From: an uncultured Eubacteriales bacterium
GTDB lineage: Bacteria > Bacillota > Clostridia > Oscillospirales > Acutalibacteraceae
DNA: 64,000 nt
Assembly: GCA_900314795.1 (NCBI GenBank)
Contig: OMWP01000002.1
Location: 29,478-93,477, forward strand
Reading direction: 5' to 3'
Positions 1-64,000 of this stretch are shown piece by piece (position 1 is the stretch's first letter; each line of letters opens with the position of its first letter). A program made the translations under genes and the position numbers. Under the pieces are notes generated by a model that had not been told where the DNA came from, ran no database searches, and saw nothing but the letters and a program-made list of their open reading frames with translations.

Positions 1-10
1 ATGTCAATAA

Positions 11-2149
11 TCATTTGTTTTTGCTTCTGATCAGGCGTACTGCGTTCAAAATACAGAGCAGGCACACGCCGGTGTCGGAGAATACCGCCAGCCACAGCGG
101 CGCGATGTTCATGATCGCCAGGATGATGATCAGCGCCTTGACGATCAGCGAAAAGGTGATGTTTGCCTTAACGGTGGACAGCGTCCTGCGCGCGATCCGT
201 ACAGCGCGGGGGAGAGAACTGAGGCTCTCGGAGCTGAGCACCATATCGGCGGATTCGATCGCCGCGTCGGAGCCCAGACCCATCGCAATGCCGCAGGTGG
301 CGCGGCTGAGGACGGGTGCGTCGTTGATGCCGTCGCCGACAAAGGCGCAGGAGCCGCATTCATCGATCAGCTTCTCGACAGTCTTGACCTTATCCTCGGG
401 CAGAAGCTCGCCGTGCACTTCGTCAAGCGCTAAACCCTGCGCGACATTTCGGCAGGATTCCTGCTTGTCGCCCGAGAGCATGACGGTCTTTTGGATACTG
501 AGCGCTTTGAGCTCCTTGAGCGCGTCGGGCGCTTCACTGCGGATATGTTCGCTGAGCGTGATGACACCGATCTCGCTGTCATTGAGCTGTACCGAGATAC
601 CGGGCTTTCCCTCACGCTTGCAGACGGTGATCGTATCACTGCCGCGCTGAGCGGTCACGCCGTGGGAGCTGATCTCTCGATGCTCTTTTAATTCTTCAAC
701 AGAAATATTATGCTCTTTGCAATAGGAGCGCAAGGCGTTTGCCACAGGGTGAGCAGAATGGGCTTCTGCCGCCGCAGCCAATGCCGCGATCTCGGTAGCA
801 GTATAAGAGCCAACGGGTGATATTTCTTTTATAGAAATTTGATTATCGGTGATCGTGCCGGTTTTATCAAAGGCAAATGCTTTGGTGTTGGCGATCGCCT
901 CCACAAATCTGCCGCCCTTGATCAGCACACCCGCCTTGCTTGCCGCGCCGATACCGGCGTAATAGGAGAGAGGGACGGAGATCACGATCGAGCAAGGGCA
1001 GGACGCGACAAGACAGACGAGCGCTTTGTGGATCCACTCTGCCCAGTTGCCGGTGAACAGCGAGGGGATGATCGCGATAACAAGCGCCAGCCCGATCATC
1101 ACGGGGGTATAGACTGCCGCGAAACGGCTGATCAGCTTCTCATGGTTGCCTTTATTCTTGGAGCTTTCCTCGACCAGCTTGACGATGCGCGTCGCCGCGC
1201 TGTCGGCATATGCTTTGGTGGTTTTCAGATATACGGTGTTGTCATTGTTCATCATGCCGCTGAGCAGCTCGGTGCCGACGGTCGCATCGACGGGCTCCGA
1301 TTCGCCTGTCAGGGAAGAGGCGTCAACGGTGGTACTGCCCTTTGTGATGATACCGTCTAAAGGCACACGCGTGTGCGGCGGGATCTCAAGGATCGTGCCG
1401 ATTGCGACGTCCTCGGCGCGGGCTTCACGGCTCCTGCCGTTCTCGACGATATAGGCGACGTCGGGGCGGATATCCGCCAGCTTGCGGATATCACGTCGGG
1501 ATTTTTCGACCGCCTTATCCTCGAGCAGCTCGCCGATGCCGAACAGCACCATGACTGCCGCACCTTCGACAAATTCGCCCAGCACCATCGCCGCGATGAC
1601 CGCAACGGTCATGAGGGTGGTTTCGTCGATACGGCGCTTGAAGCCGGATTTGATGCCTTCGATAACAACGTCATATCCCGCGAGTACGGCGGATGTGATG
1701 CTGAGAATGTTGCAAATCAGCTCGTGCTTGCCGAGGATATGCAGGATAAATGCCGCGATGAACAGCACCGCCGCGATGCTCAGCAGGATGACCTTGACCT
1801 TGCCGTCCTCGTGACCATGCTCATGGTTGTGCTCATGTCCGTGATGATCGTGGTTGTGATGATCGTGGTCGTGATCGCAGCATCCGTCGTGACAATCATG
1901 GTGGTGGTGCTCGTGTTCATCGTGCGCATGATGGATGTGTTCGTCCTTCGGCACGACGGTCACACCGTCTTCGATCGAATCGACAATCTGCTGTACCTCG
2001 TCACGGATATCGGCTTCATCGGTGTGGATCTCCAGCTCCAGTGTGGTAAAGGAGAATCGCACATCGCCGTATCGTTTTTCGAGCTTTGCTTCGATTTTTG
2101 CCGCACAGTTCGCGCAGTGCAACCCTTCCAATATAAATTCGTGTTTCAT
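11..2149 (-). CDS. P1B-type heavy-metal-translocating ATPase (Zn/Cd/Pb type)
   Basis: Exports soft divalent metals (probably Zn2+, Cd2+ or Pb2+) across the membrane using ATP. The 712-residue protein starts with a heavy-metal-associated domain carrying GLHCANC (Cys12, Cys15), followed by a very His/Asp-rich linker at about residues 70-115. The membrane CPC motif (ASCPCS) lies near residue 383, the phosphorylated DKTGT near 428 and the hinge GDGINDAP near 605. The last helices carry a SDTG motif of the ZntA/CadA (P1B-2) type, which argues against a copper pump. It lies downstream of the ArsR/SmtB repressor gene on the same strand, separated by a palindromic repeat element of about 220 bp. The shared promoter and operator upstream of the repressor gene probably control both. 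Family assignment is firm; the exact metal is inferred. Confidence 0.95.
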   Translation of the reverse strand: MKHEFILEGLHCANCAAKIEAKLEKRYGDVRFSFTTLELEIHTDEADIRDEVQQIVDSIEDGVTVVPKDEHIHHAHDEHEHHHHDCHDGCCDHDHDHHNHDHHGHEHNHEHGHEDGKVKVILLSIAAVLFIAAFILHILGKHELICNILSITSAVLAGYDVVIEGIKSGFKRRIDETTLMTVAVIAAMVLGEFVEGAAVMVLFGIGELLEDKAVEKSRRDIRKLADIRPDVAYIVENGRSREARAEDVAIGTILEIPPHTRVPLDGIITKGSTTVDASSLTGESEPVDATVGTELLSGMMNNDNTVYLKTTKAYADSAATRIVKLVEESSKNKGNHEKLISRFAAVYTPVMIGLALVIAIIPSLFTGNWAEWIHKALVCLVASCPCSIVISVPLSYYAGIGAASKAGVLIKGGRFVEAIANTKAFAFDKTGTITDNQISIKEISPVGSYTATEIAALAAAAEAHSAHPVANALRSYCKEHNISVEELKEHREISSHGVTAQRGSDTITVCKREGKPGISVQLNDSEIGVITLSEHIRSEAPDALKELKALSIQKTVMLSGDKQESCRNVAQGLALDEVHGELLPEDKVKTVEKLIDECGSCAFVGDGINDAPVLSRATCGIAMGLGSDAAIESADMVLSSESLSSLPRAVRIARRTLSTVKANITFSLIVKALIIILAIMNIAPLWLAVFSDTGVCLLCILNAVRLIRSKNK

Positions 2150-2173
2150 ATCATCACGCTTTCTGTATCATTA

Positions 2174-2390
2174 GGCTCCCTTTGGTAAAGGCCCCCCGTT
2201 GGGGGAATGTCCGAAGGACAAGGGGGGAGCCGCTTCCGGCGAGGAGGCTGTCTACGATGTAGACTGAGGGATTGTATGATTGTACGAGCATGAGCGAGTG
2301 ACGATAATATAATGTTGGTTGCCAATGGCAACATTTATGCAATCCCTCCGCCTCGCTCAGGCTCGGCACCTCCCTTTACCAAAGGGAGGT
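2174..2390. repeat. MITE-like intergenic repeat (copy A)
   Basis: About 217 bp bounded by an imperfect terminal inverted repeat: GGCTCCCTTTGGTAAAGG on the left and CCTTTACCAAAGGGAGGT on the right (16 of 18 match). It contains no plausible gene. The left end and the internal string GACTGAGGGATTGTAT recur near 62857-62985, showing that it is a dispersed element. It separates the arsR-type gene from the ATPase gene within one presumed transcript, and its right end forms its own hairpin just past the repressor stop codon. Confidence 0.75.
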
Positions 2391-2394
2391 GGAA

Positions 2395-2727
2395 TCATTC
2401 CAATATGTGTTCGAGACCCATCTCAAAAATCTTTTGAATGTGCTCATCCTCGAGGGAGTAGTAGCTCTGCTTGCCCTCGCGGCGCACCTTGACCAAGTTC
2501 TCCTGCCTGAGGACGCGGAGCTGATGGGATACGGTGCTCTGTTCCATGCCGACGATGTCCGCGATACAGCATACGCTCAGTTCTTTTTCAAACAATGCGC
2601 ACATGATGCGGATGCGGGTGGAATCGCTGAACACCTTGAAGAAGTCCGCTAACTCAAACAGCGTGTCTGCGCCCGGCATATTCTTTTTGATCTCTTTGAC
2701 GATATCCTGATGATCTTCGTGTGCCAT
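2395..2727 (-). CDS. ArsR/SmtB-family metal-sensing repressor
   Basis: A 110-residue winged-helix repressor. The reading frame is open further upstream, but the start is set at the ATG at 2725-2727, which has a GGAGG ribosome site a few bases before it and begins MAHEDHQ. The DNA-recognition helix reads STVSHQLRVLRQ. The preceding ELSVCC segment offers cysteines where CadC-type sensors bind metal. The C-terminal helix has D-x-H followed ten residues later by E-H (DEHIQKIFEMGLEH), resembling the alpha-5 zinc site of SmtB/CzrA. It probably represses its own operon and the P1B ATPase until Zn, Cd or Pb binds. The operator identified upstream supports this. Confidence 0.92.
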   Translation of the reverse strand: MAHEDHQDIVKEIKKNMPGADTLFELADFFKVFSDSTRIRIMCALFEKELSVCCIADIVGMEQSTVSHQLRVLRQENLVKVRREGKQSYYSLEDEHIQKIFEMGLEHILE

Positions 2728-2751
2728 AAGTGCCTCCGTATTGAAAATGGT

Positions 2752-2772
2752 GAGGAGGGGCTCGCTCCTCCC
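2752..2772. repeat. Short G+C-rich hairpin repeat
   Basis: GAGGAGGGGCTCGCTCCTCC folds on itself and resembles the hairpin at 39603-39622. It lies in the leader of the arsR-type transcript and looks like a small dispersed palindromic repeat. Confidence 0.45.
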
Positions 2773-2787
2773 GTAATTGATTAAACT

Positions 2788-2852
2788 GTTATTGCGAGGG
2801 CTAGAAACGCGTGGAGCACGCGTGCTCAAGCGACGTGGCAATCTTGCTTGAA
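2788..2852. repeat. Dispersed ATTGCGAG...GTGGCAAT repeat
   Basis: The unit opens with ATTGCGAG and closes with GTGGCAATC around an imperfect inner palindrome. Related units flank 5651-5836. It lies between the promoter/operator and the coding start of the repressor gene, so it is part of the untranslated leader. Confidence 0.6.
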
Positions 2853-2863
2853 TCAAACAGTTG

Positions 2864-2924
2864 AACATATGAACAAATATTCATATGTTATCATTATATT
2901 ACTCCTGCTGACAGAATATGTCAA
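2864..2924 (-). promoter_or_regulatory. Promoter and ArsR/SmtB operator of the metal-export operon
   Basis: On the minus strand there is a -35 TTGACA (2919-2924), a 17-base spacer and a -10 TAATAT (2896-2901). Just downstream lies a perfect 10-6-10 inverted repeat, AACATATGAA-CAAATA-TTCATATGTT (2864-2889). The ATATGAA/TTCATAT half-sites match the known operator style of CzrA/SmtB-type repressors. Its place at the expected transcription start suits simple repression. The start codon lies about 135 bases further downstream. Confidence 0.85.
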
Positions 2925-2991
2925 TAGATTTGTTGAATTATTTTTAGTTTTCGGTTATAATGGGTTCATCTTGAATTTGGAAGTGGTAGGA

Positions 2992-3636
2992 ATGTATGTG
3001 ATTTTTGATATGGACGGGGTCATCTTCGACTCTGAGCGCGTGTATATCGACGCGTATAAAAAGCTCGCGCCTAAGTACGGTCTGACTGATGTGGAGGCGG
3101 TGCACAAGGCGTGTATGGACAGCATCGGCGCGACCCGCGTTAAGACGAGAGAGATCTTCTTCGAATATGTGGGACATGAGTTTGATTATTATGCCTATCG
3201 TGAGGATGTGCAGGAGGAGCTGAACAAGACGGATTATGTGCTCAAGCCCGGTGTATTTGAGCTGTTCGATTGGTTGAAGAAGCAGGGGATCCATACCGCG
3301 CTCGCGTCCTCCACTCGCGAGGTGAGCGTGCGTAAATCATTAGGTAAGGTCGATCTGATCCCGTATTTCGATACGCTTGTCTGCGGCGATATGGTCAGCC
3401 ATTCTAAACCCCATCCCGAGATCTTCCTCACCGCCGCAGAGAGATTGGGAGCTGATCCAAAGGATTGTTATGTGATCGAGGACAGCTACAACGGCATCCG
3501 TGCCGCCCATGCCGCAGGGATGCACCCGATCATGGTGCCCGATATTTTGCAGCCGGATAACGAGATCAAAGGACTCGCTGAGGTCGTACTGCCGTCGCTC
3601 TTTGAAGTGAAGGAGTATTTGGAGAAGCAGGAATGA
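2992..3636 (+). CDS. HAD-superfamily phosphatase, beta-phosphoglucomutase-like
   Basis: A 214-residue haloacid-dehalogenase hydrolase that probably dephosphorylates or isomerises a small sugar phosphate. The nucleophile motif is FDMDGVIFDSE (Asp6, Asp8). The threonine/serine motif is ALASST near residue 103, and the acidic metal site is VIEDSYNGIRAA near residue 160. The helical cap between motifs I and II is typical of the beta-phosphoglucomutase/phosphatase subfamily. The start chosen is the ATG directly before the nucleophile motif, with GGTAGG upstream; the longer open frame is mostly non-conserved. The stop overlaps the next gene by four bases (ATGA), so the two are translationally coupled. 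The substrate cannot be read from the sequence. Confidence 0.88.
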   Translation: MYVIFDMDGVIFDSERVYIDAYKKLAPKYGLTDVEAVHKACMDSIGATRVKTREIFFEYVGHEFDYYAYREDVQEELNKTDYVLKPGVFELFDWLKKQGIHTALASSTREVSVRKSLGKVDLIPYFDTLVCGDMVSHSKPHPEIFLTAAERLGADPKDCYVIEDSYNGIRAAHAAGMHPIMVPDILQPDNEIKGLAEVVLPSLFEVKEYLEKQE

Positions 3637-3980
3637 AACATGAGATGAAACTCGCTTTGGAGCCGTTCGATATGATCGCTGACGGCAGGAAGACGATTGA
3701 ACTCCGATTGTATGACGATAAGCGTAAAAAGATCAAGTTAGGAGATGAAATACAATTTATTTGTATTGAGTCGCCGCATAACACGCTAAACGCTACGGTT
3801 ATCGGGTTACATCGATATAATTCTTTCTTAGAATTATACAATCATCTTGATCTGTTGAAATGCGGCTATACCGAGAAAGATATTGATTCTGCAAAACCAG
3901 AGGATATGAATTTGTATTACTCTAAAGAACAGCAGGAAAAATACGGAGTGGTCGGGATAGAATTGAATATAGTGAGATAA
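3633..3980 (+). CDS. ASCH-domain protein
   Basis: A 115-residue protein with the ASCH fold, recognised from an N-terminal LALEPFDMIADGRKTIELR segment followed by a short beta barrel containing KLGDEIQF. ASCH domains resemble PUA domains and are thought to bind RNA or modified nucleotides; no enzymatic role can be read here. It overlaps the HAD gene by four bases and is followed at once by a strong terminator, so the pair forms a two-gene operon. Confidence 0.8.
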   Translation: MKHEMKLALEPFDMIADGRKTIELRLYDDKRKKIKLGDEIQFICIESPHNTLNATVIGLHRYNSFLELYNHLDLLKCGYTEKDIDSAKPEDMNLYYSKEQQEKYGVVGIELNIVR

Positions 3981-3987
3981 AAAGTCA

Positions 3988-4017
3988 GCCGCTTCGGTTT
4001 CCCGAAGCGGCGTTTTT
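3988..4017 (+). terminator. Rho-independent terminator after the HAD-ASCH operon
   Basis: A perfect 10-bp stem GCCGCTTCGG / CCGAAGCGGC with a TTTC loop, followed by GTTTTT. Confidence 0.9.
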
Positions 4018-4115
4018 AGTGTAAATGATTATTCAGTTGATTTAGTCAACATCATACATTTGACACGCCGTAAATGAAAGCATTGTTAAAACACGCTTTT
4101 CAAAAGGCGGACTCA

Positions 4116-4194
4116 GACGCACGCGTCACGCCGTTGATGGGGGAATTGATTTGATAAAACGTATCAATAGGCGGAACTATGACGCACGCGTCAC
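4116..4194. repeat. Pair of GACGCACGCGTCAC repeats
   Basis: The string GACGCACGCGTCAC occurs twice, about 64 bases apart, in the gap downstream of glgA. The second copy ends at the glgA stop codon. Each contains the palindrome GACGC..GCGTC. The role is unknown; they may be remnants of a dispersed repeat. Confidence 0.4.
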
Positions 4195-5618
4195 AGCCAG
4201 TTCATGGTGTCTTCGTAGACGTTGATGTAGTCCTGAGCGGAGCGCTCCCAGCTGTTGTCGCTCATCATTGCGCGCCACATCAGCTGATGCCAGCCTTCGT
4301 TGTCACAGATACCGGACAGTGCGCGCTTGACCGCGTTGCACATATCGGCGATATCATAGTTGCGGAAGGTGAAGCCGTTGCCGTAGTTGTCGGCGCTGTC
4401 GAATACGCTGTCCTTCAAGCCGCCGACCTCGCGGACGACCGGAATGGTACCGTAGCGCAGGGCGATCATCTGAGACAGACCGCAGGGCTCCTGCTTAGAG
4501 GGCATCAGGAAGATATCGGCGCCCGAATAGATCTTGCGGGCAAGCTCGGGAACAAATCCGTGACAGGTAACGACTCTGCCGGGATAGAACCACTGCATAT
4601 CGCGGAAGAAATTCTCGTACTCTTCATCACCGGAGCCGAGGATGACGAACTGCATGTTATTATTGTTCAGCAGATCGGGCAGACCGCCGCGGACGAGATC
4701 CAGACCCTTGTGGGCGACCATACGGGTGACCATGGCGACGATCGGGATCGACCAGTTCTGTTCGAGACCTAAGCGCTCCTGCAGTCTGCGTTTGCACTCG
4801 CCCTTACCGCTCATATCCTCCTTCGTATAGTTGCAGTAGAGCTGATAGTCGGTAGCGGGGTCGTAGCTCGCCTGATCGATACCGTTGAGGATACCGCAGA
4901 GCTTGTAGTGATTCGCGTTCAGCGCGTGGTGCAGACCGTAGCTGTACCATGGATCCTTGATCTCCATCGCGTAGGTGGGGGAGACGGTGTTGACGCGGGT
5001 GGAGCAGAAGATCGCGCCCTTCATCATGTTCAGCTTGCCGTCCATCTCGAGGATCTTGGTCTCTGTGGGCGGGATACCGACGCACTCGGTGTTGACCTCC
5101 CAGCCATACTTGCCCTGATACTGGATGTTGTGGATGGTAAAGAGGGACTTGATGTTGTAGTACCACGGATTCTTACTGTAGAAGAGATAGTAGTAGACGG
5201 GTACCAGCGCTGTCTGCCAGTCGTTGGTGTGGATGAGATCGGGATGGAAGTCGATATAGGGGAGCATCTCGAGGATCGCACGGGAGAAGAATGCGTATCT
5301 CTCGGCGTCATCATAGAAGCCGTACAGCTTATCTCTCTTGAAGTAATATTCGTTGTCGATGAAATAGTAGGTGCAGTCATTCCAGCGTGCCCAGAACAGA
5401 CCACAGTACTGATGTCTCCATGCGACCGGAACGGTGAAGTTGGTGATGAAGTTCATCTGGCACTTGAGCTCATAGGGAATGGTGCCGTACAGCGGCATAA
5501 CGATACGGCAGTCATGACCCTTGCGGCATACGGTATGGGGCAGAGAACCTGCTACGTCGGCGAGACCGCCGCTGCCCGCAAACGGATTCGCTTCGCTTGC
5601 GCAATAAAGGATTTTCAT
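4191..5618 (-). CDS. glgA: Glycogen synthase (ADP-glucose, GT5)
   Basis: Transfers glucose from ADP-glucose to the growing alpha-1,4-glucan chain. The protein has 475 residues, the usual length for GT5 synthases. The N-terminal Rossmann domain begins MKILYCASEANPF and carries SGGLADVAGSLP. The C-terminal domain carries the acid motif SKQEPCGLSQMIALRYGT. The classic K-x-G-G-L motif reads GSGGL, so the lysine that usually contacts the ADP-glucose phosphate is replaced; this may be typical of a clostridial subgroup rather than a defect. It is the last gene of the minus-strand glg set, separated from glgD by a block of repeats, and has a good ribosome site (AGGAGG) before the ATG. Confidence 0.95.
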   Translation of the reverse strand: MKILYCASEANPFAGSGGLADVAGSLPHTVCRKGHDCRIVMPLYGTIPYELKCQMNFITNFTVPVAWRHQYCGLFWARWNDCTYYFIDNEYYFKRDKLYGFYDDAERYAFFSRAILEMLPYIDFHPDLIHTNDWQTALVPVYYYLFYSKNPWYYNIKSLFTIHNIQYQGKYGWEVNTECVGIPPTETKILEMDGKLNMMKGAIFCSTRVNTVSPTYAMEIKDPWYSYGLHHALNANHYKLCGILNGIDQASYDPATDYQLYCNYTKEDMSGKGECKRRLQERLGLEQNWSIPIVAMVTRMVAHKGLDLVRGGLPDLLNNNNMQFVILGSGDEEYENFFRDMQWFYPGRVVTCHGFVPELARKIYSGADIFLMPSKQEPCGLSQMIALRYGTIPVVREVGGLKDSVFDSADNYGNGFTFRNYDIADMCNAVKRALSGICDNEGWHQLMWRAMMSDNSWERSAQDYINVYEDTMNWL

Positions 5619-5650
5619 AATCTATATACCTCCTGATTTGATACTATTCT

Positions 5651-5836
5651 TTTGTCATTGCGAAGCTCGAAACAGGTGTGTTTCGGGCTGTGGCAATCCC
5701 CTTGTCATGAATACCGTTTTCAGAGGATTTCTTCTCCTCTTTGTGGGATTCCCACGGGGCTGAAGCCCCTCGGAATGACAAATAATATAAGGTTGAGATT
5801 GCCACAGCTCTTTGAGAGCCTCGCAATGACAATTCT
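5651..5836. repeat. Composite block of three palindromic repeats between glgD and glgA
   Basis: Three units stand back to back: TCATTGCGAAGC...GTGGCAATC (5653-5699), GGATTCCCACGGGGCTGAAG...GGAATGAC (about 5742-5780), and GATTGCCACAGCTC...GCGAGG-like CCTCGCAATGACA (5796-5831), the last being the first unit inverted. The whole block can form a large stem. Translated, it gives the meaningless LRGSQRAVAIS / FRGASAPWES-type peptides often mis-annotated as genes. It sits inside the glg transcript and may affect mRNA stability. Confidence 0.7.
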
Positions 5837-5837
5837 T

Positions 5838-6950
5838 TTATACGATGGATCGCTTTGCGATATACATCGGATAGTTCACGGTGCCCTGCAGCTTGGAGCC
5901 GCGGCTGACGTTGACGTCCTTATCGACGACCAGATTGATCAGCTGGGCTTTATCGCCGATGATGCAGTCCTGCATGATGATGCAGTTCTTGATGACAGCG
6001 TCGTGACCGATATAAACGCCCTTGGAGATGATGGAATTCTCGACGATACCGTTGATGACACAGCCCTGCGCGATCAGCGAATCCTTCACATTACAGTTCA
6101 GACCGTAGCGTGAGGGAGCGTCGTCGCGCACCTTGGTGTAGATCGGTTTCTTGTAGTCAAAGAGCTTGTAGCGGGTATCGCGATCCATGATCTTCATGTT
6201 CGCGTCATAGTATTCCTTGACGGAGCCGATGATCTCGCAGTAGCCCTCGAGCTCATACGCGTACACTCTGTGGCGGTCGAGGGACTTTTGCAGTACATCG
6301 CGGACAAAGCTGTATTTGGATTCACTCATCGCCTGGCGAACCAGCGCCATGAGAACGGTTTTCTTCATCAGCATGATGCCGATGTCGAGATTGCTGACGC
6401 TCTCGTCGATGGGGGACGCCATGATCTTGGTGACCTTGCCGTTTTCATCCACATCGAGCAGACAGCGGAAGTCATCGGTGATCTCCTTGACGACACGCTT
6501 GGTGTAGACAAAGGTGATGTCGGCATGGTTCTTCTCCGCAAAGCGGAGCACCTTGCTGTAGTCCATGTTGTGCACGCAGTCGGAGGGGGAGATCAGGATG
6601 TAATCCTCGTCACCGTGCTCAATGTAGCCGTGCAGGTTGAAGATGGTCTCGACTAAGGAAGCGAAGCTATGCTCGCCGTAAGGCGGCAGGATGCTCAGGC
6701 CGCTTCTGCGGCGGGCGAGATCCCATGCCGAGCCTGAGCCGACATGATCCATCAGGGACATAAAGTTGGATTTTGCAACGATACCGACATTGTTGATGCC
6801 GGAGTTGCTCATATTGGAAAGCGGAAAGTCGATCAGACGATACTTGCCGCCGAAAGGAACGGAGCCGGTGGTACGGTAAGCGGTCAACTCGGGCAGGTTC
6901 TTTTCATTTGTATTCGCAAAAATAAGACCTAATACTCTGTTGTTAGCCAT
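5838..6950 (-). CDS. glgD: Glucose-1-phosphate adenylyltransferase, GlgD subunit
   Basis: A 370-residue partner of GlgC in Firmicutes-type ADP-glucose pyrophosphorylase. It has the nucleotidyltransferase fold (FGGKYRLIDFPLSN) and a C-terminal left-handed beta-helix with hexapeptide-like repeats. It lacks the glycine-rich GGxGxRL nucleotide loop seen in GlgC, the N-terminus reading LGLIFANTNEKNLPELT instead. That is the known GlgD pattern: a catalytically weak or regulatory subunit that boosts GlgC. The start codon lies two bases from the glgC stop, so the two are co-translated. Confidence 0.95.
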   Translation of the reverse strand: MANNRVLGLIFANTNEKNLPELTAYRTTGSVPFGGKYRLIDFPLSNMSNSGINNVGIVAKSNFMSLMDHVGSGSAWDLARRRSGLSILPPYGEHSFASLVETIFNLHGYIEHGDEDYILISPSDCVHNMDYSKVLRFAEKNHADITFVYTKRVVKEITDDFRCLLDVDENGKVTKIMASPIDESVSNLDIGIMLMKKTVLMALVRQAMSESKYSFVRDVLQKSLDRHRVYAYELEGYCEIIGSVKEYYDANMKIMDRDTRYKLFDYKKPIYTKVRDDAPSRYGLNCNVKDSLIAQGCVINGIVENSIISKGVYIGHDAVIKNCIIMQDCIIGDKAQLINLVVDKDVNVSRGSKLQGTVNYPMYIAKRSIV

Positions 6951-6952
6951 GC

Positions 6953-8149
6953 TTACACCTCCATATCTTGATCGATCATTGCTTTGCAGGGCACAGTCAC
7001 GCCCTCACCGATCTTCAGACCGTCACCGATGACGGTGATGCCCCAGTCGTCACGGTTCTCCATCTCGGTGGGAGCCGCGCCGATCTTGGCGTTCCTGCCG
7101 ATGGTGGTATTCTCGGCAATGATGGAGAATTCCACGTGAGCGCCGTCCTCAATGACAACGCCGGGGAAGAGGATCGAGGAGTTGATCACTGCATCCTTGC
7201 CGATGATAACGCCGGGGAAGATGATGGAGAATTCCAGCTTGCCGTCGATATTGCAGCCGTCGGAGACCATGGAGTTCTGGATCTCACCGGTCTCGCCGAC
7301 ATGGTGCGGCGGCATCATCGGATTGCGGGAGTAGATGTTCTTTAGATCGAGCTGGACCTTGGGATCGAGCAGATCCATGTTTGCTTCCCAAAGACTGTCG
7401 ATGGTACCGACGTCTTTCCAGTAGCCTTCAAACGGATAGGCGACCATTTTCTCGCCGGAGTTCAGCATCAGCGGGAGCACATCCTTACCGAAGTCATTGT
7501 GAGAATCGGGATTCTGCGCGTCCTTGATCAGATATTCTCTGACGGTCTTCCATGTAAAGACGTAGATGCCCATGGAGGCATTGGTGCTCTTCGGATGTTC
7601 GGGCTTTTCTTCAAATTCATAGATCGAGTTGTCCTCGTTGGTGTTAAGGATGCCGAAACGGGACGCCTCTTCCATCGGTACATCCATCGCGGCGATGGTG
7701 CAGGCGGCGTTATGCTCCTTGTGGAATTCGATCATGGCGGCGTAATCCATTTTATAGATATGGTCGCCGGAGAGGACGACGATATAGTCGGGATCGTAGC
7801 GGTCTACGAAGCCGATGTTCTGATAAATCGCATTGGCGGTGCCGGAGTACCAGTCGGAGCCTTCCTTGGACTCATAGGGCTGTAAGCAGGTAACACCGGA
7901 GTGAATACCGTCCAGATCCCACGGCTGACCGTTACCGACATATTCGTTGAGTTCGAGCGGCTGATACTGGGTCAGAACGCCAACCGCCTCGATACCGGAG
8001 TTGATACAGTTCGACAGGGGGAAGTCGATGATTCTGTATTTGCCTCCGAAGGGAACAGCGGGCTTGGCGATCTTCTTGGTCAGAACGCCGAGGCGGGAGC
8101 CTTGGCCGCCTGCCAGCAGCATAGCCACAACTTCTTTTTTAGGTATCAT
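6953..8149 (-). CDS. glgC: Glucose-1-phosphate adenylyltransferase, catalytic subunit
   Basis: Makes ADP-glucose from ATP and glucose-1-phosphate, the committed step of glycogen synthesis. The protein has 398 residues. The nucleotide-binding loop [16 protein letters not shown] begins near residue 11. [15 protein letters not shown], the catalytic region [12 protein letters not shown] and the sugar-phosphate site [10 protein letters not shown] follow in the usual order, then a beta-helix C-terminal domain. The ribosome site is GGAGG before ATG. It lies between glgB and glgD, and its stop is two bases from the glgD start. Confidence 0.96.
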
Positions 8150-8211
8150 GTGTTTCCTCCAAATGTTCGGTCAATACCGCTGTCTATGCATGCGGTATCG
8201 CCTTCAGTGCT

Positions 8212-8235
8212 GAGCCCCGAATAAGCTCGGGGCTC
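8212..8235. terminator. Hairpin between glgB and glgC
   Basis: A 9-bp stem GAGCCCCGA / TCGGGGCTC with a six-base loop follows the glgB stop. There is no clear U-run, so it may be a processing or attenuation hairpin rather than a full terminator. A second, smaller stem (ATACCGC / GCGGTAT) lies at about 8175-8200. Confidence 0.5.
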
Positions 8236-8272
8236 AATGAATAATATCATAGGGCAGATGAATAATCAGGGA

Positions 8273-10399
8273 TTATTTGTCTGCTTTTTTCTTAGCGGGA
8301 GCTTTTTTTGCAGCAGGCTTCTTAGCGGCTGTTTTCTTAGCAGCGGGCTTTTTTGCTTCAGCCTTCTTCGCATCGGGTTTCGCATCCTTCTTTGCTTCGG
8401 CTTCCTTTGCGGCTTTCTTCGCGGCACGGGTAGCGGCAGCCTTCTTGGCGGCTTCCTTGCGCTTTGCAGCCTTTTTCTCCGCCTCGATCTCCTTGGGGCT
8501 CTTTTCCTTCTTGACACACTTGAGATACAGCGCGCTCATCGGGGGCAGGTTGAGGTAGATGGACTGATCAAAGCCGTGCATTTCTTCGGCTACGGTATGG
8601 ATATCGGTGCCGTTGGTCTTACCGGTACCGCCGTACTGCTCGTCATCGGAGTTGAATACCTCCGCGTATACGCCGTAATCCGGAACGCCGATACCGTAGT
8701 TCTCACGATACATGGGCTGGAAGTTGCAGACAACGATGATGTTGTTGCCTTCCTTGTCTATACGGCGGAACGCGATAACGCTCTGCTGATAGTCGTCGTG
8801 ATGAATCCAGTTGAAGCCCTCCCAGGTGAAGTCGACCTGATACATGCAGGGGTTCGCCTTGTAGAACTCGTTGAGCGCGCGGAAGAAGTCGTTGAGCTTC
8901 TTATGCTTTTCAAAGCCTAAGAGACCCCACTGCAGCTCCTCGGTGCTGTTCCACTCGTCGAACTGACCAATCTCAGCGCCCATAAAGGTGAGCTTCTTGC
9001 CGGGGTGAGCCATCATGTAGGACATGAATACGCGCACGCCCGCAAACTTCATATCATAGTCGCCGGGCATTTTATTGATCAGCGAGCCCTTGCCGTATAC
9101 GACCTCATCATGAGAGATCGGCAGCAGGAAGTTCTCGGAGAACGCATAAAGGAAGGAGAAGGTGATGGAGTTGTGATGATAAGGTCTCCACAGCGGATCG
9201 AGAGACATATAGGAGAGCATGTCGTTCATCCAGCCCATGTTCCACTTGTAGTCAAAGCCCAGACCGCCGTCGGATACGGGACGGGATACCATCGGCCAGG
9301 AAGTGGATTCCTCAGCGATCATCATAACGGTCGGATGATGCAGGTGAACAGCCGTGTTCAGTCTCTGGATGAACTCGACCGCCTCGAGATGTTCGTGACC
9401 GCCGTACTTGTTGGCGACCCATTCGCCGTCACGGCGGTTGTAGTCGAGGTACAGCATGGAGGCTACCGCGTCAACGCGGATGCCGTCTACATGGTACTTG
9501 TCCAGCCAGAACATTGCGGAGGATACGAGGAAGGAGATGACCTCGTAGCGCGCGTAGTCGAATACGTAGGTACCCCATTCCTTGTGCTCGCCCTTGCGGC
9601 TGTCCTCATACTCATAGCAGTGGATGCCGTCGAAGCGTGCCAGACCGTGAGCGTCCTTGGGGAAGTGAGCGGGTACCCAGTCGAGGATGACGCCGATGCC
9701 TTCCTGGTGGCACTTGTCGATGAAGTGCATGAACATGTCGGGGGAACCGTAGCGGGAGGTGGGAGCAAAGTAGCCGGTTACCTGATAGCCCCAGGAGCCG
9801 TCAAACGGATACTCTGTCATGGGCATGAACTCGATGTGGGTGTAGCCCATCTCCTTGACATAGGGGATCAGCTCGTCGGCGAGCTTGTTGTAATCAAAGG
9901 TGTTGCCGTCGGCATACTTGCGCCAGGAGCCCGCGTGAACCTCATAGATGTTGAGGGGGTTCTCAAAGTGATTGTGCTCCATCTTATACTTATACCAAGC
10001 CTCATCGTTCCACTGATACTTGTTATAATCGTAGATGATGGAAGCGTTGTCGGGGCGGGTCTGGGTATGGAACGCGAAGGGATCGGACTTGAGGATCTTC
10101 TCAAACCAGGGGGTCTCTACGCAATACTTATAGATCGCAGTTTCGCCGAGGTTCGGGATCCAAACCTCCCAAACACCGCCTTCGGAAATCTTGTGCATGT
10201 GGTTCGCCATTTGATCCCAGCCGTTAAAGTCGCCGACAACGGAAACGCTCAGGGCGTTGGGAGCCCATACGCGGAACATGGTTCCCTGTACGCCGTCGAT
10301 CCAAAAATCATGGGCGCCGAGGAAATCATAGATGCGTACCGCGTCACCGCCATGGAACAAATCAAGAGGCAATCTTTCGTCGTTTAAAACATAATTCAT
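8273..10399 (-). CDS. glgB: 1,4-alpha-glucan branching enzyme with Lys/Ala-rich tail
   Basis: Introduces alpha-1,6 branches into glycogen (GH13). The start is the ATG at 10397-10399, preceded by AAAGGAG; an open frame runs further upstream but is not conserved. It gives 708 residues. The N-terminal CBM48-like domain (MFRVWAPNALSVSVVGDFNGW) precedes the catalytic barrel: nucleophile Asp in GIRVDAVASMLYLDY, acid/base Glu in MMIAEESTSWP, and HDEVVYGKGSL. The last roughly 75 residues are a low-complexity KKAAAKK-type tail like histone H1 or HupB extensions, which branching enzymes normally lack. It is the first gene of the glgBCDA set. Confidence 0.95.
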   Translation of the reverse strand: MNYVLNDERLPLDLFHGGDAVRIYDFLGAHDFWIDGVQGTMFRVWAPNALSVSVVGDFNGWDQMANHMHKISEGGVWEVWIPNLGETAIYKYCVETPWFEKILKSDPFAFHTQTRPDNASIIYDYNKYQWNDEAWYKYKMEHNHFENPLNIYEVHAGSWRKYADGNTFDYNKLADELIPYVKEMGYTHIEFMPMTEYPFDGSWGYQVTGYFAPTSRYGSPDMFMHFIDKCHQEGIGVILDWVPAHFPKDAHGLARFDGIHCYEYEDSRKGEHKEWGTYVFDYARYEVISFLVSSAMFWLDKYHVDGIRVDAVASMLYLDYNRRDGEWVANKYGGHEHLEAVEFIQRLNTAVHLHHPTVMMIAEESTSWPMVSRPVSDGGLGFDYKWNMGWMNDMLSYMSLDPLWRPYHHNSITFSFLYAFSENFLLPISHDEVVYGKGSLINKMPGDYDMKFAGVRVFMSYMMAHPGKKLTFMGAEIGQFDEWNSTEELQWGLLGFEKHKKLNDFFRALNEFYKANPCMYQVDFTWEGFNWIHHDDYQQSVIAFRRIDKEGNNIIVVCNFQPMYRENYGIGVPDYGVYAEVFNSDDEQYGGTGKTNGTDIHTVAEEMHGFDQSIYLNLPPMSALYLKCVKKEKSPKEIEAEKKAAKRKEAAKKAAATRAAKKAAKEAEAKKDAKPDAKKAEAKKPAAKKTAAKKPAAKKAPAKKKADK

Positions 10400-11096
10400 A
10401 ATCTGACTCTCCTTTATAAAAAGAATTAGTACATAAATATACAACTCTATAATACCAGACCTTTTTGACAATTTCAAGTAAAAACGGAAATTAAACTCCA
10501 AAGATTTAGTGCAGTTTTTATAAAAATTGCCTATTCAGTTGGCATTATAGACAATGAATTTCAAATTATTTATTTAGGATGTACAAATCAGAGGCGCTGA
10601 TTCGACGATAATAAAGGAAGCAATATAGATAGCATGACCTGATCGTTGATAGAGTGAAAAGAATGATTAGACCGAGGATCAAACTGTTATGCCGAAAAGA
10701 TGTAAGCCATACTTTGCGAACCTGATCGGGTTTATTTTTCTTTTATCTCAATTACCACTTGACATTTGAGGGGGGTTATATTATTATAGATCATGGTATG
10801 ATATTAGTATAAGTATAACTGATATTATGCCCTGAACCCGTTTTGCGGTTCATCCCTTTTTTATTAGACTCTCTTAGAGAGCCGTTATATATAGATATTT
10901 TACCCTATTACCATTTTACCCGCGTTATGCTTTGACATATATTTCATATTATTAAAAGTGACATTATATTAAAAGTGACATTTGCGGAACTCTTATTTAT
11001 CTGTCTTTGACAGTGGTGATACAAAACTGAATATCTGAGTAACGGCACCGTGAGTTGAGTTTGATTAGGAAGAATCAAATCAAGGAGGTGTCATGT
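10400..11096. other. Gene-free divergent region between glgB and rny
   Basis: About 700 bases with no credible coding frame. It holds the glgB and rny leaders. Visible items are: TTGACA at 10759-10764 with ATTATA 18 bases later; two weak hairpins followed by T-runs (AACC..GGTT at 10719-10732, GAACC..GGTTC at 10834-10851); the imperfect stem CTCTC-TTA-GAGAG near 10868; and a perfect 15-base direct repeat ATTAAAAGTGACATT at 10951-10965 and 10968-10982. One or two small RNAs could be encoded here, but I recognise none. Confidence 0.5.
10951..10982. repeat. Tandem 15-base direct repeat upstream of rny
   Basis: ATTAAAAGTGACATT occurs twice with a 17-base period, about 115 bases before the rny start codon. 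Such head-to-tail spacing is unlike a hairpin and could be a binding site for a dimeric regulator. Confidence 0.55.
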
Positions 11097-12647
11097 ATGA
11101 CTGTTTTAGGCATCATCCTCATAGTAGTCGCTCTGATCCTCGGCCTCGGTATCGGCGCCGTCATCGGTAACGCATACCGTAAGAAGGTCGCGGAGGCGGA
11201 GATCGGCAGTGCGGAGCAGGAAGCGAAGCGCATCGTCACCGACGCTATGAAGACTGCCGAAGCAAAGAAAAAGGAAGCTGTCCTTGAAGGTAAGGATGAG
11301 ATCCATCGCCTCAGAAATGAGAACGATAAGGAGATCGCCGACCGACGCAAGGAGGTACAGCGCCAGGAGCGCCGTATCCAGCAAAAGGAAGAGACTCTTG
11401 ACCGAAAGATCGACAATGTCGAGAAGAAGGAAGAAAGAGTAAACAAAAAAATCAAAGAAGCCGAGGGTCGACTCGCCGAGGCGGAAACAATCAAAAAGAG
11501 TCAGTTTGAAATGCTCGAGAGGATCTCGGGCTACACCGTAGATCAGGCGAAGGCGTATCTGCTCGATCAGCTCGAGGGCGAGCTGGGCAGAGAGAAATCG
11601 CTCAAGATCTTGGAGTATGAGCAGCAGCTCAAGGATGAATCCGACAAGCGTGCCCGCAATATCATCTCCCTCGCGATCCAGCGCTGTGCTGCCGATCAGG
11701 TTGCAGAGGCGACCGTATCGGTTGTCGCACTGCCGAATGACGAGATGAAGGGTCGTATCATCGGACGTGAGGGCCGCAATATCCGCGCCATCGAAACGAT
11801 GACCGGTTGTGACCTGATCATCGACGATACGCCCGAGGCAATCACCTTATCCTGCTTTGAGCCTGTTCGCCGCGAGATCGCTCGCGTCGCGCTTGAAAAG
11901 CTCATCTCCGACGGCCGTATCCATCCCGCGAGAGTCGAGGAAATGGTCGAGAAGGCGCGCCGAGAGGTGGAAGCCAGCATCAAGCAGGCAGGTGAACGCG
12001 CGGTGCTCGACGCCGGCGTACACGGACTGCACCCCGAGCTCGTAAAGATCCTCGGTCGTCTGAAATACCGTACCAGCTACGGTCAGAACGTGTTGATGCA
12101 TTCCCTCGAGGTTTGTTATATCTCCGGCATGATCGCCTCTGAGCTCGGTCTTGATCCGACCGTGAGCAAGAGAGCCGGTCTGCTGCATGATATCGGTAAG
12201 GCGCTCGACCACGAGATCGAAGGCAGCCACGTCGAGATCGGCGTTGACATCGCCCGCAAGTACAAGGAGAGCGACGCGGTCATCCACGCGATCCAGGCTC
12301 ACCACGGCGATGTTGAGGCAAAGACCGTTGTCGCATGTATCGTACAGGCGGCTGACGCGATCTCCGCAGCTCGTCCCGGCGCACGCCGTGAGAATCTGGA
12401 GAACTACATCAAGCGTCTGCAGAAGCTCGAAGAGGTCGCGTCCTCCTTTAAGGGTGTCGAAACCTCTTACGCGATCCAGGCAGGCCGTGAGATCCGTATC
12501 ATGGTCAAGCCTGAGCAGGTCAAGGATGACGCAATGCCCGCTCTTGCAAGAGATATCTGTAAGAAGATCGAAGATGAACTCGAGTATCCGGGTCAGATCA
12601 AGGTCAACATCATCCGCGAATCCCGCGCTGTCGGCTTCGCAAAATAA
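11097..12647 (+). CDS. rny: Ribonuclease Y
   Basis: A membrane-anchored endoribonuclease that starts mRNA decay in Firmicutes. The start is the ATG at 11097 with GGAGGTG eight bases upstream, giving 516 residues. An N-terminal membrane helix ([20 protein letters not shown]) is followed by a long charged coiled coil to about residue 190. The KH domain reads [15 protein letters not shown], and the HD domain has [12 protein letters not shown] and [13 protein letters not shown], with the catalytic His-Asp intact. It stands alone and ends in a strong terminator. Confidence 0.97.
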
Positions 12648-12746
12648 GCAACAAGCTGTTGCATCCGATCCCGCCTTTTGTAAGGTTACGGTTTATCCGA
12701 ACTGCATCAACGGCGGTTGGAAAAAGACCTATTTAACACAATTAGA

Positions 12747-12773
12747 AAAGCACTGCTTCGGCAGTGCTTTTTT
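12747..12773 (+). terminator. Rho-independent terminator after rny
   Basis: Stem AAAGCACTGC / GCAGTGCTTT with a TTCG loop and a T-run. Confidence 0.9.
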
Positions 12774-12858
12774 AGTTGAAAATGTAAAATGGAAAGTGGA
12801 AAGTGAATGGCGGACTCTGCCCGCACCCAATTAATTTTCAATTTTCAATTTTCAATTG

Positions 12859-13725
12859 TCAATTGCCGTAATTCCACTCGGGTACATACTTTTGATCCGA
12901 CGCATCCAGCTCCTGCGCGAAGCCGTCTAGGTCAAGCTCTATATATTTGTTCAATACTTTGTTATATTCTCGCTTGGTCAGTTTACGATTGATGTCGGGA
13001 TAGTCTGCCGCTTTACCTGCGGGCATATACTGTGCCATCAAACTCACAAGCGCGCTTGTGCCGTATCTTTCTTTGATGCTCTCTAATACGCCGATACTGT
13101 TTTTGGTGTGAGAGGGGAGGACGAGGTGACGGATGATCACGCCTTTCTTGATCACACCGTTCTCAATGATGATCTCAGGCTGTTGGCGCAGCATTTCATC
13201 GATCGCCGCCGTCGCTGTCTCGACATAATCGCCGCAGTGTGAGAGCCGTTTTGCCAACTCGTTGTCGCTGTATTTGAAGTCGGGCAGATAGATATCGATC
13301 ACGCCTTCCAGCCGCTTTAAGGTTTCGATACTGTCATATCCCGAGCTGTTCCAGATCAGCGGCAGCCGTGGCTGATAGTATGTCAGGCTTTCCAAGATCG
13401 CGTTGACGTAGTGCGACGGAGTGACGAATTCGATATTCTGTGCGCCCATTGCTTCGAGCTTTCGGTATTCCTCACTCAGTTGATAGGGTGTGATGACGAC
13501 CCCTTGGTGCTCTTCGGAGATATCGTAGTTCTGGCAGAATACACATCGCAGGTTACATCCGCTGAAAAAGATCGTCCCCGCGCCGCGTGTACCGCTGATG
13601 GGCGGTTCTTCATCAAAATGCAGCGCTGCACGCGCGATCTTCGGCAGCTCTCCGACGCCGCAGAATCCGAATCTTTTTTCCGTGCGTTCCGTATGGCATT
13701 TTCTCGGACATTGATTGCATTTCAT
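12859..13725 (-). CDS. Radical SAM protein, PflX/COG1313-like
   Basis: A 288-residue radical-SAM enzyme of the pyruvate-formate-lyase-activase-like PflX group. The N-terminus has additional cysteines (CNQCPRKC, FGFCGVG). The SAM-binding iron-sulfur cluster motif is GCNLRCVFCQNYDIS near residue 55. The substrate is unknown in this family; despite the name, a role in activating PFL is not established. Most PflX proteins have this length and cysteine arrangement. No PFL gene is nearby. Confidence 0.88.
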   Translation of the reverse strand: MKCNQCPRKCHTERTEKRFGFCGVGELPKIARAALHFDEEPPISGTRGAGTIFFSGCNLRCVFCQNYDISEEHQGVVITPYQLSEEYRKLEAMGAQNIEFVTPSHYVNAILESLTYYQPRLPLIWNSSGYDSIETLKRLEGVIDIYLPDFKYSDNELAKRLSHCGDYVETATAAIDEMLRQQPEIIIENGVIKKGVIIRHLVLPSHTKNSIGVLESIKERYGTSALVSLMAQYMPAGKAADYPDINRKLTKREYNKVLNKYIELDLDGFAQELDASDQKYVPEWNYGN

Positions 13726-13787
13726 GATAACACATCCTTAGCACGATTGTATCATAATCTGCGCTGAAATGCTATACGTATACAATA

Positions 13788-14018
13788 TTATAATGTAAAA
13801 TCGTACAAAAAGTTTTCTACCGTTTCCTCGAGGTGAGCGGGGGAGAGATACTCTTCGTTACAGAGCTTCACCAATTGCTCGACCTTATTCTTTTCAAGCG
13901 AGATGTCTTCGATGGTACAGACGATATTGCCGCAGCGGGATGCGGTGATGCCGTATGTTTCATAGGTTCCGTATTCGTTGCTGTGCGCCTGTCCCGTTAG
14001 TAGATCGTAATGGATCAC
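13788..14018 (-). CDS. DUF6514-like small protein, GTG start
   Basis: A short protein of about 76 residues resembling the clostridial DUF6514 family (YGITASRCGN followed by a charged helix ending NFLYDFTL). The frame stays open upstream, but an AAGGAGG ribosome site lies just before the GTG at 14016-14018, which begins VIHYDLLTG. I therefore prefer this GTG start; the longer translation begins with unconserved residues. The function is unknown. Confidence 0.65.
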   Translation of the reverse strand: MIHYDLLTGQAHSNEYGTYETYGITASRCGNIVCTIEDISLEKNKVEQLVKLCNEEYLSPAHLEETVENFLYDFTL

Positions 14019-14339
14019 AAAGCGCCTCCTTGGTGAAATAAATTCACATCGCAGTGTGATTGTATCACTGATCTTTTGACTTTGCAAGGATTTCAACAAA
14101 AGTGTAAATATCGTTACAGCAATCGACACGGATTGCGAGTTTTTGTAACCTTCGATCGCGGTTTCTCGACATTTTCAATTACGAACAGACGCTTGAAAAG
14201 CCGGATATAGTATGGTATTCTATTACTGTTATGATAGCGGGTTCCGTCCATACCCGTGACGATCGGGGGGAGCAGCTTCCTTTGTACAACAGCAGGGATG
14301 GTTACCTGAACAACAGTGAACAGATTGGAGTGAGAGCAG
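14019..14339. other. Intergenic region upstream of the ROK-like gene
   Basis: About 320 bases without a gene, between two divergent genes. A plausible plus-strand promoter lies at 14193-14221. Nothing else stands out. Confidence 0.5.
14193..14221 (+). promoter_or_regulatory. Candidate promoter of the ROK-like gene
   Basis: -35 TTGAAA (14193-14198), a 17-base spacer and -10 TATTCT (14216-14221). An alternative -10, TATGAT, lies at 14230-14235. Confidence 0.45.
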
Positions 14340-15431
14340 ATGAAAAACCCGTTTTTGTCCGTATCGGATAAAGATCAAACCGAATATCTGACCTCGCGAT
14401 GTTCACTCAACCGTGCCGTGCTGAAGAAATTACCCTTGTACGGCATTGAAGATGAGATTGAAGGAATGTCATTCAAGGACATTTTTTCAACACCCACGAT
14501 CGTCAAAGAGATCAGGCGTGTGTCGCATCGCTACGGGATCGATCTGAGTGACCAACCCGATTATATCTTGCCGCAGCTCTTGAATGAAGCGATTGAGGCC
14601 GACAACCCGAGATATCGACAGTTTGCAGCTCGTGTGGTCAAACAGTTCGGCAATCGGCTCGGCTTGTTGCTGTTGACCCTCAAAAAAGGGGAGAGGGAGA
14701 ACCGTTTGGCGCGTGACGACTGGGATGATGCCTGTTGGGAATATTGGCGATCGCTCAAGACCGTTATTCTCACCGGCGGACTGGCGAGCTCCATGTTGGG
14801 TAGGCGCTTCAAGGAAGACATCCAGACGATTTTTGATATGGCGGGCGAAAAGCCGTATTACATCATGCTCTTTGATAACGGCACCTACGTCGGCGTGATG
14901 GGTCTGGCACAAAAGCTGATGAAGGATGATATGACGTCGCTGGTGTTGGATATGGGTCATACGGGGATAAAGCGAGCCGTCGTCAAAAAACGCGGCGGCG
15001 AGATCGCGGAATTCAGCGCACAAGAGAGCCTGCCTTCTTTGCACATGAAAAGCCATTTTGACAATGATGATGAGAAGCGGCGTGAAGCGATCGAGCTGCA
15101 TCGTTATATCGTCAACACGATCGCCTCCTCCTTCCGTGCCGCGTCAGATCCCGCAGCGTTGGATGATACGATCCTGATCAGCCTCGCGAACTATACTCAT
15201 AACGGCATGCTGAACGGCGAGCGGGGCGGTTACGCAAAGCTCTGTACCATCAACGCGGATTATGCCGCCGTGTTGGAGGATGACCTCTCCGGAGAGCTGC
15301 ACCGTGATATCAAAGTCAGACTGGTGCATGACAGCACCGCGTCGGCGTCGTACTTTGCAGATATTGATCGTTCGGTTTGTATCACTCTCGGTACCGGCTT
15401 CGGTGTAGGATTCACCGATATTAATATATAA
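14340..15431 (+). CDS. ROK/ASKHA-like protein with apparently permuted motif order
   Basis: A 363-residue protein with sugar-kinase (ROK, actin-like ATPase) signatures in an unusual order. Residues about 75-200 look like the C-terminal half of a ROK protein: helices with EAIEADNPRYRQFAARVV, then TVILTGGLASSMLGRRF and YVGVMGLAQKL. The N-terminal half follows: LVLDMGHTGIKRAVVKKRGG (phosphate-1 loop, near 203), then VRLVHDSTASASYF and SVCITLGTGFGVGF at the very end. In normal ROK proteins these come first. No HTH or zinc-binding CxCGxxGC segment is seen. It is a single gene with its own promoter and terminator. Kinase, sensor and non-catalytic roles are all possible. Confidence 0.6.
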   Translation: MKNPFLSVSDKDQTEYLTSRCSLNRAVLKKLPLYGIEDEIEGMSFKDIFSTPTIVKEIRRVSHRYGIDLSDQPDYILPQLLNEAIEADNPRYRQFAARVVKQFGNRLGLLLLTLKKGERENRLARDDWDDACWEYWRSLKTVILTGGLASSMLGRRFKEDIQTIFDMAGEKPYYIMLFDNGTYVGVMGLAQKLMKDDMTSLVLDMGHTGIKRAVVKKRGGEIAEFSAQESLPSLHMKSHFDNDDEKRREAIELHRYIVNTIASSFRAASDPAALDDTILISLANYTHNGMLNGERGGYAKLCTINADYAAVLEDDLSGELHRDIKVRLVHDSTASASYFADIDRSVCITLGTGFGVGFTDINI

Positions 15432-15452
15432 TAGTCTCATATAAATAGGAAG

Positions 15453-15480
15453 AGGTGTTCTGATTCGGAACACCTTTTTT
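15453..15480 (+). terminator. Rho-independent terminator after the ROK-like gene
   Basis: Stem AGGTGTTC / GAACACCT followed by TTTTTT. Confidence 0.88.
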
Positions 15481-15648
15481 CTTTTTTAGAATAAAACGCT
15501 AACCAATCCTTTCTGTCGAAAACAGTATTACAGTATTTTTGTGCAAATAGAAGCCTGCTTTGTCATTATCAACAAAAATCGGACAAAAAGATTGTGCAAA
15601 ACATCGTCACTAAAAATTTGCTTTTGCATTTATTTATTTTTGTTGTTA

Positions 15649-15657
15649 TGCTATAAT
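15649..15657 (+). promoter_or_regulatory. Extended -10 promoter of the pullulanase gene
   Basis: TGCTATAAT: a perfect TATAAT (15652-15657) with an extended TGn element and only a weak -35. It lies about 74 bases before the start codon, which has a GAAGGAGAGG ribosome site. Confidence 0.65.
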
Positions 15658-15730
15658 GGTGGTAACTGGATTAGTATGTGTTGTTGCATACTGATTCACA
15701 GTACGTATTCTTTATGAAGGAGAGGATTAC

Positions 15731-18700
15731 ATGAAAATTCGTAGGATTATCTCCATAGCGCTGGCTGTACTGATGCTGATGTCAGTATTCACCGTAGCGG
15801 CTTCTGCCGCTGAGGCGGATCTGTCCGGCACCGGTTATTCCAACCAGAGTTATCTCGAGAACTACGCCAAAGAGGCAGCTAAGGTTACCGATCTGGGTGC
15901 AACCTATACGCCGACCGCCACTACCTTTAAGGTATGGGCTCCCGAAGCTACCTCTGTGATGGTAAAAATGTTTACCACCGGTACCGACGCTGAGTCAGGC
16001 GCTGCCGTTCTCGGCACCTCCGCTATGACCTATAACAGCACCACCGGTATCTGGTCGCTTACTAAGTCCGGCGACCTCAAGAACACCTATTACACCTATC
16101 TCGTCACCCGCAACGGCGTTGTCAGCGAGACTGTCGACCCGTATGCAAAGGGCGTCGGCGCGAACGGCGACCGTTCCATGGTCGTTGACCTCGACTCCAC
16201 CGACCCTGCCGGCTGGGATCAGGACAACCATGTACTGTTCAACAACCCCGGCGAAGCAGTCGTATGGGAAGTTCACGTTCGTGATTTCTCGATCGACGTT
16301 TCCTCCGGCGTCAGTGAGGCGAACCGCGGTAAGTACCTCGCGTTCACCGAGGGTAATACTTCCGTCAACGGCGAGGGCAAGATCGCTTCCTGTGTTGACT
16401 ATCTCGTAGAGCACAACGTCAACTGCGTACAGCTCATGCCCGTCGAGGACTTCGCTTCCATCGACGAGACCGATAACCAGATCAAGTGCAACTGGGGTTA
16501 TGATCCCAAGAACTACAACGTTCCCGAAGGCTCTTACTCCTCCGATCCCTACGACGGCAACACCCGTATCAAGGAATTCAAGATGCTGGTTCAGGCGCTG
16601 CATGACCGCGGTATCTCCGTTGTTATGGACGTTGTTTACAACCATACCTTCGTTCGTGAGGGCTCTCCGTTCTCCAAGACTGTTCCGAAATACTTCTATC
16701 GTATGTCCAACATGGCAGGCAACACCTACCACAACGGTTCGGGTCTGGGCAACGTTCTCTCTACCGAGAAGGCGATGACTCGTCAGTACATTCAGGATTC
16801 TCTGCTTTACTGGGTCAACGAGTATCATATCGACGGCTTCCGTTTTGACCTGATGGGCTGCTTTGACACTGCCTCCGTCAAAGAATGGCGTTCCGCTATT
16901 GACAAGGTCGATCCCCGTATCCTCATGTACGGTGAGCCTTGGGCAGGCGGCTCCGACAATGGTATCAGCAACGCTGTCGGTAAATCCAACATCGCTTCTC
17001 TGACCAGAGTCGGCGGCTTCAACGAGGGCTACTCCGACGCATTAAAGGGCAGCCACGAGACCGCTACCGGTACAGGCTTCCTCAACGGCGGCGCTGCTAC
17101 CGAGGTTCTGAAGGCTGCCGGCGGTACTGCTTCTGACTTCCCCGGTGCGAAGCCCGAGCAGATGATCCAGTACACCGATAACCATGATAACTTCACGCTC
17201 TTCGACAAGATCTTAGCCGCGAACAGGACCTCCGGCTTCAAGACCGCGAAGGACGATCCCACCCTGTATAACACCAACAAGAATATCGTTGAGACCACCG
17301 ACGCGAAGGTGCTCGGTCAGGTCAAGATCGCTCTGACCTCTTCACTGACCGCTCAGGGTATTCCGTTCACCGTTGCGGGTACTGAATTCTGCCGCACCAA
17401 GTACGGCGATCAGAACTCCTACCGTTCACCTGACAACATGAACGCCATCAACTGGACCCGCGCTTCTAAGTATAAAGACGTTGCTGACTACTATGTAGGT
17501 CTTGTCGCGATCCGTAAGGCTGTTTCCGCTTTCGGCGACACCAGCGCGAACGCCGTTTCCACCATCTCCGGCTGCACTGCTTGGCAGATCACCAACAACA
17601 AGTCCGGCGAGTGGAACAAGGTCATCGTCGCGCTGAACAACTCCGCTTCCGCGAAGTCCATCAGCCTTTCCGGTTCATGGAACGTCGTCGCTAACGGCAC
17701 TAAGGCAGGCACCGCTTCTCTGGGCACCGCTTCCGGTTCCTACAGCGTTCCCGCATGGAGCGGCGTCGTCCTCGTTGACTCCGCGTCTTTCGGCAACTAC
17801 ACCCAGCCCGCTGTCGGCTCTGCTAACCTGACCGTTGAGCATTATACCCGTGATTCCGCTACCGGTTCTTACAGCAAGGCTAAGACCGAAAAGTTCGAGT
17901 ATAAAGAGGGTCAGACCTGGCGTGCTTCTCAGGATCTGTCGATCCTGTTCGACCATACCCTGACTACCACCGAGTCCACCGCTACCGGTAATGCTACTTC
18001 CGGCAAGGCGACCGCAGGTCAGAACATCACCGTTAAGTTCTATTACACCAGAGAGATCGGCTCCGCTTACCTGACTGTCAACTTCCTCGACGCTATTACC
18101 AACGCACAGGTCAAGGCTCCGATGAAGTATCGCCTGAAGGACGGCGATCCGTTCTCTGTTCCTGCTACACGCGTACAGGGCTATCAGCTCGACACCTCCA
18201 GAGTTCCCAAGAACACTGTCGACAAGTTCAACTCTGCATCCCCGGCTACCTTCAACTTCTACTACAACAAGCTGTCCAACACCACTACCAAGGTGCATTA
18301 TTACAACGCAAAGGGCTGGCAGTGGGTCAACTGCTACGCTTATGACGATCAGGGCAACGAGCCTCTCGGCGCTTGGGCTAACCAGGGTAAGAGAGATAAG
18401 TCCAAGATGAACGACGATCCCGATGAGTCCGATTCCAAGTGGCTTGTCGTTACCGTTCCTTCCTCTGCTTGCTACGTCATGTTCCACAACACCAACGCGA
18501 ACGCTCAGGTTCCCGATCAGGGCGAGCCCGGCTACGAAGTTGCAGGCGAGGCTTGGATCAAGGATAACGTCACCAGCTTCAACTGCTCTATCGTTACCTC
18601 TCACATCGACCTTGAGACCGGCGAGAAGGTTTCTCCCGACGTCACCAAGTCCTTCACCAACGTTCGTTCCAACCAGACCTACACCACCACTCCCGACACT

Positions 18701-19909
18701 TCTCTGGGCCGCGAGTACATCACTCCCGCTCTTGCTTCCGGCTTCTATCAGCCCGGCGTACTGAACGTTGTATATCTCTACACCGGCGAAGCACAGCCCA
18801 CTCCCGATAAGCAGAAGTACGGCGACATTGACGGCGACGGCTATGTCACCATCATGGATGCTACCGTTCTGGAGAGAGCGCTTGCGAAGATTGTTCCTCT
18901 GACTGATGATCAGAAGACCGTAGCCGACGTAGACGGCGACGAAAATATTACCGTTTCCGACGTTACTTACATCAAGCGTTACCTCGCTGAGATGAAGGTC
19001 AAGGGCAACCGCACCGGTCAGATCGTCGGCGAGACTCCCGTAGGCGAGCATACTTATGATGAACTTGTCAACGCTTATAACGCGCTGAACACCCTCTTCG
19101 CGAAGTATCCGGCTGACAAGTACAGCACTAATGCCGCTTATCAGCAGGCACAGTCCGCGCTGGCTTCCACCGCCGCTGTCGCGATGAATCCGTCCTCTGA
19201 TCCCGAAGACGTCGACGCTGCTTATGACACTGTTGCCGCGGCTTATGCGGCACTGAGCGCAGTACAGATCGAAGACGACGATAACGGCGGCACCATCATC
19301 TTCTCTAACAACAAGGGCTTCAGCACCGTCAACATCTACTATTGGTCTGATTCAGATCAGCCTGTAGAATGGCCCGGCGTTCCGATGACCTATCTTGATA
19401 CCAATGATTACGGTGAGCAGCGCTACAGCTTTGAGATGCCCGCAGGCATGACCAACTACATCATCAACGACGGCACTCAGCAGACCGTTGATATTCCGTT
19501 CACCGGCTCTACCGGCGTTTACATGACCGATAAGGATGACGAGGGTCATTATCTGGTAGATTTCTACGATATCGAACCGAATCCCGATCCTGATCCCGAT
19601 CCCGATCCTCAAGGTTACTTCCTGCTGACCGACAACTTCGGCTGGGGTTCAGCCTATGTTTACGCATGGGACGCTGACGGCAATGCGATCAACGGCGAAT
19701 GGCCCGGCGCTTCTCAGGCTGAGACAGTCACCAATGACTATGGCGAGACCCAGTTCAAGTGCTATGTTCCCGCAGGCGCTGTAGGCGTTATCTTGAACAA
19801 CGGCAACGGCGCTCAGACCGAGGATATCACTGACTTCAGCCATGCAGGTTACTGGATGGACGGTACTCAGAATGATCAGGGTCATTATATCGTCACTGCT
19901 TGGGATTGA
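15731..19909 (+). CDS. Secreted modular pullulanase with dockerin and starch-binding modules
   Basis: Cleaves alpha-1,6 links in pullulan and starch outside the cell. The 1392 residues run in this order: signal peptide (1-27, ending ASAA); CBM48-like domain (about 58-150); GH13 type-I pullulanase barrel with NWGYDPKNY (254-262), VVYNHT, nucleophile Asp373 in GFRFDLMG, acid/base Glu402 in YGEPWAGG and Asp486 in YTDNHDN; three MucBP-like segments around a starch-binding-like module (HYYNAKGWQWVNCYAYD); a type-I dockerin (about 1030-1096) with DIDGDGYVTIMD and DVDGDENITVSD; a FIVAR-like helical segment (about 1107-1177); and two CBM26-like modules (1187-1275, 1295-1392) joined by a DPDPDP linker. 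The internal dockerin suggests assembly on a cohesin scaffold (amylosome). It has its own promoter and terminator. Confidence 0.93.
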   Translation: MKIRRIISIALAVLMLMSVFTVAASAAEADLSGTGYSNQSYLENYAKEAAKVTDLGATYTPTATTFKVWAPEATSVMVKMFTTGTDAESGAAVLGTSAMTYNSTTGIWSLTKSGDLKNTYYTYLVTRNGVVSETVDPYAKGVGANGDRSMVVDLDSTDPAGWDQDNHVLFNNPGEAVVWEVHVRDFSIDVSSGVSEANRGKYLAFTEGNTSVNGEGKIASCVDYLVEHNVNCVQLMPVEDFASIDETDNQIKCNWGYDPKNYNVPEGSYSSDPYDGNTRIKEFKMLVQALHDRGISVVMDVVYNHTFVREGSPFSKTVPKYFYRMSNMAGNTYHNGSGLGNVLSTEKAMTRQYIQDSLLYWVNEYHIDGFRFDLMGCFDTASVKEWRSAIDKVDPRILMYGEPWAGGSDNGISNAVGKSNIASLTRVGGFNEGYSDALKGSHETATGTGFLNGGAATEVLKAAGGTASDFPGAKPEQMIQYTDNHDNFTLFDKILAANRTSGFKTAKDDPTLYNTNKNIVETTDAKVLGQVKIALTSSLTAQGIPFTVAGTEFCRTKYGDQNSYRSPDNMNAINWTRASKYKDVADYYVGLVAIRKAVSAFGDTSANAVSTISGCTAWQITNNKSGEWNKVIVALNNSASAKSISLSGSWNVVANGTKAGTASLGTASGSYSVPAWSGVVLVDSASFGNYTQPAVGSANLTVEHYTRDSATGSYSKAKTEKFEYKEGQTWRASQDLSILFDHTLTTTESTATGNATSGKATAGQNITVKFYYTREIGSAYLTVNFLDAITNAQVKAPMKYRLKDGDPFSVPATRVQGYQLDTSRVPKNTVDKFNSASPATFNFYYNKLSNTTTKVHYYNAKGWQWVNCYAYDDQGNEPLGAWANQGKRDKSKMNDDPDESDSKWLVVTVPSSACYVMFHNTNANAQVPDQGEPGYEVAGEAWIKDNVTSFNCSIVTSHIDLETGEKVSPDVTKSFTNVRSNQTYTTTPDTSLGREYITPALASGFYQPGVLNVVYLYTGEAQPTPDKQKYGDIDGDGYVTIMDATVLERALAKIVPLTDDQKTVADVDGDENITVSDVTYIKRYLAEMKVKGNRTGQIVGETPVGEHTYDELVNAYNALNTLFAKYPADKYSTNAAYQQAQSALASTAAVAMNPSSDPEDVDAAYDTVAAAYAALSAVQIEDDDNGGTIIFSNNKGFSTVNIYYWSDSDQPVEWPGVPMTYLDTNDYGEQRYSFEMPAGMTNYIINDGTQQTVDIPFTGSTGVYMTDKDDEGHYLVDFYDIEPNPDPDPDPDPQGYFLLTDNFGWGSAYVYAWDADGNAINGEWPGASQAETVTNDYGETQFKCYVPAGAVGVILNNGNGAQTEDITDFSHAGYWMDGTQNDQGHYIVTAWD

Positions 19910-19957
19910 TCTTTCTATCCGTTCGATCTGAATTGAAAACTAAATGAATCCTATCAA

Positions 19958-19988
19958 GGGAGCAGACTTCGGTCTGCTCTCTGTTTTT
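19958..19988 (+). terminator. Rho-independent terminator after the pullulanase gene
   Basis: Stem GGGAGCAGAC / GTCTGCTCTC with a TTCG loop, followed by TGTTTTT. Confidence 0.9.
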
Positions 19989-20071
19989 ATGTCAACTTAC
20001 TTGAAATTCTGTTGTATTCATGGTACTATAAAATCGTATATCTATAATCTATTAGAGACTTGGTGATTGAT

Positions 20072-20653
20072 ATGGATTTATTTGAGAAAGCCGTCGCATT
20101 TGCATTGCACGCACATGCGGGACAGGTTCGAAAAAAGAGCGGTACGCCGTATATCCTGCATCCGATGGAGGCGACGACGATCGCGTCAACATTGACGGAT
20201 GACCGTGAGGTGCTTGCGGCAGTGATGCTCCATGATACGGTAGAGGATACCGATACCACATTGGATGATATTCGTCGGGAGTTCGGCGATCGTGTGGCAC
20301 AGCTCGTACAGGGTGAGACGGAGAACGAGTATCCCGAGCTGACGCGCGAAGAAAGCTGGAAGCTGAGAAAAGAAGAGTCGCTTATGCGGTTACGCAAAAA
20401 TGAGGATCGTTCCGTCAAGATCATGTGGCTGTCGGATAAGCTGTCAAATGCACGATCGCTGCTCCGTATTTTTGTGCAGCAGGGCGACAATATGTGGAAG
20501 ATGTTTCATCAAAAAGATAAGCGTGTGCAGGAATGGTATTATCGTGCTGTTGGCGAGGCGCTGTCTGATTTCTCCGAAACACCGGCTTATCATGAGTATA
20601 TCGCTTTGATCAATATTATTTTTGGAGGTCAACATGAAGTCGCAACTGCATAA
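20072..20653 (+). CDS. HD-domain phosphohydrolase resembling the (p)ppGpp hydrolase domain
   Basis: A 193-residue, single-domain HD protein close to the hydrolase half of Rel/SpoT (MESH1-like). Motifs are HAHAGQVRKKSGTPYILHP near residue 13 and the metal/catalytic MLHDTVEDTDTTLDDI near 55, followed by FGDRVAQLVQG. It lacks the synthetase, TGS and ACT domains. It may hydrolyse alarmones or another nucleotide such as NADPH, as MESH1 enzymes can. The start is the ATG at 20072; GTG at 20063 is an alternative in the same frame. It overlaps the next gene by 20 bases and so is co-translated with the STAS-kinase protein. Confidence 0.82.
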   Translation: MDLFEKAVAFALHAHAGQVRKKSGTPYILHPMEATTIASTLTDDREVLAAVMLHDTVEDTDTTLDDIRREFGDRVAQLVQGETENEYPELTREESWKLRKEESLMRLRKNEDRSVKIMWLSDKLSNARSLLRIFVQQGDNMWKMFHQKDKRVQEWYYRAVGEALSDFSETPAYHEYIALINIIFGGQHEVATA

Positions 20654-21803
20654 CAGAACCTTGACGATTTGTCTTGAAGGCCGTATCGACTCACACCGTG
20701 CTCCGACGGTTGAGATAGAGATCAATAATATCATCAAACAATCTGAGTTTGAACATCTTGTACTTGACGCAGAGCCTATGAGTTATATCAGCAGTGCAGG
20801 TCTGCGCATTGTTCTGAAGCTGCTCAAAACTCATCACGATCTCAAGATGATCAATGTCAGCACCGAGATCTATGAGATCTTGGAGATGACCGGTTTTACT
20901 GAGATGATGGAGATCGAAAAAGCGCTCAAGCGTATTGACGTCTCGGGTAAAAAGATCATCGGTAAGGGCGCTAACGGTGTGATCTACCGTATTGATAATG
21001 ATACCATCGTCAAGGTTTACAACGAAGCGGATACGCTTGAACATATCAAGGCGGAGCATGATATGTCCCGTATTGCGTTTATCCTGGGTATCCCCACCGC
21101 GATCCCGTTCGGTATTGTAAAGGTAGGGGAGAGATACGGCTCGATCTTTGAGTTGATCAACGCCAAGACCTTTGCGGAGCTTTTGCAGGAGGATCCGACA
21201 CAGGTGGAGTTTGTCGCGCAGCAGACGGTCGAGCTTGCTCATATCCTGCATGAAACCGAGGCGCCCGAGGGGATCCCGCTTCACAGCGATGTTGCCCGAC
21301 AGTGGCTGGGTGAGGCTAAGAGCAGCTTTGATGCGGAGCATTTCGCTAAGCTCAGCGCGCTGATCGAGGCGATCCCCGAGACAAATACCATGCTGCACGG
21401 CGATCTGCATATCAAGAACATCATGCAGTATGAGGATGAAGCGCTTCTGATCGATATGGATACCCTCAGCGCGGGTCACCCGATCTATGAGCTGGCGTGT
21501 ATTTATAACGCGTACGAGGGCTTCGGCATTTGTGACCCGAATGTTTTCAAAAACTTTTTGTCGGTGGATGAAAGCGTGGTAAAGCCCCTTTTGCACCGTA
21601 TTCTGGAGTTGTACCTCGATACCGATGATGAGGACAGGATCAATGAGGTAAAGGAAAAAGCCTCGGTGATCGGTCTGCTGCGTGTATTGCGTAGGACCAT
21701 CCGCATCGGTGAACAGGATACCCCCGAGGGTAAAAAGCTAATAGAAGAGTGTCGCAACCGCATCAATCGTTCCGTCGATCATCTGGATACGCTGACATTC
21801 TGA
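20634..21803 (+). CDS. STAS domain fused to a phosphotransferase (APH-like kinase)
   Basis: The first ~95 residues are a STAS domain of the anti-sigma-factor-antagonist (RsbV/SpoIIAA) type, with the phosphorylatable serine in YISSAGLRIV (Ser53 or Ser54). From about residue 105 a kinase-like fold follows: glycine loop IIGKGANGVIYRI, lysine in TIVKVYN, catalytic MLHGDLHIKNIM and metal-binding LLIDMDTLSAGHP, as in aminoglycoside/choline-type kinases. The start is the ATG with GGAGG upstream (20624-20628). The next gene encodes a PP2C phosphatase and RsbW-like ATPase, so these proteins probably form a partner-switching module. The substrate of the kinase half is unknown. Confidence 0.85.
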   Translation: MKSQLHNRTLTICLEGRIDSHRAPTVEIEINNIIKQSEFEHLVLDAEPMSYISSAGLRIVLKLLKTHHDLKMINVSTEIYEILEMTGFTEMMEIEKALKRIDVSGKKIIGKGANGVIYRIDNDTIVKVYNEADTLEHIKAEHDMSRIAFILGIPTAIPFGIVKVGERYGSIFELINAKTFAELLQEDPTQVEFVAQQTVELAHILHETEAPEGIPLHSDVARQWLGEAKSSFDAEHFAKLSALIEAIPETNTMLHGDLHIKNIMQYEDEALLIDMDTLSAGHPIYELACIYNAYEGFGICDPNVFKNFLSVDESVVKPLLHRILELYLDTDDEDRINEVKEKASVIGLLRVLRRTIRIGEQDTPEGKKLIEECRNRINRSVDHLDTLTF

Positions 21804-21817
21804 TTAAGGATAATACG

Positions 21818-23845
21818 ATGAAATTCATAAAGAAACTGTTTTCCAATATGGAAGCGAATATCATCTCCTTCACCATGCTGATTTTGCTGGTTTTCAGTAT
21901 CATGGTTTCGGTGAGCGGTTACGGCAGTTTTACAACGGCGTTTGAGCTGGAGTATGATACGACCACTTATCACATGGCGGATACGGCAGCAGCCATAGTG
22001 AACGGTGATGAGATCGATCTATATCTGGAGGAAGGCGCTGATAATGAGAACTATCAGCATACCAAGCTGAATCTGGATACCTACTGTCTCAAGATGGATG
22101 TATCCCTGATCTATGTGATCAAAGTGGATACAAAGGATTATAATCATTTTATATCTGTCTTTAACTGCGTCGGCAAGAATGCGCCCTATACCGAGTGGGA
22201 GCTGGGCTCGGAGCACGACACAACGAATGATGAATATCGTGAGACCTACCGTAAGCTGTATGACGGCAGCCTCGATTACGGCACGATCTATCGTACCGAT
22301 GATCTGAGGGGTGCGCCGCCGCATATCACAACGCTGGTACCGCTGAAGAATTCCAAGGGCGAAACCGTCGCCATATTATGTGTACAGCGTATGATGGATC
22401 GCATGGTAGAAGCCCGTAGACCGTATTTGATCTTGATCGCCGGCTCCGCCGCAGTGCTGATGCTCATCTCCGCAATTGTCTCCGCCGTATACCTGCGCAG
22501 GCAGATCATCCGACCGATCCACAAGGTCATCCGGGAGGCAAAGCGTTTTGCCGCTGAGAATAAACCCGGCGAAAAGCTGGGCGCGGATATCAGCTATATT
22601 GAGGATATCTCCGTTTTGGCGACTTCCATCGATAAGATGGAGGAGGAGATGCTGCAATACATCGACCACCTGACTGTCGCAACTGCTGAGAAAGAGCGTA
22701 TTGGTACGGAGCTGTCTCTGGCGACGGCGATCCAGGCAAATTCCCTGCCCAATACCTTCCCCGCGTTCCCCGATCGCACTGATTTTGATATCTATGCGTC
22801 GATGACGCCCGCTAAAGAGGTCGGCGGCGATTTCTATGATTTCTTCTTCATTGATGACGACCATCTGGCATTGGTCATCGCCGATGTGTCCGGAAAGGGG
22901 ATCCCTGCGGCGCTGTTCATGATGGTCACCAAGATCCTCGTCAACGAGGTCTCGCAATTCAATGCCACGCCTGCCGAGGTGCTCCGTCTGGTCAACGAGC
23001 GCATCTGCAAGCATAATCCCGAGGATATGTTCGTTACGGTATGGCTGGGCTTTTTGGAGCTGTCAACGGGCAAGCTGATTTCTGCCAACGCCGGCCATGA
23101 AGACCCTGCCGTGATGCGGAAGAACGGTGATTTTGAGCTTCTCAAATCCCGCCACGGGTTTGTCATCGGCGCGATGGATGCGGTCAAGTATCGTGATTTT
23201 GAATTCTCACTGGCGCCCGGTGATAAGCTGTTTCTGTACACCGATGGTCTCCCCGAGGCGACAGATCTGAACGACAGGATGATAACACTGTCCGGTATGC
23301 TCGATGCGCTGAATCAGCATAAAGAGAAGAATCCGCAGGGCATCATCGAGGGTGTGATCCAACGCGTCAATGACTTCGTCGGCGAAGCACCGCCATTCGA
23401 TGATATGACGATGGTGTGTTTGGAGATGAAGGGCGAGACGCCCGCAAGACTGGTTGTAGACGCCGAATGCGATGAACTGGATAAGGTCAACAGCTTCATC
23501 CATCAGCATCTCGGCGATGCGGATCTCAGTCCGAAGAAGATGATGGATCTGGATTTGGCGGTCGAAGAGATCTTTGTCAACATCGCCAATTACGCATACG
23601 GTGATGAAAAAGGCACCGCAGAAATTGTTCTTTCAAAGAATAATAACGCCGTTTCTTTGACCTTTGTCGATCAGGGTGCTCCGTATGATCCGCTCGCAAA
23701 GCCCGATCCCGATACCACACTCGGCGCCTCGGAGCGACAGATCGGCGGACTTGGGATCTTCCTCGTCAAAAAGGTGATGGATGAAACCTCCTATGAGTAT
23801 AAGGATGGCTCAAACAGATTCACTATCGTCAAGAAGTTCGCATAA
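21818..23845 (+). CDS. Membrane sensor with SpoIIE-type phosphatase and RsbW-like ATPase domains
   Basis: About 675 residues. An N-terminal membrane helix (IISFTMLILLVFSIMVS) is followed by an extracytoplasmic sensor of about 170 residues, a second helix (LILIAGSAAVLMLISAIVSA), a HAMP-like linker, and a PP2C/SpoIIE phosphatase with AKEVGGDFYDF, ADVSGKGIPAALFM, NAGHEDP and PPFDDMTMVCLE. The last ~130 residues are a GHKL ATPase with N box DLAVEEIFVNIANYAYG, G1 FVDQGAPYDP and G2 GLGIFLVKKVMD. Phosphatase (RsbU-like) and anti-sigma kinase (RsbW-like) are thus on one chain. It starts 14 bases after the STAS-kinase gene. No sigma factor gene is adjacent, so the target is open. Confidence 0.9.
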   Translation: MKFIKKLFSNMEANIISFTMLILLVFSIMVSVSGYGSFTTAFELEYDTTTYHMADTAAAIVNGDEIDLYLEEGADNENYQHTKLNLDTYCLKMDVSLIYVIKVDTKDYNHFISVFNCVGKNAPYTEWELGSEHDTTNDEYRETYRKLYDGSLDYGTIYRTDDLRGAPPHITTLVPLKNSKGETVAILCVQRMMDRMVEARRPYLILIAGSAAVLMLISAIVSAVYLRRQIIRPIHKVIREAKRFAAENKPGEKLGADISYIEDISVLATSIDKMEEEMLQYIDHLTVATAEKERIGTELSLATAIQANSLPNTFPAFPDRTDFDIYASMTPAKEVGGDFYDFFFIDDDHLALVIADVSGKGIPAALFMMVTKILVNEVSQFNATPAEVLRLVNERICKHNPEDMFVTVWLGFLELSTGKLISANAGHEDPAVMRKNGDFELLKSRHGFVIGAMDAVKYRDFEFSLAPGDKLFLYTDGLPEATDLNDRMITLSGMLDALNQHKEKNPQGIIEGVIQRVNDFVGEAPPFDDMTMVCLEMKGETPARLVVDAECDELDKVNSFIHQHLGDADLSPKKMMDLDLAVEEIFVNIANYAYGDEKGTAEIVLSKNNNAVSLTFVDQGAPYDPLAKPDPDTTLGASERQIGGLGIFLVKKVMDETSYEYKDGSNRFTIVKKFA

Positions 23846-23851
23846 ATAAAC

Positions 23852-23888
23852 AGAGCGCATGACGTTTTTTCAACGTCATGCGCTCTTT
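23852..23888. terminator. Bidirectional terminator
   Basis: A long perfect stem GAGCGCATGACGTT / AACGTCATGCGCTC lies between convergent genes, with T-rich or A-rich flanks on both sides. Confidence 0.88.
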
Positions 23889-23896
23889 GTTTGTGA

Positions 23897-24439
23897 TTAC
23901 TGAATATAGACGATTGCCGTCTTTTTGAATGCATTGAGGATTCTTCTGATACCCACATAGGCGACACTCAGACAGAAACCGTATTTCAGGATGATCGTGT
24001 TCTTCAAGACCAGTCCGATGACCACCAGTGCCACGGCAAAGATCACCATGGAAGATCCCGTGAATAGCTTTCTGACCCAGTGGCGTGAGCCGTTCTTTTT
24101 TTCTTCGAACGCTCTGAGAATATCCACAAAGCCGGTGAATGCGTAAATGATCAGCAGGAAAACCAAGATGGTGACAGATCTGTCGTCATACAGCGAGTAG
24201 GTAAACAAGCCTAAATCAAGAATGATGATCGCTTCATATAATATGATCTTTCCGCCGACCATGTGCCGTGCCATCCTCAGGTAATAGATCAGCTGACGTG
24301 CGCCGTAGAATAACAGCACGAGTGCGATGATCGCCGTGATGGTGCCGTAAGAATCCTTGGGCAGTAACAGCAAAAGCAGGGAATAGATCAGCAGAAGGAC
24401 GCCGATGATGAAAGAACGAATCCGTTGAAAACGACTCAT
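23897..24439 (-). CDS. DUF308/HdeD-like membrane protein
   Basis: A 180-residue integral membrane protein with about six hydrophobic segments arranged as repeated pairs (IIGVLLLIYSLLLLLLP, AIIALVLLFYGARQLIYYLR and so on), as in the DUF308/HdeD family. A cytoplasmic KK/RR-rich loop lies in the middle. Its start overlaps the preceding gene by four bases and it is the last gene of the minus-strand operon headed by the alarmone synthetase. The function is unknown. Confidence 0.75.
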   Translation of the reverse strand: MSRFQRIRSFIIGVLLLIYSLLLLLLPKDSYGTITAIIALVLLFYGARQLIYYLRMARHMVGGKIILYEAIIILDLGLFTYSLYDDRSVTILVFLLIIYAFTGFVDILRAFEEKKNGSRHWVRKLFTGSSMVIFAVALVVIGLVLKNTIILKYGFCLSVAYVGIRRILNAFKKTAIVYIQ

Positions 24440-25605
24440 GATCCTGTCCCTCCTTTGTTTTGATTGATCAGCATGCGAAAGTCTTTGATCCCTCTGAATC
24501 CTTTTTTGTTATACTCAACAGAGTAGCCCGCGAGTTTGTTTCCGCTTTGGAAGATACGGTTGGTGACCATACTCTTCTGCGACATCGCGGCGATAAAGAA
24601 TTTGCCGAGGAAGGTCGAGTTCTTCTCCGCTGTTGCAGTGGCGAGATATTCCTCCTGATATTGCTTGATGTCAAAGGGAGGGATCTCACAGCCGGAGATC
24701 TTCTCTCCGAGCGCTTTCCAATCCTTTGATGCATCTGCCTGCCGCGTGTGCAGAATACGGTCGATCTCCTCTTTGTATGGTTCGATCGCGTCCCAAGCAT
24801 ACTCATCGAGCTTGAAGCTGTCGATCTCACCGCGCAAGTACTTCATCGCGTAGATCATTTGGCAGAATGCGTGCAGATAGTCGGAGGGGTTATCCTTGAT
24901 GATCTCTTCATATTCGCCCCATGCGGGCAGGTATTTGTATTTGATAAAGCAGTAGTCGGGCAGGTGACCCGCTCTGCCGTGTCCGAGATTCATGATCGAA
25001 TTTTCCGACGGGGTATAGAGGCTGTTCGTATAGATGCTGTTCTCCAGATCGTCGGGGGCAGAGGCACTGTGTCGGAAGTTGAGCTGTTTTTCACGCGTAC
25101 CGGTTTCATCATCGAACAGCTCATAGAAGTAGCTGTTGGTATTGTTGATGACCAGGGAGGGGGTACCGGCAAAGTTTTGGTGAGCCCATGTATCGGCGAG
25201 GATGTGCATGGCGATACCGATCGCTTGTGTACCTTTGTTTTTGGCGAGGGTGACGGTAGGCTCGAGCAGTTCACCGTTGGGCTTACAGATCAGCCTGTAT
25301 TTGTTTTTATAACGCTTGGAGGCGCGGTGCGGCGTCTCGGCGTGCAGGTCATAGGGGAGAAAGTGGAACGATGCCCAGATGCGCGTGATATCCTGCAGAC
25401 CGATGATATCGGTCCTAGCGTCCATCAGCTCCAGCTGCAGTTGGGTGGTCGCCGCGGACAGCGGCGCCTTGAGCGTATCCAGCAAGGTACGGGTGCACAG
25501 GTCTACCATTTGGTCGCTGTAGCAGATCGCCAGGCTCTCCTCATGGGAATAGCCCGCAAGCATTGCCGCGGCGTAGGTGGCGTAATAGTGAAAATCCGCG
25601 TTCAT
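24436..25605 (-). CDS. DUF6765-like protein
   Basis: A 389-residue soluble protein matching my memory of the DUF6765 family. It begins MNADFHYYATYAAAMLAGYS and includes YSDQMVDLCT, FHFLPYDL and AMHILADTWAHQNFAG. The scattered His/Asp/Trp pattern recalls zinc-dependent phospholipase C-like folds (inference). There is no signal peptide. It overlaps both neighbours by four bases (ATGA-type junctions), so it is tightly coupled to the membrane proteins on either side. Confidence 0.7.
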   Translation of the reverse strand: MNADFHYYATYAAAMLAGYSHEESLAICYSDQMVDLCTRTLLDTLKAPLSAATTQLQLELMDARTDIIGLQDITRIWASFHFLPYDLHAETPHRASKRYKNKYRLICKPNGELLEPTVTLAKNKGTQAIGIAMHILADTWAHQNFAGTPSLVINNTNSYFYELFDDETGTREKQLNFRHSASAPDDLENSIYTNSLYTPSENSIMNLGHGRAGHLPDYCFIKYKYLPAWGEYEEIIKDNPSDYLHAFCQMIYAMKYLRGEIDSFKLDEYAWDAIEPYKEEIDRILHTRQADASKDWKALGEKISGCEIPPFDIKQYQEEYLATATAEKNSTFLGKFFIAAMSQKSMVTNRIFQSGNKLAGYSVEYNKKGFRGIKDFRMLINQNKGGTGS

Positions 25606-26084
25606 GCGCTGACCCCCTCTCGTGCCTGTTTCCTGATTTTTCTCAGCGTAACAGAGGAATAGATCAGCTCGAACAAAAAGATCATCCTTGTCACATCGAT
25701 GATGATGGTGATGAACAACGAGAGCGGATCTTCGATTTCATTGAATTTGGTGATCATTAAGAATACTTCGATCAGGATCATGACAAAACCGTAGACAGAT
25801 ATCATGCCGACAACAAACAGATAGACGGGTTTTTTACGTTTGCCTTTCCCTTCCGCGCGCGCGGATAATCCAATCCACACATACATCAGTAAGGTCAAAA
25901 CGGCAATAACCCATGTAGCGATCACGACAGCGAGTCGTTGCTCTTCGGGTGAATCCGCAAAATAGGCGCTGCCGAGAAACATGACGGTCAATAACAGTTT
26001 GATGAAAGCCCACAGACCGAAAGCGATGATGCCGGTACCTAAGGTGACCAGATTGTTTTCCAGTCGTCTGGTTTTAGCGCCCAT
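25602..26084 (-). CDS. Four-helix membrane protein of unknown function
   Basis: 160 residues with four hydrophobic helices (IIAFGLWAFIKLLLTVMFLG, VVIATWVIAVLTLLMYVWI, VYLFVVGMISVYGFVMILI and MIFLFELIYSSV). I do not recognise the family. The start overlaps the histidine kinase gene by 11 bases and the stop overlaps the DUF6765-like gene by four. Its place between a sensor kinase and the DUF proteins suggests a shared envelope function. Confidence 0.7.
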   Translation of the reverse strand: MGAKTRRLENNLVTLGTGIIAFGLWAFIKLLLTVMFLGSAYFADSPEEQRLAVVIATWVIAVLTLLMYVWIGLSARAEGKGKRKKPVYLFVVGMISVYGFVMILIEVFLMITKFNEIEDPLSLFITIIIDVTRMIFLFELIYSSVTLRKIRKQAREGVSA

Positions 26085-27333
26085 TATCGATCACTCCCTT
26101 TTTGTGGCGGATTTTTAACTTGTTGGATAATTTGACATGGAAGGTCAAGCCCTCGTCAGAGGGTACCGCCTCGATGGAGCCGCCATGCAGAACAGCGATC
26201 CGTTTCGCAATGGACAGTCCGATCCCGTGACCGCCTGTAGAGGAGGTGCGGGAGGAATCGGGGCGATAAAAGCGGTCGAACAAATGCTTGTAGTCAGCGT
26301 CCCGATCGACCTTGCAGGTGTTGTATACGCTCAGTGATGTGTAGCGAAGATCCTTTTTCAGCGATACACGCAGCTCGCCGTTTTCGGATGTGTATTTCGA
26401 CGCGTTCTCTACCAGCACGGATACCAACCGCTTGAGCTGGTCGGTGTTGCCGTTGATGGTGACGTCAGGTTGGATATCGTAGTTCATCTGTACGTTCTTG
26501 GAGCGGAACATTTCTTCAAAATCAGCGCATGCCTTTTCGGTCAGCTCACTGAGGTTGACCGACTCGATATCGGAGATCTCGTCCACTTCCTCCAGACGAT
26601 TGAGGGTCAGCAGCTCTCCGACAAGCTCACTGATACGCGCCACCTGGGTGGTGATATTATTGAGCCATTCACTCTCGCCGTTTTTGTAGGCGAGCACCTC
26701 TGCATTGGCTGAGATGATGGCGATCGGCGTTTTCAGCTCATGGCTCGCGTCGGTGATGAACTGTTTTTGCATACGCGAGTTTTCCTCAAAGGGTTTGACG
26801 ATGCGCCTCGATAAAAACCAGAATACCACGGTGATCATCACAATGAAGATGACCGCGATCAACGAGAGCATGACCGTCAGCAGATCGACTGCGTTATACT
26901 CATAGGTATAATCAACAAATACGACCATGTTCCTGTTATCGTCAACGCGGTAGCGGTAATTACCGTATTCACCGGTTTTATGCTCGTGCATCTTGACGAT
27001 ATCCGCCATCGCGACCGCCTTGCCTTCGTCGATCGATGCGATATGCTCTACGTTAGCGGTCACATGGTTATCCTTGCTGTAACTGACCGTAAAGTAGCGC
27101 ATGCGAAACGGTGATTCTTCGTTGTAATTATACAGGTGGATCTCATCCATCTTGTCGATCTCGCTCTTTTTGGGAACAGCTCCGTTATTCTCGATGATCA
27201 GTTCCGTCATGGAATCTGCGCGGTGGGTGATATCCGCATTCAGTGCGATCGAGACGATCAAGATCGTCAGCGCAAAGACCACGGTAGCGGAGATGAAAAC
27301 GCCGAGTACGATTTTTCTGCGTAGCTTTTTCAT
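26074..27333 (-). CDS. Sensor histidine kinase
   Basis: A 419-residue membrane histidine kinase. The first helix is near residues 8-30, with an extracytoplasmic region of about 120 residues and a second helix (LLTVMLSLIAVIFIVMITVVFW). There is no clear HAMP domain. The H box is FITDASHELKTPIAI, the N box LVSVLVENASKYT, and the G box GGHGIGLSIAKRI. It overlaps the response regulator gene by four bases, so the two form a pair. The signal is unknown. Confidence 0.93.
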   Translation of the reverse strand: MKKLRRKIVLGVFISATVVFALTILIVSIALNADITHRADSMTELIIENNGAVPKKSEIDKMDEIHLYNYNEESPFRMRYFTVSYSKDNHVTANVEHIASIDEGKAVAMADIVKMHEHKTGEYGNYRYRVDDNRNMVVFVDYTYEYNAVDLLTVMLSLIAVIFIVMITVVFWFLSRRIVKPFEENSRMQKQFITDASHELKTPIAIISANAEVLAYKNGESEWLNNITTQVARISELVGELLTLNRLEEVDEISDIESVNLSELTEKACADFEEMFRSKNVQMNYDIQPDVTINGNTDQLKRLVSVLVENASKYTSENGELRVSLKKDLRYTSLSVYNTCKVDRDADYKHLFDRFYRPDSSRTSSTGGHGIGLSIAKRIAVLHGGSIEAVPSDEGLTFHVKLSNKLKIRHKKGVIDNGR

Positions 27334-27998
27334 AGCTGTCTCTCTTTCAGTGTGAAGATATCTTCTTCAATGCAGACGTTGACGTTGGCATGGATCTGTC
27401 TGAGCTTGTTTTTCAGATAGTACAGATAAAGCTCTGCTTTAGCGGGACTTTCTTTACCGCCCCATACCTCTTCATTGATCACTTCAGCGGAAAAGGATTC
27501 ACCTACATGATGGATAAGGTAGGTCAGTAATTCTGCTTCGGGATTGTTCAGGCGCAGACTGCCTTTGTCGGATTTCAATTCACAGGTCTTGGAGTCCAGC
27601 TCGATGTTGGCATATTTGACAACGGAGTGCCGATAATCATTGTTGCGGCGGATCAGCGATTGCAGCCGCACTACCAGCTCCTTCATCGCAAAGGGCTTGG
27701 CAAGATAATCATCCGCACCGGTGGAAAGCCCCGTGATGCGGTCATCGACCGTCGCTTTGGCGGTGAGCATCATGACGGGGATGTGGTTGCCGCTTTTGCG
27801 CATGTTCTCGAGCACCTCGATGCCGTCTTTCTTCGGCATCATGATGTCGAGAACAACAGCGTCATAGTAATCTTGCTCCAGTGCTTGGAGCGCTTCCTCA
27901 CCGTCATAGACAGGCGTAACGGTGAAGCCTTCCATTTTTAAGATCTCGGTAACGGCGACCGAGAGCTGTCGCTCGTCTTCTGCGTAAAGAACCTTCAT
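27330..27998 (-). CDS. OmpR-family response regulator
   Basis: 222 residues. The receiver domain has acidic residues near 9-10 (AEDE), the phosphorylated Asp in AVVLDIMMPKKDG near residue 53 and Lys in LTAKATVDD. A C-terminal winged helix (about 125-222) follows. It is co-transcribed with its kinase and starts two bases after the alarmone synthetase stop. It probably regulates this operon or envelope genes. Confidence 0.93.
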   Translation of the reverse strand: MKVLYAEDERQLSVAVTEILKMEGFTVTPVYDGEEALQALEQDYYDAVVLDIMMPKKDGIEVLENMRKSGNHIPVMMLTAKATVDDRITGLSTGADDYLAKPFAMKELVVRLQSLIRRNNDYRHSVVKYANIELDSKTCELKSDKGSLRLNNPEAELLTYLIHHVGESFSAEVINEEVWGGKESPAKAELYLYYLKNKLRQIHANVNVCIEEDIFTLKERQL

Positions 27999-28000
27999 GT

Positions 28001-28609
28001 TTACCCCTTTTGGATCAAATCTCTGATCGTTTGCATCGAAAGATCGGTCGACGCCATCTCATCGGCACAGCGCTTGAGCTCGTCCACGATCAACTCCGTG
28101 TTTTTGATGTGCTTCTTATATTTGAGCTGGTGCTCCAAGCTCGCCCAACAGTCCATCGCGATCGTGCGCAGCTGGATCTCGACGTTGATGTTGTCGATGC
28201 CGCCGACACCAAAGGGGAGGCTGAGCAAGACATGCAGACTGCGGTAGCCGTTGGGCTTGGCGTTTGCAATATAGTCCTTGACAGTGACGACCTTCCAGTG
28301 CTCGTTTTTTTCGATCAATTCGAGTACCGTGTAGATATCGCCGACAAAGTGAGTAACGACGCGTACCCCCACAATATCAGACAGATTTCTGAGCGCGCAT
28401 GCCGCGGTCTCTTCCAACTCAAATCTTCTGAGCTTTTCGCATAGGCTGTCCACGCCCTTGATACGGCACTTGATATGCTCCGCAAGCGCCGTCTCGGCGT
28501 CTGTGCTGATACTGTCGAGCATCGCTTGTATCTCGCGCATCAGCAAATTTTCTGTTTCTTCGAGCTTCGGCGCATATTCGCCGTAGAATCGTAAGTCTTC
28601 CTGTTTCAT
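28001..28609 (-). CDS. Small alarmone synthetase (RelA/SpoT synthetase domain only)
   Basis: A 202-residue protein with only the Rel synthetase fold, like RelQ/YjbM: GVRVVTHFVGDIYTVLELI, then DYIANAKPNGYRSLHVLL and VEIQLRTIAMDCWASLEHQL. It should transfer pyrophosphate from ATP to GDP or GTP. It lacks hydrolase, TGS and ACT domains. It heads an operon with a two-component system, which is an uncommon context. The ribosome site is AAGGGA just before the ATG. Confidence 0.9.
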   Translation of the reverse strand: MKQEDLRFYGEYAPKLEETENLLMREIQAMLDSISTDAETALAEHIKCRIKGVDSLCEKLRRFELEETAACALRNLSDIVGVRVVTHFVGDIYTVLELIEKNEHWKVVTVKDYIANAKPNGYRSLHVLLSLPFGVGGIDNINVEIQLRTIAMDCWASLEHQLKYKKHIKNTELIVDELKRCADEMASTDLSMQTIRDLIQKG

Positions 28610-28919
28610 AGTCCCTTGATGAATCCTTTTATATTGATCGCGGATGATCGATTACGATACTCATTCTCCGCATATATAACCATTTTATATTATATCATCT
28701 ATGTTGAAAAAGACAAGATTAAAATTGAAAATGTCTGAGCCGGAAAACGATGTTATTCAAAGCGGTTTTGTGTTTTACCATTCAAAATCATTATCGCATT
28801 CTGTCCGCTGCGGCATAATATGTACTGTGACTATGTATCTAAAGTCATTATCAACACTCCGATCGGTTGTACAGTGATCGCTTGAATACGATCTGATCGG
28901 AACTAAAGGAGAATGATTC
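28610..28919. other. Divergent intergenic region between the alarmone synthetase and cotJA
   Basis: About 310 bases without a gene. It contains the minus-strand promoter at 28689-28716. The AT-rich stretch before cotJA should hold a sporulation-type promoter, but I could not identify a convincing sigma-E or sigma-K match by eye. Confidence 0.45.
28689..28716 (-). promoter_or_regulatory. Promoter of the alarmone synthetase / two-component operon
   Basis: On the minus strand: -35 TTGTCT (28711-28716), a 16-base spacer and a perfect -10 TATAAT (28689-28694). Confidence 0.65.
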
Positions 28920-29117
28920 ATGGACAGGAAAACGATCATGGACGAATATGGCATATCACCGTTACCGAATGATACAGTAGAAGCGATGGCATACGTCCCC
29001 TTCCAACCGTATGCACCGGAGATGTGCAAGGCGGTGCTCGGATATGAGAACGGAACCTTATTCCGCGCACTACACAAGCCGTTCTACGGCAATCAATGCG
29101 GAGGTGCGGAAAAATGA
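28920..29117 (+). CDS. cotJA: Spore coat protein CotJA
   Basis: A 65-residue protein with the CotJA core MAYVPFQPYAPEM and GTLFRALHKPFYG. In Bacillus, CotJA, CotJB and CotJC are made in the mother cell and incorporated in the spore coat. An AAAGGAG ribosome site precedes the ATG, and the stop overlaps cotJB by four bases. This is direct evidence of sporulation capacity. Confidence 0.9.
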   Translation: MDRKTIMDEYGISPLPNDTVEAMAYVPFQPYAPEMCKAVLGYENGTLFRALHKPFYGNQCGGAEK

Positions 29118-29362
29118 CTGAACGCGACATGATGCTCAAGAAGATCGGCACGCTCAAATTTGCTGTCACGGACATCGACTTGTTTCTCGATACGCATCCC
29201 GGCGATACGCAAATGCTGAAAAAGCGTGAGGAATACACTTCACAGCTCAAACCGCTGAAAGAACAGTTTGAAGAGAAGTTCGGGCCGCTCACGAAATGTG
29301 AAAACGACGCCAACACATGGGCATGGGTCAAAGATCCGTGGCCGTGGGATATGGAGGGTTAA
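29114..29362 (+). CDS. cotJB: Spore coat protein CotJB
   Basis: 82 residues, matching CotJB: FAVTDIDLFLDTHPGD near the N-terminus and a Trp-rich end (TWAWVKDPWPWDMEG). The start is the ATG at 29114, with GGAGGTG upstream and a four-base overlap with cotJA; further-upstream starts in the same frame lack support. Confidence 0.9.
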   Translation: MTERDMMLKKIGTLKFAVTDIDLFLDTHPGDTQMLKKREEYTSQLKPLKEQFEEKFGPLTKCENDANTWAWVKDPWPWDMEG

Positions 29363-29365
29363 TCA

Positions 29366-29983
29366 ATGTTTGTCTACGAAAAGCAATTGCAATATCCGGT
29401 CAAGATCAAAAACCCCAACCCCGCCCTCGCAAAGCTCATCATCACACAGTATGGGGGTCCCGACGGTGAACTGGGTGCGTCGATCCGTTATTTGTCACAG
29501 CGTTTTTCAATGCCGTTGCCGGAGCTGAAAGCGACGTTGACCGACATCGGTACCGAGGAGCTCAATCATCTGGAGATGATCGGCGCGATCGTGTATCAGT
29601 TGACGCGCAATCTCAGTGAGGATGACATCAAAAAGGCAGGCTTCGACGCTTACTTTGTCGACCACACCACCGGCATCTATCCCAATTCGGCGGCAGGCGT
29701 ACCCTTCGACGCGTTCTCGATCGCCAGCAAGGGTGATCCGATCACCGACCTTCACGAGAGCTTAGCTGCGGAGCAGAAAGCGCGTACCACCTATGACAAC
29801 ATCCTGCGCTTCTGTGATGATCCCGATGTGATCGACCCGATCCGCTTCCTCAGAGCCAGAGAAGTTGTTCATTATCAACGGTTCGGTGAGAACCTTCGTC
29901 TGCTGACTGATAAGCTGAACAGTAAGAACTTCTACGCCTTCAATCCCTCGTTCGATAAGCACTGTTTCAAAAAGAGCAAATAA
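29366..29983 (+). CDS. cotJC: Spore coat protein CotJC (manganese-catalase family)
   Basis: 205 residues of the ferritin-like manganese-catalase fold. Metal-binding Glu/His patterns include IGTEELNHLEMIGAIVY and RAREVVHYQRFGENL, and an AAEQKARTTYDNIL helix. It begins three bases after cotJB and ends with a strong terminator. Catalase activity is known for the family but not shown for all CotJC proteins. Confidence 0.92.
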   Translation: MFVYEKQLQYPVKIKNPNPALAKLIITQYGGPDGELGASIRYLSQRFSMPLPELKATLTDIGTEELNHLEMIGAIVYQLTRNLSEDDIKKAGFDAYFVDHTTGIYPNSAAGVPFDAFSIASKGDPITDLHESLAAEQKARTTYDNILRFCDDPDVIDPIRFLRAREVVHYQRFGENLRLLTDKLNSKNFYAFNPSFDKHCFKKSK

Positions 29984-29990
29984 TGACCAA

Positions 29991-30024
29991 AGCCTGATCT
30001 GCCAAAGAGCAGATCAGGCTTTTA
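29991..30024 (+). terminator. Rho-independent terminator after cotJC
   Basis: A 12-bp stem AGCCTGATCTGC / GCAGATCAGGCT followed by TTTTA. Confidence 0.9.
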
Positions 30025-30131
30025 TCATACGGATTATTCTAATTGTTGCGGTATACGAGAGAAGAAAGTTTTTTGCTATCCTCTTATACTCAGTATCAAC
30101 AAAACTCTTTTACTTCTGTTACTGCGTAGTA

Positions 30132-32564
30132 TTATGTTCTTTCGATCGGTTTGCCGATTCCTTCGGGCGCTTCCATATTACTTGCATAGCGTTGGATCGC
30201 AGTTACATCCATGATCGTGATCGAACCATCTTTATCGACATCAGAGAGTTCGATTGCCTGATCCGAGAGCGTGATGAGCTGTGTGTTATGGCGCTGGATC
30301 CATGTAGCGTCGATCACGTTGACCGTACTGTCCATATCTGTATCGCCCAGGATATCGCTGCCCTCACCGCCGGGAGTGACCGTCACGGAGTATTCCGTAT
30401 CAGAGGGCATTTCATTTTTGCTGAGAGCGGGAAGAGCAACGGTAACCGTATCGGTTGCTCTTGCGTTCACACTCTCATCGAGCAACATTGTCGTTTCAGC
30501 GTCATACAGTTCATATTCTCCGATCCCGACAGAAACCGCTGCCGAACGCATGGTGTTCAGCTGAATGCGAATATCTTTATCCGCAGGGATACGGAAAAAT
30601 CCGCCGTTGTCTGAAGCGGTAAAACCGATCCATTTATCGGTGCTGTTTTTGACGACACCGTTATTGATCTCAGCGAGCCTATTGCCGTCAGCATCAATGA
30701 TGCTTCCGTTGAATGCAGTATCGTCGGATGTGTTGATATAAACGCGGCGGTAGCCGGTCAACTGCGCTTCGGTAAGGTTGGTATAGTCATCATAGTAGTG
30801 ATCCTCCGTCTTGAGCCATGCGATGATGATCTCACTCACATGGTCGACAACGAGGTTCGGTGCGTTGCCGATCAGCGTAGCGGCAGCTCTGATCTGCTCG
30901 TTATTGAGGTTCAGCGGTCTGATTTCATCGCTCTGCCAGATGTTACCGAGGATCAGATGAGAAAGGATATGGGACAAAGCGCGACAGCCCTCCATGTCGG
31001 TCAGGTTGTCTATTTCCTCTTGCGTAGCGCCGGAAGCTGTCATCGCTTCTTTCAGAACATTGCTGAGATATCCGGCGGCATATTCCTTGACCACCTCAGC
31101 GTCGGTGATCAGGAAGGTGGCAAGCAGGACAGATGCTGTGGCAACGGTTGCCGCGTCAATACCGGTATCGGCGGCATCGTCCAAGCTTGCGGCTACTCCG
31201 GCAAGCTCAGTCGCTTTTTGCCTGATCTGCTCCGCAGTGAAACTGATGTTGCCTTCAGATTTAGCCCGCATAAAATACGCGTACAATGCGGTCACCAGAT
31301 AAACACTCTCATTGTTGTCAGCGATCGAATCGATCAGTGCGGCGCTCTTTTCGTTCGGGAGCGACATAATGTATGTGATGAGATCGGACAAGGGCTGTTC
31401 ATATGTTTTTGCGTAGCCCTCTCTGCCGCCGGTGATCTGATTCATATAAGTACAAAGACCCTTAAGATACAAGATCGGATCATTCGGGATATAGGGGTTT
31501 TCATCATCCACCAAACCGATTGAACCATCCGCGAGATCGAGTCTCTTGGGATGGAAGAATTTGGAGTTGATCGAATCGTTGTAGACCGAGTAGACATAGT
31601 TGTTAGAGATCGCGAGATTCGCGAGCATCTTATCGTAATTCTCTGCCTTATACAATACATGGTCAGTTCCGTAACGGTCAAATCCCATATCGATCGGCGC
31701 CATAGCGGCGGCCATCTCGGTCTGCAGATAGCTGTTGAAGATACCGGCGTATTTATCATCACGCGGGTTGTTGTCCACATCCGCTGCACTCGGCGTGGCA
31801 CAGGTATAGGCATAGAGATTGTCGGATGTGAGGCTGACGGTATCGCCCAGATATCCCTGAGGATCGTCGATCAGCTTTGCCGCGAGCAGGTTCGCGACAG
31901 AGGCGCCGCGGCTGTAACCGGTCGTCCAGACTTTGATATCGCCGCTGAGACCCTTTTCCGTGATATAATCCTTTGCGAACGCAAGGCATTTTTCGGCGCA
32001 GGTATCAAAGCCGGCGGCATTACCGTCCGTACCGAGGACAAAGTTATTGCCCCATTCTGCCTCATAACCCGCGCTGCGCGGCAGGATGACCAAAAGCGTA
32101 TACGCCTTACCGTTTTCGATGATCTGCTTCTGTGCGCAGACAACACCGATCGTATCCTTGGTGGGTTTGATGGCATAATCCAAATTGTAGGAGATCTCAG
32201 AAAAACCGGTATCCTCCAAAAATGCGACCGCGTCGCGATTCTTGCTCCGATAGCCCTCATCGGCGAAAGTCTCTCTGGTGCTGTTGGCCGATGCGGTCGC
32301 CAGCGCAAAGCTCAAGGTCGCGAGATGCTCATTAAAACTCCTTCCGGAGTGCTTGAAATAATCATCCGTGTAGGTATAGACCTCCACGTTCTCGGTGCCG
32401 GAATCAAACTCGCCCGTACTGGGACGATAGTAGAACGCACCGTTGTAGTAGGTGGCGTCGGCATCCGGCGTCGTGCCTTCTGCAGAAACTCCGATCACAC
32501 AGACGGAACCCGCCAATATCACGGAGAGTAATACCGCAAGACCTTTTTTTATCATTCGTTTCAT
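30132..32564 (-). CDS. Secreted lipase-like alpha/beta hydrolase with dockerin
   Basis: About 810 residues. The start is set at the ATG at 32562-32564 (MKRMIKKGLAVLLSVILAG), giving a normal signal peptide ending at GVSAEG. The catalytic part resembles class-3 lipases, with the nucleophile elbow WTTGYSRGASVANLLAAKL. The end carries a type-I dockerin with DTDMDSTVNVIDATWIQRH and DVDKDGSITIMDVTAIQRY, then GIGKPIE. Between them lies a helical region and a Ser/Thr beta domain. It is probably cell-surface or scaffold-bound; the substrate is unknown. There is no operon partner. Confidence 0.85.
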   Translation of the reverse strand: MKRMIKKGLAVLLSVILAGSVCVIGVSAEGTTPDADATYYNGAFYYRPSTGEFDSGTENVEVYTYTDDYFKHSGRSFNEHLATLSFALATASANSTRETFADEGYRSKNRDAVAFLEDTGFSEISYNLDYAIKPTKDTIGVVCAQKQIIENGKAYTLLVILPRSAGYEAEWGNNFVLGTDGNAAGFDTCAEKCLAFAKDYITEKGLSGDIKVWTTGYSRGASVANLLAAKLIDDPQGYLGDTVSLTSDNLYAYTCATPSAADVDNNPRDDKYAGIFNSYLQTEMAAAMAPIDMGFDRYGTDHVLYKAENYDKMLANLAISNNYVYSVYNDSINSKFFHPKRLDLADGSIGLVDDENPYIPNDPILYLKGLCTYMNQITGGREGYAKTYEQPLSDLITYIMSLPNEKSAALIDSIADNNESVYLVTALYAYFMRAKSEGNISFTAEQIRQKATELAGVAASLDDAADTGIDAATVATASVLLATFLITDAEVVKEYAAGYLSNVLKEAMTASGATQEEIDNLTDMEGCRALSHILSHLILGNIWQSDEIRPLNLNNEQIRAAATLIGNAPNLVVDHVSEIIIAWLKTEDHYYDDYTNLTEAQLTGYRRVYINTSDDTAFNGSIIDADGNRLAEINNGVVKNSTDKWIGFTASDNGGFFRIPADKDIRIQLNTMRSAAVSVGIGEYELYDAETTMLLDESVNARATDTVTVALPALSKNEMPSDTEYSVTVTPGGEGSDILGDTDMDSTVNVIDATWIQRHNTQLITLSDQAIELSDVDKDGSITIMDVTAIQRYASNMEAPEGIGKPIERT

Positions 32565-32799
32565 CCAATCATCTGCCTTTCTGATCGTTGTCATCAATAC
32601 TGTCAGGCTAATATAACGAGCGAGCATGAGGATAAACAATTTCAAGATACTCATATTATATTATAAATTGTGGTCGTATTCAACCTCATTTTCAAATAAT
32701 ACAAATGAACCGTTTGATATAGAGCTGCCTTAGCCACTTGCCATCAATAGCTAACAATGTTATAATAGCATTGATCGATGAATTTTTACGGAGGCGCTT

Positions 32800-33183
32800 A
32801 TGTATTGTACTAACTGCGGTAAGCAACAACCCGACGGCTCAAAGTTTTGCAACAACTGCGGAACCCATCTGCAAACGATCACTCCGCCGACTCCGGTATC
32901 TATCACGCCAAATCCGTCACAACGGCAGAGCGGTATCACTTGTCCGAGATGCCATAGCACCAACGTGAATGTACAGGTGATCAATCAAGTCCATTTAAAG
33001 AATGTGCATCACGGCTGCGCGTGGTGGGTGTTTGTAGGCTGGTGGTGGCTCCCCGTCAAATGGATCTTCTTTACCGTGCCGGCACTGATCATCAAGCTGT
33101 TGAAACCCAAAAAGCAAAAAATCGTCAACCATGTTCACAATGTGGCAGTTTGTCAAAGCTGCGGTCATAGCTGGAGACTGTAG
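32800..33183 (+). CDS. Zinc-ribbon membrane-associated protein
   Basis: 127 residues. The N-terminal double zinc-ribbon is YCTNCGKQQ and [11 protein letters not shown] second pair of cysteine motifs is [11 protein letters not shown] and CQSCGHSW. The Trp/Val-rich middle ([20 protein letters not shown]) is hydrophobic and likely membrane-embedded. The function is unknown. A GGAGG ribosome site precedes the ATG. Confidence 0.75.
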
Positions 33184-33308
33184 CTCTATATGCTATATTA
33201 CGTCCGATCTTTCCATTAGGAGAGATCGGCGTATTTCATTGGGATATTTTTTTAGATTATAATTGATTCCGGGCGTTACTTGTGTTAGAATAAATATCGG
33301 TGATTTGT

Positions 33309-34118
33309 ATGTTGATTGATACCCATGTTCATATCGGAAAAGTCCTTGATTTTGAGATGAGTGAAGAGGATGTTATCGGTTCGATGGATCGTTACGGCAT
33401 TGATTTTTCACTGGTGTCCGATGTAAACGCGGTCGAGTTCGATCATGCCGGTCGACCCATTCCAAAAGCATGGCAGACCTCGCAGAATGAGGTGTTTGAA
33501 AGAACACTCCGTTTTGCGCGCCGTTATCCCGACAGGATCGGTGCGATGCCGTGGATGAAGCTGTATGCGGAAACGCCCGATGATGAATTCATTCGTTTGT
33601 TGGAGGAAAACCGGCATTTGGTCTATGGGATCAAGCTGCATCCGTTCCATTCGCGTGTCGCACCCGATGATCCGCGCGCCGAGGCGGTGTATGACATAGC
33701 GCGTCGCTATCGATTACCGGTTGTTTCCCATACGGGCGGCTGTGAAGAAGCGCGCTCGATCCATTTGTACAATGCGGCGATCGCGCATCCCGATATCAGC
33801 TTTGTCATGGTGCACATGGATCTCGGTACCGATAACAGCGAAGCGATCGAGTTGCTCGGCAAAGCGGACAATCTGTATGGGGATACGACATGGGTGCCGC
33901 TCAAAAGCACCCTCAAAGCGATCGAGAGATGGGGGAGCGGGAAGCTCCTGTTCGGTTCCGATAATCCGATCGACGGTCCCGATACCTATCTGCACAACAA
34001 GAACGGTGACCGATCATTGTATCAGGAGTATTTCAACGAGTTCCGTGCGATGATCAGCCCGGAGGATTATGATAATATCATGTATCGTAATGCTGTACGG
34101 CTGTTTGGAATCCATTAA
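33309..34118 (+). CDS. Metal-dependent amidohydrolase (amidohydrolase_2 / PHP-TatD-like)
   Basis: 269 residues with a TIM-barrel hydrolase signature: DTHVHIG near the N-terminus, IKLHPFHSR, VVSHTGGCEEA, FVMVHMDLG and LFGSDNPIDGP. These supply the HxH, His, His and Asp metal ligands. Substrates in this family range from decarboxylated aromatics to lactones, and none can be chosen here. The ATG start lies three codons inside a longer frame with an alternative GTG. The GNAT gene follows 28 bases later. Confidence 0.85.
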   Translation: MLIDTHVHIGKVLDFEMSEEDVIGSMDRYGIDFSLVSDVNAVEFDHAGRPIPKAWQTSQNEVFERTLRFARRYPDRIGAMPWMKLYAETPDDEFIRLLEENRHLVYGIKLHPFHSRVAPDDPRAEAVYDIARRYRLPVVSHTGGCEEARSIHLYNAAIAHPDISFVMVHMDLGTDNSEAIELLGKADNLYGDTTWVPLKSTLKAIERWGSGKLLFGSDNPIDGPDTYLHNKNGDRSLYQEYFNEFRAMISPEDYDNIMYRNAVRLFGIH

Positions 34119-34146
34119 GATTAAAATTCTGTAAAGGAAATATACT

Positions 34147-34590
34147 ATGTTTAGAAAAATTACGGAAAACGACTGGGAGCTATACCGCCATTATGTCGAT
34201 GTGTTCTACCATACCGATGTGGTGAACGCTCCCGTGCCTGAGGCAAACTACCGCGTGACCTTTGATGAGTTGTTGCGCAGTGATGCGTATGTGAAAGGCT
34301 ACATCTTTGAATGTGAGGGTACACCGTGCGGATTTGTACTGTTGTCCAAGACGTTCTCTCAAGAGGCAGGCGGGGTGAGCGTGACCATCGAAGAGATCTA
34401 TATCGATCCCGCGTACCGCTCACGAGGTTTGGCTACAGCGTTCTTTGATTGGCTGAAGGCACAGCCCGGCATCATGCGACTCCGCCTTGAAGTCGAGGAT
34501 GACAACGAGGGAGCCAAGCGCTTGTATGAGCGCATGGGCTTTGAGCTGTTGCCGTATCTACAGATGGTGATCGATAAACAACGGCAGTGA
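34147..34590 (+). CDS. GNAT-family N-acetyltransferase
   Basis: 147 residues. The acetyl-CoA site is EEIYIDPAYRSRGLATAFF (R-x-x-G-x-A form), followed by LEVEDDNEGAKRLYERMGFE. The substrate is unknown. It is probably co-transcribed with the amidohydrolase gene. Confidence 0.9.
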   Translation: MFRKITENDWELYRHYVDVFYHTDVVNAPVPEANYRVTFDELLRSDAYVKGYIFECEGTPCGFVLLSKTFSQEAGGVSVTIEEIYIDPAYRSRGLATAFFDWLKAQPGIMRLRLEVEDDNEGAKRLYERMGFELLPYLQMVIDKQRQ

Positions 34591-34808
34591 TTTGTCGGTT
34601 TACAAAATGTTCATATAGTTTTCATATTTCTTTTAATATTGTGTCAAACGTGTGTCACATAATAGAGATATGATGATCATAGAATCAAAAAGTATGTATT
34701 GAAATGCTTTGGCTATCAAACAATAGACTATCAGCGAAACATGCATAAATAACGGACAACTCCCGACGTTCTGCTGTTTATCGTGTTTCGTTACAGGAGG
34801 TAACGATT

Positions 34809-36479
34809 ATGTCTGATAACTTATATGAAAATGTTCAGTTTCCCGAGGACGAAAAGAAAGAGCTGCTGCATGACCCGCCTCAGAACGCGCCCGAAGGCGA
34901 TAACGCATCCTATTCTGAGCCGGCGCAAAAAGAAGTGCAGGAACAGCAGCCCTATGTCAATCCCTATGCCGATCGTGTGAATTACCAACAGCCTGTACAG
35001 CCTCGTGCAGACCGTGTATATCAGAATCCGTATCAACCCGTGTCGTCCGCACCTTATCACCAACCCGATCCGACCCCGGTTCCGTCTCAGCAGAATAAGG
35101 ATCTGAACGACGGTTTCTATCATTATAATACCCGTGATAACGAGAACAGCCGCAATGTTTATTCCGGCACTTCTCAGATTCCGACTGAGCCTTCCAACCA
35201 ATGGAACTCGACCGCACCCGGTGACGATAAAAAGAAGAATAAAAAATCCGGAGGCGGCATATCAAAGGGTACTGTCGCATTGCTTCTCATCATCTGTCTC
35301 CTCATTTCCGGATTAGCGGGTTTCGGCGGCAGTATGCTGGCGCAAAAGATCAATTCCTCAAAGTACGAATCCAATGATACCGGTACCATGGTCATCCATC
35401 GGGTGAATACCGAAAAGGAAGACTCCGACGATAAGACCGCTGATAAATCGACTGAAACGATCACCAACGAGGTTGCGGATTCCGTCGTAGAGATCACCAC
35501 CGAGATCATGCAGACCAGCAAGTTCTACGGTCAGTATATCTCTCAGGGCGCAGGTTCGGGCGTTATCATCAGCAAGGACGGTTATATCGTTACCAATAAC
35601 CATGTGATTGCGGGCGCAAGCTCGATCAAGGTCACGACCCGCGGCGGCGACAGTTATGACGCAAAGCTGGTCGGTACCGACGCAAAGGTCGATATCGCAC
35701 TGCTCAAGATTGAAGCCTCCGATCTGCCTGTTGCGGTATTCGGCGATTCCTCCAAGCTCGCCGTCGGCGCGAAGGCAGTCATCATCGGTAACCCCTTGGG
35801 TACACTCGGCGGCTCCGTCACCGAGGGCATCATCTCGGCGCTGGATCGTTCCATCGTCATCGACGGCAAGACCATGCATCTGATGCAGACCGATGCGGCT
35901 GTCAACCCCGGTAACTCCGGCGGCGGTATGTTTGACGGTCAGGGTACACTCGCGGGCATCGTCGTCGCTAAGTCTTCTTCTGAGGGGATCGATAACATCG
36001 GCTTTGTCATCCCGATCAATGATGTCATCGAGATCATCGACGACTTGAAGGATTACGGCTATGTGCGCGGCAGAGCGGATACCGGCATGACCTTCATGGA
36101 TCTGTCGAACAGCATGTTTGCATGGTACTACTACGGCACCTCTCAGGCCGGCGTTTATATCAACTCCGTCGAGAACGGCTCTAACGCGGCCAAGGCAGGC
36201 TTTGCCAAGGGTGATCGTGTTGTATCGCTCGACGGTAAAGAGGTCACCAAATCGGATGATATCACGACTGTTATCAATGATAAATCCGCCGGCGATAAAG
36301 TCACCTTTGAAATCGAACGTGGCGGCAGCAAAAAGACGATCGAGCTGACGCTGGACGAGGATGTTCCGGATCAGAATGATACCAACAGCAACAACAGCAG
36401 TAGTCAGGCGGATCAAGGCAACAGCAACGGCGGCAGCCAGGGCGGCAATCCCTTCGGCGGCTTCTACGGCAACAGATAA
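34809..36479 (+). CDS. htrA: HtrA/DegP-type membrane serine protease
   Basis: 556 residues. A long cytoplasmic N-terminus rich in Pro, Gln and Tyr (about 1-150) precedes one membrane helix (GTVALLLIICLLISGLAGFG). The trypsin-like domain follows with catalytic His265 (VTNNHVI), Asp295 (VDIALLKI) and Ser370 (GNSGGGMF). One PDZ domain (about 425-520) ends in a Ser/Asn/Gly-rich tail. It degrades or handles misfolded envelope proteins. A GGAGG ribosome site lies upstream. The gene stands alone with a terminator. Confidence 0.95.
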   Translation: MSDNLYENVQFPEDEKKELLHDPPQNAPEGDNASYSEPAQKEVQEQQPYVNPYADRVNYQQPVQPRADRVYQNPYQPVSSAPYHQPDPTPVPSQQNKDLNDGFYHYNTRDNENSRNVYSGTSQIPTEPSNQWNSTAPGDDKKKNKKSGGGISKGTVALLLIICLLISGLAGFGGSMLAQKINSSKYESNDTGTMVIHRVNTEKEDSDDKTADKSTETITNEVADSVVEITTEIMQTSKFYGQYISQGAGSGVIISKDGYIVTNNHVIAGASSIKVTTRGGDSYDAKLVGTDAKVDIALLKIEASDLPVAVFGDSSKLAVGAKAVIIGNPLGTLGGSVTEGIISALDRSIVIDGKTMHLMQTDAAVNPGNSGGGMFDGQGTLAGIVVAKSSSEGIDNIGFVIPINDVIEIIDDLKDYGYVRGRADTGMTFMDLSNSMFAWYYYGTSQAGVYINSVENGSNAAKAGFAKGDRVVSLDGKEVTKSDDITTVINDKSAGDKVTFEIERGGSKKTIELTLDEDVPDQNDTNSNNSSSQADQGNSNGGSQGGNPFGGFYGNR

Positions 36480-36499
36480 TAGAATCAATTTGATATGCG

Positions 36500-36526
36500 A
36501 ACTGCCACCTCACGGTGGCAGTTTCT
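36500..36526 (+). terminator. Rho-independent terminator after htrA
   Basis: A 10-bp stem AACTGCCACC / GGTGGCAGTT with a TCAC loop and TCTTT. Confidence 0.85.
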
Positions 36527-36612
36527 TTGCTATTATTATTTATTGCAACTCGATAAATTTATCTTGACTTTCAATAAATTATCTGTTACAATTGGGATAT
36601 GGAGGTGAGAGA

Positions 36613-37092
36613 ATGAAATTGAAAACTCTCTCAGTTTGGATAAAAGTGATTCTCATTGGTTTTGCGGTGTGCGGCGTGGTGATCATGGGCGCTGCCGTTC
36701 CGTCGATCGGTAAGTCTATTGTTAAGGCGTATCCCGAATTTGCCGCCGCCTATATACCGTGGATGGTTTTCCTTTGGATCGCCGCGGTTCCCTGTTTTGT
36801 TGTACTGGCGCTCGGTTGGCAGATCGCCTCCAACATCGCCCGTGACAATGCTTTTTCTTCGGCTAACGCAAAGCTGTTAAAAGCCATAGCAATCTTATCG
36901 GCTGTTGACGCTGCATATTTCTTTATCGGAAATATTGTGTTGTGGCTTCTGAACATGAATCACCCCGGACTTGTCTTGATGTCGCTGGTAGTGGTGTTCC
37001 TCGGTGTGGCGATTTGCGTAGCGTCATCCGCACTTTCTCACCTGACGTCGCGCGCTGCCGATATCGAGGATGAAAACCGTTTGACGATTTGA
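36613..37092 (+). CDS. DUF2975-like membrane protein
   Basis: 159 residues with four membrane helices (VILIGFAVCGVVIMG, IPWMVFLWIAAVPCFVVLAL, KAIAILSAVDAAYFFIGNIV and LVLMSLVVVFLGVAICV). It matches DUF2975, which is often encoded next to a small XRE-type regulator, as here. The start is the ATG at 36613 with GGAGGTG before it. The function is unknown. Confidence 0.82.
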   Translation: MKLKTLSVWIKVILIGFAVCGVVIMGAAVPSIGKSIVKAYPEFAAAYIPWMVFLWIAAVPCFVVLALGWQIASNIARDNAFSSANAKLLKAIAILSAVDAAYFFIGNIVLWLLNMNHPGLVLMSLVVVFLGVAICVASSALSHLTSRAADIEDENRLTI

Positions 37093-37101
37093 GGTGCAGG
37101 T

Positions 37102-37314
37102 ATGGGTGAGATTATTTTTAATATCGATGTGATGCTTGCAAAGCGAAAGATGAGCGTGACCGAGCTTGCCGAAAAGGTCGGGATCACCCTCGCCAATATG
37201 TCGATCCTCAAAAACGGCAAAGCAAAGGCGGTCAAGGTGGAGACCCTGCGTAAGCTATGCGACGCGCTCGACTGCCAGCCCGGTGATTTGTTGGAATATC
37301 GCAAGGATGAATAA
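37102..37314 (+). CDS. Small XRE-family HTH regulator (YozG-like)
   Basis: 70 residues. The helix-turn-helix is MSVTELAEKVGITLANMSIL followed by KVETLRKLCDALDCQPGDLLEY. It lies 10 bases after the DUF2975-like gene and probably regulates the pair. The family is common in Firmicutes. Confidence 0.88.
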   Translation: MGEIIFNIDVMLAKRKMSVTELAEKVGITLANMSILKNGKAKAVKVETLRKLCDALDCQPGDLLEYRKDE

Positions 37315-37371
37315 GATGAAGCTTTCATTATCAAGTTATTTGTCGACATGGTTCGTAGACGGGGAAGTATT

Positions 37372-37881
37372 ATGAAAATAATGAAAGTTATACTCGCTTT
37401 TGCAGCTGTCTGTTTTATGGTATTCCCCCAAAGCGGATGCATACCGGATAAAAACGGGTGTGTGAATATGAGTTGGAGAGATACAGATTTATACAGGTAT
37501 CACAATAAAGTCGAAGTGTGTATGACCGATATTTCGGATACACTCGAACTCAATTTCTCCTCTGATCCGAAAGACAATTTTAAATGGTTACAAATAGCAC
37601 ATGGATATATCAAACGGTTTGCTTATGATAACGGCATGTTGTACATAGAATTCTACGATAAATGGTTTGTATTTAATGTCGCTGATTATACAGCAGGTTC
37701 ATTTGACTATGAATTACAACAATATGATTCGGAAAAAGATGTAAGGATGGTATGTGACCGTTTTGATGATCTCGAATGGGAAACAGGAGAATTTCCAAAA
37801 AACGATGTAACAATAAAGGATCTTCCTGAAGAATATAAAACAACTACTGTTTTTGAATGGAAGGAAGGAGATCTGGTTTGA
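37372..37881 (+). CDS. Hypothetical lipoprotein
   Basis: About 169 residues. The first 25 residues form a lipoprotein-type signal with FPQSGC as a candidate lipobox, so the protein is likely anchored outside the membrane. The remainder is acidic and beta-rich, with no recognised family (MSWRDTDLYRY, YIEFYDKWFVFNV). Its composition is more AT-rich than that of its neighbours, suggesting acquisition. The start is the ATG at 37372; another ATG lies three codons later. Confidence 0.55.
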   Translation: MKIMKVILAFAAVCFMVFPQSGCIPDKNGCVNMSWRDTDLYRYHNKVEVCMTDISDTLELNFSSDPKDNFKWLQIAHGYIKRFAYDNGMLYIEFYDKWFVFNVADYTAGSFDYELQQYDSEKDVRMVCDRFDDLEWETGEFPKNDVTIKDLPEEYKTTTVFEWKEGDLV

Positions 37882-37951
37882 TTGACCTGATCCTGTTATC
37901 AATTGTCTTTATCCGTTAGATGAACTATATCCTAATTATTTAGGTGATAAA

Positions 37952-37984
37952 AGCACTCCCTCAAAGTGATTGAGGGAGTGCTCT
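37952..37984. terminator. Bidirectional terminator before murC
   Basis: A perfect 13-bp stem AGCACTCCCTCAA / TTGAGGGAGTGCT lies between convergent genes. Confidence 0.85.
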
Positions 37985-38028
37985 GTTATATAAGAATACA
38001 ATTGTTGTTAAGCGAGGAAAGGTGTGCG

Positions 38029-39408
38029 TCAATCCTCTTCCTTTTGCAGTGCTTTGAGGATCATGTTCGCGCACATGTAGACGTTTCCGCCGCCGAGGGT
38101 GATGACCAGATCATCCTCCTGCGCATTTTCGACGATGTACTTGGTGATGTCTTCAAAGGTGTCGATACATACGCTGCCCTCGACCTTGGCGCCGAGGTCG
38201 GTGTTGTAGATGTTGTAGGTGTTGGTTTCGCGTACCGGCAGGATCTCGGAGATGATCGCGACGTCGGGGATGCTCAGCGCCTTGGCGAAGTCATCCAGCA
38301 GCAGTGCGGTGCGGGAGAAGGTGTGCGGCTGGAATACCGCCCATACCTTGCGGAAACCCATTTCCATCGCGGAGCTGAGGGTCGCGGTCAACTCGGTGGG
38401 ATGATGCGCAAAGTCATCAGCGACCGTAATGCCGCCCGGTGCGCCGAGAATCTCAAAACGTCTGTGAACGCCGGTGAACTTGCCCAGATTCTCCGCAATC
38501 TGCTCGGGCGAAGCGCCCAGATAATGCGCGGTAGCGGCGGCGGCAAGCGCGTTGTAGATATTGTGTCTGCCGGGAACCATCAGGTCGATCTCGCAGAGCT
38601 TTTCGCCCTTGTGCATCAGGTCAAAGGTTTTGTAAGCGCCCTTGACGTCGCGCAGATTTGCGGCATAATAGTCGTTGGTTTTTCTGAAACCGAAAGTGAT
38701 CATCGGGAGCTCAACGTCCTCGATCGCGTCAAGGATATTCTCGTCGTCGCCGTTGTAGACGATCAGACCCGTGGTCAGGTGACAGAACTTGTTGAAGCTC
38801 TTTTTGATGTTGTCGAGCGTTTTGAAGTAGTCGAGGTGATCCGCGTCGATGTTGGTGATAACGGAGATATACGGCGTCAGCTCAAGGAAGGTGTCAACAT
38901 ACTCGCACGCCTCGCATACGATGATATCGCTCTGACCGACATAGCTGTTGCCGCCGAGGTAGGGGAGCTTGCCGCCGATGATCGCGGACGGATCAAAGCC
39001 CGCGCCGATCAACAACTGACTGAGCATCGCGGTGGTGGAGGTTTTGCCGTGCGTGCCGGCGATCGCGATAGAGCGGTTGTAGCGGCGGGTCACGATACCG
39101 AGCATCACACTGCGCTCGATGGCGGGGATGCCCTTCTCTTCTGCGGCAACCAGTTCGGGGTTATCCTTCTTGACTGCGGCAGTGTATACGATCAGCTCCG
39201 CGCCCTCGATATTCTCCGCCTTATGACCCATGTGTACGGGGATGCCGTAGCTGCGGATACGGTCGAGCGTTTCGCCCTCATTGCAGTCGGAGCCCGAGAG
39301 GATGAAGCCCTCGCTGTGCAAAATCTCTGCCAGCGGGCACATTCCCGAGCCGCCGATACCGATGAAGTGGATGCGTTTGATATTATCTAAAAGATGATCT
39401 TTGTTCAT
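38029..39408 (-). CDS. murC: UDP-N-acetylmuramate--L-alanine ligase
   Basis: Adds the first L-alanine to UDP-MurNAc in peptidoglycan synthesis. 459 residues, the usual length. The N-terminal domain has HFIGIGGSGMCPLAEIL, the ATP loop AIAGTHGKTSTTAML lies near residue 112, then the central domain (NIDADHLDYF) and the C-terminal FQPHTFSRTALL. It stands alone on the minus strand and is complete. Confidence 0.97.
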   Translation of the reverse strand: MNKDHLLDNIKRIHFIGIGGSGMCPLAEILHSEGFILSGSDCNEGETLDRIRSYGIPVHMGHKAENIEGAELIVYTAAVKKDNPELVAAEEKGIPAIERSVMLGIVTRRYNRSIAIAGTHGKTSTTAMLSQLLIGAGFDPSAIIGGKLPYLGGNSYVGQSDIIVCEACEYVDTFLELTPYISVITNIDADHLDYFKTLDNIKKSFNKFCHLTTGLIVYNGDDENILDAIEDVELPMITFGFRKTNDYYAANLRDVKGAYKTFDLMHKGEKLCEIDLMVPGRHNIYNALAAAATAHYLGASPEQIAENLGKFTGVHRRFEILGAPGGITVADDFAHHPTELTATLSSAMEMGFRKVWAVFQPHTFSRTALLLDDFAKALSIPDVAIISEILPVRETNTYNIYNTDLGAKVEGSVCIDTFEDITKYIVENAQEDDLVITLGGGNVYMCANMILKALQKEED

Positions 39409-39602
39409 TGTAATTGCCCCTTATATATCGATAGTATTATGTATGATCATGATTATTTTATGTAAGTCAGCACAACCTGTTCTTCTGTGCTACCCTATAT
39501 CATACCACTTTCGTCACAAAAGTTCAATAGGCAATATAAAGTGACTGTATAATTCCGTATTAGAAATATAACAACATTTGCTATTGTATAATAATTGTGT
39601 AG

Positions 39603-39622
39603 GGCGGGGGCTTGCTCCCGCC
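39603..39622. repeat. Short G+C-rich hairpin repeat
   Basis: GGCGGGGGCTTGCTCCCGCC lies upstream of the methyltransferase gene and resembles the hairpin at 2752-2772. It probably belongs to a dispersed repeat whose translation gives peptides such as GRGLAPAV. Confidence 0.5.
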
Positions 39623-39652
39623 GTATTTATCATAATAATTGAGAGAAATAGC

Positions 39653-41062
39653 ATGTACCGTAAAAACGAAATCATCGAACTGAATATTACCTCGTTGACC
39701 TCCGACGGCGACGGCGTCGGCAGGGCAGGGGAGATGGTCTTTTTCGTCCCGAATACCGCTGTCGGCGATACCATCCGCGCCAAGGTGCTCAAGGTGAAGA
39801 AGAACGTCGGCTTTGCGCGTGTGGAGGAGATCGTCACACCGTCTCCCGACCGCATCGAGGCGGATTGTCCCGTGTCGTTTTCCTGCGGCGGATGCGTCTA
39901 TCGCCATATCTCCTATGAGGCGGAGTGTCGCGCCAAGCGGCAGAAGGTCATCGACGCCGTGACGCGGATCGGCAAGTTGGATGGCGAACTTGTCCGTGAT
40001 ATTATTCCTTCAAAGAATATTGACGGCTACCGCAACAAGGCGATGATCCCCGTCGGACGCAACCGTGACGGCGAGGTCGTGATGGGCTACTACGCCCGCC
40101 ACAGTCACCATATCATGCACTGTCTGCGCTGTCAGCTTTCGCCGCCGATCTTCAACGATATCATCGAGGATGTGTACGCGTTCCTGCGCCATCGTCCCGC
40201 GCTGGTATACACGCCGCAGAATCGCCGCGGCATCCGTCATATCTATCTGCGTTATGCCGAAACGACAGGCGATGTGATGTTTTGTATCGTGGCGGGCAGC
40301 AGGCATTTTGACGGTGAAGATGTGCTTTATCATTCTATAAAAGAAAAATACCCGCAGGTGAAAAGCATCATCGTCAACGTGAATGCCGAAGATACCAACG
40401 TCATCCTCGGCAAGCATTCCCATACCGTTTATGGCGAGAAATTCATCACCGATACCCTCTGCGGTCTGCGCTTTGAGATCGCGCCCGAGGCGTTTTATCA
40501 GATCAACCGCACCCAGGCAGAAACGCTCTACGCCAAGGCGAAGGAATACGCGCATCTCAGCGGCGGTGAGACCTTGATCGACCTCTACTGCGGCGCCGGT
40601 ACGATCGGGCTGAGCATGGCGGACAAATGTAAAGAGCTGATCGGTGTGGAGATCATCCCCGAAGCGATCGAAAACGCCAAACGCAATGCGCTGCAAAACG
40701 GCGTTCATAACGCACGCTTCTTCTGCGGTGACGCGACTTCCGCCGCGGCAAAGCTGCGCTTGGAGGATGTTGCTCCCGACGTGATCGTAGTCGATCCGCC
40801 GCGCAAGGGGCTCACCCCCGAGCTGATAGACACCATCGTGCAGATGTCGCCCGACAGAGTTGTCTACGTCAGCTGTGACCCCGCCACCATGGCACGCGAT
40901 CTCAAACTGTTCACCGAGCAGAATTATTCCGTAAAAGAAATAACACCTGTTGATATGTTCCCCCGAACCTCACACGTTGAGTCGGTAGTTATGATGTCAA
41001 AAGTCAGATCGAGGTTTAATAAGAAATCTAAATTAATTGTCAACTTGTGTTACTATTGTTGA
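39653..41062 (+). CDS. 23S rRNA (uracil-5-)-methyltransferase, RlmD/RumA family
   Basis: 469 residues. An N-terminal TRAM domain (NITSLTSDGDGVGRAG) is followed by an iron-sulfur cluster motif (CPVSFSCGGCVYRHI), the SAM-binding LIDLYCGAGTIGLSMA, VVDPPRKGLTPEL and the catalytic Cys in VYVSCDPATMARDL. It methylates uridine C5 in rRNA; whether it targets U1939 or U747 cannot be told. The start is the ATG at 39653; the longer frame runs through a repeat. The last 18 or so residues (after VVMMSKV) are AT-rich and unlike the usual end, probably altered by the adjoining island. Confidence 0.92.
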   Translation: MYRKNEIIELNITSLTSDGDGVGRAGEMVFFVPNTAVGDTIRAKVLKVKKNVGFARVEEIVTPSPDRIEADCPVSFSCGGCVYRHISYEAECRAKRQKVIDAVTRIGKLDGELVRDIIPSKNIDGYRNKAMIPVGRNRDGEVVMGYYARHSHHIMHCLRCQLSPPIFNDIIEDVYAFLRHRPALVYTPQNRRGIRHIYLRYAETTGDVMFCIVAGSRHFDGEDVLYHSIKEKYPQVKSIIVNVNAEDTNVILGKHSHTVYGEKFITDTLCGLRFEIAPEAFYQINRTQAETLYAKAKEYAHLSGGETLIDLYCGAGTIGLSMADKCKELIGVEIIPEAIENAKRNALQNGVHNARFFCGDATSAAAKLRLEDVAPDVIVVDPPRKGLTPELIDTIVQMSPDRVVYVSCDPATMARDLKLFTEQNYSVKEITPVDMFPRTSHVESVVMMSKVRSRFNKKSKLIVNLCYYC

Positions 41063-41106
41063 ACTAATGTGTTCACGTTTTTGTATTGGAAATTATGTGG
41101 TGAAAT

Positions 41107-43122
41107 ATGGCAAAAAGGAAAACAAACGAAGAATTCTTGAATGAATTACAGATTGCAAATATTCCAATTACTCCTTTAGAAACGTATACCAACAATAACA
41201 CCAAGATACGTGTAAAGTGCAACATATGCGGTTATCAATGGTATGTTTTGCCTAGAACGATACTTAGTAATCATGGATGCCCAAAATGTATGGGGCGTGT
41301 TAAGATGACTACGTATGAGTTTAGTAAAGCAATGAGCGAAATTAATCCTGATATCGTTGTACTTGGAGAGTATTCTGGGAGTAGTAACAGGATTTATGTT
41401 AAATGTAAAAAATGTGGGTATGAATGGGCTCCCATTGCAAATAGCATAAAAACTGGTGGTGTTGGTTGTCCTAATTGTGCAGGCAATAAGGCATTAACAA
41501 ACGAACAATTCCTTAAAAGAGTTAAGGAATTGTCTCCTTCTATAATAATTAAAAGCAAATACAATAATTCAAAATCATTAATCGAATGCGAATGCTTGAA
41601 ATGTGGATATGAGTGGAAAACAAAAGCAAGTTCGCTTATGTTAGGATATGGATGTGCAAATTGTGCTGGAAACATTCGAAAGGATAAGGAAAAGTTTATT
41701 GAAGACTTAAAAAAGGTACTACCTACAATTAGAGTTATCGGTGATTACAAAAATGCTATTACTAAGATACATGTAAAGTGTAGTATATGTGGATACGAAT
41801 GGACTGCAAAACCAAACAATCTATTAAGCAAAGAAGGCTGCCCAAATTGTGCTAATAGATTACGAACATTAAAGCGAACTAAAACAGAAGAAGATTTTAT
41901 TAGTCAAGTTTCAAAAAAGAATCCAAATATTGAAATAGTAGGAAAATACATTAATTCACATACTAAGGTGAAGTGCATCTGCAAGATTTGTGGGAATATT
42001 TGGAATCCATTGGCATGGGACTTGATTCAAGGAACTGGTTGTCCTAGTTGTGCAAAGACATCGACATCATACATGGAACAGATAATACTTTATTCTATGT
42101 GTTTTGTTCTTGGTAAAGATGCTGTTCTTTCTAGAGACAAAAAAGCTATAGGAATGGAACTCGATGTATATATTCCTGAGAAAAGATTTGCAATTGAAGC
42201 TGGCTCATGGTATTGGCATGCTAATAGAATTAATAATGATTTAGAAAAACAGGAAAAATGTCGAGAAGTTGGCATTAGGCTAATAATAATTTATGATTCA
42301 TGTAAGACACAAACTATTCCTTTTTTTGATGATTGTTTAGTTTTTGATTTTGATATTGGAGCAGAAGATAATCATCCTACTCTAAAGATAATAGTTGAAG
42401 ATTTACTCGATCAAATGAGTCATCCCCATTCTTTCACTACTACTGAATGGAGTGAAATAGAGAATACTGCATATTTGAAATCTCGTAAGATAACAACTGA
42501 TGATTTCAAACAAAAACTATCTATCATCAACGATGGCATAGAAGTATTAGGCAACTATAAAGGATCACGAATAAAAATAGCTTGTAAATGCAAAAAGTGT
42601 GGATATGAATGGTCAGCGACGCCAAGTCATTTGCTCAATGGCAGAAGTTGTCCTATGTGTTATGGCAAAAAGAGAAAGACTACTTTAGAGTTTAAAGAAG
42701 AATTATTCAAAGTGAATCCCAATATTACACTGTTAAGTAGTGAATACAAGAATAGTAGAACCAAAATATTGGTGAGTTGCAAAATTTGCGGACACATTTG
42801 GAATGCGCGCCCTGCAAATTTATTAAGTGGATACGGATGTCCTGAGTGCTCAAAAAGAAAAGTTGCAAAAAAGAAATGTCTAACGCAAGAACAGTTTCAA
42901 AATAGAATGAAGAAAAAAGGAGATCCGAACGTAGTTGTATTAGGAAAATACGTGAATTCGAAGACTAAAGTTGATTGCATTTGTAAAATATGTGGTTATG
43001 AATGGAGCACTACACCAAGTTCATTACTGCAAGGTCATGGCTGTAAAAAATGTGCTGATAAAGCGACAGGAAAAGCAGTGAGTGAGCGAAAAATGAATGA
43101 AGAAAAGGAGAAAGAATGTTAG
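41107..43122 (+). CDS. Vsr-like nuclease embedded in eight zinc-ribbon repeats
   Basis: 671 residues. Five copies of a ~65-residue unit (F..E...NP.I.VLG.Y..S.TKI.VKC..CGYEW......L..G.GCP.C) precede residue 318, and three more follow after about 425. Each unit has paired CxxC motifs such as CNICGYQW..GCPKC. The middle (about 319-415) is a PD-(D/E)xK/Vsr-like nuclease: MELDVYIPEKRFAIEAGSWY (Asp353, Glu364), His371, and downstream EKCREVGIRLIIIYD. Related repeats occur in phage and mobile-element proteins. The gene is clearly AT-rich against its neighbours. Its stop overlaps the next gene by seven bases. It is likely a DNA-targeting endonuclease; its biological role is unknown. Confidence 0.8.
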   Translation: MAKRKTNEEFLNELQIANIPITPLETYTNNNTKIRVKCNICGYQWYVLPRTILSNHGCPKCMGRVKMTTYEFSKAMSEINPDIVVLGEYSGSSNRIYVKCKKCGYEWAPIANSIKTGGVGCPNCAGNKALTNEQFLKRVKELSPSIIIKSKYNNSKSLIECECLKCGYEWKTKASSLMLGYGCANCAGNIRKDKEKFIEDLKKVLPTIRVIGDYKNAITKIHVKCSICGYEWTAKPNNLLSKEGCPNCANRLRTLKRTKTEEDFISQVSKKNPNIEIVGKYINSHTKVKCICKICGNIWNPLAWDLIQGTGCPSCAKTSTSYMEQIILYSMCFVLGKDAVLSRDKKAIGMELDVYIPEKRFAIEAGSWYWHANRINNDLEKQEKCREVGIRLIIIYDSCKTQTIPFFDDCLVFDFDIGAEDNHPTLKIIVEDLLDQMSHPHSFTTTEWSEIENTAYLKSRKITTDDFKQKLSIINDGIEVLGNYKGSRIKIACKCKKCGYEWSATPSHLLNGRSCPMCYGKKRKTTLEFKEELFKVNPNITLLSSEYKNSRTKILVSCKICGHIWNARPANLLSGYGCPECSKRKVAKKKCLTQEQFQNRMKKKGDPNVVVLGKYVNSKTKVDCICKICGYEWSTTPSSLLQGHGCKKCADKATGKAVSERKMNEEKEKEC

Positions 43123-43955
43123 ATATTACTACCCCTACTACTCAAAAGTGGAAACTAGACCAACTCGATAAGACTGTAGATGATTTTGAGAAAAGAGTGG
43201 CTGATAAAGTAACGGAAAAACAAATTCCGTGTGAAAAGGATTATATAAATATTCTTCTGTCAGTCACAGGGAAGTGTATAGTACTTATGAGAGAAATAAT
43301 TACACTTTCTGCACAAGGCTTTCCGGATGGTGCTTTATGTTTAGCAAGAAGCTTATATGAACAGGTAATTGTATTTGGCTTCTTGGATTCAAAATCTAAC
43401 GATCCGGCTTTTCAAGACTACGTAGATGACTATTATCTGGATTACGATTATCAGTCTTATAAATATCTCAAAGCTGAAAATGATTACTTTCCACTTAAGC
43501 CAGATGATCTCAAAAAGTTAAATCAAGAATATGATAGAATTAAAGCGCAGGCACATCGCGGGACACCAAAAAGAGACTATTGGTGGACAGGTATAAATTC
43601 ACTTGATCAAATAATAAAAGCGATTCCTTCTATTGCTGATCCCGTAATGTCAAGAATGCTTAATTTGCTTCATTTAGATTACAAAAGAGCTTGCTTATCA
43701 ATTCATTCAAACAGCTTCGGTAATTCAATTCGTTTAGGAATAAATGATCCGAGTAATGTGATTGATAATTCTCCCACTCTAAATGGTCATGGTTTGCCAC
43801 TTTCATTATCAACGGTTTCCTTTATTTTTATAGTTGCCAAAACCTGTGAAGCTTTAGATATTGATTATTTTGGTTTGTATAAAGATGATCTTAATCATAT
43901 AGCAGCATTTTATAGAGATAAACAGTGTACCGAAAGTGAGATGGGCTACTGTTGA
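43116..43955 (+). CDS. DUF5677-like protein
   Basis: A 279-residue, largely helical soluble protein resembling the DUF5677 family (ALCLARSLYEQVIVFGFLDS, DYKRACLSIHSNSFG and a C-terminal VAKTCEALDIDYFG). The function of that family is unknown; members often occur in defence or mobile contexts (recalled, not checked). It begins seven bases before the nuclease gene stop, with AAGGAG inside that gene, so the two are translationally coupled and AT-rich together. Confidence 0.7.
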   Translation: MLDITTPTTQKWKLDQLDKTVDDFEKRVADKVTEKQIPCEKDYINILLSVTGKCIVLMREIITLSAQGFPDGALCLARSLYEQVIVFGFLDSKSNDPAFQDYVDDYYLDYDYQSYKYLKAENDYFPLKPDDLKKLNQEYDRIKAQAHRGTPKRDYWWTGINSLDQIIKAIPSIADPVMSRMLNLLHLDYKRACLSIHSNSFGNSIRLGINDPSNVIDNSPTLNGHGLPLSLSTVSFIFIVAKTCEALDIDYFGLYKDDLNHIAAFYRDKQCTESEMGYC

Positions 43956-43980
43956 GATAGTGTTAAATGCCATATTCCCT

Positions 43981-44028
43981 GTCGACCTTACTCCACGCAC
44001 CGGTAAATGTGGTAGACCTTACTCCACG
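43981..44028. repeat. Two 17-base direct repeats at the right edge of the island
   Basis: GTCGACCTTACTCCACG (43981-43997) and GTAGACCTTACTCCACG (44012-44028) differ at one base and have a 31-base period. They lie just past the DUF5677-like stop. They could mark an insertion edge; two units are too few to call a CRISPR array. Confidence 0.5.
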
Positions 44029-44155
44029 ACGCACTGGCAGGGGATAGGCGACATCATTTTCGTTGCTACGACCCATATTGAAAATGTGTGTTTTCTGATA
44101 CGAGTTTAAGAATAAGCATTTACTTAGAAATACGAGTTAAATGAAGTATATAAGA

Positions 44156-44187
44156 AACGCGGTGCCAATCATCGGCACCGCGTTTTT
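44156..44187. terminator. Bidirectional terminator
   Basis: A stem AACGCGGTGCC / GGCACCGCGTT with T-rich flanks lies between convergent genes. Confidence 0.85.
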
Positions 44188-44196
44188 GCGTGTGAT

Positions 44197-45285
44197 TTAT
44201 TTCTTCTTTGGTTTTAACAACAGCTTGAAGAGCGGTTGTTCGGCTTTGCTGAGCAGCCATGCGACGAAGATCGTGAACACCATTACGATCATGTAATGCA
44301 GGGACGCGTTGCCATCGGTATACCACGGGGTATAGTAATAGATCCTTCTTGCGATGATCGAGAGGACATAGATCTCGAGTGAGAAGGGGCCGAAGAAAGC
44401 AAAGAAGCGATCGATCTTAAGCTCTGCCGTAAGGATGAAGAACTGCGACAGCAGGAATACCAGCGCCATGCCTGTCAAAGAGCCGTAATACCGCGACCAT
44501 ACACCTTCCAGAATGTTGCACTCATACAGGGGGAAGGCACCCGCGAGAATGACGACAGAAAGAATCAGAAACGCCTCGTGGAACGGCTTTTTCTCCTTGA
44601 CAAGCTTACCGATATAGGTACCGATGATAAATACGGTGAATCGTGACAGCACGCGGCTGATCACGTTATATACGTCAGGTAAGGTGTAGTAGATCGTGAC
44701 GGATACAGCGAACGAGATCACAACGAGGATGATCATCCGCCAAAACTCCGCTCTTGCCTGTGACATTTTTCCTGCCTTATTCTCTCGGAAAATAAAACGA
44801 TAGATCAGCGGGTACAGCAGGTAAAACACCAGTATGGCGGATATGTACCAAAAGTCGATCGGGTCGACCTCGCCGGTCCAGGTATTCACCGTGAAGATCG
44901 TTTTGAATACCATCGGCAGGTCGATCACGCCTGCGACATAGAAGTAGATGATGTAGGGCAGCGCCATGATCAGATAGGGGATATACACCCTGACAAAGCG
45001 TTTGTAGTAGAAGGAGCTGAGCTTTGGCTTTTTGGAATAGGAAAAATACAGACAAATGCCCGATAAAAAGACAAAGACGTCGACGCCGATGTTGCCCATA
45101 TCGATCGCATCCCTGATCAATCGGATAGCGGGATCAAATTCATCATTGATATTGGACAGCAACACACCGTGAAATATCACGATCCATAATGCCGCAAAAC
45201 CGTATATCGCATTTCGGTAATAGCTGAACGAGCCGAAATTCAATTTATATTCGCTTAGGGTATTGCCAGTGCTTTCTTTGCGCAT
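44197..45285 (-). CDS. Acyltransferase-3 family membrane protein
   Basis: 362 residues with about ten membrane helices. The family signature begins RNAIYGFAALWIVIFHGVLL, with GNIGVDVFVFLSGICLYFSY following. Members add acetyl or other acyl groups to surface polysaccharides or peptidoglycan. The C-terminus is short and basic (LLLKPKKK). It stands alone on the minus strand, with a terminator beyond it; the acceptor is unknown. Confidence 0.88.
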   Translation of the reverse strand: MRKESTGNTLSEYKLNFGSFSYYRNAIYGFAALWIVIFHGVLLSNINDEFDPAIRLIRDAIDMGNIGVDVFVFLSGICLYFSYSKKPKLSSFYYKRFVRVYIPYLIMALPYIIYFYVAGVIDLPMVFKTIFTVNTWTGEVDPIDFWYISAILVFYLLYPLIYRFIFRENKAGKMSQARAEFWRMIILVVISFAVSVTIYYTLPDVYNVISRVLSRFTVFIIGTYIGKLVKEKKPFHEAFLILSVVILAGAFPLYECNILEGVWSRYYGSLTGMALVFLLSQFFILTAELKIDRFFAFFGPFSLEIYVLSIIARRIYYYTPWYTDGNASLHYMIVMVFTIFVAWLLSKAEQPLFKLLLKPKKK

Positions 45286-45392
45286 ATCATACTCCGGTTA
45301 ATCATAATTCAATTTATTATAACACAGTCATTTCATAAAATCTATAATTATCCAAAAAAATGCAAGATTCTATCGGAAAGATTCAAAACAGA

Positions 45393-45436
45393 AAAGTCGT
45401 TATCGGAGCATCATTCTGCGTTCCGATAACGACTTA
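45393..45436 (-). terminator. Long hairpin after the CotH-dockerin gene
   Basis: A perfect 14-bp stem AAGTCGTTATCGGA / TCCGATAACGACTT. On the minus strand it is followed by TTCTGTTTTG. Confidence 0.75.
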
Positions 45437-45511
45437 TTTCATTGACTGTCTGTCACCAAAGAAAAGGTGTACGGTTCAATATTTTTATCCTTCGATTGGT
45501 TCTACATTCAA

Positions 45512-47509
45512 TTATTCGATCGGTTTTCCGATACCGTTTCCTTCAGTGATCCCCGCAAAGAAGCGCTGTAAGTATGTAGCATCGATAATAGAAACATTAT
45601 CGTCTTTATCGACGTCGGCACAAATCATCGCCTCATTCGGGAGGAGTACGATACCCGCCATATGGCGCTGGATAGCGGTCGTATCCGTGATATCTACCAC
45701 ACCGTTCAGGTTAGCGTCGCCGAGCAGGGGAGAGGGGGTGTAGTCCGGGGCGAACTGTTCAGAGAGCCATGCGGCACGGCTGAGCATCCAATCCGACGCG
45801 TAGTTGTACATTCCTTCAAAGTCCTGTGCATAACTTGTCGTCTGCGTATCTACGACCATTTTTTGTGTAGTGCTGTCATAATGCGCTACCTTCTGGCTCG
45901 AATGATCCGCGATCCAACTGCCGGTGTTCAGCAGCCAACCGCTCTCATAGTTCATGGCGGCGGAGCCTTGGATCAGATCGTAGTACGCTTCCTTGGTGTA
46001 GAGATCGCGGTTGATCTCTTTGTCAAATCCTGTACCGGCAAAATGATCCAATGCGGGCATGAATCTCTCGAACCAGATCTTCGGCAGTACCGCTTTGACG
46101 TCTGCGTTCTGAGAGATCCTCGCAATGATGTTGTTGGAACGCTTTGCGCTGGCGTTTGCCTTGCCCTTGTGCTGACACCACCAACCGGTGTATTCCTCGT
46201 AATCGGTTACGCCGATGTTTCTCAGATCCCATTTTACACCTGTCGCGTTACCCAATGAGTTGTCATAATCCCATACGGGTGAGCCGTAGAATTTGTAATT
46301 GCCATTCTCATCCTGACGATAGGTGAAGAAGGTGCTGGAAACACCGCTGTCCCAGTTCTTGCCCAGCTCATTGATCAGATAGAGCTTAGCGACGGAGTTG
46401 ACGTCCGCGACTGAGGAGAGATCGCCGCTCGGTGATGTAGCGGTATAGAAGGCGCTGAACTTTGATTTGACATAGTTCTTGACCTCTTCATAACCGGGCT
46501 GACCGGGATCGATCTCGGGCGCCTTGATCGTGATCTTCATGTTGTTGGTGGTCACATAGTAATCGCCGTCGGTCGCGCTCGCGTCAACCTCCGCGATAAA
46601 GGGGAAATCCTCTTTGATCGAGCCGTCCTCGTTGAGGTAGCCATCATCGGTCACCTCGGGCACCAGACTGCCGGGCTCGACCTTTTCACACATCAGGTAA
46701 GAGCCCCAGTAATAGCCGTTGACATAGAAATCGACATAACGTGAGTCGGAGGCATAGGGGAGTCCGACAGCATCGGAAAGATCGTAGAGGATGCGGTTGC
46801 GCGACAGGGAATCATCCTGGTAGTTGGGCAGGATGGAGTACTTCTTGTTCTTCTCCATGCCCGCGATACTGACCTTCTTATCGTAGGTGATGTTATAACC
46901 CTTCTTGGGCTTGTCCCAGGAGGTGTTACCTCTGCCTTTGATCTTTTTGATCGTAGTATTGTCGATGCTGCCGTCGGGGGTCACGATCGCGCCGGTAGCC
47001 TTGGCGCTGTTTTCCTTTGTCTCATTGAGATACGACATCAGATCGGTGCCGTTGCCGTCGGCGTCGGGATTATTGATGTAGATCGCGCCCTCCGCATTGG
47101 AGTTCATGATCTTCAGCGTATAGCTCTGACCGCCTGCGGATACGGTGTAAGCGGTGTTTGCGGTATAGGCTACGCTCTCGGTAGCGTGAGAAGCGATGGA
47201 CACGCCGTTGAGGGTAACTGCCGCGTCATAGCCATTGTACACATCGATGGTGTTTTTAGCGGCGGAGGAGGGGAGGAAGAAGTATTTTTCATTGGGCTTT
47301 GCTACTTCAAAATCTTCATCATGCACGCTCTGCCATGCCTGCCAAGCCTCAGCGTCAACAGAGTCGCTGACAGCATGTACATACAGTGCGGCATCGGATG
47401 CAAACTCTGACGGAGCACCCTTTTCCTCAGCGGCAAATGCACCGGTGAAGGGAACAGCGCTCAGCATCATTAGTAAGGCTAAAACGATTGCGAGGGTCTT
47501 TTTCATCAT
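45512..47509 (-). CDS. Secreted CotH-family kinase-like protein with dockerin
   Basis: 665 residues. The signal peptide is MMKKTLAIVLALLMMLSAVP..GAFA. The middle (about 170-560) is a CotH domain: IKGRGNTSWDKPKKGYNI, the basic/nucleotide region YSILPNYQDDSLSRNRIL, VDFYVNGYYWGSYLMCEKVE and VWDYDNSLGN. CotH proteins are atypical kinases known for spore-coat protein phosphorylation. A type-I dockerin (about 597-658) has DANLNGVVDITDTTAIQRH and DVDKDDNVSIIDATYLQRF, followed by GIGKPIE. The dockerin implies extracellular assembly. A GGAGG ribosome site lies upstream. The substrate is unknown. Confidence 0.88.
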   Translation of the reverse strand: MMKKTLAIVLALLMMLSAVPFTGAFAAEEKGAPSEFASDAALYVHAVSDSVDAEAWQAWQSVHDEDFEVAKPNEKYFFLPSSAAKNTIDVYNGYDAAVTLNGVSIASHATESVAYTANTAYTVSAGGQSYTLKIMNSNAEGAIYINNPDADGNGTDLMSYLNETKENSAKATGAIVTPDGSIDNTTIKKIKGRGNTSWDKPKKGYNITYDKKVSIAGMEKNKKYSILPNYQDDSLSRNRILYDLSDAVGLPYASDSRYVDFYVNGYYWGSYLMCEKVEPGSLVPEVTDDGYLNEDGSIKEDFPFIAEVDASATDGDYYVTTNNMKITIKAPEIDPGQPGYEEVKNYVKSKFSAFYTATSPSGDLSSVADVNSVAKLYLINELGKNWDSGVSSTFFTYRQDENGNYKFYGSPVWDYDNSLGNATGVKWDLRNIGVTDYEEYTGWWCQHKGKANASAKRSNNIIARISQNADVKAVLPKIWFERFMPALDHFAGTGFDKEINRDLYTKEAYYDLIQGSAAMNYESGWLLNTGSWIADHSSQKVAHYDSTTQKMVVDTQTTSYAQDFEGMYNYASDWMLSRAAWLSEQFAPDYTPSPLLGDANLNGVVDITDTTAIQRHMAGIVLLPNEAMICADVDKDDNVSIIDATYLQRFFAGITEGNGIGKPIE

Positions 47510-47638
47510 AGATACCTCCTATGTGGAAATCTTTATGTCATTATTATATAATTATTCAAAAACTCTATCTAACATAAAATGATTTTTTTCTTAACACAAT
47601 CCGCTTATCAGAAAGATAGATCGTCAATTCCAACGCTA

Positions 47639-48505
47639 TCATTCCGGTGTCATCCTGTACTCCGACGGCGTCATTTGATACTTTTGGTAAAAGGCTCTGG
47701 AAAAATAGGACAGATTGGAGAACCCACATGACAACGCGATCTCAGATACCTTGGACGATTCGTGCCTCAATCGGTTGGCGGCGATCTCCAACCGGTAGTT
47801 CTTTAAATACTGCGTCAGTGACTCACCGGTCATTTGCTTGAATAGCTTGGAAAAGTGACTGACGGAATAATTGCTGACAGCCGCCATGGCCTCGGCGGTG
47901 ATATTCTCGGCATAGTTTTCTTCCAAATATTTCAACGACAGCTTGAGCTTGTCGAATACGATATCCTCATAAGCGCGTTCCTTGTCCGACACCTCGCAGA
48001 ATTCAAGTACATGGTGCAACAGCTCCATGAGCATCGCTTTGATCAGCAGTTCATCTCCGACCTGTCTGTCTTTTTGATAGGTAAGCAGCTTGCGGATCGT
48101 CGGCAAAATCTTAGCGTTCATCGGATGTGAGCGATCAATATACTCCGGCATCAGCAGTTGGCGCTGATAGATCGGCTCGAGGTATTTTTTGCGGCACAGA
48201 TCGTCCACACCGCTCTCGAGCATGGAAAGGCGGAACAGGATGTTATGATAAAACCCTCGATCTTCCTCATGCTGTCTGATCGCATGGATCGCCTGTGGAT
48301 GGATCAGTACAAATTCGCCCTCGCGGACAAGGTATTCCGAATTCCTGACAGAAATGCTGACGCACCCTTTTTCCACATAAATGATCTCCATCTCCTCATG
48401 CCAGTGGAGAGGAAAATCGCTGAGCCATTCGGGGACAAGACCCCGATAGACAGCAAAGGGGAAATCGTGCGTTCCGTGGACTTTTGTTTCCTGATATGCT
48501 GACAT
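47639..48505 (-). CDS. AraC-family regulator with N-terminal cupin
   Basis: 288 residues. The N-terminal cupin-like sensor (about 15-100) includes PLHWHEEMEIIYVEKG. The C-terminal double HTH has VSNYSVSHFSKLFKQMTG and IALSCGFSNLSYFSRAFYQKY. It probably senses a sugar or other ligand and acts on the divergent MATE gene. The start is the ATG at 48503-48505; the in-frame ATG four codons earlier overlaps the GAGGTG ribosome site. Confidence 0.92.
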   Translation of the reverse strand: MSAYQETKVHGTHDFPFAVYRGLVPEWLSDFPLHWHEEMEIIYVEKGCVSISVRNSEYLVREGEFVLIHPQAIHAIRQHEEDRGFYHNILFRLSMLESGVDDLCRKKYLEPIYQRQLLMPEYIDRSHPMNAKILPTIRKLLTYQKDRQVGDELLIKAMLMELLHHVLEFCEVSDKERAYEDIVFDKLKLSLKYLEENYAENITAEAMAAVSNYSVSHFSKLFKQMTGESLTQYLKNYRLEIAANRLRHESSKVSEIALSCGFSNLSYFSRAFYQKYQMTPSEYRMTPE

Positions 48506-48551
48506 TTTGCACCTCATAATCGTTTTGTGTCAAAAAATAGCGGATATTCTG

Positions 48552-48586
48552 CTTGTATTATACTATCTGAAAGTATATAATGCAAG
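48552..48586. promoter_or_regulatory. Inverted repeat between the AraC and MATE genes
   Basis: CTTGTATTATACT and AGTATATAATGCAAG form an imperfect palindrome in the divergent promoter region. It contains TATAAT-like elements on both strands, so it may be both operator and promoter. Confidence 0.45.
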
Positions 48587-48619
48587 AAGAAAGTATTTGC
48601 AGAGAGTGTTTTGGTGAAG

Positions 48620-49975
48620 ATGAAAAAACTAAAGCTCTTTAATTTAGCATGGCCGATCTTTATCGAGACCGCCATGTTTATGCTGCTTGGATTTATCGAT
48701 GTATACATCCTCAGCAATTATGACGACTTAGCGGCGTCATCCGTCAATACAGCGAACCAGACCGTGTCGATCGTGACCATTGTGTTTCAGATCCTGTCCA
48801 CCGCGGGCGCTGTGATGATCTCGCAATACCTCGGTGCGCAAAAGCGTCGGTCTGCATCTCTGGTATCGGTGCTGCTCTTGTCATCTCAGGTCTTTTTCGG
48901 CGTGATTATCAGCGTGATCTTCCTGCTCTTTAACCGACCGATCCTGATGCTGGTAGGTGCCGACGGTCAGATTCTGGATTATGCAAGCCGATATCTTTCT
49001 ATCGTCGGCGGCACAATGATGTTCCAGGCGCTCCTTAACGGCTGTTCGGTCATCATCCGCAATCACGGCATGACCAGGATGACGATGTTTGTCACAGCCG
49101 GCATGAACGTACTGAATACGGGAATGGATCTGCTCCTTGTACCTGCGATGGGAGTAGAGGGCGCGGCGATCGCGACCTGTATCAGCCGTGTGATCAGCAG
49201 TATCATTCTGGTGCTCATCCTGTTTACGAAGATCGAATCGCCCTCCGCGTTCAAGCTCTTGAAGCCGTTCCCGAAAAGTGAATTTCTGTCGATGCTGAAG
49301 ATCGGTATCCCCTCGGCGCTCGAGACCTTCCTCTATAATCTCTCACAGCTCGTGATCACCTCCATCGTGCTGTATTGCCTGTCGGAGAATGAGCTGATCA
49401 CAAAAACCTATGTGCAGATCATTACGATGTTCTTCTATCTGTTCTCGATGGCGATCGGTCAGGCGTCGCAGATCATGATCGGTCATCTGGTCGGCGCGAA
49501 GGAATACGATCAGGCGTATCGGCAGGGACTGCGCTCCTATCGTACCGCATTGGTTATCACGGTCATCACCTGCACCATTGGCATCCTGCTTCGCAAACCG
49601 CTGCTGAGTATTTTTACCGATAACGCCGAGGTGCTTGCGATCGGCAGCACGATCCTGTTGATGAACGCGGTGCTCGAGTTCGGCAGGACAACCAACATCG
49701 TCATCATTGCCTGTATGCGCGGCGCGGGCGACGTTTACTTCCCGACGGTCTGCGCAGTGCTATCCAATTGGATCATCAGCGTCGCGGGCTCCTATCTGTT
49801 TGCAGTTGTATTCGACATGGGCATCTACGGCCTGTGGATCGCGCTCGCGGCGGACGAATGTGTGCGCGGTATTTTGATGATCATCCGCTGGAAGAGCGGC
49901 GCGTGGAAGAATAAACGCGTCGTGAAGGATAGGGAAGAGGATCAGAAGATCGCAGAAGCAACGGATTTAAATTGA
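48620..49975 (+). CDS. MATE-family efflux transporter
   Basis: 451 residues, about 12 membrane helices. Typical segments are NLAWPIFIETAMFMLLGFID near the N-terminus, AGAVMISQYLGAQKR, and the second-half repeat GIPSALETFLYNLSQLVI and ASQIMIGHLVGAKEYDQA. It exports organic cations or drugs using a Na+ or H+ gradient. Divergent from the AraC gene, which probably controls it. The ATG at 48620 has GGTGA upstream; a TTG at 48611 is an alternative start in the same frame. Confidence 0.93.
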   Translation: MKKLKLFNLAWPIFIETAMFMLLGFIDVYILSNYDDLAASSVNTANQTVSIVTIVFQILSTAGAVMISQYLGAQKRRSASLVSVLLLSSQVFFGVIISVIFLLFNRPILMLVGADGQILDYASRYLSIVGGTMMFQALLNGCSVIIRNHGMTRMTMFVTAGMNVLNTGMDLLLVPAMGVEGAAIATCISRVISSIILVLILFTKIESPSAFKLLKPFPKSEFLSMLKIGIPSALETFLYNLSQLVITSIVLYCLSENELITKTYVQIITMFFYLFSMAIGQASQIMIGHLVGAKEYDQAYRQGLRSYRTALVITVITCTIGILLRKPLLSIFTDNAEVLAIGSTILLMNAVLEFGRTTNIVIIACMRGAGDVYFPTVCAVLSNWIISVAGSYLFAVVFDMGIYGLWIALAADECVRGILMIIRWKSGAWKNKRVVKDREEDQKIAEATDLN

Positions 49976-49984
49976 CATGTGTAA

Positions 49985-50024
49985 CAGAACAGCGGACAAG
50001 GGCATCCTGTCCGCTGTTCTTCGT
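49985..50024 (+). terminator. Rho-independent terminator after the MATE gene
   Basis: A 12-bp stem GAACAGCGGACA / TGTCCGCTGTTC followed by TTCGTT. Confidence 0.8.
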
Positions 50025-50033
50025 TGATAAATA

Positions 50034-50115
50034 AAGCCTTCCTTTGGGAAAGGAGGCGGATGAATTGTATAGATTGATCGACCGAAGGGAGATACTCTTT
50101 GCCGAAGGGAGGCTT
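50034..50115. repeat. Short MITE-like repeat (degenerate copy)
   Basis: Terminal inverted repeats AAGCCTTCCTTTGG and CCGAAGGGAGGCTT enclose about 80 bases resembling the GGCTCCCTTTGG ends of copy A at 2174. It lies between the MATE gene and the sugar symporter pseudogene. Confidence 0.5.
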
Positions 50116-50164
50116 GGAAAGCGACTGTTCCTATGCTATTAATGTTTTTGTGTTGTATATTCTA

Positions 50165-51529
50165 TTATTTGCTTTCGGCTGCGAGCTGCGCTTCACGTTC
50201 TTTCTTCATCTTCGGGAGTTCCTTATCGAACTTGAAGAAGAAGAACAGCACGATGGTCAGCACGATGCACAGCATCGGCACACCGACAAATCCGATCTTG
50301 ATGAATAGCTGAGCGGATTCTGTCTGGATATCCTGTTTTGCGTTATAGCCGCCGATCTCCATGATCGCCAGCATGATGGTGACGTTCAGACCAAAGGCGA
50401 GCTTAGCGAGGAAGCTATCGAGTGACGAGAGGATGCCCGCGGCACGGATGCCGGACTTGAGCTCACAGTATTCGACAACGTCGGCAAGCAGCGAGAAGCG
50501 CATACCCATCAGGTAGCCGAGCGGGAACCATACCAGCGCTGTACCGATGCACAGCCATACAAGGTTAGCGCCGCAGAAGAAAAAGATCACATTACCGATC
50601 AGCGCGACCACGTTCATCATGATCGAAGAGCTCTTCTTGCCCATGAATTTGCAGAAGAACGGGATCGTCAGCTGACCTGCCACCATGCTCAGCGAGGTGA
50701 CCAGCGCCTGGATGGAAACGATATGCTCCACCGTGAAGTTGCCGATATCGCCGATGGTGTAGTTATAGAATTAGAATACACCCGCCTGCTTGATCGCGAA
50801 GCCGAGCAGGTAGATGAACATCGTGATGACGAAAAGGATGTACTGACCGTTGATCGCCTTCAAGCCGTCCTTGAGCTTGATCTTCTCTTCCTTGATCGGC
50901 TTGACGACCTCACGGGTATTGAAGTAGGAGAACACCAGCAGGATGACCGCGCCGATCGAGAAGATACCCGCTGCCCATGCGTAGGAGTACAGATCGGTCT
51001 TGCCGCCGAAGTGATTGATCAGGGGCAGAGCAAAGAAGGTCACGCAGAAGCTGCCGATCGCCGCCATGACCATACGGAAAGTGACGAGCACATTGCGCTC
51101 GCCGGGGTCGGATGACAGGCTGGGCAGGATCGCCGACAACGGCGTGTTGACGACGGTATAGCAGGTGCTGACCATGTTGAAGGTGATGAACGCCATCGTG
51201 ATCATCAGAACCTTGTTGTTAGAGACCATCGAGGGCAGGCTGAACGTCAGCACAGCAAAGAGTGCCAGCGGGATCGCGCCGATGAGGAAATAGGGGCGGC
51301 ATTTACCGCTCTTGAATTTGGTCTTGTCGACAATAATGCCCATCAAAACGTCGGTGATCGCGTCGATGAACTTTGACGCGAGGGTGATGATGCTGACAGC
51401 CGCTGTGTCCAGCAGCAGTGCGTCGGTGTAGTACACCGTCAGATAGGTGCAGATCATCGGCCAGATCAGGTTGCTCGCCATGTCGGCGGCGCCGTAGCCG
51501 AGTCGCTGTCTCATTTTTGATATGCCCAT
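50165..51529 (-). pseudogene. GPH-family sugar:cation symporter interrupted by an in-frame TAA
   Basis: An MFS-type transporter of the glycoside-pentoside-hexuronide group (MelB/YicJ-like). The N-terminal part RLGYGAADMASNLIWPMIC continues normally to residue 252 (QAGVF). A TAA at 50771-50773 then stops translation. The same frame resumes at once (FYNYTIGDIGNFTVEHI) and continues to a normal C-terminus. About 454 residues in all, so one base change accounts for the break. TAA is not a selenocysteine or pyrrolysine codon. The second part has a GTG (50731) but no good ribosome site. It is either a fresh pseudogene or a sequencing error. Confidence 0.85.
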
Positions 51530-51710
51530 TGATATCGCCTCCCAAAGATTTTATATAAGTATAACAAATTTTTGTGTATTCTGCAAGAATTATTTACATT
51601 ATTTCTAAAAGAATGACAGCAACTCGAATAGTTTTGATTCATTGGATCGTTAACGCGAGGCTCGACGCGCGTTCAAGCGGCTACAAACTCATTTGATGAG
51701 AATAAAAAGG

Positions 51711-51736
51711 AGGATGGAGACGCGCTCCATCCTCAG
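51711..51736. terminator. Hairpin, possible terminator
   Basis: A perfect 10-bp stem GAGGATGGAG / CTCCATCCTC with a five-base loop. There is no strong T-run; no gene clearly ends here. Confidence 0.4.
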
Positions 51737-51878
51737 ATGTTATAAAGCAACGTCAGGAATCCTCCGGTAAAATAACTGTAACACGCCATTCAACCTTTGA
51801 GATGGCACAGAAGCTGCGCACTACATATTTTCATTATTGCTTTACTCCTGATTTATCATAATCCTTCCAAATAAAAAG

Positions 51879-51911
51879 CACCAATCTTCTCTGCCAATCG
51901 ATTGGTGCTTC
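51879..51911 (-). terminator. Terminator of the HxlR / radical SAM / nitroreductase operon
   Basis: On the minus strand a stem AAGCACCAATC / GATTGGTGCTT is followed by TTTTATTTGG, just past the end of the flavin-binding gene. Confidence 0.8.
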
Positions 51912-51940
51912 ATTTTTAATGTATTTGATTTTATTAACTC

Positions 51941-52345
51941 TTAGAACTCAATAGTCACAGGAGACTCTGTGAATGAGTATATTGTAGCTTTTGCGTTTTT
52001 AAGATAAACTACTTCAAACTTACCGTCATCGATGGAATACATTCTTGTGAGTGCTTCTCCATAATGATCCAGCATGGATTTTCTGGCTTCAACACTCTTG
52101 TCACAAACGATTTCAGCCTCGATGCGAATCCATTTTCCGTGTGCCATACCGCTGATTTCCACATTCGGGTTTTTCATCATCTGCTCAAATACCTTTTTCT
52201 TATTACTGGTTGGCATATACAGCTTTCCTTCAAACTCGTGAATCCCGCTGAACGGTCTCACGCGCGGTTTATTGTCATCAACCGTTGATACATAGAACAC
52301 CTTTGAGTCTTCCAGAAACTGCAATACTTCCTTCACTTTTTCCAT
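51941..52345 (-). CDS. Pyridoxamine 5'-phosphate oxidase-like flavin-binding protein
   Basis: 134 residues with the FMN-binding split-barrel fold: VFYVSTVDDNKPRVRPFSGI, KLYMPTSNKKKVFEQMMKN and MAHGKWIRIEAEIV. The start is the ATG at 52343-52345 with AAAGGAG upstream, 17 codons inside the open frame. It is the last gene of a four-gene minus-strand operon of redox functions. Substrate unknown. Confidence 0.85.
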   Translation of the reverse strand: MEKVKEVLQFLEDSKVFYVSTVDDNKPRVRPFSGIHEFEGKLYMPTSNKKKVFEQMMKNPNVEISGMAHGKWIRIEAEIVCDKSVEARKSMLDHYGEALTRMYSIDDGKFEVVYLKNAKATIYSFTESPVTIEF

Positions 52346-52402
52346 TCTTAACGCTCCTTTTTCTTGTTCTTTGCGTGTATCACGCAAATAGTTCAAATAT
52401 GA

Positions 52403-52921
52403 TTATGCTCTGTAAACGTAGTTTGCTTTTCTCGGCTTGGGATCGGGTAAAGGCTTTGCGGCGTAGCCGAGGATCAGATGACCGATACCTTCATAGTCGC
52501 CTTCGATACCGAGGCCTTTTAAGATCGCTTTTCCTTCTTCGCTTTCAAATTCCTCTTTTGCGCGGTGTACCCAACAGCTCGCCACACCGAGGTCGGCAGC
52601 GGCGTTCATCATGTTGCCCATGACTAAGCTGCCGTCATAGATATAGGTCGGCATCGCTTTGTCAGCGAGGACGATCAACAGCTCGGGAGCGCCGTAGAAC
52701 GGGTCGATTTCCATTCCCATGATTGCAGCATTCATTTTAGAGAGCTTATCTCTCAGCGTCCTGTCCTTGACGACAAGAATGATCGGTGATTGCTTGCCCA
52801 TGCCTGTCGCGGCATAGGTGCCTGCTTCGATGATCGCGTTGAGCTTTTCATCCTCTACGGGATCGGGCTTGTAAGAGCGGCAGCTGCGGCGTGTTTTCAA
52901 TACGTTTAATGTTTCTGACAT
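52403..52921 (-). CDS. Nitroreductase-family flavoprotein
   Basis: 172 residues. The FMN-binding N-terminus is VLKTRRSCRSYKPDPVEDEK, followed by ATGMGKQSPIILVV, a GNMMNAAADLGVASCWVHRA segment and the C-terminal GHLILGYAAKPLPDPKPRK. It reduces nitro or quinone-like compounds with NAD(P)H. A GGAGG ribosome site precedes it. Operon with the radical SAM gene upstream and the flavin-binding gene downstream. Confidence 0.9.
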   Translation of the reverse strand: MSETLNVLKTRRSCRSYKPDPVEDEKLNAIIEAGTYAATGMGKQSPIILVVKDRTLRDKLSKMNAAIMGMEIDPFYGAPELLIVLADKAMPTYIYDGSLVMGNMMNAAADLGVASCWVHRAKEEFESEEGKAILKGLGIEGDYEGIGHLILGYAAKPLPDPKPRKANYVYRA

Positions 52922-52938
52922 AGTTGATTCCTCCTAAA

Positions 52939-53835
52939 TTATTTTCTATCTAATATGGAACCTTCTCCGGCGCGTAACGGATAGGTGTTCAAACGGTCAT
53001 GCAAGCGCTCACGCATCTTTTGGATGACGTCGAGCATTTCTTCTTTATGCAACGGCAGATATCCCTCCATCGGCACGACGTTTGACGGGTGAGAACCGAA
53101 GTAAATCGTATCGTTTAGTTCCAGCTTTCTGATCAGCAATTCCTGTTCATCGAGAAGCTGACCGTAGGTGCATTCTTTGAATATGCCGTTTTGCATATCG
53201 TAATACAGCTGACAGCCTTTGTCGGCATGGAGCGTTCCGATGAACAGCAAATGCGGTTGAACGCGATTCAACATATCTGCCGTCGCTTCTGCGTTCTCCT
53301 TCCAAAGATCCGCTCCGGCACAGCCGAGAATCACGTTCAGGCTGAAATCCATTCCTGCCTTTTTCAATCGGAGCAGTTGTGTCACGCTTTCTTCGTTGGT
53401 ATAGCCTTTGTTCATCATCGTAAGCGCCGTGTCAAAGCCACTCTCAACGCCGATATCCAGTTCGTTGATACCGCATTCTCTGAGCCTGAGCAGCTCTTCA
53501 TCCGTCTTGTTGCGGATGTTGAGGATTGAAGCATACATAGAGATGGTCTCGACCTTGGGGAGCTTCTCATGTATCAGGTCGGCGATCTTTTCCAGTCGTT
53601 CCGCATTCAGAACAAACGCGTCGCCGTGCTCTAAAAACACACGCTTGACGTTCGGCGTCGTGCGCGATGCTTCTTCTATATCCTCTGCTATCTGTTCGAG
53701 CGGGCAAACAGAAAAGGGGCGGTCATGATACATATAACAAAAACTACATTTGTTATGACTGCATCCGACCGTGACCTGCAACAGCAGAGAATCCGCTTCA
53801 AACGGCGGTCGGTAGATGATTCCTGTGTAGTGCAT
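52939..53835 (-). CDS. Radical SAM protein with CX4CX2C cluster motif
   Basis: 298 residues. The iron-sulfur motif is GCSHNKCSFCYMYHDRP near residue 25, with four rather than three residues between the first two cysteines, as in a COG1032-like subgroup. VFLEHGDAFVL, ELDIGVESGFDTAL and LNVILGCAGADLW follow as the barrel strands. The substrate is unknown. The start is four bases from the HxlR stop with GAGGTGAG upstream, so it is co-translated. Confidence 0.85.
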   Translation of the reverse strand: MHYTGIIYRPPFEADSLLLQVTVGCSHNKCSFCYMYHDRPFSVCPLEQIAEDIEEASRTTPNVKRVFLEHGDAFVLNAERLEKIADLIHEKLPKVETISMYASILNIRNKTDEELLRLRECGINELDIGVESGFDTALTMMNKGYTNEESVTQLLRLKKAGMDFSLNVILGCAGADLWKENAEATADMLNRVQPHLLFIGTLHADKGCQLYYDMQNGIFKECTYGQLLDEQELLIRKLELNDTIYFGSHPSNVVPMEGYLPLHKEEMLDVIQKMRERLHDRLNTYPLRAGEGSILDRK

Positions 53836-53839
53836 GGTC

Positions 53840-54184
53840 TCACCTCGTTTTCATATAGTCGATGTATTCCTCGCCCCAAGTTTCCAGAGCGGATACGACA
53901 GGCTGAAACCTTTTGCCGATATCCGTCAGGGAGTATTCCACCTTCGGCGGGATCGCCTCATACTGCACGCGCTGTATCAGCCCGTTTTCTTCTAAGTTCT
54001 TGAGCTGAACCGACAGCGTAGCATGAGTCATCTTCGGCATCTTCCTCAATAGCTCGTTGAAGCGCAGCGGTTCGTCCTGCAAATAGAGCAAAATCAAGAT
54101 CGCCCACTTGCCGGAGATCAGGCTTTGCGCTGTTGCGAAAGGGCATTTTCCGAAGCGTTCTTCTAAGGTCGTTTGTTGATCCAT
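53840..54184 (-). CDS. HxlR-family transcriptional regulator
   Basis: About 114 residues. The core is CPFATAQSLISGKWAILILLYLQ, then a winged helix (MTHATLSVQLKNLEENGLI and YSLTDIGKRFQPVVSALE). The lone Cys before the core (GKCPF) is the position used by redox- or aldehyde-sensing HxlR proteins. Several in-frame starts exist; I chose the ATG before DQQTTLEE, but GTG (54205) and ATG (54193) are possible. It heads the redox operon and is divergent from the SnoaL-like gene. Confidence 0.85.
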   Translation of the reverse strand: MDQQTTLEERFGKCPFATAQSLISGKWAILILLYLQDEPLRFNELLRKMPKMTHATLSVQLKNLEENGLIQRVQYEAIPPKVEYSLTDIGKRFQPVVSALETWGEEYIDYMKTR

Positions 54185-54265
54185 ACTTATCATCTCGCTT
54201 GTCACTTTTTTGAACTGCTTTAATTATACGACCGTTCATCCAATATGACAAGTACGATTTTTTAT

Positions 54266-54289
54266 GATACTCGGTATCTTTTGTGATAC
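54266..54289. promoter_or_regulatory. Candidate HxlR operator
   Basis: GATAC-TCG-GTATC followed six bases later by GATAC forms overlapping inverted repeats in the divergent region. A second cluster, ACAAC-ATTAG-GTTGT overlapping GTTG-TACC-CAAC, lies at about 54304-54324. Their dyad form and position suit an HxlR dimer. Confidence 0.5.
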
Positions 54290-54342
54290 CTTCGCGCGAT
54301 TGCTACAACATTAGGTTGTACCCAACACAAGTTTTCGGTCAT

Positions 54343-54371
54343 TTTCAAAAGGATCAATGTCAGCTATACTG
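54343..54371 (+). promoter_or_regulatory. Candidate promoter of the SnoaL-like gene
   Basis: -35 TTTTCA (54343-54348), a 17-base spacer and -10 TATACT (54366-54371). An AGGAGG ribosome site lies before the ATG at 54428. Confidence 0.5.
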
Positions 54372-54427
54372 TAGTCACAGCAAGAGAAAAGCTGAATTCA
54401 CAAAACTACAATCAGGAGGAAATCACT

Positions 54428-55198
54428 ATGACTAACATCGAAAAGGCTTTGGCATTGATCAACACATTCGCAACTACCGATACTGAGAAAGCTGCTTCTT
54501 TACTCGCTGAGGGTTATATTCAGCACAATCTCGCATTCGGCACCGGAAGAGACGCATTTGTCGGTGCGGTTCAAGCACTCGGAGCTGCTCCCGTAAAAAC
54601 CACCGTCAACAACATCCGCGCTTTCGAGGACGGCGATAAGGTATTCCTGCAGACCGTTTATAACTTCGCGGGTGCAGGCGAGCAGGTCGCCTTTGATATC
54701 TTCCGCTTTGACGAGGACGGCAAGATCGCTGAACATTGGGACAACCTGGCTGATAAGGCAGAACCGAATCCCTCCCGTCACACGCAGATCGACGGCACTA
54801 TGGAGAAGAAGGATGTGGACAAGGAAGTGACCCGCAAGGTGGTTTCTGCTTTCGTAGGCGACATTCTTCGCGGTGAGAATCCCGACAACATCACTTCTTA
54901 CTTTGACGGTGACAAATATATCCAGCACAACACCGGTATCGCAGACGGTCTGTCTGGTCTCGGCAAGGCGCTTGCGGCTCTCGCTGAGCAGGGTATTCAG
55001 ATGATCTACAACAAGACCTACATGGTTCTGGCTGACGGTAACTACGGTCTGGCTGTTTCCGAAGGCACCTTCGGCGGCGCACCCACCTCTTACTATGATC
55101 TGTTCCGCGTCGAGGACGGCAAGATTGCCGAACACTGGGACGTTATGGAGACGATCGCCGATAAAGAGACCTGGGCAAACGAGAACGGTAAGTTCTAA
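54428..55198 (+). CDS. Tandem SnoaL/NTF2-like protein
   Basis: 256 residues formed by two NTF2-fold domains in tandem. Domain 1 (about 1-120) has YIQHNLAFGTGRDAF and FDIFRFDEDGKIAEHWDNL. Domain 2 (about 130-250) has YIQHNTGIADGL and YYDLFRVEDGKIAEHWDVM. The repeated IAEHWD ends show internal duplication. Members bind or transform small hydrophobic molecules; no substrate can be assigned. It is divergent from the HxlR gene, which probably controls it. Confidence 0.88.
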   Translation: MTNIEKALALINTFATTDTEKAASLLAEGYIQHNLAFGTGRDAFVGAVQALGAAPVKTTVNNIRAFEDGDKVFLQTVYNFAGAGEQVAFDIFRFDEDGKIAEHWDNLADKAEPNPSRHTQIDGTMEKKDVDKEVTRKVVSAFVGDILRGENPDNITSYFDGDKYIQHNTGIADGLSGLGKALAALAEQGIQMIYNKTYMVLADGNYGLAVSEGTFGGAPTSYYDLFRVEDGKIAEHWDVMETIADKETWANENGKF

Positions 55199-55214
55199 TT
55201 ACGGTCTTTATATG

Positions 55215-55246
55215 AAGAAAGCGTGAGGCAGTTACCTCACGCTTTC
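55215..55246. terminator. Bidirectional terminator
   Basis: A perfect 12-bp stem GAAAGCGTGAGG / CCTCACGCTTTC lies between convergent genes; it overlaps the end of the LysR gene by a few bases. Confidence 0.85.
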
Positions 55247-56127
55247 GTGTTATCTATGATATGCTGCATAAACTTCTTCACAGTAGGACTCAATCTGTCA
55301 TAATCCTTGAAGATGAAAGCAATCGAATAGGTCAGCGTTTCATCATCAAAGGGAATCACGCGAATGTTTTGGAACAGCATTTTTGCACCGCTGTTCTCAG
55401 GTGAGATAAACACACCTTTTCCTCGATTGACCAAATCATAGATCTGCATCACATCGGATGACTCAAACGATTTTTTCAGCGTTACACCGTATCTGCTGCT
55501 GAAGTCCCCGATCATATGATGATAGTGTGATTTCTTCTCGACCATCAGCAGGTTTTTGCGGTGCAGCTGCGCAAAGTTGACTTTTTCAAGCTGTGCTAAA
55601 GGATCGTCCTTGTGAACATATAAGCAAAGCGGAACAGTGAGCACGGGCAGGTGCTTGAATCGCATACCGTGACGGTTTTCGGGAAGCGCCAGCAACGCAA
55701 AGTGCTTAGAATCCTCTTTGACATAGTCATCAATGTCCATATCCGGCATTTCCATACGATTCAGCGTAATGTTGGGATACAGTTCTTCGAATTCAAACAG
55801 AAGCTCGGTATCCAGAATACGAAAGATAAACGGAGCACAGGCAAAGCTGAGCGTCTGCGGACGGTTGGATAACGCAGCAAAAACCTCGTCCTCAGTATGG
55901 CGGAACCGCTCTACAATGGGACTGAATTTGTGATACAGCAATTTGCCTTCCTCCGTCAGCACACTACCCTTCACTGTACGCTCAAACAGATTGCAGGAAA
56001 GCTCCGCTTCCAGATTTTTCATACAACGGCTGAGCGCTTGCTGAGAGATAAACAGGTTTTCGGCAGCTTTGGAAATACTTTTGTGTTTCGCTGTTTCAAC
56101 AAAGTATTCGATATGCTTGAACTCCAT
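55237..56127 (-). CDS. LysR-family transcriptional regulator
   Basis: 296 residues. The N-terminal HTH is SISKAAENLFISQQALSRCM; the ligand-binding domain includes FACAPFIFRILDTELLFEF and KGVFISPENSGA. It is divergent from the flavin/ferredoxin gene, with a palindrome between them. It probably activates or represses that gene; the ligand is unknown. Confidence 0.93.
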   Translation of the reverse strand: MEFKHIEYFVETAKHKSISKAAENLFISQQALSRCMKNLEAELSCNLFERTVKGSVLTEEGKLLYHKFSPIVERFRHTEDEVFAALSNRPQTLSFACAPFIFRILDTELLFEFEELYPNITLNRMEMPDMDIDDYVKEDSKHFALLALPENRHGMRFKHLPVLTVPLCLYVHKDDPLAQLEKVNFAQLHRKNLLMVEKKSHYHHMIGDFSSRYGVTLKKSFESSDVMQIYDLVNRGKGVFISPENSGAKMLFQNIRVIPFDDETLTYSIAFIFKDYDRLSPTVKKFMQHIIDNTKA

Positions 56128-56158
56128 ATGATCACCTCATTTATATGGTCATTATACC

Positions 56159-56173
56159 ACAATTTTAAATTGT
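56159..56173. promoter_or_regulatory. Palindrome in the LysR / ferredoxin-gene divergent region
   Basis: ACAATTT-T-AAATTGT is a perfect 7-1-7 dyad and fits the T-N11-A form of LysR sites. It lies about 50 bases before the plus-strand start codon. Confidence 0.6.
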
Positions 56174-56225
56174 AGCAAGACAAACGCGAAGATTTATGTT
56201 ATGATATCAAAAAGGAGAGATAGAA

Positions 56226-56846
56226 ATGACCGTTCAACAGTACCTTAGCTATATTGTAAACGATATCCACCGCACGATCGTAGCCACCGTGGATGATAAG
56301 GGCTTGCCCGTAACCTGCGCGATCGATATGATGGACGCCGATGAGAACAGTTTGTATTTTCTGACAGCGAAAGGTAAAAGCTTTTATGACAGGCTGAATA
56401 AACGACAATTCCTCGCTTTCACCGCGATGAAGGGCGAAGATACCATGACGAGTGTTGCTGTTTCCGTAAGAGGAAAAGTGCGCGAGCTTGGATATGACAA
56501 GATACCGGAGCTGTTCGAGAAGAATCCGTATATGAAAGAGATCTATCCGACTGAGGAAAGCCGTCGCGCCTTGACTGTGTTCCAAATCTATGAGGGCAAC
56601 GGCGAGTGGTTTGATCTCAGCAAGAAGCCGATCGAACGAGCGTCGTTTGCTTTCGGTAAAGCCGAAGAATCTCCCGAGGGCTATAAGATCACCGATGCCT
56701 GTATCGGATGCTCAAGCTGTTTGGACGTCTGTCCGCAAAACTGTATCGTATCCGACAGCATCCCATATATGATCGAGCAAGAGCACTGTCTTCACTGCGG
56801 TAACTGCTATACCGTTTGTCCTGTCAATGCAGTGATAAAGCAGTAA
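56226..56846 (+). CDS. FMN-binding domain fused to a two-cluster ferredoxin
   Basis: 206 residues. The first ~130 form a pyridoxamine-oxidase-like split barrel (IVATVDDKGLPVTCAIDMM, FLAFTAMKGEDTMTSVAVSV). The C-terminal part binds two 4Fe-4S clusters: CIGCSSCLDVCPQNC and CLHCGNCYTVCPVNA. It probably passes electrons between ferredoxin-type and flavin-type partners. A GGAGAG ribosome site precedes the ATG. Regulated probably by the divergent LysR protein. Confidence 0.9.
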   Translation: MTVQQYLSYIVNDIHRTIVATVDDKGLPVTCAIDMMDADENSLYFLTAKGKSFYDRLNKRQFLAFTAMKGEDTMTSVAVSVRGKVRELGYDKIPELFEKNPYMKEIYPTEESRRALTVFQIYEGNGEWFDLSKKPIERASFAFGKAEESPEGYKITDACIGCSSCLDVCPQNCIVSDSIPYMIEQEHCLHCGNCYTVCPVNAVIKQ

Positions 56847-56975
56847 GCTAAGAGAATAACCGTTGTGAGCCGATATACGTTCACAACGGTTATATCAAGG
56901 AGTACAAACCGTAACCTTTGATTTGTAACTTGACTGAGAGCTCTGATCGTAATAGAATGATCTCAGGTGATAATG

Positions 56976-57872
56976 ATGAGTAAGATTTTTGTATCAGGCC
57001 TTGCCAATGTCGAGACCTCATGTGCCGTCAAAGAGTTTCCGATCGAATATCAGGCGGTGGATTACAACTTTTTCGGTATCAACTCGATCGCTTCAGGCGT
57101 CGGATTGAACGTCAGTCTCGCGCTCACATCGCTCTCGGATGAAGTGACTTTTGCCACTTTTGTCGGGGACGATACCGCCGGAGAGTCTGTTCTGAGCGCG
57201 TGTAAACCGATCTCAGATCTCAGAATCGCGCGGTGTGAACAGACGCCGCAGAGTGTCGTTTTGTATGACAAAAGCGGAAAAAGACGCGTGTATACCGACC
57301 TGAAAAATGTGCAGGAAATCCGTCTGCCCGATGAATCATACACCGACTTAGATGCCTTTGACGCGTTCTGTTTATGCAATATAAACTTCTCGCGCGAGCT
57401 GCTTTCAGCGGCAAAAAAGACGGGCAAACCGATCCTCTGTGACGTGCATTGTCTTTCGGATATCTACGATAAATACAACGCGGATTTCATGAAAGCAGCG
57501 GACGTGCTCTTCCTTTCCAACGAAAATATCATCGGAAAAGAAGAGGAATTTGTCCGCGAACTTACCGCTGTTTATCCCTGTAAAATCGTTGTCGTAGGGG
57601 AGGGGAGCGACGGCTCTTTGCTCTATGAGCGCGAACTTGATCGCTTCACCATGATCCCGTCCGTCTATACACGACCTGTTGTCAACACCGTCGGAGCGGG
57701 AGACGCGCTGTTCTCAGCCTTCACGCATTTCTATTTTCAAGGCACAAATGCTGTGGATTCATTGAGATACGCGACGGTATTCGCGTCCTATAAGATCGGA
57801 GAATCAGGCGCTTCAAAAGGCTTCCTCTCCGAGCAAAAACTACAGGAAATCGTATCCGAATTATCATCATAA
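56976..57872 (+). CDS. PfkB-family carbohydrate kinase
   Basis: About 298 residues. The N-terminal signature is GVGLNVSLALTSLSDEVTFATF, and the catalytic motif is NTVGAGDALFSAFTHFYFQG with the base Asp. The substrate (a sugar, nucleoside or similar) cannot be read. The ATG at 56976 follows AGGTGA at a suitable distance; a GTG (56967) and another ATG (56973) lie just upstream. It ends in a terminator. Confidence 0.88.
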   Translation: MSKIFVSGLANVETSCAVKEFPIEYQAVDYNFFGINSIASGVGLNVSLALTSLSDEVTFATFVGDDTAGESVLSACKPISDLRIARCEQTPQSVVLYDKSGKRRVYTDLKNVQEIRLPDESYTDLDAFDAFCLCNINFSRELLSAAKKTGKPILCDVHCLSDIYDKYNADFMKAADVLFLSNENIIGKEEEFVRELTAVYPCKIVVVGEGSDGSLLYERELDRFTMIPSVYTRPVVNTVGAGDALFSAFTHFYFQGTNAVDSLRYATVFASYKIGESGASKGFLSEQKLQEIVSELSS

Positions 57873-57884
57873 TCGAGTATAAAG

Positions 57885-57910
57885 AGCTGTCCTTCGGGAC
57901 GGCTTTTTTC
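57885..57910 (+). terminator. Rho-independent terminator after the PfkB gene
   Basis: An eight-base stem AGCTGTCC / GGACGGCT with a TTCG loop and T-run. Confidence 0.88.
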
Positions 57911-58015
57911 ACTTTACACCCGGTTAATCCGGACAACTTTTTCTTTGTCTAAGCGGAGGAAACTTTTCTCTTTTGTGCATTATTATTTCCATTAAAAAAG
58001 CAAGCCTAGCGCGAA

Positions 58016-58052
58016 CAGCGGGGGAGACCAACGTCTCAACCCCGCTGCTGTG
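58016..58052 (-). terminator. Terminator after the flavodoxin-like lipoprotein gene
   Basis: The stem ACAGCGGGG / CCCCGCT(GCT)GT with an inner GAGAC-CAAC-GTCTC stem. On the minus strand it is followed by a stretch ending in CTTTTTTAATGG. Confidence 0.7.
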
Positions 58053-58061
58053 TATCATTAT

Positions 58062-58718
58062 TTATAGTGCTAGACTTTTTGCCCAATCTCTGATGGAACT
58101 CTCGTCATCGTTTTCGGGGAAGCGCATACCATCCTGCCATGTACCTGTTCCGGACATCTGAGCGAGCTTGCTGCCGCTGTCGCCGATACCGTCGCTGGTA
58201 GATGTGCAAAACGGGATGACCGTTTTGCCGGAGAAGTCGTTGCCTTTGACAAAGCTGTTGACCGGGCATGCCGCCTCGCGCCACCAGAGCGGATAGCCGA
58301 AAAGCACGGTGTCATAGCTTTCCCAATCGGGAACCTTGATCGAGGTGAGCTCGGTGTTCTGTAAAGAGGGATCGTTATGCTCTTTTATAATTCTGCTGTT
58401 CTCGTCACGCCAGTTCAGATCGTCATCGGTGTAAGGGGTTGTCGGCACAAGCTCAAACAGCTCGGAGCCGGTTTCATTGGCGACCAGCTCAGCGACGCGC
58501 TTTGTGTTGCCCGAGCCGGAGAAATAGACGACGATTGCTTTCTTACCGCTTGCGGTATTCTCCGCAGCAGTTGCCGGACTTTCATTGGATGCTGTTGCAG
58601 CGCTCTGTGAAGAAGTATGTGTTTGATTGGATGTGTTGTTATTCGCACAAGCTGCAAGTGAGAACAGGAGTATGAATACCAGTACGATGCCAAGCGTTCT
58701 TTTGAGTGTCATTTTCAT
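58062..58718 (-). CDS. Flavodoxin-like lipoprotein
   Basis: 218 residues. A lipoprotein signal (LVFILLFSLAAC, lipobox LAAC) and an NNNTSNQT linker precede a flavodoxin domain from about residue 58: VVYFSGSGNTKRVAELV, FELVPTTPYTDDDLNWRDE and FGYPLWWREAACPV. It is probably membrane-anchored outside the cell and binds FMN. It is the last gene of the LysR-linked minus-strand cluster. A GGAGG ribosome site lies upstream. Confidence 0.88.
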   Translation of the reverse strand: MKMTLKRTLGIVLVFILLFSLAACANNNTSNQTHTSSQSAATASNESPATAAENTASGKKAIVVYFSGSGNTKRVAELVANETGSELFELVPTTPYTDDDLNWRDENSRIIKEHNDPSLQNTELTSIKVPDWESYDTVLFGYPLWWREAACPVNSFVKGNDFSGKTVIPFCTSTSDGIGDSGSKLAQMSGTGTWQDGMRFPENDDESSIRDWAKSLAL

Positions 58719-58731
58719 TACCTCCAGTTTA

Positions 58732-59013
58732 TCATTTGATGTTATTCGGTTCGTATATCAGCCATACGCCATCAGGCCGGACGCGTTTTGCTTCTTTCAA
58801 AGTGAAGCCGACAGGAACACCGTCCGCCATAAAGGAGGATCGGTCAAAGGTGGTCGCGGTATCAAAAAAGGTGTAATCCAAATCCACAGCCTGTGCTAAA
58901 AGCTCTGTCATTTCCTTTTTATCCGGTGCGCTGCCGTAGGCGTGGCTCATGCCCATACAGCCTAATCCGACGGCGCTGACTTCTAAATCTTTGCCTAATA
59001 ATCTGTGTTTCAT
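58732..59013 (-). pseudogene. Aldo/keto reductase remnant with foreign tail
   Basis: 93 residues. The first ~55 match the N-terminus of an aldo/keto reductase (LLGKDLEVSAVGLGCMGMSH, LDYTFFDTATTF). The remainder (SSFMADGVPVGFTLKEAKRV...IYEPNNIK) belongs to no AKR I know, and the catalytic Lys and His regions are missing. It looks like a deletion that joined two genes. It lies between two cluster genes. Confidence 0.75.
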
Positions 59014-59022
59014 CGCTATTCC

Positions 59023-59889
59023 TTATTCATGGATTTTCATGCCGAGCACAAATTTGACAAACTGAGGATCATCATGATTGACAATCTCGCTGTGACCGAG
59101 GTCTTTCGCCGCAACTGCCGCCATTTCTTCTTCGGTCAGTTCAAAATCCCAGATGTCAATGTTTTGCTCCATACGCTCGACCTTGACGGACTTCGGGATA
59201 ATCGACACGCCGCGCTGAGCGTTCCAGCGGAGCACAACCTGTGCGTTCGATTTGCCGTATTTGTCGCCGATTGCCTTGATTTCGGGGTCGGTAAAGATAC
59301 CGTGCTTACCCTCTGCGAGCGGTCCCCAAGCCTGCGGCGCAACGCCATATTCCTTCATCGTTTCAAGCGCATTTTCCTGCGCAAAGAACGGATGCAGCTC
59401 TACCTGATTGACAGCAGGGATTACCTCGACGTTCTCGCAGAAGTTGGCGAGTATTGCAGGATAGAAGTTCGCCACACCGATCGCCTTTGTTAAGCCCTCT
59501 TTGTAGGCTTTAGTAATGCCGCGATACGCTGCGAAATAGTCACCCATAGGCTGATGGAGCAGTACCAAATCGACATAGGGCAGATTCAGCTTTGCGAGAG
59601 AGGCTTTGACCGCTTCATAGGCGGTTTCCTCGTTCTTTTGGTCTTGTACCCAAACTTTTGTCGTAATAAACAGTTCGTCGCGGGTGGTGATTCCATCGGC
59701 GATTGCGCGCGCAACAGCTTTGCCGAGCGCTTCTTCATTCATATACGCTGCGGCGGTGTCGAGCAGACGGTAGCCGGTCTTGATTGCGTTATAAACGACT
59801 TCCTCGCACTGTGCCGCGTCGGGAATTTGAAATACACCGAAGCCTTCAAGGGGCATTTTTGTTCCGTTGTTAAGTGTGATGTATTTCAT
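59023..59889 (-). CDS. Aldo/keto reductase (AKR5-like)
   Basis: About 288 residues. Typical motifs are GFGVFQIPD, LLDTAAAYMNEEALGKAV with catalytic Asp/Tyr, ITTKVWVQDQ with Lys, YVDLVLLHQPMGDYF with His, and GVANFYPAIL. It reduces a carbonyl with NADPH, similar to 2,5-diketogluconate reductases. The start is the ATG at 59887-59889; one more ATG lies two codons upstream, and a longer frame runs into the ADH gene. It is nine bases from the AKR remnant. Confidence 0.92.
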   Translation of the reverse strand: MKYITLNNGTKMPLEGFGVFQIPDAAQCEEVVYNAIKTGYRLLDTAAAYMNEEALGKAVARAIADGITTRDELFITTKVWVQDQKNEETAYEAVKASLAKLNLPYVDLVLLHQPMGDYFAAYRGITKAYKEGLTKAIGVANFYPAILANFCENVEVIPAVNQVELHPFFAQENALETMKEYGVAPQAWGPLAEGKHGIFTDPEIKAIGDKYGKSNAQVVLRWNAQRGVSIIPKSVKVERMEQNIDIWDFELTEEEMAAVAAKDLGHSEIVNHDDPQFVKFVLGMKIHE

Positions 59890-59905
59890 AATCATTAGTC
59901 CCCTT

Positions 59906-61081
59906 TTACGAGCATAACTCAAATATTTTCTCAACATCGGCAGGCGTAAGCGTTGTAAAGCCTTCGAGCTTTCCTTTTGCGCCGCAGGCTTTCTTTGCCA
60001 TGATCGCAAAGTTCTTGTCGTCGATGCCGAGGTCAGAAAGACGGCTCTTCAATCCGAGAGTATCAAAGAAGAACTTTTCCATCGCTTCTATCGCGGCTTT
60101 CGCGCCGTCCATATCGGAGAATGCGGGATCTACGCCGAATACATTGACGCCGAGACGCTTGATCTTCGGAGCGGCCTTCTCGTCCAGAATATAGCTAAGC
60201 CATTTCGGGATAACAATAGCAAGGCCGTGACCGTGGGTGATATTATAGAACGCTGACAGCTCATGCTCGATCATGTGCGCGATCGCGTCCTGCTCAATGC
60301 CGCTGAACAAAAAGCCATTGAGTGCCCATGATGAAGCCCACATCAGGTTGGCGCGTGCGTCATAATCGTCAGGTTTTTCGAGCGCGGCAGGGGCGAATTT
60401 AACAACAGTTTTGAGTACCTCCTCCTGCATACGGGTGAGCATATCCATCTCCTCCTGCGCGGAGAAATAGGCTACGTCAAAGACGTGCGCCATAATATCA
60501 ACGCTGCCGCTTGCGGTCTGGTAAGCGTTGACGCTGAATGTATTTGTCGGATCGAGGAACGAAACATTTGATCTGAGAGTCGGACCGAACATCGGCTGTT
60601 TCTCGTTCTGCTCGACATTGCTGATGACGCCGCCGATATCCATTTCGGAGCCTGTCGCGGAAAGGGTGAGAACTGCGACAATCGGGAGATTGTCGGGAAC
60701 AAACGCTTTGCCGGTGATGATATCCCAGCAGTCGTCGCCCTCATACTTTGCTGTCGCGGCGATCGCCTTGGTCGCGTCGATCGTAGAACCGCCGCCTACT
60801 GCCAACACAACGTCGATGCCCTCTTTTTTGCAGAGAGCGGCGCCTTTATTTACCGTTGTGTGATGAGGATTCGGCTCTACGCCGGGCAATTCAAAAATCT
60901 CCATCTCCGCCTTGTTGAGCTCGGCGATAATTTTGTCATACAGACCGATTCTCTTGATGGAACCGCCGCCGTAAACAAGCAGGACTTTTTTGCCGAATTG
61001 GGCAATCTCCTCGCTCAGATGGTGGAGCTGAGCTTTACCGAAATAAACCTTTGTTGTGTTGCTGAAAATAAAATCTTTCAT
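59906..61081 (-). CDS. Iron-containing alcohol dehydrogenase (butanol-dehydrogenase type)
   Basis: 391 residues. The NAD(P)-binding VLLVYGGGSIKRIGLYDKI and AVGGGSTIDATKAIAA, with metal ligands in SVDIMAHVFDV, AIAHMIEHELSAFY and THGHGLAIVIP. This resembles NADPH-dependent BdhA/YqhD enzymes that reduce aldehydes. The ribosome site is AGGAGG before the ATG. It lies between the flavodoxin and AKR genes in one operon. Confidence 0.93.
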   Translation of the reverse strand: MKDFIFSNTTKVYFGKAQLHHLSEEIAQFGKKVLLVYGGGSIKRIGLYDKIIAELNKAEMEIFELPGVEPNPHHTTVNKGAALCKKEGIDVVLAVGGGSTIDATKAIAATAKYEGDDCWDIITGKAFVPDNLPIVAVLTLSATGSEMDIGGVISNVEQNEKQPMFGPTLRSNVSFLDPTNTFSVNAYQTASGSVDIMAHVFDVAYFSAQEEMDMLTRMQEEVLKTVVKFAPAALEKPDDYDARANLMWASSWALNGFLFSGIEQDAIAHMIEHELSAFYNITHGHGLAIVIPKWLSYILDEKAAPKIKRLGVNVFGVDPAFSDMDGAKAAIEAMEKFFFDTLGLKSRLSDLGIDDKNFAIMAKKACGAKGKLEGFTTLTPADVEKIFELCS

Positions 61082-61098
61082 TGTTGACCTCCTGATTT

Positions 61099-61587
61099 TT
61101 ATTTATTTATGTTGATTATTTTTAACCATTTTTTCACCTTATCCGCACAGCCGCGCTCTGCATCCGACATCTCGATCGGCAAGCCTTTGAGGATTGTCGC
61201 GTTCGGCTCCAGCTCGGCAATCGTGCGGTAGGTGCCGCCGTCGGATGAACCCATATGCGTGTTGAAGGGTATGATCGTCTTACCCGAAAAATCAAGTGCG
61301 TCAAAGAGCGTATAGATGATCATCGGGAAGGTGTACCACCACATCGGATAGCCGATGAAGATATTGTCGTAGCCGCTGATGTCGATTTTATTCTTGATCG
61401 CCGGGCGCATATCCTCGTCATGCTCCTTTTTGGCGTAACGAGCGAGAGCATTGTAGTGACTGCGGTCGCCGTCATAAGGCTTGACCGGTTCGATCTCCAC
61501 CAAATCTGCGCCTGTTTGCTTTGCAATTTCCGTTGCCACCGCTTTGGTGGTTTCGTAAACTGAGAAGTATAAGACCAAATTTTTCAT
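61099..61587 (-). CDS. Flavodoxin
   Basis: 162 residues with a flavodoxin fold. The FMN phosphate loop reads LVLYFSVYETTKAVATEIAK, then VEIEPVKPYDGDRSHYNALA, FIGYPMWWYTFPMIIYTLFD and FNTHMGSSDGG. The phosphate loop is less canonical than the other flavodoxin-like protein here. It heads the minus-strand operon of ADH and AKR genes and has a well-defined promoter. Confidence 0.9.
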   Translation of the reverse strand: MKNLVLYFSVYETTKAVATEIAKQTGADLVEIEPVKPYDGDRSHYNALARYAKKEHDEDMRPAIKNKIDISGYDNIFIGYPMWWYTFPMIIYTLFDALDFSGKTIIPFNTHMGSSDGGTYRTIAELEPNATILKGLPIEMSDAERGCADKVKKWLKIININK

Positions 61588-61629
61588 TATATCTACCTCA
61601 TTTATATTCTTGTTTTTCTCTATGACTTA

Positions 61630-61696
61630 ATTATACAGTATAATTCTGGTGTTGTAAAATGCTAATTGTTTATATAAATATAAGTGTTAGTTATAT
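61630..61696 (-). promoter_or_regulatory. Promoter-operator module of the flavodoxin operon (copy 1)
   Basis: On the minus strand: -35 TTTACA (61653-61658), a 17-base spacer and -10 TATAAT (61630-61635). Directly upstream, 11 bases from the -35, is the palindrome TTATATTTATATAA (61670-61683); four bases further is ATATAACTA (61688-61696). The same layout recurs at 62786-62852. The upstream palindrome is where a LysR activator would bind. Confidence 0.7.
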
Positions 61697-62731
61697 TGTC
61701 TTATCCAGAACGCGACCGCGGTATTGATCCAGCCCTCGGCGACCGTGCCTGTGCCTAAGCCGAAGCCATGCGGAAGTCCGCTGAACACATCGATCTGAGC
61801 GTCCGTGCCGTTTGCCTTGATCGCATTGATACGGTTCTGCATGGTGCGGTAATTGGCGATTCCGTCGCTTGTTCCGACGCAGTTATAGGTCGGCGGCTCG
61901 TTGCCTGTCACTTCACTCAGTCCCGTGTACTGCATGATGACTGCCGCAGGCTTGGGATAGGATTTTTCGCTGAAGGCTTCTGTTCCGTAGGTGCCGAGCC
62001 ACGCCGCCATCCTCGGAACTGCCGAAATCCCTGTCGCTGTCATCTTGATAGAAGGTTGCCGAAACAACAATCAGAGGCTCAGTATCGCCGTTCGCAATCA
62101 TATTGTCAAAGATGTTTTTAATGTTGGCGTACTCAAAGTATTCGCCTGCGTGACCGCCCCAGCCGTGCATTAAATAGAGAATGTTGTATCGGGTGTCGCT
62201 GTCGGCTTCATTATAGCCGTAGGGCAGATAGACATACGCCTGCTTTTTGACAGCATCGCCGCTCCCTGCATAGTCCATTGAATCATACTCGATCCGCTGT
62301 ACCGAGCCCCCATGCTGTGCCGCTGAGAGATAGGCAGAGGGTACGGGATCGGTCATACCTGTTTGCTCCAAAGTAAAAGGTTCATCTCCTTGATTTTCCT
62401 GATCGCTGATCGGCTCGCCGATTTTGTACGGCACAGAAATCCCGACCAAGTGTCGTTGAATCATGGTTCCGTCGGTAATCTCTACATCGCCGCTGCCGTT
62501 TGTGTCGGCAGCATCCTGATCGAAGGTCGGGATTGATACGCCTGCCAGATACCGTTGGATCGTGGTTGCATCCATAATGGTGATATCGCCGTCGCCATCC
62601 GCGTCGCCGAGTATTCTTTTATCCTCCTGATTATCGTTATTATTTGCTGCCTCTGTCTGACAGCTGCACAAGGTCAGCATCGTCAGCAGACAGCAGAGAA
62701 AGCAGGAAATCGCTTGTATGATTGCTTTCAT
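61687..62731 (-). pseudogene. Dockerin lipoprotein esterase, fused out of frame to another hydrolase
   Basis: The ATG at 62729-62731 with AGGAG upstream opens a lipoprotein signal (LTLCSC lipobox), then a type-I dockerin (about 40-105: DADGDGDITIMDATTIQRY, DTNGSGDVEITDGTMIQRH). A CE1-like esterase start follows (YVYLPYGYNEADSDTRYN, YLMHGWGGHAGEYFEYANI, VVSATFYQDDSDRDFG). Near 62000-62035 the meaningful frame shifts. The downstream frame begins at MAAWLGTYGTEAF and ends LPHGFGLGTGTVAEGW, the C-terminus of a different alpha/beta hydrolase; the catalytic Ser elbow is lost. So two esterase genes were joined by a deletion. No complete product is likely. Confidence 0.75.
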
Positions 62732-62785
62732 TCGATTCACTCCTATCATAATAATTTATATGTTTTACTACTTGCCTATAGTTGA

Positions 62786-62852
62786 ATTATATGATAGAAT
62801 AGGGAAAAAGTAAAATGCCGTTTGTTTATATAAATATAATAAATAGTTATAT
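62786..62852 (-). promoter_or_regulatory. Promoter-operator module of the dockerin-esterase gene (copy 2)
   Basis: On the minus strand: -35 TTTACT (62809-62814), a 17-base spacer and -10 TATAAT (62786-62791); palindrome TTATATTTATATAA (62826-62839) 11 bases upstream of the -35; ATATAACTA (62844-62852) four bases beyond. The spacing is identical to copy 1. The MITE-like repeat abuts its upstream end. Confidence 0.7.
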
Positions 62853-62856
62853 AAAA

Positions 62857-62985
62857 GGCTCCCTTTGGTAAAGGTGAGATTCTGTCCAAAACTTGTTTTG
62901 GGTTACGGAATCCATACACCGGAGAGCTGTCACCGTTAGGTGACTGAGGGATTGTATCGTTGACTGAGCGTCAGCGAGAAACTAT
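62857..62985. repeat. MITE-like intergenic repeat (copy B, partial)
   Basis: Starts AGGCTCCCTTTGGTAAAGG, as in copy A at 2174, and contains GACTGAGGGATTGTAT. The right-hand inverted end is missing, so it is truncated. It lies in the LysR leader. Confidence 0.65.
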
Positions 62986-63012
62986 ATTTTTTTGATATGG
63001 TGGTGTTAAACA

Positions 63013-63873
63013 TTGATCGAAATCTATTTGCTCGAACAGTTAGCGGCGTTCGCAAAGCACGGCACGCTCTCCAAAGCCGCAGAGGAACTGCTTATCAGCC
63101 AGCCTGCGCTCTCGCGCTCGATGAAGAAACTGGAGGAAGAATTCGGCGTAACGCTCTTTGTGCGTGAGAATAAGAAAATCTCACTGAATGAGACGGGTCA
63201 GCTTGCCGCGGCATTGGCGCAGTCGCAGGTGAACCAAAACAAAGAGATGATCAGCCGCGTGATCGCCTTTGACCGCAGTCTGCACAGTATCCGCATAGGA
63301 GCGTGCGCTCCCCAGCCGATGACGGACCTCATGCCGATCCTGCAGGATCACTTCGGCGATATGACGATCTCCTCGGAGTTGGTGTATGGCGAAAAGCTAT
63401 TGAGCGGTATGCAGAACGGCGCCTATCAGATCGGCATCGTCCGCGCACCGATCGAGGACAGCGGACTGTTCTTTCAGCGTTATACGACCGAGCATCTTTA
63501 TATCGTTGTCCCTGAGAGCCATCGGCTTGCTGAGAAAGAGAGCGTGAAATTCAGCGACCTCGCAGGTGAAAAATTCCTGCTCTATCAGCATATCGGCTTT
63601 TGGAAAAGCGTGTGCGAGGAATATATGAGCGATACCACCTTCCTCATCCAGCCCGACCGCGAGACATTTGCTGACTTGGTGATGAACACTGATTACCCTG
63701 CTTTTTCGTCCGATGTTATTCTCAAAGCCAGCGGCACACCGAACGGACGAATTGCCATCCCAATCGACGAAGAAAAGGCACGCTATACCTTCTATATCGC
63801 GTGCCGTAATGAGGATAAGCGAAAATACGCTTCATTCTTTAACTCCATCCGTTCGGAAATTATTAACAGATAA
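63013..63873 (+). CDS. LysR-family transcriptional regulator, TTG start
   Basis: 286 residues. The N-terminal HTH is TLSKAAEELLISQPALSRSM; the C-terminal part is an inducer-binding domain (QIGIVRAPIEDSGLFFQ, YTFYIACRNEDKRKY). The start must be the TTG at 63013, since no in-frame ATG or GTG is placed as well and GGTGGTG lies seven bases upstream; the product begins MIEIYLLEQLA. It is divergent from the redox/esterase cluster and probably controls its twin promoters. Confidence 0.9.
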   Translation: MIEIYLLEQLAAFAKHGTLSKAAEELLISQPALSRSMKKLEEEFGVTLFVRENKKISLNETGQLAAALAQSQVNQNKEMISRVIAFDRSLHSIRIGACAPQPMTDLMPILQDHFGDMTISSELVYGEKLLSGMQNGAYQIGIVRAPIEDSGLFFQRYTTEHLYIVVPESHRLAEKESVKFSDLAGEKFLLYQHIGFWKSVCEEYMSDTTFLIQPDRETFADLVMNTDYPAFSSDVILKASGTPNGRIAIPIDEEKARYTFYIACRNEDKRKYASFFNSIRSEIINR

Positions 63874-63904
63874 CAAATACAAAAACTCCGACTCAGTAAT
63901 CTGA

Positions 63905-64000
63905 ACAGCTCCGTAAAAAGTAGACAATAGAAAAACAGCACCTCCTATGGTAAAATAAAGATACCATAGGAGGTCATTTTTATGAGCAGGAAATATCGAC
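63905..64000 (+). mobile_element. Possible left end of an insertion sequence
   Basis: A GTAGACAATAG string near 63920 resembles the ends of some IS3-family elements. A perfect inverted repeat, ACCTCCTATGGTA / TACCATAGGAGGT, at 63941-63974 overlaps a GGAGG ribosome site. An ATG at 63982 opens MSRKYR before the window ends, a start typical of small transposase OrfA proteins. The identity is tentative. Confidence 0.35.
63982..64000 (+). CDS. Partial gene at the window edge (MSRKYR)
   Basis: ATG with GGAGG eight bases upstream; six codons are visible. It could be an IS transposase subunit, but this is too short to prove. Confidence 0.35.

Follow-up and report, generated by a model that had tools for sequence, protein, structure and literature searches.

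The window, by which we refer to the whole 64,000-nucleotide stretch of DNA that was analysed, harbors a pair of overlapping genes behind rlmD, and the features relevant to this locus are the following:

39653-41062, plus strand: rlmD (rumA), encoding the 23S rRNA m5U1939 methyltransferase, an attachment-type gene ahead of the island (TIGR00479, E 1.1e-128)
40973-41005, plus strand: near (left) att-like copy, the rlmD-end core coding HVESVVMMSK, recognized from the sequence
41107-43122, plus strand: gene 1, a CapR-array and EDxHD/Vsr-type nuclease gene (671 aa, zinc units 5+3)
42061-42351, plus strand: nuclease core, residues 319-415 of the gene 1 protein (E324, E351, D353, E364, H371)
43116-43955, plus strand: gene 2, a DUF5677 gene (279 aa, PF18928, E 6.3e-17)
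43984-44046, plus strand: two units of 31 bp that begin GACCTTACTCCACG and belong to a repeat common to the rlmD-downstream regions of genus relatives
44074-44109, plus strand: far (right) att-like copy, rlmD-end-like, coding HIENVCFLIRV and a stop, recognized by motif and by alignment with the repeat in genomes G034, G036, G082, G081, G004 and G057

The coordinates, reading frames and overlap of the gene pair had been given exactly in the first-pass annotation, with the start of gene 2 (43116) preceding the stop of gene 1 (43122) such that seven bases overlap. The AT-richness of both genes noted there was also borne out, with GC fractions of 0.338 and 0.342 for genes 1 and 2, respectively, vs 0.493 for the whole window. 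Between rlmD and the far rlmD-end-like copy, gene 1 and gene 2 are the only genes, an integrase or transfer gene being absent.

In the gene 1 protein, Pfam detected eight CapR stretches (PF21817, E 1.7e-42), eight DUF4379 stretches (E 6e-41) and a single DUF723 stretch. CxxCG..W motifs start at residues 38, 100, 163, 225 and 292 ahead of the core and at residues 495, 558 and 626 behind it, which agrees with the Pfam stretches and with the initial description of eight zinc units arranged as 5+3 around a Vsr-like core; in register, these units are 19-43% identical. The same description had regarded a nuclease inside the array as an unusual layout, which proved not to be so: zinc units flank the core on both sides in 18 of 29 ORFs, the window included, according to a motif count that misses divergent units (it catches four of the window's first five) and in which rows L015 and L104 represent the same locus. 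The numbers of units before and after the core vary among relatives (e.g., 7+1, 4+3, 3+5 and 0+6).

With regard to the nuclease core, the AlphaFold model (mean pLDDT 82, pTM 0.76) retrieved the Vsr endonuclease at Foldseek PDB ranks 1 and 2 (1cw0 and 1vsr, probability 0.99 each) and the catalytic domain of I-Bth0305I at rank 6 (probability 0.87), none of the matches having an E-value below 0.001 (best 0.025). Since all Foldseek E-values exceed 0.001, the kinship of the core is derived from residues, fold rank and families taken together. An alignment of the window with five close relatives placed E324, D353, E364, H371 and D378 among the invariant positions, and in 26 diverse aligned rows E324, E351, D353, E364 and H371 were invariant, while D378, the last D of the EDxHD motif, varied. 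The Vsr-like core within a zinc-unit array proposed in the earlier reading is therefore upheld by the top Foldseek ranks, weak as their E-values are, and by the invariant active-site residues; this invariance in 26 relatives also suggests that the enzyme, i.e., cutting, is under selection.

Among PHROGs, gene 1 corresponds to phrog_559 ('HNH endonuclease', 607 positions, E 4.6e-137). Relatives of the whole protein, with the zinc units counted in, were present in 988 of 50,697 phage records and in 71 of 72,556 plasmid records; the core alone matched 114 of the 50,697 phage records, with many among the matches listed being annotated as homing endonucleases, and a core search of viral contigs yielded 24 loci. 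The close core clade was found in 5 of 391 class genomes, and a phylum search with core profile A3 (E 1e-12) gave 2 of 279 genomes, both corresponding to previously known loci. The kinship with phage homing proteins suspected from the outset is supported by phrog_559, by the core matches in phage records and by the eightfold CapR/DUF4379 units. Homing endonucleases with CapR arrays have been described from phages (PMC12350094 and PMC10448857, excerpts), and CapR/DUF4379/DUF723-like units followed by an EDxHD/Vsr-like domain were presented in 2025 as a large unrecognized outgroup of homing endonucleases (PMC12350094, excerpt). By the features that can be tested from sequence and model, gene 1 belongs to this CapR and EDxHD/Vsr homing-endonuclease lineage.

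The rlmD attachment site is a feature that was not noticed in the first reading of the sequence. The TIGR00479 match in rlmD stops near the HVESVVMMSK stretch, the blastn alignment of rlmD with genus relatives stops at about window position 41002, and the last ~20 rlmD codons look replaced. At the other end, 3´ of gene 2, a repeat of ~100 bp terminates in the rlmD-end-like HIENVCFLIRV stretch, this far copy being diverged from the near one. The pair is absent in G012 and G043, the two closest relatives by rlmD, in which the four downstream genes are conserved (78-96% identity) and the place of the pair is taken by a host-like gene of 1184-1185 aa, together with a further 374-aa gene in G043. 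Related repeats lie downstream of rlmD in G034, G036, G082 and G081, and on a contig without rlmD in G004 and G057. A looser pattern of the 31-bp unit was found in 7 of 90 genus genomes, its own included, with the G081 match being weak and on another contig. Serial small genes occur behind rlmD in G034 (L041/L070) and G036 (L045/L074), between repeats with rlmD-end-like sequences and 31-bp GACCTTACTCCAAG units. Integron-like cassettes at rlmD were also considered and rejected: the repeat had a folding z-score of -0.20, with 74 of 200 shuffles folding at least as well (one sequence, one fold). A serine-integrase route accounts for the rlmD-end copies better than integron cassettes do, and the integron reading was therefore dropped.

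Such a route is documented by streptococcal rumA elements, for which rumA is the serine-integrase site, att lies inside the integrase gene and the 3´ ends are exchanged (PMC4701971, excerpt), and cis-mobilizable elements (CIMEs) and tandem accretion have likewise been described (PMC5704250, excerpt). Within the taxonomic order of the window, locus L174 (genome G141) contains ~13.5 kb between rlmD and a large serine recombinase, whose C-terminus carries a VETVVLLSK stretch and an HVET-linked domain of ~100 aa, as fused to rlmD in many order genomes. No Pfam family above the cut-off was assigned to this domain behind the HVET motif (L001:7641-7991, L076:1268-1570, L174-L188). The domain from L001 had matches in 20 of 147 genomes of the order, and in 9 of the 10 loci listed in full it is either a short ORF by itself or the C-terminal part of an ORF for rlmD or a recombinase. 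Also encoded in the L174 interval between rlmD and the rumA-type serine recombinase (about 4100-17500) are a helicase of the ResIII type and a protein of the Mrr_cat/STAND type, both resembling defence cargo. Because the L174 layout matches the rumA-element design and rlmD-end copies are present, the stretch from about 41000 to 44110 is read as a compact accessory insert of about 3.1 kb at the rlmD 3´-end attachment region. Unlike a rumA-type ICE/IME, the island has no integrase gene of its own, and its two rlmD-end copies are diverged, so that the insert may be a CIME or belong to another class.

These same observations also lend themselves to an explanation that we consider possible, if somewhat unlikely, according to which the pair would be the remnant of a rumA-using serine-integrase element (CIME), with a nuclease that was captured from phage homing endonucleases and has neither mobility nor function of its own here. 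The use of rumA by serine integrases, with att in the integrase gene and exchange of 3´ ends (PMC4701971, excerpt), the existence of CIMEs and their tandem accretion (PMC5704250, excerpt), the rumA-type element in L174 of the same order, and the other small genes between rlmD-end copies in genus relatives are all consistent with inert cargo of this kind, as is the adjoining of nuclease genes and integrases in L105, L008 and L108. In L108, the nuclease gene lies 117 bases after a Tn916-type integrase, and in L008, 27 bases after a serine recombinase other than that of L105. The L105 nuclease gene begins some 65 bases downstream of a serine recombinase that has LETVVMLKKYQ at its end and is 55% identical to the L174 recombinase, and that of L001 begins 9 bases past an ORF whose own start is near HVETCVLL; judging from these sequences, both genes look like they lie just behind rlmD-type att sequences.

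We also monitored the vicinity of RNA genes. A tRNA or tmRNA 3´ end faced the nuclease gene within 600 bp in 10 of 32 cases (ARAGORN and one Rfam tmRNA), compared to 1 of 292 control-locus genes (Fisher p 2e-10) and 0 of 115 genes lying far from it in the same loci (Fisher p 7e-8), although the size of this enrichment is uncertain because the control loci are RNA-gene-poor (2 in 505 kb), and hence understate the background, and because the 32 cases are not all independent. The other 22 nuclease genes had no facing RNA gene within this distance, with some of them being located at contig ends. The 32-gene set excludes L006, L013, L019, L020 and L021 (no core ORF), L017 (a fragment at a contig end), L104 (the same locus as L015), the second L173 ORF and the short loci L023-L037 that duplicate larger ones; L004 was scored as a miss, its partner gene lying between the nuclease gene and the tRNA. 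The excluded L021 match is 378 bp from a facing tRNA-Ser. Thus delimited, nuclease relatives recur at tRNA and tmRNA sites and probably at rlmD-type integration sites. A comparison of the 600-bp flanks of 31 loci revealed no ends common to the elements; short matches aside, flank similarity comprised tRNA/tmRNA sequence, the tmRNA-site flanks of L102 and L107, and the close pair L008/L016. As separate observations, two tandem CapR-Vsr genes adjoin tRNA-Leu in L173 (5244-10337), an AbiP2-like reverse transcriptase (PADLOC E 6.9e-187) is encoded directly upstream of the CapR-Vsr nuclease gene in L010 (941-2446), and an HEPN is found near the nuclease locus in L015.

Several of these inserts contain little besides the nuclease. 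In L003, 47 bp of the tRNA-Val 3´ end recur without a mismatch some 277 bp past the nuclease gene and thereby delimit a 2.94-kb island, in which no further ORF of at least 100 aa is listed. At the tmRNA site in the window's genus, the nuclease gene is present in two species (L102 and L107), while the site is empty in two others (L193 and L204), which share the same downstream flank (84-93% identical in blocks) about 240-285 bp after the tmRNA, with one rearranged block in L204 vs L102. No significant copy of the RNA end was detected behind the nuclease gene in the L102 and L107 inserts. On the reverse strand of L107, at about 7560-7760, a second partial tmRNA 3´ end is located ~195 bp behind the tmRNA and before the nuclease gene, and might be the trace of a previous insertion that was later lost. 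Across the 12 RNA-gene loci, the RNA-end repeat reached a nominal p of at most 0.033 in L003, L021, L098 and L172 (60 shuffles each), and in the other eight it was not significant. The L003 and tmRNA inserts, with the nuclease as the sole sizeable gene, would be odd products of random decay, and both this and the active-site residues invariant in 26 rows, which suggest selection on the enzyme, argue against the inert-cargo explanation.

The partner gene is far less widespread. At E 1e-5, DUF5677 relatives were present in 3 of 148 related genomes, the window's own included, and at 1e-8 the own genome was the only one of 391 class genomes to contain one; none were detected in plasmid records at 1e-5 or in the search of viral contigs. 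No DUF5677 gene lies beside the other nuclease loci compared (L001-L037, L169-L173), nor is there a nuclease core within the stretch covered at the two other DUF5677 loci, one of which is on a contig of only 3 kb. Some nuclease genes have other close neighbors elsewhere: in L100 an ApeA-like HEPN gene with an overlap of 26 bp, in L098 a DUF2513 gene that follows after 30 bp, in L105 an unassigned gene for a 255-aa protein with an overlap of 14 bp, and in L004 an upstream DUF4238 gene. Since DUF5677 is absent at other nuclease loci and other neighbors are found there, the partner is regarded as exchangeable or accidental. The first-pass annotation had taken the coupling as a sign of one two-gene system and had named failure of homologues to co-occur as the outcome that would speak against it; nuclease and DUF5677 co-occur only at the window locus among the loci compared, so that this sample lends no support to a joint system of the two genes, and a conserved operon was rejected. 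The structure model of the gene 2 protein was poor (mean pLDDT 59) and had no Foldseek PDB match at E up to 0.001. An R-X5-H motif is present in the window protein, with only its His being common to the three DUF5677 proteins aligned, and a HEPN toxin or RNase was therefore rejected for gene 2, given that the Arg of R-X4-6-H is not conserved, the model is poor and a PDB match is absent.

These data bear on a further explanation, namely a dedicated two-gene anti-phage defence in which the array would recognize invader DNA, the nuclease would cut it and DUF5677 would signal or kill. The operon-like overlap, the toxin- or defence-like neighbors in some relatives (the ApeA-like HEPN in L100, the AbiP2-like reverse transcriptase in L010 and the HEPN near L015) and the occurrence of Vsr nucleases in HEPN-containing and YprA-type defence proteins (PMC3710099 and PMC12458937, excerpts) are in line with it. 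Nevertheless, the partner is not conserved, PADLOC families gave no match up to E 1 for either protein, the HEPN-type Arg differs among the three DUF5677 proteins, and no modification gene able to shield host DNA is encoded inside the island, all of which make such a system unlikely. The island is more reminiscent of a small piece of mobile DNA, be it selfish or competing, than of a dedicated immune system.

Starting from what was directly observed, i.e., the position of the pair, its absence in the two closest relatives, the far rlmD-end-like sequence, the nuclease family and the recurrence of relatives at tRNA, tmRNA and probably rlmD-type sites, we favor, with roughly an even chance of being right, a nuclease of the homing type that persists at integration hotspots as a compact gene, either mobile or competitive. 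A selfish element had been one option of the first reading, and this option is supported. Gene 1 would then encode an active metal-dependent endonuclease, whose CapR array would recognize an extended DNA site to either side of the cut. The nuclease would break DNA that lacks the island, or the DNA of a competing element, and, by analogy with free-standing phage homing endonucleases, this breakage would favor copying and keeping of the island. Relatives would travel as one-gene inserts or on integrative elements, with gene 2 as a putative, optional co-expressed passenger. Counting against this homing or competition reading are the 22 of 32 nuclease genes without a facing RNA gene, the 8 of 12 RNA-gene loci without a significant repeat, the lack of common ends in the flanks searched, the divergence of the window's far copy from the near one and the understated background of the RNA-gene-poor control loci. 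Furthermore, proteins 75% (L098, L102) and 65-66% (L172) identical are located at tRNA-Pro, tmRNA and tRNA-Ser, which disfavors a fixed homing target unless the RNA genes share it. Either the array reads a common feature of these sites, all of which would have a tRNA-like T arm, or different integrases carry the genes, or the target lies elsewhere.

A DNA-binding regulator was weighed as well, that is, a protein whose main role would be to bind DNA and thereby repress a competing element's genes, with cutting being secondary. There is precedent in the CapR of the V. cholerae PLE satellite, a repressor derived from homing-endonuclease DNA-binding domains (PMC10448857, excerpt), but the catalytic residues are invariant across 26 relatives, as if cutting were selected, and this makes a mere regulator very unlikely. 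Extending the homing or competition reading, CapR-Vsr genes might constitute, on chromosomes, a class of autonomous homing elements of one or two genes at attachment sites, whose arrays would read attachment-region DNA and whose nucleases would cut uninterrupted sites or incoming elements with the same att, thereby both spreading and guarding the site against rival phages and integrative elements; we hold this broader proposal to be quite unlikely as it stands.

A form recurring on chromosomes at rlmD, tRNA and tmRNA sites, in some cases with an island to itself, would link homing nucleases with attachment-site competition and would supply natural nucleases in which the DNA code of modular zinc arrays could be deciphered. 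It would also be a warning that single-gene islands without an integrase need not be mere decay products.

In comparison with known systems, the island resembles rumA serine-integrase elements and CIMEs with regard to insertion at rumA (rlmD), the altered rlmD end and tandem inserts in relatives, and it differs from them in that it lacks integrase and transfer genes and has two rlmD-end copies that diverge from each other (PMC4701971 and PMC5704250, excerpts). T5orf172 homing endonucleases and the PLE CapR share with gene 1 a CapR zinc-finger DNA-binding domain, often repeated, whereas the nuclease of the former is T5orf172 and the latter acts as a repressor (PMC10448857, excerpt). The EDxHD homing endonuclease I-Bth0305I resembles gene 1 in core fold, judging from the Foldseek rank (probability 0.87), and as a multi-domain protein with a long target; CapR arrays were not found in its description (PMC3943268, excerpt), and the activity of gene 1 is predicted. 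Among the titles and abstract beginnings listed in searches of open-licence literature, none described CapR-Vsr genes at chromosomal attachment sites. The closest counterparts are the phage-intron CapR and EDxHD/Vsr homing endonucleases, which, like gene 1, combine several CapR/DUF4379/DUF723-like units of ~60 aa with an EDxHD/Vsr-like nuclease domain (PMC12350094, excerpt). According to the same excerpt, these enzymes have three to five units and a C-terminal nuclease and reside within phage group II introns, in contrast to gene 1, with its 5+3 units around the core, its location on a bacterial chromosome at rlmD and its partner gene. The protein is a new member of the lineage described in 2025, the novelty lying in its occurrence on chromosomes at attachment sites, also in the form of single-gene islands.
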